Source of the DNA: a virus
IMG/VR virus record: IMGVR_UViG_3300017708_000734
Location: 1 to 45,200 of that record
Length of the DNA stretch: 45,200 bases
Reading direction: 5' to 3' (one strand)
Each line of letters begins with the position of its first letter. The stretch's first letter is position 1. Shown one piece after another: positions 1 through 45,200 of the stretch. A program made the position numbers and the translations under genes. The notes beneath the pieces were generated by a model. That model searched no databases and was not told the origin of the DNA. It worked only from the letters and a program-made list of their open reading frames with translations.

Positions 1-660
1 ATCAGGGTTCATAAAGTTTGATTCAGCCCGCTGTTTATCTAGCCTTTCCTTCATTTCTGCAGCTTCTTCAATCAGCCTCTGATTTTCGCTTGGTAGAGAG
101 CCGCCCGGAACATTGCCGCCTTGGAAACGTGGTTTTTGACTAGCTAAAAACTTAGTAAGCTCTACTTGCCTTTTTTGTTCTTCTTTTTTTTGTATTTCAT
201 CTAAGCCTTCCTGCAACACCTGATTGGCCTCTGCTGCAGCTTGTATCGTATTATCCATTTGGTTCATTGCTACTGGCAATTGAGGTATCTCTAATGGATT
301 AAAATCATTTATATTTCTTGATATATTTCCTATACCTCCCTCAAACATCTTAACAACACCACCGTCTGCCATCTTTTCAACGCCAGTATTTTGTGCAACT
401 GAACTTTTTGCATCCATAGCCCTAGAAATCTCTCGTATACCGCCCTGTGGTACACCTGCCGCATTAATTACATCTTCTGCTACGGTAGGCTGATTCTCTG
501 CTTGCTGCCTATTCATATCACTCTGTATTCGGTTTCTTCTGCCAAGCTCTGTAAGAACTAAAAATTCAGGAACTCCTCCTGATGGTTGGTTAAGTTCTCC
601 AACTAATTGATCTTGAGAAAAGCTTTTAAGCGCATCCTCTATCTGAATTATGTTCATCAT
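1..660 (-). CDS. putative internal virion/ejection protein (partial)
   Basis: The frame is open from an ATG at 660 to the left edge of the window, giving 220 codons with no stop, so the C-terminus is missing. The start shares bases with the stop of the preceding gene (TAATG). The protein is hydrophilic and has a Gly-rich patch near residue 100 (MADGGVVKMFEGG), a pattern I know from internal or tail-associated proteins of marine podophages. Later residues (about 140-175) are rich in Glu, Gln and Lys and probably helical. It is the last visible gene of the block that follows the lysis genes, where T7-like phages keep ejection proteins. The function is inferred from position only. Confidence 0.7.
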   Translation of the reverse strand, partial: MMNIIQIEDALKSFSQDQLVGELNQPSGGVPEFLVLTELGRRNRIQSDMNRQQAENQPTVAEDVINAAGVPQGGIREISRAMDAKSSVAQNTGVEKMADGGVVKMFEGGIGNISRNINDFNPLEIPQLPVAMNQMDNTIQAAAEANQVLQEGLDEIQKKEEQKRQVELTKFLASQKPRFQGGNVPGGSLPSENQRLIEEAAEMKERLDKQRAESNFMNPD

Positions 661-1814
661 TATTGAAATCCACGATATAGGGACAGACCTGTAAGACCTG
701 CACCCAGTGCCTGTTGCATCGGGTTATAAGGCTGATACATGTTTGTGGTCTGATTTGGTTGAACGGGAACTCCCTGTAGTAAATTAGAGAAGAAGCCCAG
801 CTGGTCTTTGTTAAAGTTATTTTGATTCATAAAATCACCGTAGCCAACATCGAGTTGTTTCTGTTGCTCATCTAGCTGAGTTTTACCCATTCCCTCAAGA
901 AGTTGTGCGTCTTGTATGTTTGTTGCCCTCATGTCTCCACCAAGAGAAGCAATACCCTGCCCAAGCTGCGCTTGCTGACCATACATATTTGCCTGCTGCC
1001 CTAGGGTTCCTGCCTGCTGACCAAGAGCGCCTAGCTCTTGGCCAAACAGTCCTGCCTCTTGACCCAAACCTGCCATTCTTTGTCCTTGAGCAAACTGATT
1101 GGCGGTTTCTTGTCGAGACATTGTATCCATCTCTGCCGCTCTATCCGCACCAAACTGCCTTGATGCTTGCTCAAATGCCTGCTGTCTTCCAGTTGCGTCT
1201 ATATTTCCCAACTGATCCTGTAAACCTTCTTGTGCTAAATAATCTGCTACACCCTGTCTAGACCCACCAAAAGCGCCCGCTTTAACAGCGGCTGCATTTC
1301 TTGATGCGCCCATCCTATTAAAGTCTTGTATGGCTGCATCTTTTTGTTTTCCAACCACAGCATCCATATACGGAGACATGTAATTATCAACTTCTGCACC
1401 AGTAAACTGTCTGGCCTGACCAAAATTTGTTGGATCATATTGAGAAGCGCCTCTTACGTCACCTCTAAGACCTGCTATACCTCCTGCAGTATTTCCCATC
1501 TGGCCTGCAATATCGCCAACCTGATTTCCTGCGGCACCCACACCTGAGACTGCGTCTCTTTGTATGCCCATAGCCTCATCGAGACCGTCAATACCCCTGC
1601 CTACAACATCATTTCTAATGGTATCTCTTGATGCTGCTATATCTCCAATATCACCAGATATACCTACTCTTTGACCAGTATAAGGTTGAAATTGATTAAG
1701 AGATTCAGCCTCTCCTCTTTTCATTAGGTTCTCATAAAAAGGACGGGCATAATCAGGTAATGAATTAATTACCGTTTGTTCGCCTGCTTTTACCTGCTTA
1801 TTACCCTTACCCAT
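660..1814 (-). CDS. Gln/Gly/Ala-rich putative internal virion (DNA-ejection) protein
   Basis: 384 aa. A longer reading from 1856 exists, but the ATG at 1814 overlaps the stop of the upstream gene as TAATG, the same junction type used at the next gene, so I chose 1814. A conserved-looking block (NYMSPYMDAVV, then AAVKAGAFGGSRQGV) is typical of a protein common in uncultured marine phages. It is followed by a long low-complexity region at about residues 200-300 with repeated GxxGQxAG/LGQxA units that should form amphipathic helices. Position after the lysis genes and between similar proteins suggests a virion core or ejection role. No catalytic motif is visible. Confidence 0.75.
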   Translation of the reverse strand: MGKGNKQVKAGEQTVINSLPDYARPFYENLMKRGEAESLNQFQPYTGQRVGISGDIGDIAASRDTIRNDVVGRGIDGLDEAMGIQRDAVSGVGAAGNQVGDIAGQMGNTAGGIAGLRGDVRGASQYDPTNFGQARQFTGAEVDNYMSPYMDAVVGKQKDAAIQDFNRMGASRNAAAVKAGAFGGSRQGVADYLAQEGLQDQLGNIDATGRQQAFEQASRQFGADRAAEMDTMSRQETANQFAQGQRMAGLGQEAGLFGQELGALGQQAGTLGQQANMYGQQAQLGQGIASLGGDMRATNIQDAQLLEGMGKTQLDEQQKQLDVGYGDFMNQNNFNKDQLGFFSNLLQGVPVQPNQTTNMYQPYNPMQQALGAGLTGLSLYRGFQ

Positions 1815-2257
1815 TAACTTAACTCCATTTTGTACGCGATGTAATCTGGCTTCCACCCGTATTTTCTAAGCCAACGATCCCAACCTTTTCGTCCGTATCC
1901 CTCTAGGTACTTACATTTATGCTCTTTAGCATAACGAGATATAGACTCCTGTGCTAGCGGCAACCAGTCTTTCATTCTTTTACCACCAATCCAGTCCATA
2001 GCCATAGAATTTCCTTGGGGGTATTCTATTAATCTGGTGGTTATTGCTGCTATAATTTCGTCATCTTTATCATGATCGGCAACAATCCATAAAACAATCT
2101 CATCGTCCATTATACAAGTATGCAAATCTTCTACTTCGTATTTACCCTCTGCTGTTCCCACAGAGCGCTTCATAATTTCTGCTACTTTAGACCATACAGC
2201 GTCAACATATTCTTTAGGAACTGGAGAAAACATTAATCCTGTTCGAACATCTTTCAT
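1814..2257 (-). CDS. GNAT-like protein, T7 gp13-type
   Basis: 147 aa. The ATG overlaps the stop of the upstream gene (ATGA at 2257-2254). The C-terminal part, with a KYLEGYGRKGWDRWLRKYGWK-like stretch and an aromatic end, matches what I remember of the T7 gp13/acetyltransferase-like family found beside ejection-protein genes. The central beta-rich part (IVLWIVADHD, then IIAAITTRLIEYP) fits a GNAT fold. A usable acetyl-CoA loop is not evident, so a structural or assembly role is more likely than acetyl transfer. Its place between two putative internal proteins supports this. Confidence 0.65.
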   Translation of the reverse strand: MKDVRTGLMFSPVPKEYVDAVWSKVAEIMKRSVGTAEGKYEVEDLHTCIMDDEIVLWIVADHDKDDEIIAAITTRLIEYPQGNSMAMDWIGGKRMKDWLPLAQESISRYAKEHKCKYLEGYGRKGWDRWLRKYGWKPDYIAYKMELS

Positions 2258-3300
2258 GACAACGCCTTATTTAAAATCTCCATAGAATCTATTTGCTTAG
2301 GCTGCATAGAAGATCCTGTAGATGCTTTTCTCACATCTTCCCTCATCTTATCAAGCTTTTTAGCTCCTGCATCACTAGATCCATTACCAATCATAGAAAC
2401 GGTAGGAGCATCAACGACATACTCATCTTTGCTTATAAGTAAATCTTGATCTCCATCTATAGTCGCAGGCACGGAATCACTCATGCCATCTCCACCGCCC
2501 TCAATCATCCCTTCAGCCTTTCCACCCATACTATCATACTCTCCAGATTGTACGTCAGAAATAAGCTCATTTAACGCTTCTTCACCATACTGCTGAACAA
2601 ATTGAGCTAATGCTATGGAAGCTGACTGCTGATCAATATTGCCTTTTATAGCATTGACAGCATTAACTATAACGTCTTTTTCATTTGGAGGCGCTGACCC
2701 TGCTATACCGCCCTCTTGCAAAATCCTTGTTTCTAACTCAGACGCTGATGGATTGTGAAAACCATAATTAAATTGTGGGTCAATTCCCGGCCTGTATCCG
2801 GGGGGAGGTTGGTTTATATTCTGCTGAAACGGCATAGTTTCACTAGGAACGAAAGGCTTCTTTTCTTCCATATCTGGAGCTTTAGTCATTTGGTTACCTA
2901 GTAAAGAACCCCCTGCTATACCTGCTGCAGTCATCGGATTTGCCCTAATAGTCTCTAAACCACCTTTTAGTGCGCCTGTGAGAGCCTCTTTGCCGCCAAG
3001 AGCATTTATGCCAGAGGCTCCTGATGTAAGTTTCGGATTTATCATACTCGTTAGTTTATCTGCATTAGAAGCACCCTCTCCTAACTTAGCTAACTCAGGG
3101 CTTTTACCCAAGCCGCCTAAAAGCTTGCCGCCCATAAAGCTTGTCAAGCCTGTAGTGACCGCGTCCTCGAAATCATCTCCCTGTAAGAGACTTCCTAGAC
3201 CAGATCCTATGGCTCCTGCTGCCACCGTTCCTAAACTACCGCCAAACATTCCGGGAAGTAATGCTGAACCTAAAAAGCTACCTAAGAGGGGAAGTACCAT
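2254..3300 (-). CDS. putative internal virion protein with Gly-rich hydrophobic N-terminus
   Basis: 348 aa from ATG 3300, which has GGAG eight bases upstream; the longer reading from 3321 would start inside the palindrome described separately. Residues 1-40 are strongly hydrophobic and Gly-rich (LPLLGSFLGSALLPGMFGG), suited to membrane insertion during DNA delivery. Near residue 250 lies a Gly-rich linker, then PATIDGDQDLLISKDEYVV and GNGSSDAGAKKLDKM. This C-terminal signature recurs in many marine phage proteins of unknown function. It heads the three-gene block after the endolysin. The ejection-protein assignment is inferred from context and hydrophobicity. Confidence 0.7.
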   Translation of the reverse strand: MVLPLLGSFLGSALLPGMFGGSLGTVAAGAIGSGLGSLLQGDDFEDAVTTGLTSFMGGKLLGGLGKSPELAKLGEGASNADKLTSMINPKLTSGASGINALGGKEALTGALKGGLETIRANPMTAAGIAGGSLLGNQMTKAPDMEEKKPFVPSETMPFQQNINQPPPGYRPGIDPQFNYGFHNPSASELETRILQEGGIAGSAPPNEKDVIVNAVNAIKGNIDQQSASIALAQFVQQYGEEALNELISDVQSGEYDSMGGKAEGMIEGGGDGMSDSVPATIDGDQDLLISKDEYVVDAPTVSMIGNGSSDAGAKKLDKMREDVRKASTGSSMQPKQIDSMEILNKALS

Positions 3301-3312
3301 TTTTATCTCCAA

Positions 3313-3330
3313 AAAGTTCAATTGAACTTT
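3313..3330. promoter_or_regulatory. dispersed palindrome, copy A (18 bp, perfect)
   Basis: AAAGTTCAATTGAACTTT is a perfect 18-bp palindrome in the only gap between the endolysin gene and the next gene. On the minus strand it is followed by TT and then the GGAG ribosome-binding site of the gene starting at 3300. It belongs to a family of about ten sites in the window. An ACTATAGTAT-like AT-rich stretch lies just upstream at 3351-3360. Its role (operator, weak terminator or RNA element) is unknown. Confidence 0.8.
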
Positions 3331-3359
3331 AACATTTTATTACATTTTATACTATAGTA

Positions 3360-3971
3360 TTATTTTAACCAACCATAAATCTTTTTAGTTTCCTTTATAC
3401 GATGATCTAAACCATTGTAACCACCGTTTACAACCTTAGTTACGCGCTTAATTGTGTCTTCATTTACACCTTCATCACATATTTTCCATATGTTGTTTCT
3501 CTTGAAGAACCATAAAGCTGAATCCATAGCGTAATCATGAGATACAAGATCAGGGTTGTCCATGACCTCTGGCAGTCTCATATCACTTGAAAACATCCTA
3601 TAGTTGTCTCTGTGCGTTAATTGAAGGAAACCTCGACCTCGCCACGCATAGCCTTGTCCCTCGTTACCGCCACGGTGTCCGTACACCTTATCCGCAAGGG
3701 CTTGGGGGTTTCTTGCATATGGCTCTGCTTCTTCTGTTGTTTTAAAGTACTTACTAAACACCCTCAAACAAGACTCAACAGAATAGTTTAGATTTTCTGC
3801 CGTATGCTTAAAAGACCCACTTTCATGCACAGTCTGACCTAGCAGGTGTGCGCCACGCTCCGGTGACAGCTCAAAGTGCATAACCATAGCTTTAGCTGTA
3901 TTAGGACCAAACGCTCCATCTGGTTCTACACCACACTTTTCTTGCAGTAATTTTAACGCCTCAAACGCCAT
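3360..3971 (-). CDS. endolysin, glycoside hydrolase family 19 type
   Basis: 203 aa. I chose ATG 3971, which overlaps the end of the upstream nuclease gene by 11 bases and has GGGG upstream. Residues 1-35 resemble a shortened peptidoglycan-binding repeat (LLQEKCGVEPDGAFGPNTAKAM). The catalytic region follows: GQTVHESGSF with the likely acid Glu50, then NLNYS and RGRGFLQLTHRDNY, the GH19 chitinase/muramidase signatures. It should cut the glycan backbone of host peptidoglycan at lysis. There is no signal peptide, so it would depend on a holin, and a holin-like gene lies two genes upstream in the same operon. Confidence 0.9.
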   Translation of the reverse strand: MAFEALKLLQEKCGVEPDGAFGPNTAKAMVMHFELSPERGAHLLGQTVHESGSFKHTAENLNYSVESCLRVFSKYFKTTEEAEPYARNPQALADKVYGHRGGNEGQGYAWRGRGFLQLTHRDNYRMFSSDMRLPEVMDNPDLVSHDYAMDSALWFFKRNNIWKICDEGVNEDTIKRVTKVVNGGYNGLDHRIKETKKIYGWLK

Positions 3972-4365
3972 CTGATTTACCCCTTTTTTCCATAAGATCT
4001 TCAAGGTTCTTTTCCTTAGTGCCTCCATCATAAGACCAAGCATAACCCTTATCGATCATAGTTTGATTAATAGACTTTGTGTCTTCTTCTGATTTGTACA
4101 GCCAACCAAGCATACGCCCGAATTTACCGTCTTTTTCAGTTCTTACGGTAAGTTTTTTTGCCTCCATAAGATGCATCTCAAGAAACTCTGTAGCTTGATA
4201 GCCCATCTTTTTTTCCACCAAATCTTTAGTTCTTTTTTCGGGCGTATCTATGCCTGCAAGTCTAACCCTTTCTTTCTTAGTAAGGCCAAACCCAAGATCT
4301 ATGCTAATATCTATTGTGTCCCCATCAACCACTCTATCGACAGATTTTACAAAATATGTATACAT
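3961..4365 (-). CDS. staphylococcal (micrococcal) nuclease-like protein
   Basis: 134 aa, starting in a TAATG overlap with the holin-like gene. All key SNase residues are present: VDGDT (Asp16), RVRLAGIDTPE with Arg35, Asp40, Thr41 and Glu43, and KFGRMLG with Arg84 matching the second catalytic arginine. The family makes calcium-dependent cuts in single- and double-stranded DNA or RNA. No signal peptide is visible, so it probably acts in the cytoplasm. Its position between holin-like and endolysin genes points to late expression. Host DNA or RNA breakdown, or debris clearance at lysis, are possible roles. Confidence 0.9.
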   Translation of the reverse strand: MYTYFVKSVDRVVDGDTIDISIDLGFGLTKKERVRLAGIDTPEKRTKDLVEKKMGYQATEFLEMHLMEAKKLTVRTEKDGKFGRMLGWLYKSEEDTKSINQTMIDKGYAWSYDGGTKEKNLEDLMEKRGKSDGV

Positions 4366-4748
4366 TATTTTTTTCCCATAAATTGTTTACCGCCACGGAT
4401 TCCTATAGCCGCACTGCATACAGCAAAAACTAACCAAGTATACCACTCTGGGAGTTCAGACAAACGATCAAAGCCGTTTTTTACAACATTCTCTAGACCC
4501 GGTATGAAGCATAAAATAACTGGAATCATTACGACAATAGTTATAAATTCGTCTTTCCACGAGTTCTTGGTGCTTTCTGCCATTATTCTTTCCCAATCGG
4601 CAGTCGAGGTCTCTTTTGACATTAAAATGGCTGCTTTTGATTCCGCCTCTACAAGCTTTAGCTTTGTGTTTGCGGTGGCTTTGTCAGCTTTACCTTGCAA
4701 ATAACTACTTGCAAGGTTTGCTATTGGTCCTATTAACTGTCCTATCAT
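4365..4748 (-). CDS. putative holin (resembles 3-TM, GTA-type holins)
   Basis: 127 aa. The N-terminal half is amphipathic and charged (residues 15-70, ending in NSWKDEF). Two clear membrane segments follow, roughly residues 70-88 (ITIVVMIPVILCFIPG) and 103-118 (WLVFAVCSAAIG), with a Lys-rich tail. This layout, helical N-terminus then transmembrane segments after a WKDEF-like motif, resembles holins of the gene-transfer-agent 3TM family. Start and stop overlap both neighbours (ATGA upstream, TAATG downstream), so it is translationally coupled to the nuclease and endolysin. The family call is from memory of the pattern. Confidence 0.7.
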   Translation of the reverse strand: MIGQLIGPIANLASSYLQGKADKATANTKLKLVEAESKAAILMSKETSTADWERIMAESTKNSWKDEFITIVVMIPVILCFIPGLENVVKNGFDRLSELPEWYTWLVFAVCSAAIGIRGGKQFMGKK

Positions 4749-5050
4749 TTGTTAGATCCCATGTTTGTAAAACCAAAATATGCTGCGGTTACACCCGACA
4801 CAGCAACTACATACACTGCGGCTATATCTGCTAACAGTTTAGACGCTTGCTCTAATCCTAACCAAGAGGACACAACAATGGCGAAAGGGTACAAAACCAT
4901 ACCGCTTAGGGCAAACCAAGTCATTCGTAACTGTGCATCGCGTTTGGCATCAGCGTCTTCCATCATCCTGCGCCTGTCTTCAAGCATTATATGGCGCTCA
5001 TCTGGATCAATTTTACCGTTATCATTTAAGTCATACTTAGCTTTGGGCAT
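4745..5050 (-). CDS. two-TM membrane protein with EF-hand-like N-terminus
   Basis: 101 aa from ATG 5050; AGGA sits eight bases before this ATG but only two before the alternative at 5056. Residues 6-19 (DLNDNGKIDPDE) match a calcium-binding EF-hand loop. A charged helix follows, then two membrane segments (about 46-65 and 75-95). It lies in the lysis block directly upstream of the holin-like gene with an ATGA overlap, so it may be an antiholin, a second holin or a membrane accessory. I cannot tell which. Confidence 0.7.
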   Translation of the reverse strand: MPKAKYDLNDNGKIDPDERHIMLEDRRRMMEDADAKRDAQLRMTWFALSGMVLYPFAIVVSSWLGLEQASKLLADIAAVYVVAVSGVTAAYFGFTNMGSNK

Positions 5051-5228
5051 TTGCATAATCCTGTACTATTTTTCTATCGTATCCTAGTATTATTAGTTTA
5101 CCACTTTTGTCGTATGCTGCAAACTTTTTGCCACGCTCTACTATTGTTGGCTGTTTACCTCTAGACAAGTCACCTTCATTGAGTTGTGTGTCACCATTAT
5201 TTTTGCTTTTTCTGCTTGCGCGAGGCAT
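5037..5228 (-). CDS. small hypothetical protein
   Basis: 63 aa, basic, no membrane segment. The C-terminal half (GKKFAAYDKSGKLIILGYDRK) looks like a conserved small beta unit seen in uncultured marine phages; the function is unknown. The Shine-Dalgarno-like AGGA is almost touching the ATG, which is poor spacing, so translation may depend on coupling with the gene overlapping its 5' end (5141-5314, different frame). It overlaps the start of the next gene by 14 bases. Confidence 0.65.
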   Translation of the reverse strand: MPRASRKSKNNGDTQLNEGDLSRGKQPTIVERGKKFAAYDKSGKLIILGYDRKIVQDYANAQS

Positions 5229-5314
5229 TCCTGTTTGTCCGAATAAGTTCCTATTTGATAATATTGTAATCGATCTGTGCTGATAAAATGTAAAAAAACT
5301 AAAACGTAAATCAT
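5141..5314 (-). CDS. small exported or membrane-anchored protein, out-of-frame overlap
   Basis: 57 aa. ATG 5314 overlaps the stop of the upstream gene as ATGA, which fixes the start. Residues 1-13 (MIYVLVFLHFIST) form a short hydrophobic leader. The rest, with QIGTYSDKQECLAQAEKA and VTCLEV, has two cysteines that could pair outside the membrane. It overlaps the next gene by 88 bases in another frame. Position in the lysis block and overlapping coding invite comparison with spanin subunits, but no lipobox or Pro-rich region is seen. Function unknown. Confidence 0.6.
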   Translation of the reverse strand: MIYVLVFLHFISTDRLQYYQIGTYSDKQECLAQAEKAKIMVTHNSMKVTCLEVNSQQ

Positions 5315-5766
5315 GGAAAGTAATCCCTCACATCTAACCAACCCATGTAATGAAGATAACCTGTGGCTCCTATAAATGTCATAATAAGAAGAACCATTAT
5401 ACCAACTATAGTAATCATAAGTTCTTGTCTCTGAATGGCATCTCGCCTTGCCTCAGCTTCAGCCTCTCGTTTCTCCGCTAATACTTCTCTTCTAATTTTT
5501 AAAAGTTCTAAGTATTTGCTTCGTCCGTAGGTTTGCGTGATCCATTCTTTAAGTTCTTCTTCAGCCTCTGCAGCCTGTCTAAGTTTCGCCCAACGATCCA
5601 GCGCTGTAGCATTGGCGCTTTTGCTTGATACACCTCTCTTTTGTAACGTCTTTTTAGCTTGGTCAGTCGCATCAAAAAATTGTCCAATCTGTTTACTAAG
5701 CCCTGCTATGGACTTGCCTGCCGCTAATCCAGACTTAATTCCCGCGAGAATCGTGAGCACTTCCAT
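5311..5766 (-). CDS. coiled-coil protein with C-terminal membrane segment (possible spanin-like)
   Basis: 151 aa. A hydrophobic/Gly-rich start (residues 1-25) is followed by a long Ala/Glu/Lys/Arg helix (about 60-112) and a membrane segment at about 115-137 (ITIVGIMVLLIMTFIGATGYL). Such a coil next to one membrane span suits a membrane-tethered lysis or tail-associated protein. It belongs to the run of five small membrane or coil genes upstream of the holin-like gene. I know similar proteins from marine phages only as hypotheticals. Confidence 0.7.
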   Translation of the reverse strand: MEVLTILAGIKSGLAAGKSIAGLSKQIGQFFDATDQAKKTLQKRGVSSKSANATALDRWAKLRQAAEAEEELKEWITQTYGRSKYLELLKIRREVLAEKREAEAEARRDAIQRQELMITIVGIMVLLIMTFIGATGYLHYMGWLDVRDYFP

Positions 5767-5768
5767 AA

Positions 5769-6164
5769 CTACATTCCATCGCTGCGTGTAAACTCTACGG
5801 TTTTCTCCAAAATTGCCACTCTAGATTGTAATTTAACAATAGCCATCATATGAGAAGCCATGCCGCCCATATCCTCATTAATCATGTCTATGTCTTCCCA
5901 AATTTCATTATCACCATCTTCAATTTCTTCATATACATCTGATAATATATCAATGATCTCTTGTAAGTGATCAGTATTACGCTGCACATCCCTTATTAAA
6001 TTTGTTTTATCTGTAGCGTTATTCTCAACGGTTAAAATGTTTACCGTTTCTTCTAAGTTAGATATTGTACTAGCCTGCTGTGCTGTCCACCAAATAAACC
6101 CTCCAATCTGAGCTATTACAACCCCGACCACAGCGATACTTACTTTTGGCAGCTTGTCAGACAT
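5769..6164 (-). CDS. N-terminally anchored coiled-coil membrane protein
   Basis: 131 aa from ATG 6164; the longer reading would need a TTG at 6176. One membrane segment spans residues 8-26 (SIAVVGVVIAQIGGFIWWTA), then an acidic coiled coil (about 32-130, NLEETVNILTVE ... LQSRVAILEKTVEF). This is the layout of an inner-membrane spanin (N-in anchor with periplasmic coil), so an Rz-like role is possible. No outer-membrane partner is clear. A variant of the dispersed palindrome (6180-6193) lies just upstream, inside the end of the preceding gene. Confidence 0.7.
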   Translation of the reverse strand: MSDKLPKVSIAVVGVVIAQIGGFIWWTAQQASTISNLEETVNILTVENNATDKTNLIRDVQRNTDHLQEIIDILSDVYEEIEDGDNEIWEDIDMINEDMGGMASHMMAIVKLQSRVAILEKTVEFTRSDGM

Positions 6165-6165
6165 C

Positions 6166-6360
6166 TTATTGACCAAAAAAGTTCAAACGAACTAATAAAC
6201 TTATGACAGCAGCACTTGTAATGATCATTATAGCCTCTAGCCTCTTTACTCTATTAAAAAGGTCTTTGAACTGTATTTCCATTTCAGTTTGTATTGCTAT
6301 TATGGTTTTTTCAATTTTATCAATCCTTTCATGTGCAGATTGTATAGTCCTCTTATTCAT
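6166..6360 (-). CDS. XhlA-like tail-anchored coiled-coil protein
   Basis: 64 aa, TAATG start overlap with the zinc-ribbon gene upstream. Residues 8-42 form a heptad-rich coil (RIDKIEKTIIAIQTEMEI...), followed by a C-terminal membrane span (IMIITSAAVISLLVRLNFFG). This is the pattern of XhlA/haemolysin-type small phage membrane proteins that work with holins. The last codons contain the variant palindrome at 6180-6193, so the protein's C-terminus and a possible regulatory site share the same DNA. Confidence 0.7.
   Translation of the reverse strand: MNKRTIQSAHERIDKIEKTIIAIQTEMEIQFKDLFNRVKRLEAIMIITSAAVISLLVRLNFFGQ
6180..6193. promoter_or_regulatory. dispersed palindrome, copy B (variant, inside a gene end)
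   Basis: AGTTCAAACGAACT keeps the outer arms AGTTC/GAACT but not the inner bases. On the minus strand it is followed by a TTTTT run. It lies in the last codons of the 64-aa gene and 16 bases before the start of the gene at 6164, the same relation to a gene boundary as the other copies. Confidence 0.5.
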
Positions 6361-6587
6361 TACATCGTGCCTCCGCTTATACGACTAGGTGCTGTAATGG
6401 ATATAGTGGTAGACCGCCTTTCTGTCCACGAATTACCACAATTAGGACATTTTCCTGAAGATGCGTATGACTTTGCTTCCTCCTCTGTATCAACTATGTT
6501 GTCGCAATTTGCACACTGTATTACATCCTCAGAAGAGGAGGGTTTCCAAGTTGATCCATCCATCATAGTAATTACAGTATCAGACAT
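6360..6587 (-). CDS. small zinc-ribbon protein
   Basis: 75 aa. Cys25-x2-Cys28 and Cys47-x2-Cys50 (CANC ... CPNC) form a four-cysteine zinc ribbon. The C-terminal tail is Ser/Thr-rich and ends in SRISGGTM. A good ribosome-binding site (AGGTG) is present. Such ribbons bind nucleic acid or proteins. Placed between a fibre-type gene and the membrane-protein run, its role cannot be read from context. Confidence 0.75.
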   Translation of the reverse strand: MSDTVITMMDGSTWKPSSSEDVIQCANCDNIVDTEEEAKSYASSGKCPNCGNSWTERRSTTISITAPSRISGGTM

Positions 6588-6594
6588 TTTGCAC

Positions 6595-7284
6595 CTACAC
6601 GTTAGTTGTTACTGACCCAGTACTACCAATTAAATTAGTACCAGTCAAAGAAAGTGAAGATTTAGCTTCCACAGAGAAGAAATCTATTGCTATTCCAGTT
6701 ATCCCTACAGAAGTTCCAACTGTTAAATTGGCTGCGGATGTTGTTGTAATGCCGTCTATACCCATTGTTGCTAACACCCCGTTAACCTGAACAAGCTCAA
6801 ATGCAAGAATTACACTGCCAACTTCTCCGTTAGCTCCAAGTCCGGTTGCAGGCAAATCGGAAATAGCGTCTATTGAAACGTTTCCAATTTCACCACTAGC
6901 CATAAAAAATGTAATTTCTTGTCCTACTTCCGCAGATGCGTCAAATGTAACAAGATCCCCTATTTTTCCAGAAGCCTGTTTAAAGTACTCCAAAGACACT
7001 GGAACAACTACATCAGGGTCTATTACTATTCTTATCTCCCCAGTAGAAAGCATCCACAAATCTCCCGGAATATGACCTGCCGCAATAGCGTCCGAGTTGT
7101 TGTTGTACTGCCTTATACCTGAGTTTACGTCTGGTTTGAGATTAAGACCTTCGGCTGTTAGCTTAGTAGGATTAGTAGCCATCTGTTGAAATAAAGAAAA
7201 AGATCTTACAAGCTCCCTAAAGTACTCAGGGTCGTACTCTTTCGGAGGTACTGGGAAAAAATTTCTTGGGAGACTATCTGACAT
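6595..7284 (-). CDS. tail-associated structural protein
   Basis: 229 aa, TAATG start overlap with the large gene upstream. The N-terminus (FFPVPPKEYDPEYFRELVRSF) looks like a conserved attachment helix of marine phage tail proteins. The C-terminal half has beta repeats of the form GLGANGEVGSV / TVGTSVGITG, the same style as the repeats in the 604-aa protein at 13558-15372. It is likely part of the tail or a fibre connector. Confidence 0.65.
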   Translation of the reverse strand: MSDSLPRNFFPVPPKEYDPEYFRELVRSFSLFQQMATNPTKLTAEGLNLKPDVNSGIRQYNNNSDAIAAGHIPGDLWMLSTGEIRIVIDPDVVVPVSLEYFKQASGKIGDLVTFDASAEVGQEITFFMASGEIGNVSIDAISDLPATGLGANGEVGSVILAFELVQVNGVLATMGIDGITTTSAANLTVGTSVGITGIAIDFFSVEAKSSLSLTGTNLIGSTGSVTTNV

Positions 7285-9203
7285 TATCTTTTACCGTCTG
7301 GCCTTATATCAAGTCTATTTAGTCCAGACCTCCATGTTGTGCCAACTTGATCTGACGATATTTTTACAGAAACCGCTCTTCCTCTAACTCTTAAATCAAC
7401 TTTTTCGGTGTACTGCTCTACGGGTACAGATGATGACTTTACTATGTTTGCTGTATTAGAGCTTACCTTTGGTGAGCCATTGTAGTTAAACGCATCAATG
7501 GTAAAGTCTACTTGTGGTGATGGGTTTGTACTAGTGCTGAACGTGAGGTCAGGTATAAGTTTTCTTACATAGCTAAATGTTTCACCATCTCCAAGGTCTA
7601 TTGGCGCTGATTGTATATAAGAAGGAATAGATGCTGGGGAAGCTCCGCTTTGATCATCTATTTCATATTCATGAAAATACAACTTACCGTCATTGCCTGC
7701 TGCTATAGGAAAATCATTTACCCCTCTATCTATCCAAGCAGTTCTAGACAGAGTGCCGTAATACCATATGTCTGAGTCGTAATTATACACAACATACTTA
7801 TTTATATCATCGCTATCTTTAGATGGGTAAAACCACCATATCTCGTGAAAAGATGAGTTTACGCCTACAAATATTTTATCAAAGTTATTATCGTTTATAT
7901 CTGTAAGAACTTTCTCTCTTACTGTGCAATTAAGTTGCACAACATTACCTCTGTAAACATAAAATTGATCCATACCCATCCAGTATACAGAATCACCTAT
8001 AGCTACAGCAGAATTAGGGCTACGAATCGTTATGTTTTCAGATATTTTGTTAATGCCAAAGGTGAACGGAGGCCCAATATACTGCATAGAATGAAGGCCA
8101 ATATCAGTAAAAACTAGTATCTCCTGTCTTGTTTCCACAGCTTGAACAATTTTTGACCCTGATCCTATACGCAAATCACCTGCTGTGTTTACAGTAGACG
8201 GCCTCCAGTCAGCAGGATCTTCTTGATTTGAGAATCTAATAAGTAAAGGATCTTGTATATTAGAGCCAAGCGGATTGCACCCAAAGCATATAACATGTCT
8301 ATCTAGGTCAGACACCATAACTTGCTTTGCTATTACAGGAGCTTCAACCGCTCCAGTAAGTTCTGTTAAAAACACACCTCGATTAGATGCTCCTTGCGAT
8401 GCATCCCAATAGAACACTGGTCCATCTCTTATGCAAAAAACTAAATCTTCTCCAAATATGTCATGTTGCCACAACCTCATAGTCTCTGACTGAACAGATA
8501 TAGTAGCTCTTTCATTCCAAGATGCTCTAGAATAACCGCCTGCGCTCCAACCATTGCCAAATAAGGTCACATCCACACCTGTTTGAGCCTGATACGCCCC
8601 TACAGCAGATGAACCACCCGTCCCCGTGTCAGATGCGTTTGCCACAATTCTTATAGAAAGGTCATCTATAGCCGCATTAGAGTAAACGCTATTTAATGGA
8701 GTATTTGCCTGTCTAACGTGAAATGTATACGTGGTAGATGTAGACGTTTCTATTTGATATTCTTGATTAAGCACAGCGGCTGTTATAACCCCACCTAAAC
8801 TTGCAGCACCGCTTATAGTAACAAAATCGCCCTGACTAGCTCCGTGATTTGGATCAGTTACAGTTACAAGTGTGCTTCCTTGAGATGCTGAAAAACTTAG
8901 ATCTCCTGCACTTGTGGTGCTTCTTATAGGTGTAATGTCGTATAAAACACCACCGTCTTCTATGTAATATTTAAGAGATGTTCCTATTCCTAGTAGCTTG
9001 TCGAGGTCTAGGTTTACCCAAGACTTTAATGCACGAGCAGCTCCTATAAACTGATTGTTAGTTTTTCTACCCCAACCACCTATTTTTTCTGGATAGCCCA
9101 CTCTAAAACGTATTTTATCTCCATCTATCCAACCGTTTTCGTTAGCATAGTCTGGTAATTCTGTATTTATTCCGGGTCTAAACTCAAATTTTTGTAAAAC
9201 CAT
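7284..9203 (-). CDS. tail hub/nozzle or DNA-stabilisation protein (beta-propeller-like)
   Basis: 639 aa. It begins FEFRPGINTELPDYANENGWIDGDKIRFR and then PEKIGGW. The opening is analogous to P22 gp10-type stabilisation proteins and T7 gp12-type nozzle proteins, which also start with a PG(I/G)-type strand and form propellers. Later blocks (VFCIRDGPVFYWDAS, GLHSMQYIGPPFTFG, VYWMGMDQFYVYRG, YVVYNYDSDIWYYG) recur as beta blades. A role closing the portal-adaptor channel is plausible. The propeller call is by sequence look only. Confidence 0.65.
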   Translation of the reverse strand: MVLQKFEFRPGINTELPDYANENGWIDGDKIRFRVGYPEKIGGWGRKTNNQFIGAARALKSWVNLDLDKLLGIGTSLKYYIEDGGVLYDITPIRSTTSAGDLSFSASQGSTLVTVTDPNHGASQGDFVTISGAASLGGVITAAVLNQEYQIETSTSTTYTFHVRQANTPLNSVYSNAAIDDLSIRIVANASDTGTGGSSAVGAYQAQTGVDVTLFGNGWSAGGYSRASWNERATISVQSETMRLWQHDIFGEDLVFCIRDGPVFYWDASQGASNRGVFLTELTGAVEAPVIAKQVMVSDLDRHVICFGCNPLGSNIQDPLLIRFSNQEDPADWRPSTVNTAGDLRIGSGSKIVQAVETRQEILVFTDIGLHSMQYIGPPFTFGINKISENITIRSPNSAVAIGDSVYWMGMDQFYVYRGNVVQLNCTVREKVLTDINDNNFDKIFVGVNSSFHEIWWFYPSKDSDDINKYVVYNYDSDIWYYGTLSRTAWIDRGVNDFPIAAGNDGKLYFHEYEIDDQSGASPASIPSYIQSAPIDLGDGETFSYVRKLIPDLTFSTSTNPSPQVDFTIDAFNYNGSPKVSSNTANIVKSSSVPVEQYTEKVDLRVRGRAVSVKISSDQVGTTWRSGLNRLDIRPDGKR

Positions 9204-9211
9204 TTTCTTAC

Positions 9212-9922
9212 CTATTGAATTGTCACTGTCCCACTGTTTGTAAACTCATGTACCGTATTACCTATTGTTATTTTAACATAGCCAATACCGCCATCCCCAC
9301 CCCGTCTTAAACCACCTGTTCCTACTCCACCTGCTCCAAGTTGAATACTTAAAACAGTTCCGTACAGAACTGACAGCGTTCCTGTAATTCTAGTTCCTGC
9401 AGAACCACCCTCTCCTGCGTTACCAGAACTGTCAAAGAAGCTTGGGGTATCGTGACCACCACCACCACCACCTGCTCCATATGAGCCAGCAGGAGCATCT
9501 TGACCACGAGTTCCATTACCACCACCTGTTCCACCAGATCCGTAAATGCTCGCCTCTCCTGCCCTTCCTGCAGTTACTGTATATCCTATAACAGCATTTC
9601 TACCACCTAAACCTCCATTTGCAGCTATATCGCTTATACCTGTTCCTGTAATTCTAGTAACAGACCCAGAGGCACCTCTTCCAGATGCACCTCCATCAGA
9701 TACACCAAAGCCACCTGCTCCACCACCGCCTATCAGTTCATAGTTAAATGACAAGTCTCTGGACTGACCACGATATTGCTGTATTGACTGATTTCCGTTC
9801 TCACCGACATCTATTAAATTTCTAACATTTTCATCATTCATAGAGCAGGTTGCATTACTTGCCCTGCCTATTTCTACGTTAATATCGCTTAAACTAAGTG
9901 GTCCTGATGTTGGGAGTGGCAT
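9212..9922 (-). CDS. Gly-rich tail adhesin with MPLPTSG anchor
   Basis: 236 aa. The N-terminus MPLPTSGPLSLSDINVEIG followed by a short helix and QQYRG is the anchor motif of many marine phage fibres. Residues 65-225 are a dense series of Gly-rich motifs (GGGGAGG, GGTGGGNG, GAGGGGGG), resembling gp38-type adhesins in which Gly-rich strands form the receptor-binding tip. It follows another MPLPTSG protein (10418-12274) and an unknown protein, so it may be an exchangeable tip. Confidence 0.75.
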   Translation of the reverse strand: MPLPTSGPLSLSDINVEIGRASNATCSMNDENVRNLIDVGENGNQSIQQYRGQSRDLSFNYELIGGGGAGGFGVSDGGASGRGASGSVTRITGTGISDIAANGGLGGRNAVIGYTVTAGRAGEASIYGSGGTGGGNGTRGQDAPAGSYGAGGGGGGHDTPSFFDSSGNAGEGGSAGTRITGTLSVLYGTVLSIQLGAGGVGTGGLRRGGDGGIGYVKITIGNTVHEFTNSGTVTIQ

Positions 9923-9923
9923 G

Positions 9924-10421
9924 TTACTCTTTCTTTCTCAGCACAGACATTTCTGTGTATGATACTGGCATAATTTGAGGTAAATATCTATTTTTAATTA
10001 TACTCATCCAATTCTTAGAGTTCCAAAAGGCTATACTATACAACAATATATTTAAACCACCTTGTAACATAGGGGCAATTATAACACGAGCATCTCCTAC
10101 TTGTGGATCTTTATTTTTATATTTATGCCAACCATGAGCCTCCATACCTGACAGCCCGTTACCTCCATACCTTTTTTGTAAAGAGTTTACCCAATCTTTT
10201 TGAAAACTAATTTCATCGTCTCCCCACTTTTCAGACAATTTTTTAATGTCTTTCCACAAAACGTTACCTGCTTGAATACCTCCAAGTTTTTTATTTACAA
10301 GAACCGCTAAAACTAAACATTCTGGGAAAAATAAAGAATCTTTATAGTTAAGCAATTGACATTTTTTAGAAGCTATTAATCCAACCTCATCAATATCTTC
10401 TTTTGTTAAATTGTTAATCAA
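9924..10421 (-). CDS. unknown protein between two MPLPTSG fibre genes, TTG start
   Basis: 165 aa. The start is TTG at 10421, sharing bases with the upstream stop (TTGA) and preceded by an excellent AGGAGGGG about eight bases before; no other usable start lies near. The protein is mixed alpha/beta, basic and slightly hydrophobic near residues 120-130 (LQGGLNILLYSIAFW). It contains no motif I recognise. Its placement suggests a fibre-assembly chaperone or tip protein, but that is a guess. Confidence 0.65.
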   Translation of the reverse strand: MINNLTKEDIDEVGLIASKKCQLLNYKDSLFFPECLVLAVLVNKKLGGIQAGNVLWKDIKKLSEKWGDDEISFQKDWVNSLQKRYGGNGLSGMEAHGWHKYKNKDPQVGDARVIIAPMLQGGLNILLYSIAFWNSKNWMSIIKNRYLPQIMPVSYTEMSVLRKKE

Positions 10422-12274
10422 TAATTATCCCCTCCTGTGTTAGCAGGTGTTATAGGGGTAAAATTACTGCCTGAGCTTAATATGCTTGTGCTAAACACGG
10501 TGGGCGCGACAGAATTACTATAGTTAAAAAAAGCTGTGTTTTGCGTATTAAATACTTGATTTACATTACTACCATTTGGTATTTGCTCGCTATTATTAAT
10601 TAAAAACCTATATTTGTTAGATCCAAAGGTTCCAACATTGCTTGATAAGTTGTTTTTATTTATAACAAAAACTCCGTGTTGAGTAGTGAATTGTGCAAAA
10701 TCTCCATCTCCACTTGTGGTCTCAATATTACCCATATGATAAACACGACCCTGAATAAATGCTGTAGTTCCATTTTCAAGAGTTCCATACACTTGAGCCA
10801 TATATCTCTCTGCATAAAAATTCGCATTTGTGTGCTGTTGGTTTTTGTTGATTTTTACGATACTATTATTGGAGTTGTATTGGGCTTGAGCATCGACCAA
10901 TATAATTTCCGTGCCTGTACCGCTGAGGTATATAAGATTATCATTTTGATCAACAGTTACACCATAACCAACTGAGGTTAAAAACCCAAATTCTGGAATG
11001 CTATGCTGAATAGCGCCCGTGGTTCTATTGATAAGATAGTTTTTGTTAGCGCCAGCAAAACCTTTAAATCCTGCTTCTTGAGCATATACTTTAATCTTAT
11101 TATCGGGAAGCCATACAGGAGAACTAACATCAATAAAAGGCTCATTAACGTTTGTAACATTAAATCCAATTCTTCTTTCAGTACCCAACGACATAGAACT
11201 GCCAGATATATCAACCTCCCAATACACAAGATCATTTTCAAGTTCTATGTGTATGTAAAATTTTGACGGATCGTCTTCGTGAGCGCCAATTCCATATTTT
11301 GAGAAGCCTTGAAAGAATAAATTTGTGGGCTGTGTTTGCACAGAAGTTGAAGAGAGAGCTATTGTATCCTCTACAGACCCTGTTAGTAAACTAATTTTGT
11401 ATAAATAAAACTTAACGATACCTCCCGAAGTAACATTATTTGTTACTGGGTCGTGAACGTCACCTACTGTAGTTACAGCCGTCAAGTAAACATACCCATT
11501 TTTATCAAAAAAATGACCTTGCCCATAACTTTGAAACGCAACCCCACTGCGCTCAAGATTAGGTGTAGAATCTGAAGCAACGCCAGCTTTTACGTTTATA
11601 TATCTACACCATTGAAACTGACCAGATGAATTGAATTTGCACACTCCTGCAGCAAAATCGTAACCTACGTCATAAGGAATACCAGTTGTCGCAAAGTCAA
11701 CGCTTCCTTCTGTATCTAAATTAAGAAGATATTTAGGGTAAACAATAGCATAGTAATTACCACCTAATTTAAACATTTTAGGATCAAAAGTTAATCTTTG
11801 ATTGGGAAAAGTTCTGGTTCCTACTGACATATCTCCATAAGTAGTATATTCTTTAGCCCAAGAAATACCTCCTGCTCTATTCATTTTTGCAAGAAACAAC
11901 TTGTTCCCTACTGTGGTTGGATGATTGTTGTCATAAAAATTTGTACAAAGGTATTCGTTATCATCAACCTGAGTTGCAGGTATCATATGTTTTGGATGTG
12001 CATATCCATTAACAGCTACATTGTTTACACCCCTACCCGGTGGTGTCCAAGTTGCAGTGCTTGTTGGCGCAACCCTAAAGAAAAAACTTTTTTCTGAAAG
12101 TTCAAAAGCAGCACTTTTTCCTCTATACTCAACTATAGATTGCTGATCTTGATCACCTTTGTTTACGAGAAGCCTAAAATCTGCATCGTTCATACCACAT
12201 AGGTCTTGATTGTCGCCACCGACCTCTAAGTGTATATCGTTTAAAGATAGGTTGCCACTAGTCGGAAGAGGCAT
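10418..12274 (-). CDS. tail fibre with MPLPTSG anchor and propeller-like body
   Basis: 618 aa. The N-terminal anchor MPLPTSGNLSLNDIHLEVGG, then DQQSIVEYRGKS, is shared with the 236-aa adhesin downstream. Residues 90-600 are beta-rich with recurring blades (YAIVYPKYLLNLDTEGS, GHFFDKNGYVYLTAV, VDQNDNLIYLSG, KFYIHIELEN) that look like a WD/YVTN-type propeller. It lacks the Kelch-like TTGNATDFGD motif of the 16.5-23.6 kb cluster. It is a likely receptor-binding fibre; its target cannot be told. Confidence 0.7.
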   Translation of the reverse strand: MPLPTSGNLSLNDIHLEVGGDNQDLCGMNDADFRLLVNKGDQDQQSIVEYRGKSAAFELSEKSFFFRVAPTSTATWTPPGRGVNNVAVNGYAHPKHMIPATQVDDNEYLCTNFYDNNHPTTVGNKLFLAKMNRAGGISWAKEYTTYGDMSVGTRTFPNQRLTFDPKMFKLGGNYYAIVYPKYLLNLDTEGSVDFATTGIPYDVGYDFAAGVCKFNSSGQFQWCRYINVKAGVASDSTPNLERSGVAFQSYGQGHFFDKNGYVYLTAVTTVGDVHDPVTNNVTSGGIVKFYLYKISLLTGSVEDTIALSSTSVQTQPTNLFFQGFSKYGIGAHEDDPSKFYIHIELENDLVYWEVDISGSSMSLGTERRIGFNVTNVNEPFIDVSSPVWLPDNKIKVYAQEAGFKGFAGANKNYLINRTTGAIQHSIPEFGFLTSVGYGVTVDQNDNLIYLSGTGTEIILVDAQAQYNSNNSIVKINKNQQHTNANFYAERYMAQVYGTLENGTTAFIQGRVYHMGNIETTSGDGDFAQFTTQHGVFVINKNNLSSNVGTFGSNKYRFLINNSEQIPNGSNVNQVFNTQNTAFFNYSNSVAPTVFSTSILSSGSNFTPITPANTGGDNY

Positions 12275-13526
12275 TTTTTAGCTCTTCTACTTGAGACTTG
12301 AGGTCTTTTACTGCCTCAACAAGTACACCAACTAAATTTCCATATGCTACAGACAAATACTCACCTCCATCAAATACGGCTTCTGGTATAACTTTCTGCA
12401 CTTCTTGTGCCACTACGCCAACGCCTCTCTCTCCATCTTTATTAAAAAACACACCTCTCATAGCAGCCACCTTATCCAAGGCATTGTCTATTGTAGTTAT
12501 GTCGGTTTTGAGCGCGGCATCAGAGAAAGCTGTAACGTTTCCTGTGGCTGTAAAATTTCCGCTAGATATGTCAAAAGTAAACCGTGACGCATTGCTGTTG
12601 TTGCCATCTCTAAAAATAATGTCATCGTCAGCATTCATATCAAATAAAAGATTACTTCCGTTATGATAAACTTCTGCATCACTACCTGTACCCAAATTAA
12701 GTTTTACGTTATCGTTAAACTTTACAGCACCTGTTACAGTGCCACCTGACTTATTTAGCTTGTCACTAGTTAAGCCTGAAACATCTGTTGTTAGAGTGTC
12801 TAACGCAGATTGTACGTTCCCTGTAACAGTTCCTATATGACCGAACTGAGTACTAGTTGTTCCTGTGTCGTTTAAGGATTTCAAAAAATTAAGATCGGCT
12901 GTATCGCCAGTGAACCCATCTAATACGTTAAGTTCTGCAGAAGTTAATGTAGCCGCAACGCCATTAAGAGTGTTTATCTCATCTTTATCTGCAGTAACCC
13001 CATCCAGTATACTAAGCTCCGAAGCTGAAAGAGTAGCTGATATTCCGTCTAAGACGTTAAGTTCTGTAGCTGAAGATGTGACTGGCTCGCCATTAATCTG
13101 TAACGTGTTTATAGACACAGTAGAGCTTAAATTGAAACACTCATCACTTCCGTCAGCATACACTATTCCAAAAGCGTTACTAACGACTGTAGCTGTCACC
13201 TGACCAGTACCCTGAGTAAAAGTTAATGTCCTATTTGTATTATTCTTTATAAAATAAATTTTTTGAGAGTCTGGTGGAGCAATGGTGATAGTATGTGGTG
13301 CTGCTAATGTGCCGTTGAAGTTTACAACTTTGAAGTGACCGTTTGATAAAGACCCGTCATTAGTAGTTATTGTACTGGTTGACCCAGTCAAAGTGATGTT
13401 AACCGAGCCATTCAGCGCCCTGTCCACAATATCCATGTTAGTATTTACGGTTATACCCCAGCTACCGCTTTGCTCACCCTGTCCGGGCTTTTCTATACCT
13501 GTGTTGGTTGTAAATGTACTAGGCAT
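12258..13526 (-). CDS. tail fibre with self-cleaving S74-type C-terminal chaperone
   Basis: 422 aa. The N-terminal beta region (GIEKPGQGEQSGSWG ...) is followed by LDG repeats (ELNVLDG, ELSILDG, EINTLNG, about residues 150-205), as in trimeric fibre shafts. The end is a Peptidase_S74 intramolecular chaperone: FSDAALKTDI with Ser335 and Lys340 in the S-x4-K dyad spacing of endosialidase-type domains, then GVGVVAQEVQKVIPEAV and a C-terminal coil. The domain guides trimer folding and then cleaves itself off. ATG 13526 has AGGAG upstream, directly after a dispersed palindrome. Confidence 0.9.
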   Translation of the reverse strand: MPSTFTTNTGIEKPGQGEQSGSWGITVNTNMDIVDRALNGSVNITLTGSTSTITTNDGSLSNGHFKVVNFNGTLAAPHTITIAPPDSQKIYFIKNNTNRTLTFTQGTGQVTATVVSNAFGIVYADGSDECFNLSSTVSINTLQINGEPVTSSATELNVLDGISATLSASELSILDGVTADKDEINTLNGVAATLTSAELNVLDGFTGDTADLNFLKSLNDTGTTSTQFGHIGTVTGNVQSALDTLTTDVSGLTSDKLNKSGGTVTGAVKFNDNVKLNLGTGSDAEVYHNGSNLLFDMNADDDIIFRDGNNSNASRFTFDISSGNFTATGNVTAFSDAALKTDITTIDNALDKVAAMRGVFFNKDGERGVGVVAQEVQKVIPEAVFDGGEYLSVAYGNLVGVLVEAVKDLKSQVEELKNASSD

Positions 13527-13543
13527 GTTATGCTCCTATAAAA

Positions 13544-13559
13544 AAGTTCAAATGAACTT
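13544..13559. promoter_or_regulatory. dispersed palindrome, copy C
   Basis: AAGTTCAAATGAACTT, with only the central base pair breaking symmetry. It covers the stop codon of the 604-aa gene. On the minus strand it is followed by a run of Ts and then AGGAG and the ATG of the S74 fibre gene at 13526. Confidence 0.75.
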
Positions 13560-15372
13560 ATGCCGCATCCAATATGGTTCCGCCTTCAAATTCTTCTTGA
13601 TCGGGTTCTTCGTCATTATATACTGTATTTTCGCTTACATCAACTTCATCGTAGGTATTCGTTGCCAGTTCTTCTTGCAAGGGTGTGTATGTAATGCTTC
13701 CGCCTGATGTGTCCACTTCGGGCAATGGCTCCGTTGGAGCAATAACATCTGGCAATGTTTCTTCCCAAGTATTTTTTATACTTATACTAGAAGATACTTC
13801 AGATCCCGAAAAATCTCCTGATAAATTCAACGGAACAAAAGTATCAGTTATAGGTGGAGAATCTAAAGCAAAGTCTTCTTCTGCAAGCTGTGCAGGTAAG
13901 TCTGACCATACGTCATCAATAGGAACTCCAGAATCTGCTAAATCAACTGATTCAAAAGGATCTATGGTTACAAAAGCTGAAGGATTGACAAGATCGAATA
14001 CTTTAGATTGACCTGTGTTTGCAGTCATAAAGAAGTCTTCAGCAAGCACTACTACATCAACCCTCATCTTAACGTCAACAAAACCAACTGCTGTGGAAGC
14101 ACCAACGCCTATAATATCTTTGTACGTTGTTGAGAAGTTGTACTCTGTTATATCAGTTGTAGATGCTGTTACACTAAGCCCAGAGACTAAAACATTGGCT
14201 TCAGCCCTTATGTCACCTCCATCAAAAAGCTCTCCTATTGTGCCAACAAACCCAGAAGATACTTGCAGTTGTGTAATACTGATGACCTGATCGGTTACAG
14301 CAATTATAGTTGTGTCTTCTACTACTCCGTTGGCTTCTAGCCCTGTTTGATCGATGACAACTTCAAGAGATAATTCAAACAACCCAACGCTTGATGTGGC
14401 CTGCTGACCTACTACCGCCAGAACATTCTCAGTTGATAAAGTAACCTCACCTACGCTTGCGTCTGCTCTTAAATCTGGCAGTATTGATAAGGTGTTAGAA
14501 GTTATTGTACTTACAATTGGTTCACTTGTAGTCCCTTGAAGACCCGTTTGCGGCACATCAAGTTGTAGGTCTACATTAATATCACCTACGCTTGCAGCAG
14601 CCTCAAATCCATCTTGCAGCTCTACTGTCTCAAAGCGTATCGGCACACCAAGTTGGACTTCTGCCTCTACACCTGTAACCTCTAAGACACAATCTAATGA
14701 GAAATCTAAAGACCCTACAGCACCACTAAGGGGAGTTAGAGGTCTGGAGTCAGTAACAAGTCCAAGTGTACCGTGATCCTCTGGAATAGTGATGCCTAGG
14801 GCAATGTTTGGTGCGCCTACCTGACCTGTACCCTCTTCTCCAGTAACGTCAAAGAAGTGAACAAACCGTGCTTCGCCCACCCCACTTACACCAGAAAGAC
14901 CAGTTGTTTCTACGTTGCCTTCTATGAGTATAGTTATAAATTCAGCAACAGTTATAGAGTTACCCATACCATTGCCATGAACGGTACAGTAATATCTCAG
15001 TGAGTCAGGAGCATCTGCTGCCACAGTTATCTCTACTGTAGCGCCTGCATTACCTTGAACGCCTGTAATTATTACATTTGTAAGATAGCTATACCCATTG
15101 CCATCTTTAAATCTAAGAGGATGCCCTGTGTTGCTAACATCAGAAACATCAAAGGTGTACTTAGTGCCTCTCCTAAGAGTTAGGGCAGGGTTCTCCACAC
15201 CATCTATATAAAAACGATTTCCGCCGCCTGACGTTGCAGGCGCTACAGTTACGTTGCGTATAACGTCTGATTGTATTCCTGCCTTTCCCTCAACCCCAAA
15301 GGGAAATACCGAGCGGATTTCATCAAAGTCGTCTGGTATTGGACGTACTGCTAGGGGGTTAATACCAAACAT
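13558..15372 (-). CDS. large virion protein with cupredoxin-like domain and beta repeats
   Basis: 604 aa. Residues 53-142 match a cupredoxin (plastocyanin-like) fold: FYIDGVENPALTLRRGTKY, GHPLRF and YYCTVHGNGMG. The type-1 copper ligands all seem present: His84, Cys129, His132 and Met136. Residues 150-450 carry repeats of the form (T/A)GLxAxxSVGxxxVxxxxxxxVTG, about 45 residues each, probably stacked beta domains. The tail (480-604) is acidic and Ser/Thr-rich. It lies amid fibre genes, so it is probably a tail or fibre component. Copper binding is inferred from residues only. Confidence 0.75.
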   Translation of the reverse strand: MFGINPLAVRPIPDDFDEIRSVFPFGVEGKAGIQSDVIRNVTVAPATSGGGNRFYIDGVENPALTLRRGTKYTFDVSDVSNTGHPLRFKDGNGYSYLTNVIITGVQGNAGATVEITVAADAPDSLRYYCTVHGNGMGNSITVAEFITILIEGNVETTGLSGVSGVGEARFVHFFDVTGEEGTGQVGAPNIALGITIPEDHGTLGLVTDSRPLTPLSGAVGSLDFSLDCVLEVTGVEAEVQLGVPIRFETVELQDGFEAAASVGDINVDLQLDVPQTGLQGTTSEPIVSTITSNTLSILPDLRADASVGEVTLSTENVLAVVGQQATSSVGLFELSLEVVIDQTGLEANGVVEDTTIIAVTDQVISITQLQVSSGFVGTIGELFDGGDIRAEANVLVSGLSVTASTTDITEYNFSTTYKDIIGVGASTAVGFVDVKMRVDVVVLAEDFFMTANTGQSKVFDLVNPSAFVTIDPFESVDLADSGVPIDDVWSDLPAQLAEEDFALDSPPITDTFVPLNLSGDFSGSEVSSSISIKNTWEETLPDVIAPTEPLPEVDTSGGSITYTPLQEELATNTYDEVDVSENTVYNDEEPDQEEFEGGTILDAA

Positions 15373-15383
15373 TTAAATAGACC

Positions 15384-15683
15384 TTACGATTTAGACTCTA
15401 CCCAGTTATCAACCATCGCAGAAACCTCTGCATTAGTCATATCCCTGACATCCCCCGTTTCTTCGTCTTCTACTTGAAAAGTGTTTTTTGCATGTTGCGC
15501 TAGAATTTTTGCTTCTAGTTCAGCAGGGGTTAGCACTACTACTGTATTGGGTATATAAAATTCTGGATTGTCTCTTGTCCATCCTATTAACTTATTACCT
15601 TCAGCAAAGTATCCACCGTCATCTATCCAGTCTGGTGCCTTCATACCACCCGGAGTCATATGTAGTTTGTACTCAAGTATCAT
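15384..15683 (-). CDS. small hypothetical protein in fibre region
   Basis: 99 aa, GGAGG ribosome-binding site, overlapping the upstream gene by 11 bases. The first half is aromatic and Gly-rich (GGMKAPDWIDDGGYF, LIGWTRDNPEFYIP); the second half is a charged helix (LTPAELEAKILAQHAKN). This two-part form recalls small tail-fibre assembly or connector proteins, but I do not recognise a family. Confidence 0.6.
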   Translation of the reverse strand: MILEYKLHMTPGGMKAPDWIDDGGYFAEGNKLIGWTRDNPEFYIPNTVVVLTPAELEAKILAQHAKNTFQVEDEETGDVRDMTNAEVSAMVDNWVESKS

Positions 15684-16503
15684 CTTTTTCCTCCGACTTC
15701 TCTACTCTTAGCATATATTCTGGATTTAAGAAATCCGCTTTTCCAAATATTCTTTCTGCAGTCTTGTCTGCATTTTTGTAATACTTGTCTGCCATTTGAT
15801 CTAGAAACTCTTCCAAATCGTTAGAATGAGGCAGTACATGCTGTTTTATACGGTCTGCTGTATGTTGAAGATAGCCAGACACTTCCGTCATAGCCACTTG
15901 TGGATGCACACCGTATTGCTGCATGTATTCTATAGTAGCCGTTGAAGCACGACCACCATCCATAAGATTACGGTACATAAGCTCAAAACCTCTTCTAACA
16001 TGGTGACGCTTCTCCTCTCTTTCAAAAGCTTCTTCATCCCACTCATCTATGTCAAAGTTTTCTTTTACATTCTCATAGCTGTCTATAAGAACCGCAATAT
16101 CTTTAATAGAGCCGTTTATCTTATGCTCCATCATTGTAAGACCGTGTCGTGCCGCTTTTAACTCTGCTTCAGAAACAATGTCATCTTCTTCCTCAAGCTC
16201 CAAGATCTTTACACGTTGTTTGGCATGTCCTACCTGTGCCTCTGCAAGTGCCATCTTACGTTTCTCGACTTCTGCTGTGATCTGCCGAAGCATACGCATC
16301 GGTGAGTGACCGTTAAGCATCGTCAGTGTCATCATAGACAAAGTTGTTGCTGAGTTATTACGATCAAAAGCTCTAGTCGCCTGATCTATCTCTGGTAGCA
16401 TCTCTGCCACTCTAGCTGCCGCCACCTGATTTATATTCTCAGATGCCTCTATCGGCAGTGAAAATGTTATTGGTTTCTTTACTACGTTAGTCTTTTTTCC
16501 CAT
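15673..16503 (-). CDS. alpha-helical hypothetical protein
   Basis: 276 aa, almost entirely helical and acidic, with heptad-rich stretches at residues 80-125 and 140-180. It has no Gly-rich or beta repeat, unlike all its neighbours. AGGAGAGCG precedes the ATG. It follows the last Kelch-type gene and precedes the 99-aa and cupredoxin genes. Fibre chaperone or tail scaffold are possible readings. I do not recognise it. Confidence 0.65.
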   Translation of the reverse strand: MGKKTNVVKKPITFSLPIEASENINQVAAARVAEMLPEIDQATRAFDRNNSATTLSMMTLTMLNGHSPMRMLRQITAEVEKRKMALAEAQVGHAKQRVKILELEEEDDIVSEAELKAARHGLTMMEHKINGSIKDIAVLIDSYENVKENFDIDEWDEEAFEREEKRHHVRRGFELMYRNLMDGGRASTATIEYMQQYGVHPQVAMTEVSGYLQHTADRIKQHVLPHSNDLEEFLDQMADKYYKNADKTAERIFGKADFLNPEYMLRVEKSEEKDDT

Positions 16504-16512
16504 TACGCTCTC

Positions 16513-18576
16513 CTATGCTGCGTTTCCTGATGCACCGCCAAGAAGACCTCTAGCTACAGTCAGATCTCCAAGGTCAGTAGCGTTGCCTGTGGTTTGTATC
16601 ACAATATAATCAACTACATTTTGATGATTATTTCCATCAAGTATGCCTCCCCCAAATGCACCTCTAGTTCCATTTGAAACTCCTGACATATAAGTTCTTG
16701 CATTTGTAAGGTCTCCAAAGTCATTAGCATTAGCTGTTATTGCAACATTTACATATTCAATATCGTTAACACGAGAAAAATTTTGAGAAGACACTTTAGA
16801 GTAACCAATAGCAAATAAAGCTCTAATAGAGTCTGAAGCAGATCCACCAGCGGTCATTGGCCTATTTAAGTTTCCAAAAGTAGTAGCATTACCGGGGGTA
16901 GCGGCTGTAACGTATTCTATACCAGTTATGTTGTCAGACCTTCCTCCCGCTACTAACAATCTTGTGTCTCCACTTGACGCAACTCTTAAATCTTCTGTTA
17001 TAGTCATATCCCCAAAATCAGTTGTATTACCAGTTGTAGCAATAGTGATATATTCTATAACATTCATGAAAGTAGTGGTTACCCCATCGTACTCTCGTCC
17101 ACCAAACATAACACCGTAAGTGCCGTCACTCGCTCCTGTTGTGCCAATTATGCTAGCCGACATGTCACCAAAATCTTGTGCATTACCAGTAGTAGCAAAA
17201 GTTATATAATCCATATAATCTGCATAACCACCATTGGAAAATCCTAGAAATCCTCCAAAAAATACACCTCTTGTTCCATTGGAAGCACCTTGGTTTATAT
17301 AAGATGCACTCCCCCGCAAATCACCAAAATCAGAAGCATTACCAGTGGTAGATATGTCAATATAATCAATAGTGTTCTGATAGACACCATTGTCCCCTGC
17401 TCCACCTACAAATACGCCTCTATCACCGCCCCAAGTAAAAACAGATGAACTATTGCTTGTGACATTAACGTATGTATACTTATACCCCCCATTGGAGAGG
17501 CCAAGAGTTCCGTACACAATTACATCAGTTGGAGTCATTAAAATATTCTGTGAATTTTCTATAGAATATGGAGGGTCGCCTAAATTAACAGATGAAAGCA
17601 AAGTACCAGTGGTTATATCATATGGAGTAGATAAGAGAGTTTCGTGTAATATAGAGTCGCTTGTTCCTTGTAAGATATAACAAAGCTTTCCGTTATTTCT
17701 AAACCCTACACCATACGATGGAACACTTATATAAGTTCCAGTAGGGGTAATACCCATATCGTCTGACTCAAGTTGTTCACTAGTAGTTATACTGGTTATA
17801 TCGTAGTTTGTTCCTACCTCTACTTTGCAAACTCTTGATGTATGTTCTGATGCATACAAAACGCTACCATCTGGTGTCCAAGTGTAGCTCTTACCATTAC
17901 CACCAGCAGAGCCATCGAATCCATTCGCACCTGTTGTTTGAAAATACGAAGGAACAGAAGAAAGAGTACTTATATCATAGGCAGTGCTAAGTGTGAACGT
18001 ATACGCTCTCGCTCTTGGGCTACTTCCAGCAGGGGTTCTACACCAAATTAATAACTTCGTTCCATCTCCATTAAATGTCATGGCTCGAACGCCGCCTTGC
18101 TCTACATTTATATTTTTATAAATTGATTGGTTATAAGTTGCTGTAGACAAGTCGTATGCCGTACCTAAATCCCATTCCTCGAACAACACATCGTATTGAT
18201 TGGTATCAAGGGTAGCAACGAACCATTTAGTGCCGTTGCTATTGAATTGAGACTGGCTATGAAAACTAGTGAAGCCTGAAGCATTTTCTAAATCTTCAGT
18301 GTCTATAACTTGTCCTTTAGTGAAGGTACTCGCATAGACAGGAGGACTTCCTAACCAAGCTTTCCATTCGTTATTAATACGGACATAATATATACTAGCA
18401 TTATCATCGTACCATGTATCTCCATTTGATGGAATGGAGGGTGCGGTTCCCGATACTGTATGCTTAACACCAACTATACCGCTATTGGAACCTGCTATAT
18501 TTAATCCGTTAGGAAAATCTACAGTACCTGTTCCTGCAGCATTGGTAATGTCTTCTATTTCGTCAGCTTCGCTCAT
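16513..18576 (-). CDS. Kelch-type tail fibre 5 of 5, with an extra propeller-like insert
   Basis: 687 aa, the longest paralogue. The N-terminal anchor is ITNAAGTGTVDFPNGLNIAG and PSNGDTWYD. Residues about 90-380 hold four repeats with YDISTxx / YDITTGT, a second propeller-like unit absent from the other four. From about residue 395 there are six Kelch-like repeats (TTGNASDFGDL, TTGNAQDFGDM, TTGNTTDFGDM, TPGNATTFGNL, ITANANDFGDL, TTGNATDLGDL), separated by SNGTRGVFFGG-type strands. ATGA overlap with the paralogue upstream. It ends ASGNAA, followed by the AGGAG of the next gene. Likely receptor-binding. Confidence 0.8.
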   Translation of the reverse strand: MSEADEIEDITNAAGTGTVDFPNGLNIAGSNSGIVGVKHTVSGTAPSIPSNGDTWYDDNASIYYVRINNEWKAWLGSPPVYASTFTKGQVIDTEDLENASGFTSFHSQSQFNSNGTKWFVATLDTNQYDVLFEEWDLGTAYDLSTATYNQSIYKNINVEQGGVRAMTFNGDGTKLLIWCRTPAGSSPRARAYTFTLSTAYDISTLSSVPSYFQTTGANGFDGSAGGNGKSYTWTPDGSVLYASEHTSRVCKVEVGTNYDITSITTSEQLESDDMGITPTGTYISVPSYGVGFRNNGKLCYILQGTSDSILHETLLSTPYDITTGTLLSSVNLGDPPYSIENSQNILMTPTDVIVYGTLGLSNGGYKYTYVNVTSNSSSVFTWGGDRGVFVGGAGDNGVYQNTIDYIDISTTGNASDFGDLRGSASYINQGASNGTRGVFFGGFLGFSNGGYADYMDYITFATTGNAQDFGDMSASIIGTTGASDGTYGVMFGGREYDGVTTTFMNVIEYITIATTGNTTDFGDMTITEDLRVASSGDTRLLVAGGRSDNITGIEYVTAATPGNATTFGNLNRPMTAGGSASDSIRALFAIGYSKVSSQNFSRVNDIEYVNVAITANANDFGDLTNARTYMSGVSNGTRGAFGGGILDGNNHQNVVDYIVIQTTGNATDLGDLTVARGLLGGASGNAA

Positions 18577-19784
18577 GATGCCGCCCCTGAGCTTGCCCCC
18601 AAATTAGTTCTAGAATGTAACAAATCACCAAAGTCAGAAGAATTACCAAGGGTTTGAGTTGTCCAGTAGTCTATAGATCTACTAGCAAGCCAATTGCTGC
18701 TAGGAGCATAATACTGATAGCCACCTCCGTTTACGCACCTAGTGGAATTAGAGGTTCCTCCTGACCTTGCTCTGCCGTTTGAGCCAATACCATTATCAGA
18801 AAGATCTCCAAAATCTATAGCGTTACTAGGTGTGGCAATGGTTATATAGTCTATAACATTTGTAGTAGTATAAGCTAGGTTTGATGTCTCTCCTCCTGAA
18901 AAACAACCTCGCGTAGCATCACAACCACTAGCATAGCTGTGCCTGCTCACAGTTATATCTCCAAAGTCTGTAGCATTACCAAGAGTTTGAACCACTAAAC
19001 GATCTATACCGTTTAATGTTGTACCAAGAGTTTGCGGATAAGAACCACTTCCTTCTTTTCTGTTTAAACCAAATATAGCATAAGTTGCATTGCTTATTCC
19101 AATAGGAGTGCAGCCTGTTGTTAGGTCACCAAAATCAACGGCGTTTCCTGTTGTATCAATAGTTACATAATCCACAGTATTTAAAAATGTACTGTTAGAA
19201 ACAGAGGCTCCAGCAAATAAACCTCTTGCGCCATCACCTGCAGCCCCTCTTCTACCTGATACTGTCATGTCGCCAAACTCTGAACTATTGCTGGGGGTGG
19301 AGGGAGTTATGTAAAGAATACGGTTGTTTGTTCCTGAACCACTGCTGTCAGGATCTCCATCCTGAGCAACGCTGAAAATAATACGAGAACCACTGCTACA
19401 GGCTTTAGCTTCAAACGCTGACCCACTATGAAAATCACCAAAGTCTGAAGCGTTGCCTGTGGTAGTAATATCTATGTAGTCCATGTCTGTTGATGCTGCG
19501 CCAGTTCCATTAGAATAATCACCCAAGAATACACCTCGATCACCAAAAAAATCAGCAGCAGATATAGAAATAGTCGTTATAGTTCTCCAAGTATCATTAA
19601 CATACCTCTTTACAACGGAGTTTGTTGTGTCCCACCAGATGTCGCCTTCATTTGGCTGAACACTAGGTTCACTTGCACTTTCTGTATATCCCTGAACTAT
19701 AGAGTTACCTGCTATGGTAAAGCCTTGTGGCGTATCCGTTTCAGTTCCGTTGTTGCTTATAGTATTTACTTTTAATGTACTCAT
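18573..19784 (-). CDS. Kelch-type tail fibre 4 of 5
   Basis: 403 aa. The anchor VNTISNNGTETDTPQGFTIAG differs most from its paralogues; then PNEGDIWWDTTNSVVKRYVN. The body has six repeats (TTGNASDFGDF, TPSNSSEFGDM, TTGNAVDFGDL, TLGNATDFGDI, TPSNAIDFGDL, TLGNSSDFGDL) with intervening GARGLFAGA/TRGCFSGG strands, suggesting one six-bladed Kelch-like propeller. It ends SSGAAS, whose codons form the ribosome-binding site and ATGA overlap of the next paralogue. Confidence 0.8.
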   Translation of the reverse strand: MSTLKVNTISNNGTETDTPQGFTIAGNSIVQGYTESASEPSVQPNEGDIWWDTTNSVVKRYVNDTWRTITTISISAADFFGDRGVFLGDYSNGTGAASTDMDYIDITTTGNASDFGDFHSGSAFEAKACSSGSRIIFSVAQDGDPDSSGSGTNNRILYITPSTPSNSSEFGDMTVSGRRGAAGDGARGLFAGASVSNSTFLNTVDYVTIDTTGNAVDFGDLTTGCTPIGISNATYAIFGLNRKEGSGSYPQTLGTTLNGIDRLVVQTLGNATDFGDITVSRHSYASGCDATRGCFSGGETSNLAYTTTNVIDYITIATPSNAIDFGDLSDNGIGSNGRARSGGTSNSTRCVNGGGYQYYAPSSNWLASRSIDYWTTQTLGNSSDFGDLLHSRTNLGASSGAAS

Positions 19785-19798
19785 GATGCTGCTCCTGA
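19780..19798. repeat. 19-bp junction repeat between Kelch-type genes, copy 1
   Basis: On the minus strand this reads TCAGGAGCAGCATCATGAG. It encodes the last residues SGAAS, supplies the GGAG ribosome-binding site and contains the ATGA stop/start. An identical copy lies at 21033-21051, and close variants at the two other junctions (near 18573 and 22326). Confidence 0.85.
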
Positions 19799-21037
19799 CC
19801 CACCTGAAGTGTTTTCTACCCCTTTACCTGCAAGGTCAGTAAACTGTGTAGCATTACCTAATGTATCAAAAGATTGATATTCTCTAACTAATGTATAGTT
19901 AGGTGTTCCTATTACCTTGCCACAAGATGTTACGCAATAAGTACCATCGCTCATACAAGCATGACCGTTCCTTGCTACTGTCAAGTTTCCAAATGTTGTA
20001 GCATTACCTGTGGTCTGTATGGTGATATAAGCAGTATGTGAATTATATAATGTATTAACACTTCCTGAATTGTAATTTCCACCAGTTTCAATAAATCTTG
20101 TAGCATTAGCTGCTCCTGCGGCTAGTCTCATACTGTAGGTATAATCTCCAAAATCGGTAGCATCTCCAGTTGTTTGTATAGTAACGTAGTCTATTCTATT
20201 CGATCCTGAAGTACTAGATGAACCACCACTAGAAAATACCGCCCTTGTAGGATCATTTCCCGAAGCTGGACCTCTGCGAGCTTGTGTTAAATCACCAAAG
20301 TTTTGAGCGTCTTGAGAGGTTTCAATACTGCAATAACCAATATCTGCATGAAATGAGCCTGTTCCGTTGTTACCAGCATGATAGTAGCCAGCCTGAAAGA
20401 CACATCTATCTCCGTCACTTATAGAGCCGTTGTTCATCCAATTTTGATTTGTGTCGTTATCATAACTATAATAAGCGTCACTATTATCTGACAACCACGA
20501 AACTAAACTCCCGTGAGATTGAGCCGATCCTAAAGTAGCACAATTAAATTTGACAATAATTTGATAAGAAGTATTCCCACTATTATTACCACCAATTTGC
20601 AAGCAGTCAGAACCTCTAGTTCCATTAGCCTGATACCCAATAGCGGCTGTATAAAAAGATGAAAATATATCATCAGCTATAGTTGTGCTGCCTTGGGTCG
20701 ATATATCAAAGTATTGTAAGTTTTCACTTCCAACTTTAGTTGCGCTTTCTCCAGTTCTACCTCCTGAACTCCATCCTCTAGATCCTCTAGTAGGTATTGG
20801 AGGAATTGTTCCTAACCAGTTTTTCCAATTATTATCCATACGAACATAGTAAATTTCGTTTGTTGTCTCGTACCAAGTATCCCCATTAGCAGGTGTAGAA
20901 GGCTCTGTACCTGATACGGTATGTGTAACTCCTGTAATGCCACTGTCTGATCCTGCTATATTAATACCATTAGGAAAATTTACTGCTGCAGACCCAGCAG
21001 CGTTTGTAAGTTTCTTTACTTTAACAAAATCACTCAT
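19781..21037 (-). CDS. Kelch-type tail fibre 3 of 5
   Basis: 418 aa. Anchor KKLTNAAGSAAVNFPNGINIAG, then PANGDTWYE and a WKNWLG tail, of the same subtype as paralogue 5. It has six repeat positions, but the first three are divergent (STQGSTTIADD, ATLGSAQSHGS, ETSQDAQNFGD) and the last three are typical (TTGDATDFGDY, TTGNATTFGNL, TLGNATQFTDL). Divergence of half the propeller suggests drift or recombination in the receptor-facing part. It ends GGSGAAS at the ATGA junction. Confidence 0.8.
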   Translation of the reverse strand: MSDFVKVKKLTNAAGSAAVNFPNGINIAGSDSGITGVTHTVSGTEPSTPANGDTWYETTNEIYYVRMDNNWKNWLGTIPPIPTRGSRGWSSGGRTGESATKVGSENLQYFDISTQGSTTIADDIFSSFYTAAIGYQANGTRGSDCLQIGGNNSGNTSYQIIVKFNCATLGSAQSHGSLVSWLSDNSDAYYSYDNDTNQNWMNNGSISDGDRCVFQAGYYHAGNNGTGSFHADIGYCSIETSQDAQNFGDLTQARRGPASGNDPTRAVFSSGGSSSTSGSNRIDYVTIQTTGDATDFGDYTYSMRLAAGAANATRFIETGGNYNSGSVNTLYNSHTAYITIQTTGNATTFGNLTVARNGHACMSDGTYCVTSCGKVIGTPNYTLVREYQSFDTLGNATQFTDLAGKGVENTSGGSGAAS

Positions 21038-21051
21038 GATGCTGCTCCTGA
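21033..21051. repeat. 19-bp junction repeat between Kelch-type genes, copy 2
   Basis: Identical to 19780-19798. As the same sequence flanks a whole gene on both sides, recombination between copies could add, delete or swap an entire fibre gene without disturbing translation. Confidence 0.85.
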
Positions 21052-22326
21052 TAGACTACCCATGGCAGCCGTAGACCCTGCACTGCCAGTAAACAGATCT
21101 CCATGATCTGTAGCGTTTCCTGTAGTGGCTATAGTTACTATATCTATTTCTTGGAAAAGATATGGACTTTGACTACTATTTCTTCCAGCTATAATAAGTC
21201 CTTTCGTTTCATTATTTGTACATGTTACAGACCTTTTAACGCGAGTTAAATCTCCAAAATCAGAAGCGTTGCCAGTTGTGTCTATTGTCGCATACTCAAT
21301 AGTATTGCTATCACCAGATCCTGCAACTACTCCTCCGCAAAACAAAATTCTGGTAGAATTAGCGCAGGAACCATGTTGGGTTCTTGCAGCTAATAAATCT
21401 CCAAAATCAGTAGAGTTACCAGTTGTATCTATTGTGATGTAATCCAAAACATTGCCATTTAAATTTCCACCAGAAAAGGGGTTATTTCTATATATTCCTC
21501 CACTAAATATTCCTCTGGTTGCATTAGCTGCACCTCCTAATTTAGATCTAGTATCTCTGCCATAAGCGCTCATATCCATGTCACCAAATAAAGTAGCATT
21601 ACCAGTAGTGGCTATAGTAAAATAATGCATTTGTTTTGTGTACTCGCCAGCAGAACTAGCACTATTTGCAGCCGAAGCGTTCCATACACCTCCTCCATAA
21701 ACAGCTCTTACGGAATTGTGACACGCTGCTCCATACCGTCTACCTTGTTTTCCGTCAGAAGCATTAAAATCTCCAAAGTCAGTAGCATTACCAGTAGTTG
21801 ATATAGTCACATAGTCTATAGTGTTTCCATAAATAGGGTCACCAGTAGGTACTGCATTAAGTAGTTCATTATTTCCTCCACCTATAAACATTCCTCTAGA
21901 ACCGTTAGAGGCTCCTTCAGTAGCATACCTACCTTCTGTTAAATTTCCAAAATCAGAAGCGTTGCCAGAGGTAGTTATGTCAAAGTAAAGAATAACATTG
22001 TGATAAGCAGGAAAACCAGAATTACTACCACCTCCTGCACCTCCTGCAGCTAAAGCTCTATCGCCTACTCCAAGGGCTGTAGAGGCATCTACTGAAGCAA
22101 GTGTCACGCTTTTCCATTGACTGTTGATGTATATTTTAGCTTTGGAGTTGGTGGTATCCCACCACAATGAACCATTACTAGGATTGCTTGGTTGCGTAGC
22201 AGAAGATGTATATTCATATGTGTTTAGTGTAGATAAAGCTGCTCCGTTATATTTTAACCCATCAGAGAAGTTAGGAGCGCCGTTTCCTGCTACGTTTGTT
22301 ATATCGTCTACTTTAATTGTTGTCAT
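21034..22326 (-). CDS. Kelch-type tail fibre 2 of 5
   Basis: 430 aa from ATG 22326, which sits in a TAATG overlap with the upstream gene and has AGGAG nine bases before; the frame is open further upstream but that is inside the preceding gene. Anchor KVDDITNVAGNGAPNFSDGLKYNG and PSNGSLWWDTTNSKAKIYINSQW. Six repeats (TSGNASDFGNL, TTGNATDFGDF, TTGNATLFGDM, TTGNSTDFGDL, TTGNASDFGDL, TTGNATDHGDL). The C-terminus LSGAAS carries the next gene's ribosome-binding site. Confidence 0.8.
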   Translation of the reverse strand: MTTIKVDDITNVAGNGAPNFSDGLKYNGAALSTLNTYEYTSSATQPSNPSNGSLWWDTTNSKAKIYINSQWKSVTLASVDASTALGVGDRALAAGGAGGGSNSGFPAYHNVILYFDITTSGNASDFGNLTEGRYATEGASNGSRGMFIGGGNNELLNAVPTGDPIYGNTIDYVTISTTGNATDFGDFNASDGKQGRRYGAACHNSVRAVYGGGVWNASAANSASSAGEYTKQMHYFTIATTGNATLFGDMDMSAYGRDTRSKLGGAANATRGIFSGGIYRNNPFSGGNLNGNVLDYITIDTTGNSTDFGDLLAARTQHGSCANSTRILFCGGVVAGSGDSNTIEYATIDTTGNASDFGDLTRVKRSVTCTNNETKGLIIAGRNSSQSPYLFQEIDIVTIATTGNATDHGDLFTGSAGSTAAMGSLSGAAS

Positions 22327-23591
22327 TATGGCGCTCCTGAAAATCCGCACGACAAACCTTTGGCTGATGTTAAATTACCAAAGTCCGAAGCATTGCCAGT
22401 TGTCTGTATCGTAACATATCCAATCCTATTATATCTAGTGTAATTAGGAGGAGGGCCACTACCGCCAGCCATTACCATTCTTGTGCCATTAGAAGTACCT
22501 GCTGGACTGCTTGATAAATCAAGAGCATCACCAAAATCTGAGGCATTTCCTGTTGTTTGTATGGTTATGTATTCCATATTATTTGATCCGTAAGCTCCAT
22601 TATAACCTTGAGCAAAAACTCCCCTAGTAGCATCTGAACCAGTTGCTCGTTTAAAACCACGTTGATACATTTCACCAAAGTATGTAGCATTTCCAGCGGT
22701 CGCCATAGTTATATACTCAGTCGATTTGTCTTGGCGGGTAACAGCAGAACCAGTTATACTTGTTGTAGCTAAACTATACACACCTCTCGTGGCATCTTGC
22801 ACACCATAACAATTATAACAGTCAACAGTTGTATTTCCAAAATCAGTCGCATTACCAGTTGTATCTATTGTAACACGATCTATTACATCACCATAATTGT
22901 TACTCCATGTTGATGATCCGTCAAATTTACCACCGACAGTAAGACCATAAGTACCATCTGAAAGTGCTGCACTATAATACCTTGCTACACTTAATGAACC
23001 AAAGCTTGTAGCGTTTCCTGTCGTTGAAATTGTTATATAATCTATTGAACCATTAGCATCTCCATTACTTAACCTTCTCCCAATTATTAATCCACGATAT
23101 ACATTAGAACATCCAGCAGCTTCTCTTGTTTCGTTAACCAAGTTTCCAAAATCAGTAGCGTTCCCTGTCGTTGAGATTGTTATATACTCTATATCATTAT
23201 TTAAATTTGAAGTTGGTGTACCATAACCACCAACAAATACACCTCTGTTGCCAAAAGAGGCGGTTGGGATATAAAAGCTTAATCCTCCCAAGCTTACAGT
23301 TGCTTCTAGATTATTAGAACCTAATGCCACCAAAACACTTACAATTGAAGAGTCAACGCTTTCTAGCGTAACCGTTCTCCAAGCATTGTTTGCGTATATT
23401 TTTACTACAGAGTTAGTAGTATCCCACCATAATGCACCATTGTTTGGTGAGCTTGGTGCTGTAGCACTCTCTATGTATTGGTATGTGTTAAGAGAAGAGA
23501 CGGAATTTCCAGCGTATTTTATGCCATCTTCGAAGTCAGGAGCGCCTGTACCCGCTGCGTTAGTTATTTGATTTACCTTTAAGATAGGCAT
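22326..23591 (-). CDS. Kelch-type tail fibre 1 of 5 (first in transcription order)
   Basis: 421 aa from ATG 23591, with GGAG eight bases upstream and the dispersed palindrome copy D just before it. Anchor KVNQITNAAGTGAPDFEDGIKYAG and PNNGALWWDTTNSVVKIYANNAW, near-identical in form to paralogue 2, so these two are probably the most recent duplicates. Six repeats (TTGNATDFGNL, TTGNATSFGSL, TTGNATDFGNT, TAGNATYFGEM, TTGNASDFGDA, TTGNASDFGNL). It ends GFSGAP, with CAGGAGCGCC as the next ribosome-binding site. Confidence 0.8.
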   Translation of the reverse strand: MPILKVNQITNAAGTGAPDFEDGIKYAGNSVSSLNTYQYIESATAPSSPNNGALWWDTTNSVVKIYANNAWRTVTLESVDSSIVSVLVALGSNNLEATVSLGGLSFYIPTASFGNRGVFVGGYGTPTSNLNNDIEYITISTTGNATDFGNLVNETREAAGCSNVYRGLIIGRRLSNGDANGSIDYITISTTGNATSFGSLSVARYYSAALSDGTYGLTVGGKFDGSSTWSNNYGDVIDRVTIDTTGNATDFGNTTVDCYNCYGVQDATRGVYSLATTSITGSAVTRQDKSTEYITMATAGNATYFGEMYQRGFKRATGSDATRGVFAQGYNGAYGSNNMEYITIQTTGNASDFGDALDLSSSPAGTSNGTRMVMAGGSGPPPNYTRYNRIGYVTIQTTGNASDFGNLTSAKGLSCGFSGAP

Positions 23592-23602
23592 TTGTTTCTC
23601 CA

Positions 23603-23620
23603 AAAGTTCAATTGAACTTT
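23603..23620. promoter_or_regulatory. dispersed palindrome, copy D (18 bp, perfect)
   Basis: AAAGTTCAATTGAACTTT, identical to copy A. It overlaps the stop of the Gly-rich adhesin gene (TAA at 23619-23621). On the minus strand it runs into TGGAGAAACAAATG, the start of the first Kelch-type gene. It thus marks the head of the five-gene array. Confidence 0.8.
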
Positions 23621-24596
23621 ATGAATATATAGTTTCCGAGCCACCTGAATATTCAATTTCAGTATTGGTTGATGGAAAGGCCCTATTGAGACCCCAAATT
23701 ATACGAACTCTTCCAGCTCCTCCCCCACCAGAACGATTTCCACCGCTTACAGTCAAATCATCATCATCAGCACCGCCGCCGCCTCCATACGCTCCACCAA
23801 CAGAACCAAAGTTGGTAGAAACACCATTAGTTCCTCCTGAACCTCCATTTGCGCCGAATGCTCCGCTTGTTCCTTCTCCAAATATTCCTACTCCGCCACC
23901 ACCAAAGCAATTCGATGAGTTTGTATTCCCACCGCCTCCACCGCCTCCAGAGCCTGCACTTCCTCCAACGTTAGAGTTTCCTGAAGCACCGTTACCGCCA
24001 TTACCTGAATACCCTCCAGCACCACCGCCTGCTCCTCCAGCGTTGTTGTAATTAGATTCTCCTCCAAATCCTCCGTTTCCTCCACCTTCTGATAGGGTTC
24101 CACTATTTCCAGATCCTCCAGAAGCAGAAAATCCGCTACCACTTGATGGAGCAGCACTGCCTCCACCACCGCCGCCCCCAAGTAACTTAGTATTGTTCCA
24201 AAAATAAGATTGCCCCCCAACACCTCCTTGAGCTTGATTATTACTACCACCAAGACCTCCCACACCCGCTCTAACAGTCCATCCTGTGCCCGGAGTTGTA
24301 GAGAAGTTATTCATATAACTTAAACCACCGCCTCCACCGCCGCCCCCACCACGGTTAGACCCAGTACCAGCAGCACCGCCTCCACCACCAATTACTAAAA
24401 CACTTACTGATGTAACCCCGGCAGGAACAATCCATGCATAGTCGCTTGAACTAGCGTTAAACTGCGCCCCACCAGATACTGGTACGTTTAAATTTAAATA
24501 AGGAGCAGTGATATCCCAAACCCCATTTGGGTTTTCAGAATAATCTTTTGGTCCTCCGCCGCCTATTATGCTACCGTTGCTACGCCACCTACTCAT
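23619..24596 (-). CDS. Gly-rich tail adhesin
   Basis: 325 aa. A short N-terminal part (SRWRSNGSIIGGGGPKDYSENPNGVWDI) is followed by WIVPAGVTSVSVLVIGGGGG and about 200 residues of Gly-rich motifs with runs of up to nine glycines. It closes with GGGGAGRVRIIWG, then RAFPSTNT, a C-terminal signature I know from marine phage proteins. By analogy with gp38-type adhesins the Gly motifs would form polyproline-II strands holding variable receptor-binding loops. Its GGN-repeat DNA is prone to slippage. Confidence 0.75.
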   Translation of the reverse strand: MSRWRSNGSIIGGGGPKDYSENPNGVWDITAPYLNLNVPVSGGAQFNASSSDYAWIVPAGVTSVSVLVIGGGGGAAGTGSNRGGGGGGGGGLSYMNNFSTTPGTGWTVRAGVGGLGGSNNQAQGGVGGQSYFWNNTKLLGGGGGGGSAAPSSGSGFSASGGSGNSGTLSEGGGNGGFGGESNYNNAGGAGGGAGGYSGNGGNGASGNSNVGGSAGSGGGGGGGNTNSSNCFGGGGVGIFGEGTSGAFGANGGSGGTNGVSTNFGSVGGAYGGGGGADDDDLTVSGGNRSGGGGAGRVRIIWGLNRAFPSTNTEIEYSGGSETIYS

Positions 24597-24604
24597 TCGA
24601 ATAC

Positions 24605-24973
24605 CTATGCGTCATCTATTTCTTCATAAGATATAACCATAGTAAGATCACTGTTTGAACTAGCTCCAGCTCTTATCTGGTCAGACTCTTCTAAATATAT
24701 TGAAGTATTTTTATCCAACAAAACTAATGTGCTGTCGGCAGGTACATTTACAGTAGTTGCTATACTTCTATTGGAGCTAGCACTGTTATCGAAAAAAAAG
24801 CATGTCACAGTAGCATCATTAGAGCCATCTATATTTGATACAAAAATTGTATTTATTTTTAGTACTTTATTGGAAGGACACCCTAAAATATTAGTGGTAG
24901 TACTTGTGTTTAAAGTAGACCCTACAGTTTTTCCAAAGATACTTGTTACATTTACTATATTTGGTGCTGCCAT
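24605..24973 (-). CDS. small beta-rich virion protein
   Basis: 122 aa. It starts AAPNIVNVTSIFGKTVG and contains VLKINTIFVSNIDGSNDATVTCFF, a pattern common in marine phage structural proteins near fibre genes, where it may cap or decorate the fibre. AGGAT ribosome-binding site. There is no catalytic or membrane feature. Fibre tip or connector is the likely role, by location only. Confidence 0.65.
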   Translation of the reverse strand: MAAPNIVNVTSIFGKTVGSTLNTSTTTNILGCPSNKVLKINTIFVSNIDGSNDATVTCFFFDNSASSNRSIATTVNVPADSTLVLLDKNTSIYLEESDQIRAGASSNSDLTMVISYEEIDDA

Positions 24974-24982
24974 ACTTAAATC

Positions 24983-27900
24983 CTATCCGAATACCATTGC
25001 CATTGCTATGGCTTTACCTGTTGATGCTGCATTGTTTAAACCTAATTGGCTCTTAAAGTTTGCAGGTGATAAATACCTTATGTAACCATCCTGTGAACAA
25101 TATACCCTGTCAATAGTTCCTGCTGTACCAGATGTAGTATTAATCCAGCCAAACTGAGCATATCCATTTCCTTGAGTTCTTACAATTTTATTTGCTTCAT
25201 CGTTTCTACCAGTATGTAAATTTAGTCCATCTAAAGTATCAGCATCTATATTTAGCGCATCAATGTCAGCTTTTGTTTGATCTGCGGTAGCACCGCTTTC
25301 AATGCCATCCAACTTATTTTTAAGTGTAGTAGTAAAATTCTTTTGAGTTAGCCCTCCATCACCTACTGAGTAGGTAGTATTAGCATCATCTACCCAAGCA
25401 TAATCACTTCCATTCCAAGAAAGTATTTGATTACTTCCTGCTGAAGATTGATTGAGGTGTGAATTTACATCACTATCTGCATACCCTGCAGATACAGCGG
25501 CCCAAGTTAAACCTCCTGTATTGCCTGACTGAGCTTGTAAGAAATAACCATTACTAGGACTGTTGCTTACTTTTAAGTTGGCTTCATCTACAACGTTATC
25601 TACTATCACAGTCGCGCCGTCAGCGGTACTTGTTACTTCCCCTGAGTGGTTGGGGTGTGTATAGTTATTAGCACTGGAAGCTATACCATTTAATTTAGAT
25701 AAAAGTGTATCTGTAAAAGCGTTAGTATCACTATTATTTTCATAAGCTGTCTTTATCTCTGCATCAGTTTGATCTGCTGTAGCATTACTTTCTATGGCAT
25801 CTAGCTTTACTTTATCCGCAGAGGCCATAAGTCCACTAGTTGAATTACTAGCCGCCACTATATTGTTAATATGTATATTGGTAGCGCCCTGATCTGTAGT
25901 CCAGTTAATATGCTCGTTTGCTACATAATCTAGTAAATTATCATGACTAACAATTGCCTCTATATCAGACGCTGATTGATCTGCAGTGGCACTTGCCTCA
26001 ATTGCGTTAAGCTTACTAAGCAAAGTGTCTGTAAAAGCATTAGTATCACTGTTGTTCTCATAGGCAGTTTTTATCTCCGCATCAGTTTGATCTGCTGTTG
26101 CGCTAGCCTCTATATTGTCTAACTTGGTATGATCATTGTCTGTAAAAACATTGCTGTCTGTTGCACTATCGACTAGCGTTCTTATTTCAGCAGCAGTTTG
26201 GTCTGCTGTAGCTGCCGATTCAATACCATCTAATTTGGTTCCATCCGCTGACACATCTCTACCATCAACATTTCCTGTTACGGTTATGTCTCCATTTACG
26301 GTTAGCCCTGCGAAAGTGGGAGTTGCTGTAGTAGCAATTGCTTGATCTGCCGAAAAGGTAGTACCACTAAGTGTAAGCCCTGTTCCTGCCGCATATACAG
26401 TTGTTTCTGCTACTTCTGAGAAAATTATGTTGGTTGTCCCAAAAACAATAGCTCCTGATGTGCTGAGAACATCCAAATGACCTGAGTTTGTGTCTCCTTC
26501 TTTAATAAAAAATGCGTCACCTTTACCAAACGCATCAGGATCAGAAGGAGCATAGCTGTCTGTATCAGTAGTCCTTGTTAAGACCCATGCGGTAGAGCCA
26601 TCACCAGTAGTGGTTACCTTGTAAACTCCATTGTGCGCTTGATTGGTTTGATTAGCGACAAGAACTCTATCGTTCAAAGAAAGAGTGACACCATCCAATT
26701 CTATGGCTGCATTTGACCCAGCATTAGTTAGTGTGGCTCCGACACCAGACGAACCGTTATTATATGTAACGTTTAGGTTGCTTGGATGCTCAACTCGAAC
26801 AGGCTGATGATAATGTAATCCTGCAGAAGCAATAGTGTCCACATACTGCTTTGTAGCCGCCTGTAATGATGCAGTAGGGTCTGCATGTAAAACAAGACTT
26901 CCAGCTAGCGTACCGCCAGCCAAAGCCAGCTTTGCATCAAGTGTTGTTTGAAGATTGTCTACATTGCTTATAATATGATTATGGCTGTCATCTGCTATTA
27001 CAATAGCATCATAAGTTCCAGATGCATCTCCACCAAAAACAGTAGATGTGTTAAGAAAATATGTAGCTTCATTACCATCTAATAAATCGGCATTTAAACC
27101 AGAAGTTGGGCCATCTACAGTCTTTATTGCTGTAAGTATTTCAGCAGCAGTTTGGTCTGCTGTAGCAGATGTTTCTATACCGTTTAACTTGGTGTGGTCA
27201 TCATCAGTAAATACATTACTGTCTGTAGCCGCCTCTACTGCCGCTCTTATCTCTGCGTCTGTTTGATCTGCCGTAGCACTGGCCTCTATACCTGTAAGCT
27301 TGGTTCTTTCAGAGGTTGTCATAAACAGGTTTGTAGATCCCTGAGTTATATCATCAGAGTCCCCAGAAAGCTCACTTAAAGCATCTTGTGTAGCAAGCTG
27401 TGTATCAACATAAGCTTTGACAGATTGTTGAGTTGGCAGCTTGGTCGCTGAATCTGATGTCATATCATCTTCATCAACAACAAAACTCATACTTGCCGTT
27501 GTGGTGTCGCCTTCCATAACAGCGCCTGCAGCAGCCACATTGGTGGCATCAGTAACATCCGCACTTGTCTCTATGCCTGTAAGCTTTGTTTCAAAAGCGT
27601 CTGTAAAGGCATTAGTGTCGCTATTGTTTTCGTATGCGGTTTTAATTTCTGCATCTGTCTGATCAGCCGTAGCAGAAGTCTCTATAGCATCTAATTTAGT
27701 ATGATCCGCATCAGTGAAGACATTGCTATCCGTGGCGCTGTCAACAAGAGTTCTTATTTCTGCAGCCGTCTGGTCAGCAGTTGCGCTAGCCTCTATGCCG
27801 TTTAATTTAGTTTGAAGCGCGTCTGTAAAAGCATTTGTATCCGAATTATTCTCATACGCTACTTTTATCTCTGCATCTGTTTGATTACCTGTAGCTCCAG

Positions 27901-28306
27901 ACTCAATGGCATCTAGTTTTGTGTGATCTGCATCGGTAAAAACATTACTATCTGTAGCACTACCAACTAGGGTTCGTATTTCTGCGGCTGTTTGATCTGA
28001 TGTAGCTCCAGACTCCACTCCGTCTAATTTGGTTCCGTCTGCTGAAACATCTCTCCCATCTACTGTACCAGTTACGGCAATATTCCCAGAGCTGTCCTCT
28101 TCAACTAATTTAATCCAATTACCTGCATGTGAATAGTAAGCTCTTCCTGTTGCGTGAACGTGTGCAAACATACCGTGATATGTGCTTGCTGAAGGTAGAT
28201 CAGCTTCAGTTGCATACACATTTGCGAATAATAGTGGGTTTGCGCCAAAATCTTTGGCTCCTGCACCACCTACATCGCCAAATTTTCTATTATTTGATTT
28301 AACCAT
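24983..28306 (-). CDS. very large repeat-rich tail fibre
   Basis: 1107 aa, the largest gene in the window. Eleven copies of a roughly 25-residue unit (SATADQTDAEIKTAYENN / SATADQTAAEIRTLVDS) alternate with KLDGIE/KLNAIE linkers, giving a long probably trimeric shaft. A middle domain at about residues 480-650 (TKQYVDTIASAGLHYHQPV, DRVLVANQTNQAHNGVY) matches a module seen in cyanophage-type fibres. The C-terminus (VYCSQDGYIRYLSPANFKSQLGL) is short and has no S74 domain. The DNA of the repeat units is also nearly identical over tens of bases. Confidence 0.8.
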   Translation of the reverse strand: MVKSNNRKFGDVGGAGAKDFGANPLLFANVYATEADLPSASTYHGMFAHVHATGRAYYSHAGNWIKLVEEDSSGNIAVTGTVDGRDVSADGTKLDGVESGATSDQTAAEIRTLVGSATDSNVFTDADHTKLDAIESGATGNQTDAEIKVAYENNSDTNAFTDALQTKLNGIEASATADQTAAEIRTLVDSATDSNVFTDADHTKLDAIETSATADQTDAEIKTAYENNSDTNAFTDAFETKLTGIETSADVTDATNVAAAGAVMEGDTTTASMSFVVDEDDMTSDSATKLPTQQSVKAYVDTQLATQDALSELSGDSDDITQGSTNLFMTTSERTKLTGIEASATADQTDAEIRAAVEAATDSNVFTDDDHTKLNGIETSATADQTAAEILTAIKTVDGPTSGLNADLLDGNEATYFLNTSTVFGGDASGTYDAIVIADDSHNHIISNVDNLQTTLDAKLALAGGTLAGSLVLHADPTASLQAATKQYVDTIASAGLHYHQPVRVEHPSNLNVTYNNGSSGVGATLTNAGSNAAIELDGVTLSLNDRVLVANQTNQAHNGVYKVTTTGDGSTAWVLTRTTDTDSYAPSDPDAFGKGDAFFIKEGDTNSGHLDVLSTSGAIVFGTTNIIFSEVAETTVYAAGTGLTLSGTTFSADQAIATTATPTFAGLTVNGDITVTGNVDGRDVSADGTKLDGIESAATADQTAAEIRTLVDSATDSNVFTDNDHTKLDNIEASATADQTDAEIKTAYENNSDTNAFTDTLLSKLNAIEASATADQSASDIEAIVSHDNLLDYVANEHINWTTDQGATNIHINNIVAASNSTSGLMASADKVKLDAIESNATADQTDAEIKTAYENNSDTNAFTDTLLSKLNGIASSANNYTHPNHSGEVTSTADGATVIVDNVVDEANLKVSNSPSNGYFLQAQSGNTGGLTWAAVSAGYADSDVNSHLNQSSAGSNQILSWNGSDYAWVDDANTTYSVGDGGLTQKNFTTTLKNKLDGIESGATADQTKADIDALNIDADTLDGLNLHTGRNDEANKIVRTQGNGYAQFGWINTTSGTAGTIDRVYCSQDGYIRYLSPANFKSQLGLNNAASTGKAIAMAMVFG

Positions 28307-28313
28307 AGTAGCC

Positions 28314-29105
28314 TCATATCATTACATATCTACCGCCAGATTGAACGGTTACAGTTACACCACTTTGTATAGTTATAGGACCAACAGAGAAAGCACTTTG
28401 TGTTGAGCTAACTGTGATATTAGATGTAACTGTTCTTGAAGGTATAACTGTTATAGCGTCCAGACTGGCGCTTCCTCCCCCTGAACCCCCATCTATAAAA
28501 CTTAATGTTCCGCTTCCGTTTGTGCCAAGAACTTGACCGCTTGTTCCATCTGTAGAGGGCAAATTAAAATTATTACCAAAAGTAGAAAGGTTAGTATTAA
28601 ATATACCATACTCAACAACCTCTACTATATCGTCTAAGTCTGCTGCGTCCGAAAGCAAGATTGATGTCCCATTAGTCGCTGTATAGTCCGAACCAGTTAA
28701 CTTTGCTCCATTAAAGAAAACATCAACAGCGCCCACAACATAATTCAAAGTATACGTGGTTTGACCTGCGGTAGAAGTAAATTTTGTTGAGTTGTAAGCG
28801 TTGCTAGAAAGAACAAGGTCTGCAGCAGAGGGGCTAATAAAAACTTCTGCATTTCCTGTCAGGTTAAGGAGAGAACCTGTAGAGCTGGATGTAAGGCTTC
28901 TGGTGAGAGTGGTCCCAGTTGAGTTGTATATTCCTGCTCCTATCTCCCAAGAAGTACCATCCTCAATGACGTATCTAACCTCATCACCATCCGACACTCC
29001 AGCAGCCGCAAAAGTTTGATAGCCCACTGCGGCTTGTCCCAAAGATATATCGCCATTTCCAGTGGTCGTGGTATTAACTTTTACTCTGTCTGCGAAGGTA
29101 ACCAC
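28314..29105 (-). CDS. tail fibre/connector protein, GTG start
   Basis: 263 aa. The start is GTG at 29105, with GGAGGTG about seven bases upstream. It begins VTFADRVKVNTTTTGNGDISLG and contains GDEVRYVIEDGTSWEIGAGIY and LNYVVGAVDVFFNGAKL, an N-terminal fibre module shared by many marine phages. The C-terminal third is Ser/Gly-rich then beta (FSVGPITIQSGVTVTVQSGGRY). It likely links the tail to the 1107-aa fibre encoded next. Confidence 0.7.
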   Translation of the reverse strand: MVTFADRVKVNTTTTGNGDISLGQAAVGYQTFAAAGVSDGDEVRYVIEDGTSWEIGAGIYNSTGTTLTRSLTSSSTGSLLNLTGNAEVFISPSAADLVLSSNAYNSTKFTSTAGQTTYTLNYVVGAVDVFFNGAKLTGSDYTATNGTSILLSDAADLDDIVEVVEYGIFNTNLSTFGNNFNLPSTDGTSGQVLGTNGSGTLSFIDGGSGGGSASLDAITVIPSRTVTSNITVSSTQSAFSVGPITIQSGVTVTVQSGGRYVMI

Positions 29106-29121
29106 AGTGCCACCTCCGATA

Positions 29122-29565
29122 CTACGCTATGCGGATAATCGCGTCTGAGGCACTCGCTGTTGGAAACTGAATAGTAAAATCACCCGCTGTAGATGTTTTG
29201 TCAGAGCCAAAATCCAAAACGACAACAGTATCAGTAGTATTGCTGCCACCATTTGTTTGAGTATTATATATTAAAGCGCCTCTAGCTGTGACCGTAGCTG
29301 TCGTAAAGGTAAGATCATTAAAGTCAGTCAAAGCTGTCGTGCCACTTGTTGTAGGTGTGACATTGGTTAAGTTGCCACCACCTGCAGTGTACCCTGATCC
29401 AGAAACCTCATTAGAAGTTGTATACGCAGTAGTTGCGGCATTAAAAGAAGCACTGTTTGTAAACATCGCTAATTTAAACAAATGTTGCCCTGTAGTAAAG
29501 TTGTGTTGACCTGTCAGCAATTCCTGCTTGAAGGACGTACACATGTAGTTGCCAGTAAACGCCAT
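29122..29565 (-). CDS. beta-rich structural protein
   Basis: 147 aa, AAGGAG ribosome-binding site. The pattern FKQELLTGQHNF ... HLFKLAMFTNSASFNAATTAYTT then YTAGGGNLTNVTPT is familiar from marine phage virion proteins of unknown role. It lies between the adaptor genes and the fibres, so a tail or fibre-base component is likely. Confidence 0.65.
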   Translation of the reverse strand: MAFTGNYMCTSFKQELLTGQHNFTTGQHLFKLAMFTNSASFNAATTAYTTSNEVSGSGYTAGGGNLTNVTPTTSGTTALTDFNDLTFTTATVTARGALIYNTQTNGGSNTTDTVVVLDFGSDKTSTAGDFTIQFPTASASDAIIRIA

Positions 29566-29566
29566 A

Positions 29567-29860
29567 TCATAATCTCCTTATTAGTTCGGCAAGTTTAGGA
29601 TGCCCTGCATCGATAAGGGCATTATACACGGTTGTTCGGTCACTGCGAATAGCTTCTCGCATATAAAATGCAACCACCTTCTCCATGTGTTTTTGAAACG
29701 CTTTTGCTTGATCTCTTATAGCAGGATGAGCGCCATCAGAAACATCTATAAGCTTTCCGACACACCTCTCTGCAATCTCATCAGGTGTAAATCCTCTTTT
29801 GTCAGTAGTTTGAATGCTGACAATCGGATCTTTTGGTACATCTACTTGAAACTTAAACAT
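29567..29860 (-). CDS. small hypothetical protein
   Basis: 97 aa. Beta start (FKFQVDVPKDPIVSIQ), then helices (DEIAERCVGKLIDVSDGAHPAIRDQAKAF and a basic C-terminal helix ending LAELIRRL). It is placed directly after the adaptor-like gene, three bases beyond its stop. No recognisable domain; possibly a tail-assembly protein. Confidence 0.6.
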   Translation of the reverse strand: MFKFQVDVPKDPIVSIQTTDKRGFTPDEIAERCVGKLIDVSDGAHPAIRDQAKAFQKHMEKVVAFYMREAIRSDRTTVYNALIDAGHPKLAELIRRL

Positions 29861-29863
29861 TTA

Positions 29864-30511
29864 TCAATTAGGGCCGTAGCCCTCCTCTCCATTTCTGTAG
29901 CCATCTTGCTGTAGCAAACCTCCAACCTTTTGGAAAGCCTGCATTGCTAAACTATGCTGCTCCCTATACTGAGCCATAAGATCAGCATCACCCTTCATAT
30001 ACGAGTACGCCTCTAATAAAGAACCGTATAACAAGGCTGTCTCAGCATTGTCGCCCAGCCAAGTTGTTCCTGCATTGACGATAGACGGGGGATCGTAATA
30101 ATAATTTATTTGCACACTATAAATAGCATCTGGTGTTGGCCCTAATATAAAGAAGCCCGGTGTCGTGCTAGTTCCACCCACAAACTGCGCGTAGTATTTT
30201 GGCCTAGACTTCGGGTCTGCAGGATATGCCTCTTTTATGAAGGTAACATTTTTATTTAAAAGATACTCCCAGTTACCTCCACTATCTTGTATTGCTATAG
30301 AGTACACAGCAATCATATCAGATGGTCTGGCAAGATATTGAGAGTTAGCAACAGTAGCACCTGTAGAAGCCTTTCGAAGCTCTGGTATAAGAACTTGTCT
30401 AAGTATCTTCTCCTCTGCTTGACGTATAAATGTAGGTATATTTCCTACAAACGAGGACTCAGTGTTCTCGGTATAGTCAGTTATAGCTTGACTTAACTCT
30501 GTGTAGTTCAT
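29864..30511 (-). CDS. head-tail adaptor / tail-tube-like protein
   Basis: 215 aa. YTELSQAITDYTEN, FIRQAEEKILRQVLIPELRK, QYLARPSDMIAVYSI and a C-terminal helical part (TALLYGSLLEAYSYMKGD) match a phage adaptor type I know from marine phages, similar in plan to T7 gp11 or P22 gp4. It would sit under the portal. The start codon ATG 30511 lies inside a dispersed palindrome (copy E), which is unusual. Confidence 0.7.
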   Translation of the reverse strand: MNYTELSQAITDYTENTESSFVGNIPTFIRQAEEKILRQVLIPELRKASTGATVANSQYLARPSDMIAVYSIAIQDSGGNWEYLLNKNVTFIKEAYPADPKSRPKYYAQFVGGTSTTPGFFILGPTPDAIYSVQINYYYDPPSIVNAGTTWLGDNAETALLYGSLLEAYSYMKGDADLMAQYREQHSLAMQAFQKVGGLLQQDGYRNGEEGYGPN

Positions 30512-30518
30512 TTGAACT
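30505..30518. promoter_or_regulatory. dispersed palindrome, copy E (contains a start codon)
   Basis: AGTTCATTTGAACT. On the minus strand its ATG (30511-30509) is the start codon of the 215-aa adaptor-like gene, and its outer base touches the stop of the 80-aa gene (30518-30520). A bound protein or hairpin here would directly mask initiation. Confidence 0.7.
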
Positions 30519-30760
30519 TACCCCATTCTACCGTACTTGCCGCCCTGCTTAGCTTTGCCCATTCCTCTGCAGGTTCCTCCCATATTCATTTTTTTGGTAG
30601 AACCGCCATAAGCCATATAACCCATTTTGTTGCGAACTTCTGTTGGCAACTTGGACAATCCTTTACTACCTGCAGGCACAGGTTTCATAGATCCTCCGCC
30701 CATTTTCTTTTTAGGAGGTCTTCCTTTTTTTGATCCATACGTTCCAGCACCTTGAGGCAT
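30518..30760 (-). CDS. small basic Gly/Lys/Met-rich protein
   Basis: 80 aa, very basic. The N-terminus PQGAGTYGSKKGRPPKKKMGGGS contains an AT-hook-like GRPPKKK; the rest is Gly/Met/Lys-rich (YGGSTKKMNMGG, CRGMGKAKQGG). It is one of several small basic proteins in the connector region that probably bind DNA or the negatively charged capsid interior. Function unknown. Confidence 0.7.
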   Translation of the reverse strand: MPQGAGTYGSKKGRPPKKKMGGGSMKPVPAGSKGLSKLPTEVRNKMGYMAYGGSTKKMNMGGTCRGMGKAKQGGKYGRMG

Positions 30761-30799
30761 ACTATCATCCTTTCTTCTTTGGTCTAATTTTAGGTCTTA

Positions 30800-30815
30800 A
30801 AGTTCAATTGAACTT
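30800..30815. promoter_or_regulatory. dispersed palindrome, copy F (16 bp, perfect)
   Basis: AAGTTCAATTGAACTT in the 81-bp gap after the gene ending at 30842. The minus strand upstream is AT-rich (ATGTTAAAATA, similar to the ATGTTAAA beside copy A). The next start is about 40 bases downstream, a longer leader than at the other copies. Confidence 0.75.
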
Positions 30816-30841
30816 ATTTTAACATGTTTAATTTATCAAAT

Positions 30842-31156
30842 CTAGGAAATTACTATTTTCACTTTACCTACTGATGTTATTGCATACTGAGCTGGGTTCC
30901 ATATTGGGTTCCAACCAAAAAGCTGTCTGCTTGCTATAAGAGCGCTATCTGGTCTGGAAAATGGAAGATTTAAATTATCGTTTATTTTTAGCTTGCCTAG
31001 GAAGTTTTGTGGATGGTCAGCATCCACAACATCTCTTCCTATTTTTAACCCAGTCTTTGACCCGTTTCTATACTCATCAACAAGATCCTCCAAAGGATAC
31101 CTTGTTCCTGTTCTGTCGCAGAACCCAAATGCATATTTAGCTCTAGCCGAACCCAT
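30842..31156 (-). CDS. small protein resembling a degenerate zinc ribbon
   Basis: 104 aa. ATG 31156 overlaps the upstream stop as TGATG; a TTG one codon earlier is less likely. AKYAFGFCDRTGTRYPLEDLVDEY and later GLKIGRDVVDADHPQ resemble a marine phage family in which these places hold CxxC pairs; here only one Cys remains, so zinc binding is probably lost. The C-terminal part ends in a beta strand (SVGKVKIVIS). It lies between the two adaptor-like genes. Confidence 0.65.
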   Translation of the reverse strand: MGSARAKYAFGFCDRTGTRYPLEDLVDEYRNGSKTGLKIGRDVVDADHPQNFLGKLKINDNLNLPFSRPDSALIASRQLFGWNPIWNPAQYAITSVGKVKIVIS

Positions 31157-31830
31157 CAACCACCTGCCATAAATGTATCGTAAGGAACAAACTTAATAGA
31201 CGAAGACTCTGAGTCTTCCCCTGCAGCTAGCTCAAATTGAAACTCGTACTCTTGTTTTAATGGAACTACTCTAGAGGCCGCTTCTGGCTTTTTCATTGCT
31301 ATATAGTACGCCAATCCTGCTGTAAGACATGGCACAAATCTAGGAGGTACAGAAGCTACTGTTCCTGCCCCTGAAGAAAGACCGTCTATGCCTTTCAATC
31401 TAAAGTAAGCAAAAGTGTAGTCTTGGTCTGGAACAGGCCAGAAGGTTAGCTTTGTAGAAGAAGAAAGTCTTTGAACATATACCTGAGTTGGCTTACCAGT
31501 AGTATTTTTGTTGGACTGATTTGCGTATGTAGATACAGAAACTCTTTCAACATTCGTGTCTATTTGATCATTATCACTGCCTGTCCGTATATGCTGCTCT
31601 ATAAGATCTATAGTGTCTTGAGGCATATCATATGATACGGTTCCCTCCGTTAAAGACAGAGTTCCTGAATCTATAGTAAACAGATTTAACCCTCTATTCT
31701 GCCACTCAAGAAGCATTATGTTTAAACTTCTTCTAGCTGTCCTAAGATCGTAGCCAGTATTTAACTCTAAGCCAGCTCGCTCAAAAGCTTCTTCAAATAA
31801 ATCAGGTAAATCTGGGGTAACTACTGCCAT
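31156..31830 (-). CDS. head-tail adaptor, P22 gp4-like
   Basis: 224 aa, AGGAC ribosome-binding site. The N-terminal helices LPDLFEEAFERAGLELNTGYDLRTARRSLNIMLLEWQNRG resemble P22 gp4-type tail accessory factors. A beta part follows (LTEGTVSYDMPQDTIDLIE, KLTFWPVPDQDYTFAYFRL) and a helical end (LTAGLAYYIAMKKPEAASRV). The P22-type portal in the same genome agrees. It would bind the portal and extend the DNA channel. Confidence 0.75.
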   Translation of the reverse strand: MAVVTPDLPDLFEEAFERAGLELNTGYDLRTARRSLNIMLLEWQNRGLNLFTIDSGTLSLTEGTVSYDMPQDTIDLIEQHIRTGSDNDQIDTNVERVSVSTYANQSNKNTTGKPTQVYVQRLSSSTKLTFWPVPDQDYTFAYFRLKGIDGLSSGAGTVASVPPRFVPCLTAGLAYYIAMKKPEAASRVVPLKQEYEFQFELAAGEDSESSSIKFVPYDTFMAGG

Positions 31831-31836
31831 CTTGTC

Positions 31837-32079
31837 CTACCGTTTCTTGGCCTTAGAGTTTCTTGGAAAACTCCTATTTTTTGCCTTTGTCTTTACTTTA
31901 AGGTTCTTTCTAGAGTTATCACGAGGATTGCCATTCTTGTGATCAACATCCTTTCCATCACCTTTTCTTACCTTTCCTGCTGCAGCCATCTTAGATCTTG
32001 CAGCGTTTCTAGAAGCTCTTCTTTTCTTCTGTTTAGGAGATTTGTGGTAGTTGTCATACTCCTTTCTATAATTACGCAT
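31837..32079 (-). CDS. small basic HNH-like protein
   Basis: 80 aa, about one third Lys/Arg. The core DVDHKNGNPRDNSRKNL has the Asp-His...Asn...Asn spacing of HNH nucleases (first His in the DH pair, Asn in the second strand), but the fold is minimal and no zinc-binding Cys pairs are present. HNH proteins beside terminase/portal genes can aid packaging; this one is in the connector cluster. A true nuclease activity is uncertain. Confidence 0.7.
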   Translation of the reverse strand: MRNYRKEYDNYHKSPKQKKRRASRNAARSKMAAAGKVRKGDGKDVDHKNGNPRDNSRKNLKVKTKAKNRSFPRNSKAKKR

Positions 32080-32085
32080 GACCTA

Positions 32086-32247
32086 CTATTTTTTCTTTTT
32101 TTTGGTTGGTTTCTTTTTTGCGGTCATAGCCGCTCTTTTAAAGTTTGCGTTTGTAGGTGCGCCCTTAGCTCCCTTTTTACGCATCTTTTCACCTGAGCCA
32201 GCTTTGATTCTAGCTCTTTTTTTAGCGATATTTTTATATAGAGACAT
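32086..32247 (-). CDS. 53-aa highly basic protein
   Basis: ATG 32247 directly follows the upstream stop (TAA then ATG), with GGTGG as ribosome-binding site inside the preceding coding end. The protein MSLYKNIAKKRARIKAGSGE... continues MRKKGAKGAPTNANFKRAA and ends in a Lys run. I know this pattern (AGSGEKMRK, KGAPT) as a short conserved marine phage protein of unknown role. It has about 20 Lys/Arg and likely binds nucleic acid. Confidence 0.75.
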   Translation of the reverse strand: MSLYKNIAKKRARIKAGSGEKMRKKGAKGAPTNANFKRAAMTAKKKPTKKKKK

Positions 32248-32541
32248 TTAACATTTCCACCTTTTTCTAGCCTGCCTTAGACGGCTGTTAGGATCTTTTG
32301 CTGCTTTAGGAAACTTCTTCATCTGACCAGCAGATCTAGCGCAGTAAGACTTTCTTCTTTTAGATGCCTTGCTGCCCTTTTTGACTTTACCTGTAACAGC
32401 GGTTTTGAGCTTAGAACCGGGGTTATCTCTTCGGTACTTAGCTACACCCTTTTTGGTCATACCAGCACCTTTTTTGGTAGGACGCTTTTGCCCTCCACCG
32501 ATGGTATGACCCTTCATTGTACCCTTACTTCTAGCAGCCAT
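32248..32541 (-). CDS. small basic protein, DUF6321-like
   Basis: 97 aa. KKGAGMTKKGVAKYRRDNPGSK, TAVTGKVKKGSKA, YCARSAGQMKKFPKAA and the C-terminal RLRQARKRWKC form a well-conserved motif set of a marine phage family that I recall as DUF6321. It is strongly basic. It probably binds DNA in the virion or during packaging, inferred from charge and the connector location. Confidence 0.75.
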   Translation of the reverse strand: MAARSKGTMKGHTIGGGQKRPTKKGAGMTKKGVAKYRRDNPGSKLKTAVTGKVKKGSKASKRRKSYCARSAGQMKKFPKAAKDPNSRLRQARKRWKC

Positions 32542-32545
32542 AGCA

Positions 32546-32815
32546 CTAATTATAGAATATAGTTGCTGCTGTTATATTAGTTGCTGCAGAAACATGGATA
32601 TCACCCACCTTAATGCCATCACTTGGGACATTTATAGACCCTGATGTAGACGACATTGTGTCTATGTCCAAGACTGTTTCTCCACCACTTCCATCAGTAA
32701 TGGTTAGCCTTCCCGGACTAGAGGCAGTCAGTATGTGGATTTGACGTATTCTAGCTGGACCAACTGAGAGTGATCCTGTGGCTGTTACACGTTTAGATTT
32801 TACATCGCTAGACAT
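32546..32815 (-). CDS. small beta-rich decoration-like protein
   Basis: 89 aa. RVTATGSLSVGPARIRQIHILT, GRLTITDGSGGETVLDID and a final VSAATNITAATIFYN form a compact beta sandwich-like sequence common next to capsid genes of marine phages. Probably a head decoration or head-tail joining protein. AAGGG ribosome-binding site overlapping the upstream gene end. Confidence 0.65.
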   Translation of the reverse strand: MSSDVKSKRVTATGSLSVGPARIRQIHILTASSPGRLTITDGSGGETVLDIDTMSSTSGSINVPSDGIKVGDIHVSAATNITAATIFYN

Positions 32816-32818
32816 AAA

Positions 32819-33022
32819 TTATCCCTTCTTCTTAGGGCGACCACGCTTTTTAACAGGCTCTTCTTCCCACGCCTCATTTACATCAGGTGTAGAAGGATCG
32901 TCTGCTTTCAAAGTGCCGTCATCGTTTCTAGCTCGTTTTTTTGAGGTTTTTAACGGCTTGCCGTCTGGCCCCAATCCACGAGAAGCTAATTCTTCAACAC
33001 TAGGAGGTTGAAATCTACTCAT
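32819..33022 (-). CDS. small charged protein with AT-hook-like tail
   Basis: 67 aa. The N-terminal half is ordinary (FQPPSVEELASRGLGPDGKPL), the middle acidic, and the C-terminus KKRGRPKKKG is a canonical AT-hook core (RGRP flanked by Lys), which binds the minor groove of AT-rich DNA. AGGAG ribosome-binding site. A DNA-binding head protein is likely. Confidence 0.7.
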   Translation of the reverse strand: MSRFQPPSVEELASRGLGPDGKPLKTSKKRARNDDGTLKADDPSTPDVNEAWEEEPVKKRGRPKKKG

Positions 33023-33032
33023 GATTTATCTC

Positions 33033-33272
33033 CTATGCGCCAACAGCAGCGCCAGTATCTACGCGAATCCAATTTGAACCGTCAGAGAAAGCTACGTTTC
33101 CTGTTCCGTTACCTGTTGTTTCGGAGGCTTTTAAAGCGTCTGAAACATACGCCATAGTTCCTGTTGAGGAAGCAGCCGCAGGTAAAGTTGCAACAGTGTA
33201 AGTTGTTAATGTGATTGCCCCAATAAAACCATCAGAAGATGTCACTGGGCCTGAAAATGTAGTTGATGCCAT
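33033..33272 (-). CDS. small head/structural protein
   Basis: 79 aa from ATG 33272 with AAGGG ten bases upstream; the frame is open to 33290. ASTTFSGPVTSSDGFIGAIT and SSTGTMAYVSDALKASETTGNG form a familiar marine phage module found just after the major capsid gene, probably a decoration protein. A stem-loop (33285-33316) lies right before its ribosome-binding site. Confidence 0.7.
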   Translation of the reverse strand: MASTTFSGPVTSSDGFIGAITLTTYTVATLPAAASSTGTMAYVSDALKASETTGNGTGNVAFSDGSNWIRVDTGAAVGA

Positions 33273-33284
33273 AATAAATACCCT

Positions 33285-33316
33285 TTGCACAAGGTTTCGC
33301 CTAGCAGTCTGTGCAA
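33285..33316 (-). promoter_or_regulatory. leader stem-loop before the first gene after the capsid terminator
   Basis: TTGCACA and TGTGCAA (7 bp, 18-base loop) form an inverted repeat whose 3' arm on the minus strand abuts the AAGGG ribosome-binding site of the gene at 33272. It could affect translation or RNA stability. The rest of the gap to 33384 shows no clear promoter to me. Confidence 0.45.
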
Positions 33317-33384
33317 CGTCAGGTGAGGGAGTGTCCTGTCTGCAAGGCTAATGTTGCCCTCAAAAAAATAATAACATACTTTTT

Positions 33385-33419
33385 AAAAAAAGAAAGGGGC
33401 AACTACTGCAAGCTGCCCC
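33385..33419 (-). terminator. rho-independent terminator after the major capsid gene
   Basis: On the minus strand, GGGGCA-G-CT ... AG-T-TGCCCC (nine-base arms with one mismatch, 33396-33419) is followed by TTTCTTTTTTT. This is a classical intrinsic terminator placed 60 bases after the capsid stop. It would give the capsid and upstream head genes their own transcript end and lower expression of the following genes. Confidence 0.85.
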
Positions 33420-33420
33420 T

Positions 33421-33444
33421 ATATTTACCGGGAGAAGTAAATAT
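33421..33444. other. second hairpin between capsid stop and terminator
   Basis: ATATTTAC and GTAAATAT form an 8-bp stem with an 8-base loop. A smaller ATCCC/GGGAT pairing lies next to it. Together with the terminator these may protect the 3' end of the abundant capsid mRNA. Confidence 0.5.
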
Positions 33445-33476
33445 CCCTTGGGGGGATAAATACTCTATACCACGTT

Positions 33477-34382
33477 TTATGCTCCGGGGGAACCAAAAAT
33501 TCCTAACGGATCGGAAACACCGAAAGAATAACGCTCACGAGCTTTATATCTAACGTTACCTGTATCAAAATCACCGTCCATAGATGTCGCCATCGAGGTA
33601 CGAACAAAATGCTTCATACCGTTTGGAATATCTGTAGTGATAAAATACGCATCAGTATCTGTTAGATAGTGATTCACACGGTATCCTTCAGGGATAGAAC
33701 CATTCGAACGCAATGCGTTTGTATCGTTATCCGCTGTACCTGTGCGAAGCTCTGTCTGCAGCAATCTTGTTGCCACAAACATTAAGGCAGGTGGAACGAT
33801 TAGCTTGCGAGGGCGAGCTGCAATCAATAAACCACGTTCATCTGTGAACGCTGCAATATCAATAACTGCTTGCTCTAGCGAAGTTTCGTTCAAGTCTGCA
33901 TTAACTGCGAGCTTGTTAGCGTTTGTACCGCCACCAACTGTTGGGTGGTTAGTAGCAAACAATGCAACGCCATCACCAGACTGAAAGCTTGTAAAACCTG
34001 TGTTTAACAAAGCTGCAGCCTTAGTCTGCTTGGTATAAGCCATAGCGCGAGCTAGTGCTTTTGTATATCGAGCAGACAATGAGTCGTACAAGTTGTCTTC
34101 CATCGCTTCTTCAGTGATAGAGAAACCCATTGCAACGGTCTCATGGTTGTATCGAGCAGTATAATGCTCTTGTGCGTTATCGTATGAAATCGCTGCACCT
34201 TCTGCTTTCACAGGAGCTGCCCCGAAACCACTCAGTTTGACTTCTTCTTCAAAGCTTCTGTCTGAAGTTTCTGTCTCATATATTTCTGAATGTTCAGATT
34301 CATACTGATCGTATTCCAAGCCGTACAATGCGTTTAGGCCGGGAAGTAGCTCTTTAAGGAGCTGGGCGCGAGAAATAGCCAT
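33477..34382 (-). CDS. major capsid protein (HK97-fold, gpT-like)
   Basis: 301 aa, AAGGAG ribosome-binding site. AISRAQLLKELLPGLNALYGLEYD, SFEEEVKLSGFGAAPVKAEGAAI and ARAMAYTKQTKAAALLNTGF are typical of the Mu gpT-like group of HK97-fold capsid proteins in marine phages. LIVPPALMFVATRLLQTE is the P-domain region. The position after scaffold and the strong terminator behind it agree with the most highly expressed late gene. No N-terminal delta domain is obvious, consistent with the separate scaffold gene. Confidence 0.85.
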   Translation of the reverse strand: MAISRAQLLKELLPGLNALYGLEYDQYESEHSEIYETETSDRSFEEEVKLSGFGAAPVKAEGAAISYDNAQEHYTARYNHETVAMGFSITEEAMEDNLYDSLSARYTKALARAMAYTKQTKAAALLNTGFTSFQSGDGVALFATNHPTVGGGTNANKLAVNADLNETSLEQAVIDIAAFTDERGLLIAARPRKLIVPPALMFVATRLLQTELRTGTADNDTNALRSNGSIPEGYRVNHYLTDTDAYFITTDIPNGMKHFVRTSMATSMDGDFDTGNVRYKARERYSFGVSDPLGIFGSPGA

Positions 34383-34394
34383 TATTCAGTCTCC

Positions 34395-35012
34395 TTACGC
34401 AACTGCCACAGCACTAGACATGCTATGATAACCGGGGTTGAATTTAACCAATACATCTGGAAACGCATCAGCCGCAGGTGAAACAAAGCTCACAATGCGA
34501 AAAGCTGCTGTTGTTGCCACTGAGTCTGCTTCCATTGCGGAAGTAGAGTTACCAGTCGATGTACTGCCTGTGGACGTTGACTGTGCCGCAGCAAAGAATG
34601 TGTTTTGACCCACATCTGCTTGTGCTGCTGCTCCATCAAGCTGTGCTTGAAAGAGAACATTTGGATCGTCAACAATTAGAGCCTTAATCGCACCACCATT
34701 GGCTGTGCCAGATGGATAGTATTGACTAAAGATCTGTTGACCTTCCGCGTTTTGATATTCACAGCCTACAAAAACGCCTAATGAACCCTTCAGGTTTGTA
34801 CCTGTCGGTAGAGCGTTTGTAGTGCCATCCGCACCAGTTGCGGTGCTTAGAGCGATATACCCATCGGTTCCCAAGTGAACGACTTGACCAAAAAATATAT
34901 TAGTCGCTTCGCCAGCTGGGTCGATTAGGTATTCAGAAGTTGCCCCTGCATAGGGCTGACCATCCGCACGTTTTACGGGCTTGAGGCCATAGGGAGCTGC
35001 TGTAGTAGCCAT
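34395..35012 (-). CDS. head decoration-like protein
   Basis: 205 aa, AGGAG ribosome-binding site. It starts ATTAAPYGLKPVKRADGQPYAGATSEYLI, contains FFGQVVHLGTDGYI, and ends in FNPGYHSMSS. This is a family often found directly upstream of the capsid gene in marine phages. It is beta-rich with an Ala/Ser/Thr stretch at residues 135-165. It probably decorates or stabilises the capsid surface. Confidence 0.7.
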   Translation of the reverse strand: MATTAAPYGLKPVKRADGQPYAGATSEYLIDPAGEATNIFFGQVVHLGTDGYIALSTATGADGTTNALPTGTNLKGSLGVFVGCEYQNAEGQQIFSQYYPSGTANGGAIKALIVDDPNVLFQAQLDGAAAQADVGQNTFFAAAQSTSTGSTSTGNSTSAMEADSVATTAAFRIVSFVSPAADAFPDVLVKFNPGYHSMSSAVAVA

Positions 35013-35059
35013 TTGCTCATTCTCCTAACCAAGTTTAGTAGAAAGCTCCCCTAAAAGGG

Positions 35060-35503
35060 TTACTTTCCAAATGAAGTTCTGGTCGAACGTTCAGGGTTCA
35101 ACACAGGCATACGAGGGTCGTTTTCTCTCATAAAATTACGATCCACCGCATCTTGTGCATGTTGAGCCTGATCCAGTTGATACTGAGTACGCTCTTCCGC
35201 TATCTCTGCAGGTATACTACATAAAAGTAGTCCACCCACCTCAATGTTGTCCTTAAATCTTGAATCGATATCAGACACGACATTTAAATCAGGATGATCT
35301 TGAGCCTTAACTGGAGTGTAACCTTCACGAAAACGAGCTGAAACATTAGTATTATCACTGTTACCCAAAGTTGCTGTGCGAATCCAACGGAAGTGTAATC
35401 CGTCCTGTGGTTCGGGGGTAGGCAGCGCTGATGGTCGAGACCAGCCTTTTCTACGTTCTGTCTTTTCTCTTGTTTCTGTAGTGCGTGGAGTTCTTTCAGC
35501 CAT
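35060..35503 (-). CDS. hypothetical head-region protein
   Basis: 147 aa, TAATG overlap with the scaffold gene. RKGWSRPSALPTPEPQDGLHFRWIRT, then FREGYTPVKAQDHPDLNVV and GLLLCSIPAEIAEERTQYQ, is conserved in marine phages, always near scaffold and capsid genes as far as I recall. The C-terminus is a Gln/Asp-rich helix. Possibly a head-completion or capsid-associated protein; function unknown. Confidence 0.65.
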   Translation of the reverse strand: MAERTPRTTETREKTERRKGWSRPSALPTPEPQDGLHFRWIRTATLGNSDNTNVSARFREGYTPVKAQDHPDLNVVSDIDSRFKDNIEVGGLLLCSIPAEIAEERTQYQLDQAQHAQDAVDRNFMRENDPRMPVLNPERSTRTSFGK

Positions 35504-36447
35504 TAGCCATTATCCTTCAATAGTTGCGCCGCATACTGTTCTTTTGTTAATCCAAGCCGCTTGGCGAGTGCGGCTGCAGAAGGAGACAACTTCACTTGGC
35601 GTGGCTTTTTAGACGTTCTAGACGTAGGGGCTACCACGTTGCCTGCTTTGGGCTGTTGTGACGCTGGCTCCACAGCGACAGCACCAAATTTGTTTGGAAA
35701 TGCTTCTTTCAAAGCACTGTCAATTTCACTATAATATTCTTTTGAATTTAATTCAACACCAGTCGCAACTAAATGTGCGTGTACACCAAGTGCATAACCA
35801 GTCATGGCCTGATTTGCCCTGCCTTGTGCCTGAAACCAAGGATTTTCCTCTAGCCAATCCATAGCTTCTTTAGGTGGTTTTGCTTTTTCTTGCTGCGCTT
35901 TTTCTGGTACTGATTGCGGAGGCGTAACCTCTTCCTGTTTTTTAGGGACGTAATTATCGTACCTAAATTTTTCGTTTTGAAGGTTTGTAAGATTTGCTTG
36001 AGCCTCTACAAGGGCATCCGTGTCCCCTACTTCATGAGCATCTTTTAGCTTCTGTTTGGCCTCAGCAATTTGAGACTCAACCCTGCCCTTTGCCTGATCA
36101 ACAAGCGCACCCTGACTATTTTCAAAAGATTTATTTAAATTATTATACTTGTCGGAAACAGTTTGAGCAAAAGTAACAGCTTCTTCTTTAAGCTGATTTG
36201 CTTCCTCAGCCCGCCTCTTTTCCTCATTTTTTTCCCAAGTTAACTTTTTAATTCTTTTTTGAACGCTTTCGCTATAAGAACTAAGCTCATCTTCATCGGC
36301 TTCTTGTTTTGGCTCTTCTTGTGCCTCTACAGGAGCTTCCGTCTCTGAAGCTACATCTTCTATTTCAACCTGTATTTCTTGAGATTCATCAACATCTTGT
36401 TTTTCAGTTGCATCAAAATCAACATCTTGTTCTGCTGCCTTATTCAT
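35503..36447 (-). CDS. capsid scaffold protein
   Basis: 314 aa. A highly acidic N-terminus (residues 1-55) is followed by a long coiled coil (about 60-165, RIKKLTWEKNEEKRRAEEA...) and a basic C-terminal helix-turn (SPSAAALAKRLGLTKEQYAAQLL). This is the classical scaffold architecture, where the C-terminal helices bind capsid protein. Its location between GroES-like and capsid genes supports it. ATGA overlap with the co-chaperonin gene suggests coupled production. Confidence 0.8.
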   Translation of the reverse strand: MNKAAEQDVDFDATEKQDVDESQEIQVEIEDVASETEAPVEAQEEPKQEADEDELSSYSESVQKRIKKLTWEKNEEKRRAEEANQLKEEAVTFAQTVSDKYNNLNKSFENSQGALVDQAKGRVESQIAEAKQKLKDAHEVGDTDALVEAQANLTNLQNEKFRYDNYVPKKQEEVTPPQSVPEKAQQEKAKPPKEAMDWLEENPWFQAQGRANQAMTGYALGVHAHLVATGVELNSKEYYSEIDSALKEAFPNKFGAVAVEPASQQPKAGNVVAPTSRTSKKPRQVKLSPSAAALAKRLGLTKEQYAAQLLKDNG

Positions 36448-36824
36448 GCTCTTGTGTACCCCCTTGGATCATCAACAACACCTTCTACAGTGTCATCGTT
36501 TATCAAACGAAATTCTTTACCTTGAACTTTAAACCTAGTGCCAGAATACGATCTGAAAATAACAAAATCGCCTTCGTTACACCAAGCTCCGTTAGGAAAC
36601 CTCGTTTTATCCGAGTAAGCATCTGGACCTGATTTAATTACAAATCCAATAATTGACGCTGTTGATTCGTCTTTACGAAGTCCATCAGGCATAAATACTC
36701 CGCCCTCTGTTTTCTCGTCAATCTCTGGAAGTGCTATCAGAAGCCTGTATCCCGTAGGTTCTGGTAGTTTTGCTTGAAGGTCTTCATTTACCTTCGTGTT
36801 ATCGACTTTTACTGTCGCAACCAT
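36444..36824 (-). CDS. phage co-chaperonin, GroES/Cpn10-like
   Basis: 126 aa, compared with about 97 in bacterial GroES. TGYRLLIALPEIDEKTEGGVFMPDGLRKDESTASIIGFVIKSG matches the Cpn10 barrel with its mobile loop (the GGVFMPDGL part binds GroEL), and GDFVIFRSYSGTRFKVQGKEFRLINDDTVEGVV matches the second half. It would redirect host GroEL to fold the phage capsid protein, as T4 gp31 does. Coupled by ATGA to the scaffold gene. Confidence 0.85.
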   Translation of the reverse strand: MVATVKVDNTKVNEDLQAKLPEPTGYRLLIALPEIDEKTEGGVFMPDGLRKDESTASIIGFVIKSGPDAYSDKTRFPNGAWCNEGDFVIFRSYSGTRFKVQGKEFRLINDDTVEGVVDDPRGYTRA

Positions 36825-36866
36825 ATTACACCCATTGCAGTGATTTAAAGGCTCACCGTTGCCCTG

Positions 36867-36881
36867 CGCGGCCTATCCGCG
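36867..36881. other. GC-rich hairpin upstream of the co-chaperonin gene
   Basis: CGCGG-CCTAT-CCGCG, a perfect 5-bp GC stem, stands out in an AT-rich genome. It lies in the 84-bp gap between the gene ending at 36909 and the start at 36824. On the minus strand it would be in the leader of the co-chaperonin mRNA. Confidence 0.5.
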
Positions 36882-36908
36882 AATAATTGGAACTTAAACA
36901 AATTTTTT

Positions 36909-37097
36909 TTAGCTTTCAATATATCTTTTTTCAATTTCTGATAAATCGTTCTCTAAAACTCTAAACGCCTCGTATTTTCCTGTAAGCTTAAAGTAATCTT
37001 CTTGCGTTTTAGCACCGCCCTCAGCAAGAAAAAGTTCAATTGAACTTTTATACTCAGCTATCCTGCTTTTAATGACAACTACTAAAGGATCACTCAC
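36909..37097 (-). CDS. small hypothetical protein after portal
   Basis: 62 aa from a GTG at 37097 that overlaps the portal stop; a TTG at 37109 is the alternative. SDPLVVVIKSRIAEYKSSIELFLAEGGAK and a C-terminal helix ENDLSEIEKRYIE are typical of a short helical protein beside portal genes in marine phages. The codons for KSSIELF contain the 20-bp palindrome copy G. Confidence 0.65.
   Translation of the reverse strand: MSDPLVVVIKSRIAEYKSSIELFLAEGGAKTQEDYFKLTGKYEAFRVLENDLSEIEKRYIES
37030..37049. promoter_or_regulatory. dispersed palindrome, copy G (20 bp, perfect, inside a gene)
   Basis: AAAAGTTCAATTGAACTTTT is the longest perfect copy. It lies within the coding sequence of the 62-aa protein, about 40 bases past the portal stop codon. 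As at the other sites, it is close to the 3' end of a large gene and is followed by Ts on the minus strand. Confidence 0.8.
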
Positions 37098-39528
37098 TAG
37101 ACTTATCAAGCTCCTTGGCTATCTCTAGGCCAAGTTTAGCTCCCTCACGTTTATCTTTTCTTTGCTCTTTGTCCAAATCAGTAGCAATTCTGGCACCAAT
37201 AGAAGCCCCAGCACGTTTGTTCTCTGATTTAATTCTTTCAGCCTGTATCTCAAGATTACCCATTTTTGATTGAGCATCAATCTTCAGTTTGGCCTTATCC
37301 ATATCAATTTTATGCATAAGCTCTTGCTCTTTGATTTGAATTTCTTTCTGTTGAATTTGAGTAAGAGGGTCTTTTGCAGCCTGTTCTGCTTCTTGCTCTG
37401 CAACTTCTGCTTGGTTTTTGCCAAGTAGTTTTTGAGCTGCCTGAGCTGCAAGTCTGGAAATTTCTTGTTCTGTATCCTCTGGAAGTGGCTGATCCTCGTC
37501 TGGCATCTCCACACCAAGCTGCATTTGTATTTCTTTTCTGTACTGGTACGCAACATGCTCTGTGATATGAGAAGACATTGCGCTTTGTATAGCACTAGCA
37601 AACGGAGACTGACCTACAATCTGTTGTATTTTTGGGTCTTGCATAGCAGCCATATGAACTTGAATATGCGCTTCGTGATCTTGATACATAAACGCCTTAA
37701 CAGGCTCTTGCTTCAACATTGCCATGTTTTCGGTCACAGGATCTTTTGCTTTGATGTCATCCGGTAGCTTAATGATGTCGGCTGCATCACTAATACCTAA
37801 AACTTCTAGCATCTGTCTATGTAGCTTACCCATGTCGTACAACTGTGGCGCTTGCTGCGCTAACTGCAAAGCTGCCTGATATTGCATCACCCTTTGTGAC
37901 ATTGTAGCGGCATTCGGATCTGAAACAGGTATAACATCAACCCTATCGTCAAAATCTTCTGTTCTACTAAACTCGCCTTCTATCTCGTAGGCGTACTCTG
38001 ATGGCATAAAATCATGTATAATTTTTGCCAGTATCCTAAGTTCCTTCTTCAGAGTTGCGTGTAGTCTTGCCTGAACCCCAGACATGACTTTCATTGATCT
38101 TTCCATAAGCGCTAGAGTTGATCCTACTGGAGCCTGTGGATTTGAATCACCGATTTGAATATCGGCTACTGAGCCTATCCGTCTGCCTTCTTCAACGATA
38201 TTTCCGAGTAGCGAGTATAGTACGCTTGATGGCTCTTTATAAGGTATAAATGTAATTGAGTCGCGTATAGCACCGCCCGGTACGTCCACATCCCTAAACT
38301 CACCCGGCATAAGAGGCGCATCATCACCTTTGATACGGAGACCGCGAGCCTTAAGACCCGCAGGTAAATTCGATAGCGTACCTGCATCAATAAGTTGTCG
38401 TAGTATTGAGGTGGCTGATTTTGCCAATCCTCCAATGAGGTGAATAAGTCCCGTGCCGTAGAATCCCAAACCCGGTAGGTATCGGTAATGAACGAAATGC
38501 ATACGTTTCTTTTTCTTTTCATCGTCTTCGTACCAGTTCCTTCTAATCGCTAAAATTGTAGATGATGTTTTATCAATCGTTATAACATGCGGTCTTGCTA
38601 TACCATCTGGGTCATCGAACTCTTCAGGCATGTTTATGTCTACATGCATTTCTAGTATTGTGTGGCGATCATCGTCTTCAATGATCGCCTCCTCACCGTC
38701 CAACTCATCGTACTTTTGCTTAATATCAGAGTAATCAGGTGTAGGATCTGGTATATCTATCTCACGATAAAACCCGTTGATTTGCAGCTGTAAGACTTCA
38801 TTTGCTGTCTTTTTCATTACTTGCGTATATCTTGGGCATGTATGTAAATCTGATGCACCGTAAGAAACAACAAAATCTTCAGATGGAACAAACATCGAGC
38901 AAGGTCTTTCCATCAAGGGATCGTAATAAACCTTTTTAAACGCAGACCCTGCTATGGGTAGCTTGAAAAGCATTTGCTCCATTTCGTCTCGATATTCTGA
39001 CATTTCTTCAGTCAGAAGATAATTCATTTCGTTCTCAACTCTTTGGGATTGAGCAACCTTGTCTGTGTCCTGCTTACCAACAACTTTTGTTCTAACAGGT
39101 CCAGAAGCAGGAAATATCTCTCCCATAGCCTGTGCTTGAAAACGGACGACAGCTTCCGTGAGTATTGGGTGGAAGACGCCTGAAGCCCCAGCCCACGGTT
39201 GCTGCCTGTCCTCGACCTTCATGCCCAGAAGGTCTAACCCTTTGACATACGCCCTAGCCCAGTCTGATCTTGAGTCCTGATCTGCCTGAAAATCGCTTAA
39301 AAGCTCCGTAGCCATAGACTGCAAATCATCATCTTCTAAAATTTCTGCTAAGTTATCATCATGGTTTCCGCCAGTGGCCTTGTCAGAGATTTCACCCTCA
39401 AAATCTATAATGATGCCGCCATCTTCGGTTTCCATTGATATGGCTTCAGGGTTAATAACCTCAACCTCAACTTCTTCCTTTTCGTCATCTTCCACTTCGA
39501 AGGGGGTCATCTGCTTTTCAATTGCCAT
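37090..39528 (-). CDS. portal protein, P22-type
   Basis: 812 aa. The N-terminus is acidic (residues 1-60), then ADQDSRSDWARAYVKGLDLLGM and QPWAGASGVFHPILTEAVVRFQAQA, the portal core start of P22-like phages. GFYGTGLIHLIGGLAKSATSILRQLID and PVGSTLALMERSMKV belong to the crown/stem region. Residues 660-812 form a long Gln/Lys/Glu coiled coil, as in the P22 barrel. It forms the dodecameric DNA gate at one capsid vertex. Its distance from terL is only a short gap with an inverted repeat. Confidence 0.9.
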   Translation of the reverse strand: MAIEKQMTPFEVEDDEKEEVEVEVINPEAISMETEDGGIIIDFEGEISDKATGGNHDDNLAEILEDDDLQSMATELLSDFQADQDSRSDWARAYVKGLDLLGMKVEDRQQPWAGASGVFHPILTEAVVRFQAQAMGEIFPASGPVRTKVVGKQDTDKVAQSQRVENEMNYLLTEEMSEYRDEMEQMLFKLPIAGSAFKKVYYDPLMERPCSMFVPSEDFVVSYGASDLHTCPRYTQVMKKTANEVLQLQINGFYREIDIPDPTPDYSDIKQKYDELDGEEAIIEDDDRHTILEMHVDINMPEEFDDPDGIARPHVITIDKTSSTILAIRRNWYEDDEKKKKRMHFVHYRYLPGLGFYGTGLIHLIGGLAKSATSILRQLIDAGTLSNLPAGLKARGLRIKGDDAPLMPGEFRDVDVPGGAIRDSITFIPYKEPSSVLYSLLGNIVEEGRRIGSVADIQIGDSNPQAPVGSTLALMERSMKVMSGVQARLHATLKKELRILAKIIHDFMPSEYAYEIEGEFSRTEDFDDRVDVIPVSDPNAATMSQRVMQYQAALQLAQQAPQLYDMGKLHRQMLEVLGISDAADIIKLPDDIKAKDPVTENMAMLKQEPVKAFMYQDHEAHIQVHMAAMQDPKIQQIVGQSPFASAIQSAMSSHITEHVAYQYRKEIQMQLGVEMPDEDQPLPEDTEQEISRLAAQAAQKLLGKNQAEVAEQEAEQAAKDPLTQIQQKEIQIKEQELMHKIDMDKAKLKIDAQSKMGNLEIQAERIKSENKRAGASIGARIATDLDKEQRKDKREGAKLGLEIAKELDKSSE

Positions 39529-39542
39529 GCTCTGTCCTTTGC

Positions 39543-39574
39543 AAAAGTTCTTGTGTCATTGTAACAGAACTTTT
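39543..39574. promoter_or_regulatory. spaced inverted repeat between terL and portal (copy H)
   Basis: AAAAGTTCT and AGAACTTTT (9-bp arms, 14-base spacer) share the AAAGTTC/GAACTTT half-sites of the dispersed palindrome but are set apart. It overlaps the terL stop and precedes the portal ribosome-binding site (AAAGGAC). Confidence 0.6.
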
Positions 39575-41078
39575 AATAATATTCTACTGGTCTTCTGTAA
39601 CTTGGCTCATCATCCCAGTCATCAGTGGATGTTCTTATCCATCCGCCCTGACGAAAACGTATCAGTGCTTGAGACATAGAGTCAACATAATCATCATGAT
39701 CTCCTGCAGGAAATGACGCTACTTCCTCTATAACCTCGTCTGCAAACCTAGTATCTGGACACCACACCACACCGCTAGCAAAAAGATCAGATACTGCGTT
39801 TACACGAGCGATTTTGTCTTGCCCTCTTGACGGTGTGAACTCTGTCACGGGTAGTCCCATAGCCCTCAGCTCGAAAATTAGAGGCGCACCAGACGCTTTT
39901 TTCTCCACTACGAGCTGATCTGGCTCATATTCCCAGTATTTGTCATATGCAGCCTTTTTTAAGTCAGGAAACTCTAGCTTTTCCTTGTATGCATCCAGCA
40001 TAATCAGGTTTGGGGCCATCTCCCCAGTGTCATTTGGGTGATAAAATATACCCCATGTGGTTACAGCGCTGTAGTCAGAGCGTTCTGTCTTCAAAAACGC
40101 AGTATCCCAAGACTGAATAATCGCTTCACAGGGGGGTGGGTCTCTTTTTTCCCAAGTTTTCCACCATTCTCGCTTAATTAACGCCCCTTCTTCGGATGTG
40201 GGGTCTTGTTGGTACTGTGCAGACCACTTCCCAACAGGAATTTCAGCCTTAATTGCCTCTAATTCGTCTTGGCTCCAGAACTCAGGCCATAATGGTTTGC
40301 CCGAAGGCATAAGTGCAGGGAACTCTATGACCTCCCATTCATCAGAACCTGTTCTTTCAGCAGATTTGTTGATGATCTGCCCCGTTAGATCTCTTTTTGA
40401 CCACCTAGTCATCACAATGATGATCGATCCACCGGGCTGTAGACGCTGCCTAGGGCCAGATGTGTACCATTCGTAGACCCTGTCGTACACTTCGGGGTTA
40501 AACTGCCCTTGTTGAGCGTCCTGTTCGCTGTGGGGGTCATCTATGATCAATAGATCGGCACCCTTACCCGTTACCGCACCGCCAACACCGATCGCAAAGT
40601 AGTCACCTCGCTTGTTTGTGTTCCAACGACCCGCAGCTTTTGAGTCTGACGATAGATCTATTCCCTGAAAAACCTTCTTGAAGTCTTCCCCTTGTATCAG
40701 GTTCCTGACCTTACGACCAAAACCAACTGCAAGCTCTGCAGTGTGGGCTGTTTGTATAACTTTTTTTTCTGGGTACTGCCCCAAGAACCACGCAGGCAAA
40801 AGATATGATGCAAATTCTGACTTGGTATGACGGGGTGGCATGTTGATTATCAGTCTTTTCAACTCCCCCCTAGCTACCCTTTCAAAAGCCTCAGCCATAA
40901 TTTTGTGGTGCCTGCCCCCAATGAAGCTAGGCCACATCATTTTTGTAAATGCCAAGAACTCTGACGTAGCTTTCTTTTTGTTTTTTAACTCCTCTAACTG
41001 CTCAAGATCTGCAAGAAGATCTGCCTGAGCTTCTAAAGGAAGCTTTTTTAGCTGTTCAAGTATCTTACCGTGTTCCAT
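39573..41078 (-). CDS. terL: terminase large subunit
   Basis: 501 aa from ATG 41078, with GGAGG six bases upstream; the frame stays open to 41129 but lacks a ribosome-binding site there. ATPase: Walker A-like PPRHTKS (81-87), Walker B LLIIDD (176-181), coupling motif MTR (223-225). RNase-H-type nuclease: QSWDTAF (Asp325), VVEKKASG (Glu392) and GDHDDYVDSMS (Asp460-466). It cuts concatemers and drives DNA through the portal. No intein or intron seen. Confidence 0.95.
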   Translation of the reverse strand: MEHGKILEQLKKLPLEAQADLLADLEQLEELKNKKKATSEFLAFTKMMWPSFIGGRHHKIMAEAFERVARGELKRLIINMPPRHTKSEFASYLLPAWFLGQYPEKKVIQTAHTAELAVGFGRKVRNLIQGEDFKKVFQGIDLSSDSKAAGRWNTNKRGDYFAIGVGGAVTGKGADLLIIDDPHSEQDAQQGQFNPEVYDRVYEWYTSGPRQRLQPGGSIIIVMTRWSKRDLTGQIINKSAERTGSDEWEVIEFPALMPSGKPLWPEFWSQDELEAIKAEIPVGKWSAQYQQDPTSEEGALIKREWWKTWEKRDPPPCEAIIQSWDTAFLKTERSDYSAVTTWGIFYHPNDTGEMAPNLIMLDAYKEKLEFPDLKKAAYDKYWEYEPDQLVVEKKASGAPLIFELRAMGLPVTEFTPSRGQDKIARVNAVSDLFASGVVWCPDTRFADEVIEEVASFPAGDHDDYVDSMSQALIRFRQGGWIRTSTDDWDDEPSYRRPVEYY

Positions 41079-41096
41079 CGTATCCTCCACCCAAGT

Positions 41097-41134
41097 GGTA
41101 GGTGCCGCAGCTGAGTGGGAAAGCAACACCTACC
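41097..41134 (-). promoter_or_regulatory. leader hairpin upstream of terL
   Basis: GGTAGGTG and CACCTACC (8-bp stem, 22-base loop) lie in the terL leader. A small CCAC-TTGG-GTGG hairpin next to the GGAGG ribosome-binding site follows on the minus strand. It could modulate terL translation. Confidence 0.5.
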
Positions 41135-41162
41135 GTGGATGAAATGGGATAAATAACATCCG

Positions 41163-41262
41163 CGTATAGTATATAATATATATATAATAATTAATATATA
41201 TATAATCTCTCTCTTTAAGAGAGAGATATATTAATATATAATATATATATATAATATATATA
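41163..41262. other. long AT-rich palindromic region between terL and a divergent gene
   Basis: About 100 bp made almost only of TA and AAT steps around a central hairpin ATCTCTCTC-TTTAA-GAGAGAGAT (41205-41227), with the AT flanks able to pair further. It could be a divergent promoter area, a DNA-unwinding element or a cruciform-forming site. No gene fits here. Confidence 0.6.
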
Positions 41263-41278
41263 CTAGGGAGATGAAATT

Positions 41279-41473
41279 ATGAATAGTCTAAGACAACTAA
41301 ACGAACCCTGTCCCAAATGCGGAGCAAGCCCCAACGATGACTGCAGGCACAGCAACAGTAAGGCAAACTCGTTAAAAGCAGAAAGGGACTGGGAACGAAT
41401 AAATGCTTGGAAAGAAGCTAATGGTTATGGAGGCACTACACAGTCCTCCAAATGTAATAATACTTATCAATAG
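41279..41473 (+). CDS. small zinc-finger protein
   Basis: 64 aa, plus strand, with a clear AGGGAG ribosome-binding site. EPCPKCGASPNDDCRHSNSK gives Cys11-x2-Cys14-x7-Cys22-x-His24, the CPxCGAxPxxxC form of phage zinc-binding peptides, followed by a charged helix (AERDWERINAWKEANGY). Probably DNA- or RNA-binding. It runs opposite to its neighbours and its 3' end overlaps the minus-strand gene 41436-41660 by 38 bases. Confidence 0.7.
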   Translation: MNSLRQLNEPCPKCGASPNDDCRHSNSKANSLKAERDWERINAWKEANGYGGTTQSSKCNNTYQ

Positions 41474-41660
41474 TACGCATAGCACCTTCCATTCCAATGT
41501 CCTGTGCTTTCTTTAAGAAATAAGAAGCTTCACCCTTACTCTCGAACTTAACACAGTCACCAACATCAAAACTCGTAAGGACAGCATCAAACTTGCTGCC
41601 CTTAGTAAAACGTCTCTTGGGTTCAGGCAAAGAAAGCCCTTTTATAATAGTATACGACAT
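41436..41660 (-). CDS. small hypothetical protein between terS and terL
   Basis: 74 aa with an AAGGA ribosome-binding site. SYTIIKGLSLPEPKRRFTKGSKFDAVLTSFDVGDCVKF then a helix and AMRTIDKYYYIWRTV resembles a small conserved domain of marine phages with no known role. A terminator lies between it and terS, so it may be made from its own transcript. Confidence 0.7.
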   Translation of the reverse strand: MSYTIIKGLSLPEPKRRFTKGSKFDAVLTSFDVGDCVKFESKGEASYFLKKAQDIGMEGAMRTIDKYYYIWRTV

Positions 41661-41683
41661 AATATTTTCCTTATTTTTAGGTT

Positions 41684-41709
41684 AAAAAAAGAGAGAAAAA
41701 GCTTCTCTC
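41684..41709 (-). terminator. rho-independent terminator between terS and the 74-aa gene
   Basis: On the minus strand GAGAGAA-GCTTT-TTCTCTC is a perfect 7-bp stem (41691-41709) followed by seven Ts. It would end a transcript from terS before the next gene, so the genes below probably have another promoter. The rest of the gap to 41930 holds a CACTATAGTG palindrome (41710-41719) and G-rich runs, with no ORF I would support. Confidence 0.7.
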
Positions 41710-41918
41710 CACTATAGTGCAACCTTTGAAAATTTTATGTGTAATATAGGGGGGGTATTTGAAAGTTTTTAGTAATTGTTTGTGTGGAACACCATGTATG
41801 TCAGATCATATACCCGTCCCTGTATAGGGGGTGTCGGGGGTAGGTGGGGTTACTATCACAGCAGTCATTTACTCAGCAAATCAGGCACTACAAAACCAAG
41901 TCAATCGTGTATACTATA

Positions 41919-41932
41919 AGTTCAAATGAACT
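41919..41932. promoter_or_regulatory. dispersed palindrome, copy I
   Basis: AGTTCAAATGAACT overlaps the first bases of the terS stop codon (TAG at 41931-41933). On the minus strand it is followed by TATAGTATAC, an AT-rich promoter-like stretch, before the 270-bp gap. Confidence 0.75.
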
Positions 41933-42452
41933 ATTTAATCCCTAGAGCAATCAGCTTCTGTTCAATATCTTTTTCTAGCTGTTGTTCACTACGATCTGTC
42001 TTGTCCTCAGTCTCTACCTTATCAATCCATAGACCCATAGATTTACCTAGTAGCTCCAAAGCTCTGACTTGTGTGCCGTCAGCCTCACCATCTCGCAGCG
42101 CAACCTGTTCCAGTTTTGAAATCACACGATCTCTTCGGGAGAGCGACATCAAGCGGTTATTACTCTCTATATCACTATAATATCTATCTAAACTTAGTGA
42201 AACATTAGGGTTCTTTGCTAACCTACAAGCCTCTACATGTATGCTTGCATTACTCATATTACTGGCATCGTAAGACTGCCTGTAGGCATCACTTATATTG
42301 TTACCCTCTATTATGGCTTCAATGAATGCCTGTTGTTTATCTGTTAGACCTCTATTGTTCTTGGGTGTTCTATGTCTTGTCTTCCCTGTAATGGGCACAA
42401 CTACGCTAGGCGCTTGGCCTTTATCGTGGTTTTGATCTTGATCTTTTGGCAT
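41931..42452 (-). CDS. terS: terminase small subunit
   Basis: 173 aa, AAAGG ribosome-binding site. After a polar N-terminus, LTDKQQAFIEAIIEGNNISDAYRQSY (from about residue 36) is the helix-turn-helix DNA-recognition signature of Terminase_2-type small subunits. ASIHVEACRLAKNPNVSLSLDRY and an acidic C-terminal coil for oligomerisation and TerL contact follow. It recognises the packaging site. It is the first gene of the minus-strand late region, divergent from the plus-strand operon. Confidence 0.85.
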   Translation of the reverse strand: MPKDQDQNHDKGQAPSVVVPITGKTRHRTPKNNRGLTDKQQAFIEAIIEGNNISDAYRQSYDASNMSNASIHVEACRLAKNPNVSLSLDRYYSDIESNNRLMSLSRRDRVISKLEQVALRDGEADGTQVRALELLGKSMGLWIDKVETEDKTDRSEQQLEKDIEQKLIALGIK

Positions 42453-42607
42453 TGCTCAAACCTTTTAATTCACTTGGAACAAACATAGCCATTATCCAGA
42501 ACAAATCAAGAAATAGCTCTAATAGCCAATATAAGCCCCTCTGATGAGGGTCTAAGGTTTCATAAGGTATAGTTCATGAAACTTTCTTTGCCAAAATGTA
42601 CACATAT

Positions 42608-42622
42608 GTTCCGCTTATGTTC
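42608..42622. promoter_or_regulatory. SOS-box-like motif (GTTC-N7-GTTC)
   Basis: GTTCCGCTTATGTTC fits the alphaproteobacterial LexA box GTTC-N7-GTTC. By chance about one or two such matches are expected in the whole window, so only its location in the control region makes it notable. Confidence 0.35.
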
Positions 42623-42670
42623 TCACATTTCGGCACTTCTCTCTGCTAAGTCATTGTTTTCATTGCATTA

Positions 42671-42708
42671 GGTACGTCTACCCCCCAAAAGGGTACGTTT
42701 GCCCCCCA
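42671..42708. repeat. 17-bp direct repeat, 21-bp period
   Basis: GGTACGTCTACCCCCCA (42671-42687) and GGTACGTTTGCCCCCCA (42692-42708) differ at two positions and are spaced by two helical turns, as expected for a pair of protein-binding iterons. Confidence 0.75.
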
Positions 42709-42748
42709 CAATACACCGTATAAATATATACACGCTCGAACCCCGATT

Positions 42749-42762
42749 AGTTCATTTGAACT
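42749..42762. promoter_or_regulatory. dispersed palindrome, copy J
   Basis: AGTTCATTTGAACT in the divergent control region, followed on the plus strand by TTCTTAAAC and the tandem AAGGT repeats. It is the only copy not at a gene end. Confidence 0.75.
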
Positions 42763-42774
42763 TTCTTAAACTTT

Positions 42775-42813
42775 AAGGTTGCATAAGGTTTCATAAGGTG
42801 TCATTAAGGTCAT
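42775..42813. repeat. four tandem ~10-bp repeats (AAGGTKTCAT)
   Basis: AAGGTTGCAT, AAGGTTTCAT, AAGGTGTCAT and TAAGGTCAT follow one another head to tail, one per helical turn. A further copy (AAGGTTTCAT then AAGGTAT) lies at 42554-42570. This is iteron-like. Confidence 0.75.
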
Positions 42814-42826
42814 GTACCGAGGGTTT

Positions 42827-42844
42827 TTGATTCGGGTTGATTCG
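42827..42844. repeat. 8-bp direct repeat TTGATTCG, 10-bp period
   Basis: Two TTGATTCG copies (42827-42834, 42837-42844) just after the AAGGT repeats, again one helical turn apart. Confidence 0.6.
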
Positions 42845-42866
42845 TCCCCACCCCTTCGTACTCATC

Positions 42867-42897
42867 ATAGGCTCACAAGCTACGCCAATAGGCTCAC
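42867..42897. repeat. 10-bp direct repeat ATAGGCTCAC, 21-bp period
   Basis: Exact copies at 42867-42876 and 42888-42897, two helical turns apart, like the GGTACGT pair. Confidence 0.7.
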
Positions 42898-42981
42898 GGT
42901 GACAGACAAAATTGCTCGATCACCCGACACGCTCAGTCCGAGGAATTAACCCTGTAATATAAAAAGTTAAATTAACGAGTG

Positions 42982-42997
42982 TAGCCCTTTGGGGCTA
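42982..42997 (+). promoter_or_regulatory. leader hairpin 1 of the plus-strand operon
   Basis: TAGCCC-TTTG-GGGCTA, a perfect 6-bp stem with a tetraloop, 31 bases before the ATG at 43029. No T run follows, so it is probably not a terminator. It closely resembles the hairpin before the next gene. Confidence 0.6.
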
Positions 42998-43028
42998 TAG
43001 TCTTGGTTTAATTTAGAAAGGAACCATC

Positions 43029-43262
43029 ATGAGCAATTCAATTACAGTGAAAGTTTCAGACTACAATGGCGATAGACAAATAGGCTTAGATGAATTTGTC
43101 GAGCGTTGGACTTGGGGCGTTAATCAAATCGGTTGGCTAAGTAAAGATGCCAACGAACTGGCAGAGCTAGTAGAAATACAAAACAGAATAAAAGAGTTAG
43201 CAGTAGCAAAATTCTTTCGCACTTACGAAGCAGATCAAAGAAAAGAAAAGGAAGCAGCATAA
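43029..43262 (+). CDS. small hypothetical protein, first gene of plus-strand operon
   Basis: 77 aa, AAAGGA ribosome-binding site. NSITVKVSDYNGDRQIGLDEFVERWTW then a helical half (ELAELVEIQNRIKELAVAKFF) ending in a Lys/Glu tail. I do not recognise it. Its place right after the control region suggests an early-expressed regulator or replication accessory. Confidence 0.75.
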   Translation: MSNSITVKVSDYNGDRQIGLDEFVERWTWGVNQIGWLSKDANELAELVEIQNRIKELAVAKFFRTYEADQRKEKEAA

Positions 43263-43273
43263 TACTTCACTTG

Positions 43274-43308
43274 CAGCCCTTCGGGGCTGTAATGGCGGCA
43301 GTATGCCG
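43274..43308 (+). promoter_or_regulatory. leader hairpins 2 and 3 between the first two plus-strand genes
   Basis: CAGCCC-TTCG-GGGCTG (43274-43289) has a stable UUCG tetraloop and nearly the same stem as the hairpin before the first gene. CGGCA-GTA-TGCCG (43296-43308) follows. Both precede the AGGAGG of the next gene and may protect or process the mRNA. Confidence 0.65.
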
Positions 43309-43348
43309 ATAACCCCAACATTTCAATCAATCAATAGGAGGCCAAACA

Positions 43349-44056
43349 ATGGCTAAAGTATCAAACGTATCTTTCTCAATAGAAGCAACAAACAACATAA
43401 CAGACGCTTATGTTGCTTATTCTGCAACTAAAAACGCAATCGGTGTCGAGAAAGAAAAAGGCGAAAGCTACAACCTAGCAATGTACTCTGAGGTCATTGC
43501 TGTAATGAACGGCTGTAAGCTTAACGCAAAGAACAAGCTGTACCGTGAGGATGTGCTTGCAATCAAGGGCGAAATTGGTGTTGCTCTTGGCAATGGCAAG
43601 GGCGCTGATGCTAAAGCAAAACGTCTTTATGAAAACAGTTTCAAAGCCGTCAAGCATTTCAATGTCGTGTCAAAAGATGAGGACAAGCTACCATCAGGCG
43701 ACAATGCAACCGCGTCAGCTATACGCGAACACCTAGCAATAAATGGTGTAGTCACAGAATCAAACTTAGCCGCGCTTGGCAAAGAAAAAGTTGACGCTGT
43801 GGCCGCAATGGTACGCAAAGTGTCAGGTCACTTGGTTACTCAGAAAACTGTGAAGGGAAAGAAAGTTGATCTAGATCAGCCAGTATACAAAGACGGCTTA
43901 TCAGATGAGGATCTGCAATCTTTTCAGGATCAGTTGGCGGTAGCTATTGCAGAGAGATTTGCATACCGCGATGCTAAAGCCGCCAAAAAAGCAGGCGCTA
44001 AGGTCGGTGTCGAAAACGATACAGTTAACGCATCACTAGATGCTTTAGCGGCATGA
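43349..44056 (+). CDS. hypothetical protein, plus-strand operon
   Basis: 235 aa with a very strong AGGAGG ribosome-binding site, so probably abundant. It is helical and Ala/Lys-rich. SFSIEATNNITDAYVAYSATKNAIGVEKEKGESYNLAMYSEVIAVMNG and AIREHLAINGVVTESNLAALGKEKVDAVAAMVRKVSGHLV suggest two helical bundles. No catalytic motif is visible. It is coupled by ATGA to a 40-aa membrane peptide and lies upstream of the AAA+ ATPase. Function unknown. Confidence 0.75.
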   Translation: MAKVSNVSFSIEATNNITDAYVAYSATKNAIGVEKEKGESYNLAMYSEVIAVMNGCKLNAKNKLYREDVLAIKGEIGVALGNGKGADAKAKRLYENSFKAVKHFNVVSKDEDKLPSGDNATASAIREHLAINGVVTESNLAALGKEKVDAVAAMVRKVSGHLVTQKTVKGKKVDLDQPVYKDGLSDEDLQSFQDQLAVAIAERFAYRDAKAAKKAGAKVGVENDTVNASLDALAA

Positions 44057-44175
44057 GTATCCGACAACAAAAAGAGGCCAAACGTGTAGATTATGCGTTT
44101 GGCTTTGCACACGGCATGGGCGCTTCAATGTCGCTCGTGCTTATCATCACTTGGATAAGTATGTTTCTATCATAA
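44053..44175 (+). CDS. 40-aa membrane peptide
   Basis: ATG 44053 overlaps the stop of the previous gene (ATGA). A charged N-terminus (SIRQQKEAKRVDYAFGFAHG) is followed by one membrane span (MSLVLIITWISMFLS) to the end. It is too short for a typical holin. It could anchor or regulate a neighbour product; translational coupling suggests it is real. Confidence 0.6.
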   Translation: MSIRQQKEAKRVDYAFGFAHGMGASMSLVLIITWISMFLS

Positions 44176-44211
44176 TTGTCCGTCTTAAAAAATCATGTAA
44201 GGAAGTTCAGA

Positions 44212-45200
44212 ATGAGATTATCAGAAGCAAGCATTCTCTCAGAGAATGCATTAATTCACCAATTAGATTATCGCAGCAAGGTCGCAGAGTCAGAGATACT
44301 TGTACCCTATTGGGTCGGCGCGGCAGGGCTTGGTAAAACTCAAGCGGTTAAGGCATTATCAAAACGTCTTGGCGAAACACGCGGTGTTGATTTTGGCTGT
44401 AACATTTTTAGCCTAGCTCAATATTCCCCAGAGGATATTGCAGGTTGGCTTTTGCCAAACAGCGACAAAACTAAAATGATCAGGATCAAACCTGATTGGA
44501 TGCCTGAAGAGGGTACGCACGGTATACTGTTCTTTGATGAAATACCACAAGCTATTGTCGCCAACCAAAACGTAGCGGCGCAGATTATCAATGAGCATCG
44601 TGTTGGCGATTGGCATATACCCGACACATGGGTGATTGTTGCCGCAGGTAACAGAACGTCTGACCGCGCAGGTACAAACCAGATGCCTAGCCATCTCAAA
44701 GACAGGTTGATGTTCTTGCCAGTTGAGGCCAACCATTGGGATTGGATCAGTCATATGATGTCGCGCAAAAGAGGCGAACAAGTCTGTGCTTTTATTGGCT
44801 TCAAGCCTACCGCCTTACATGCGTTCAACCCTGATGAGGATGTATGGCCTACGCCCAGATCATGGGATAAGGTCTGCACTGCCTTAATCATCAATGCAAG
44901 CTTACCACTAGCACAACGCAGAAATGCTGTAGCAGGGTTGGTTGGCGCGGCTGTAGCGGCAGAGTTCTTTGCCTTTCTCGCGGTATATGATGAGATCGGT
45001 GATGTTGATGACATCATCAAGAACCCTGCATCTGCACCTATCCCTGATCGTCCAGATGTTGTCTTTGCTCTTTGTCAATCACTAGCGTCAAAAGCTAGCG
45101 ACAAAAACATTGGCAACATTATCAAGTATATCAATCGACTTGAAGAGGTTGGCATGGGTGCTGAGTATTCTGCTTTCGTTATGAAAACAGCAATACAGGC
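44212..45200 (+). CDS. MoxR-type AAA+ ATPase (partial)
   Basis: 329 codons to the window edge, no stop, AAGGAAG ribosome-binding site. Walker A GAAGLGKT (36-43), Walker B ILFFDE (105-110), sensor-1 Asn147 in VIVAAGNR and a possible arginine finger in HLKDR (Arg165) define an AAA+ module of the MoxR/AAA_5 kind. Such ATPases usually work with a VWA- or metallopeptidase-like partner encoded next, which would lie beyond 45200. A role in remodelling phage or host complexes is likely; the substrate is unknown. Confidence 0.85.
   Translation, partial: MRLSEASILSENALIHQLDYRSKVAESEILVPYWVGAAGLGKTQAVKALSKRLGETRGVDFGCNIFSLAQYSPEDIAGWLLPNSDKTKMIRIKPDWMPEEGTHGILFFDEIPQAIVANQNVAAQIINEHRVGDWHIPDTWVIVAAGNRTSDRAGTNQMPSHLKDRLMFLPVEANHWDWISHMMSRKRGEQVCAFIGFKPTALHAFNPDEDVWPTPRSWDKVCTALIINASLPLAQRRNAVAGLVGAAVAAEFFAFLAVYDEIGDVDDIIKNPASAPIPDRPDVVFALCQSLASKASDKNIGNIIKYINRLEEVGMGAEYSAFVMKTAIQ

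Follow-up and report, generated by a model that had tools for sequence, protein, structure and literature searches.

Why would a single phage carry five similar fibre genes side by side, and what would the five products do together? A preliminary description of the locus considered here had proposed a tandem set of interchangeable receptor-binding proteins with a common anchor and a six-bladed propeller each, which would either give one virion several specificities or store alternatives. In what follows, the window is the whole stretch of DNA that was analysed, a linear virus record of 45.2 kb. The nearest match of its terminase large subunit is that of phage 023Pt_psg01 (60% identity), followed by those of the SAR11 phages HTVC027P (56%) and HTVC023P (53%). 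Identities of this order (53-60%) make a relationship of the virus with the HTVC023P-type podoviruses probable. The five consecutive ORFs occupy 16513-23591 on the minus strand, inside a minus-strand block of structural genes, and are tandem paralogues. We named them gA to gE in the order of transcription:

gA, 22326-23591, minus strand: alpha-type anchor and six-unit kelch head; 421 aa from the ATG, or 425 aa from an alternative TTG at 23603; the sibling L009 has a close homologue.
gB, 21034-22326, minus strand: alpha-type anchor and predicted six-bladed kelch head (AlphaFold2 and Foldseek); 430 aa.
gC, 19781-21037, minus strand: beta-type anchor and kelch head of six units, the first of them degenerate; 418 aa.
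gD, 18573-19784, minus strand: gamma-type anchor and six-unit kelch head; 403 aa.
gE, 16513-18576, minus strand: beta-type anchor, an extra domain of about 300 aa and then a predicted six-bladed kelch head; 687 aa.

Identity to gA ranges from 34% to 44% among the other proteins of the array. gA and gB overlap by 1 nt (TGATG), and the remaining three junctions are 4-nt ATGA overlaps; such overlapping start and stop codons suggest that the translation of gA-gE is coupled. A scan for promoters and terminators gave no excess over shuffled sequences.

Behind its N-terminal anchor each protein has six repeated units, each about 50 aa long and bearing the motif GG...IDYITIxTTGNATDFGDL. Precisely, the unit HMM counted six units in gA, gB, gD and gE and five in gC, whose degenerate first unit brings the number to six by eye, so that the five paralogues with six kelch-like units each are confirmed. 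The repetition is far beyond chance: in the DNA beneath it, a 65-nt repeat occurs in 21 copies with identities of 60% or more, and the unit counts of the relatives, given below, point the same way. A kelch beta-propeller consists of four-stranded blades closing into a ring, with six blades in the Keap1 class. As relatives we considered the best 80 loci per query, taken from assembled contigs, which gave 542 complete ORFs with at least two units from 181 related loci, not dereplicated, as some loci share contigs. Exactly 6 units were counted in 484 of the 542 ORFs, 12 units in 19 and 18 units in 2, the rest having mostly 3-5; closed six-bladed rings would give such a quantisation in sixes. Repeats break assemblies, and the contig of the sibling L009 ends just inside its second gene. 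The proteins with 12 or 18 units (in L130, L144, L148, L163, L171 and others) apparently have two or three propellers per chain and are often the last of a trio. Very long runs of kelch matches were also seen, at about 51.7-71.8 kb of the L081/L123 contig (G003) and at about 48.6-66.8 kb of the L051 contig (G002); both far exceed six propellers per phage, the run in G003 being roughly 20 kb long. Heads split as 4+3 or 4+2 units over two ORFs, in the second gene of L124/L126 and in the gamma gene of L156, are probably due to frameshifts, either real or of assembly, and are rare exceptions to intact heads.

The fold was predicted with AlphaFold2 for gB (pLDDT 82) and gE (pLDDT mostly >90 over the C-terminal ~300 aa). 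Run on Foldseek, both models matched six-bladed kelch domains (Keap1, KLHL12 and the designed SAKe6) with target-normalised TM scores mostly of 0.83-0.90, the best being 0.90 for gB and 0.88 for gE. According to these models the heads of gB and gE are six-bladed kelch propellers, as had been expected, and neither was given a non-propeller fold; the unit HMM finds the same units in gA, gC and gD. The fold is thus like that of Keap1, KLHL12 and SAKe6, from which the proteins of the window differ in having no significant sequence match, in being encoded by viral tandem genes, in context and in presumed function. In fact, no curated kelch family scored above its cut-off (only Kelch_2 was reported for gB, below threshold, at E 0.1), and a PDB sequence search gave no significant match (best E 0.31). 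DNA and protein searches of a phage collection with the kelch genes of the window, as well as a search with the head of one relative, gave no significant match either; the head of a second relative retrieved only a remote kelch-like protein of cyanophage S-SKS1. This S-SKS1 match (L087, HQ633071; about 4850-6226) falls where no gene is annotated, near an annotated protein in which YGYFGGG is repeated about eight times. Relatives of one head are nevertheless encoded in 438 viral stretches, and arrays of at least three genes are the commonest state in the kelch-head group. The tandem set, previously called unusual, is therefore unusual for cultured phages but not for this group.

Between its anchor and its propeller, gE has a further domain of about 300 aa (residues ~76-375), absent from the preliminary description. 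A scan of viral contigs with this domain gave no relatives; weak relatives are found in Roseobacter phages and others. AlphaFold2 gave no clear fold for it, and our guess would be a second propeller.

The anchors, about 70-80 aa long, are not of one kind. The WWD-type motif that had been ascribed to all five proteins holds for gA, gB and gD (W-W-D), but gC and gE have W-Y-E/D instead, and the N-termini of the relatives fall into three recurring, paralogous forms, with the following consensus sequences:

alpha: KVDTVVNLAGTGKPNF...STLNL.EYT
beta: KITDRAGTGAP.F..G.N.GGSDSGL
gamma: MSTIKVNTIDNNG...FPNKL.VRGNAIEQGYT

The types are homologous to one another, with a between-type identity of about 43%, and their first ~36 residues are of low confidence in AlphaFold2. 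With HMMs of the anchor types seeded from two arrays (L022 and L030), the arrays read abg, aabbgg, aabgbg, abgbg, agb or agbb, and the window reads a-a-b-g-b (2:2:1). After dereplication, each of the 29 complete arrays contained all three types, whereas 5000 shuffles gave on average 10.8 such arrays and never more than 19. The set of 29 is partly circular in that the types of the L015-like clade were named by position, the second anchor of this clade scoring about equally as alpha and beta. When the L015-like clade and the seed arrays were left out, all three types were still present in 16 of 16 arrays, and an intact aabgbg array on a Porticoccaceae MAG contig is an independent case. The order of the anchors is near-fixed, each six-slot subtype being conserved in order, and two more anchor families of kelch arrays also form position-specific trios. 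This non-equivalence of the anchors was not part of the preliminary description.

The heads do not follow their anchors. On the anchor tree the type labels change 3 times, against 44.8 for shuffled labels, and on the head tree 39 times, against 45.5; the first figure is partly built in, because the types were assigned from the anchors, and it is the contrast with the head tree that matters. We also considered whether the heads are orthologous by position and rejected it, the position labels being no better on the head tree than shuffled ones. Same-slot anchors are far more alike than off-slot anchors. In L022, L027 and L030, identity within a slot is 91-94% for the anchors and 44-46% for the heads, which are thus as unlike as random heads (43%); the corresponding values are 85% and 47% in six three-slot arrays and 56% and 51% in the more diverged L015-like clade. 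For L018 and L019 they are 87% and 61%, the latter because two of the six slots still have a common head. Over 16 arrays, the cross-slot correlation of between-phage distances was 0.81-0.83 for anchors and from -0.03 to 0.02 for heads. Nearly identical heads are also found on different anchor types, as direct swaps: slot 4 of L022 (beta) and slot 5 of L027 (gamma) have heads 89% identical on anchors 47% identical, and similar cross-type head pairs are L014 (alpha) with L016 (beta) and L024 (alpha) with L040 (beta).

The same can be followed between the window and its sibling. The head of gA differs from that of its homologue in L009 by 16 amino acids in 310 codons, with 39 synonymous codon differences, whereas the anchor, less alike than the head, has 12 amino-acid and 27 synonymous differences in 80 codons. 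The flanking genes of the two viruses are 68-82% identical in DNA, and the next gene of L009 begins with a gB-type anchor. Anchors on quite different heads exist as well (gamma of L016, alpha of L040), and DNA identity rises toward the anchor/head junction. No within-array pair of heads exceeds 75% identity (0 of 138). From these comparisons, fixed slots with head swapping between phages are well supported. The claim of an interchangeable set thus stands in part: the heads do swap on an evolutionary scale, as trees, identities and distances indicate, but the five proteins are not equivalents on one anchor.

A parallel case occurs in the relatives named by the terminase, whose structural block contains tandem proteins with Gly-rich heads, three in 023Pt_psg01 and four in HTVC023P (gp59-gp62). 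Among the best 80 viral loci with Gly-rich relatives there were 16 complete arrays, ten of them with exactly three genes, and with few exceptions the N-termini are of three kinds in a fixed order (MSKIEV.., M[AT]S.IKV.N.. and MSE[VI]KVNK[IL][ST]PRT..). These are therefore, like gA-gE, tandem paralogues of the structural block with three fixed N-terminal types; they differ in their Gly-rich heads and in a different anchor domain, and they are annotated only as hypothetical or structural. The Gly-rich array of L246 has a first protein of 938 aa and one more gene; judging by its length, the former could have arisen by fusion of the trio's first two proteins.

The tandem set lies beside tail-fibre-like genes. 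The neighbours are the following:

28314-29105, minus strand: 263-aa protein; homologues precede most arrays, and its N-terminus is like that of HTVC023P gp58; candidate hub.
24983-28306, minus strand: tail fibre protein of 1107 aa, upstream of the array (phrog_21412, E 8.7e-122).
23619-24596, minus strand: Gly-rich protein of 325 aa, directly upstream of gA.
15673-16503, minus strand: 276-aa gene just downstream of the array; homologues follow most arrays; weak phrog_1409 match; by its position, a possible assembly factor.
15384-15683, minus strand: 99-aa gene, next downstream; homologues follow most arrays.

A 122-aa protein is also encoded upstream, with the Gly-rich protein and the tail fibre, and HTVC023P gp58 itself sits ahead of the Gly-rich array of HTVC023P. 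The Gly-rich gene differs in copy number between close relatives, with one copy upstream of gA in the window and two in L009 (5999-8001). Beyond the 276-aa and 99-aa genes, fibre- or connector-like proteins follow. One of these, a tail fibre/connector-like protein by family match (13558-15372, minus strand), contains within its N-terminal ~145 aa the sequence YYCTVHGNGMGN, which we take to resemble a cupredoxin-type copper-binding motif. Two further proteins of the window (9212-9922 and 10418-12274, minus strand) have a common N-terminus, MPLPTSG.LSL.DI, but their bodies differ: that of one is Gly-rich, and that of the other has a weak match to a beta-propeller (SBBP) family. From their sequences, the pair is a further example of unlike heads on the same anchor.

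We consider it likely that the locus encodes a modular adhesin array with several slots. Its three non-equivalent anchors would assemble with one another, perhaps as a heterotrimer, and recombination would exchange the heads. Each gene would encode a slot-specific anchor fused to a six-bladed propeller head, and the overlapping genes would presumably be translated together, so that all heads would be made at once. The anchors would be structural parts inherited as a set and the heads the variable recognition parts, moving between phages and between slots via recombination near the anchor/head junction. Alpha, beta and gamma anchors would co-assemble in one complex, perhaps an alpha:beta:gamma heterotrimeric tip with three different heads, and arrays of five or six genes would supply two tips or mixtures. 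To the heterotrimer itself we would give about an even chance or slightly less: if the stalk were a heterotrimer, it would be clear why three homologous anchors are needed together whatever the head fold, and a 1:1:1 complex of three consecutive virophage tail proteins is a precedent (PMC12724248), but the unequal type counts (2:2:1 in the window, agbb, abgbg) argue against strict pairing into full heterotrimers. The co-inheritance of the anchors could also come from vertical descent alone. Display on the virion and receptor binding of the heads are presumed from the genome context.

The unequal counts would be easier to accept in a branched complex of homotrimers, where each gene gives its own homotrimeric fibre and every anchor type has a different docking site, one of three, on a common hub, as in the Ackermannviridae, the heads still being swapped. 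We hold this to be a serious possibility, if rather short of an even one: multi-adhesin phages whose N-termini are conserved and whose C-termini vary are known to use this mechanism (PMC11414711), and the conserved order within each six-slot subtype agrees with it, but the branched model does not itself explain why there are three types in each of several anchor families and with either of two head folds that are unrelated, and it leaves the mutual homology of the three anchors unexplained. This homology, together with heads that look interchangeable, would also suit equivalent fibres competing for the same attachment site, with a random mixture on each virion; we consider this unlikely, since the three types always occur together in a near-fixed order and same-slot anchors are so much closer than off-slot ones.

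Among the PHROG families, the anchor gave weak matches to one labelled 'minor head protein', which would agree with products that decorate the capsid or have another role in the virion than that of tail adhesins, but the neighbours are tail fibre or baseplate-connector-like proteins and the WWD module weakly matches annotated tail proteins of other phages, and we regard this reading as quite improbable. Very improbable, in our opinion, is the store of alternatives suggested earlier, with one or few products in use and the rest a silent or switchable reservoir (by phase variation or a diversity-generating retroelement). Recombination of heads among slots and phages, and the dissimilarity of heads within arrays, would be in its favour; against it, start and stop codons overlap, the frames are intact in nearly all arrays, the paralogues of the relatives, inspected for decay, being almost all intact at the sequence level, and the head of gA differs from that of L009 mostly at synonymous codons. 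Moreover, no long inverted repeats were found in the array region and no reverse transcriptase among the window genes scanned, the record being a 45-kb fragment for which a distant gene is possible.

Tandem adhesin genes as such are known. In the branched tailspike (TSP1-4) complex of Ackermannviridae and in multi-RBP Klebsiella phages, whole adhesin modules are acquired by recombination (PMC11414711). The window is like them in having several tandem adhesin genes with conserved N-terminal and variable C-terminal parts; unlike them, its heads are of one kelch fold with no depolymerase signature found, and its short anchors are homologous to one another and fall into three types. Scans of gA-gE against Pfam and PHROG brought up no gp10-like XD or TD docking domain. 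In virophage DSLV2, three consecutive paralogous tail proteins are described as forming a 1:1:1 heterotrimer that binds cyanobacterial cells (PMC12724248), and the likeness lies in consecutive paralogous genes needed together, as compared with all three anchor types in every complete array here and five genes in the window. DSLV2 differs in its small gp37-like proteins without propeller heads and in being a virophage and not a tailed phage, and the consulted parts of that source report no head exchange (PMC12724248). We found no description of kelch arrays of this kind in the open-licence literature. The kelch array is a case of the already known modular multi-RBP theme, to which it adds a three-anchor rule and a free exchange of heads that we did not find described.

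With this rule, five similar fibres become fixed slots of three types with swappable heads. It holds across many contigs of marine viruses and for two head folds that are unrelated to each other, of which one occurs in cultured SAR11 phages. It is conceivable, with a little less than an even chance, that a large marine phage group builds obligately heterotrimeric tips from three paralogous anchors with exchangeable propeller or Gly-rich heads; if this were true, one fibre would have three specificities and natural recombination would give new combinations, that is, a combinatorial adhesin system. The rule gives a sequence signature for annotating many 'hypothetical' adhesins, and it makes testable both whether heterotrimeric fibres are made by tailed phages and how phages with small genomes keep pace with variable host surfaces. 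It also suggests that the multi-headed binding tips of marine phages are put together from exchangeable components.
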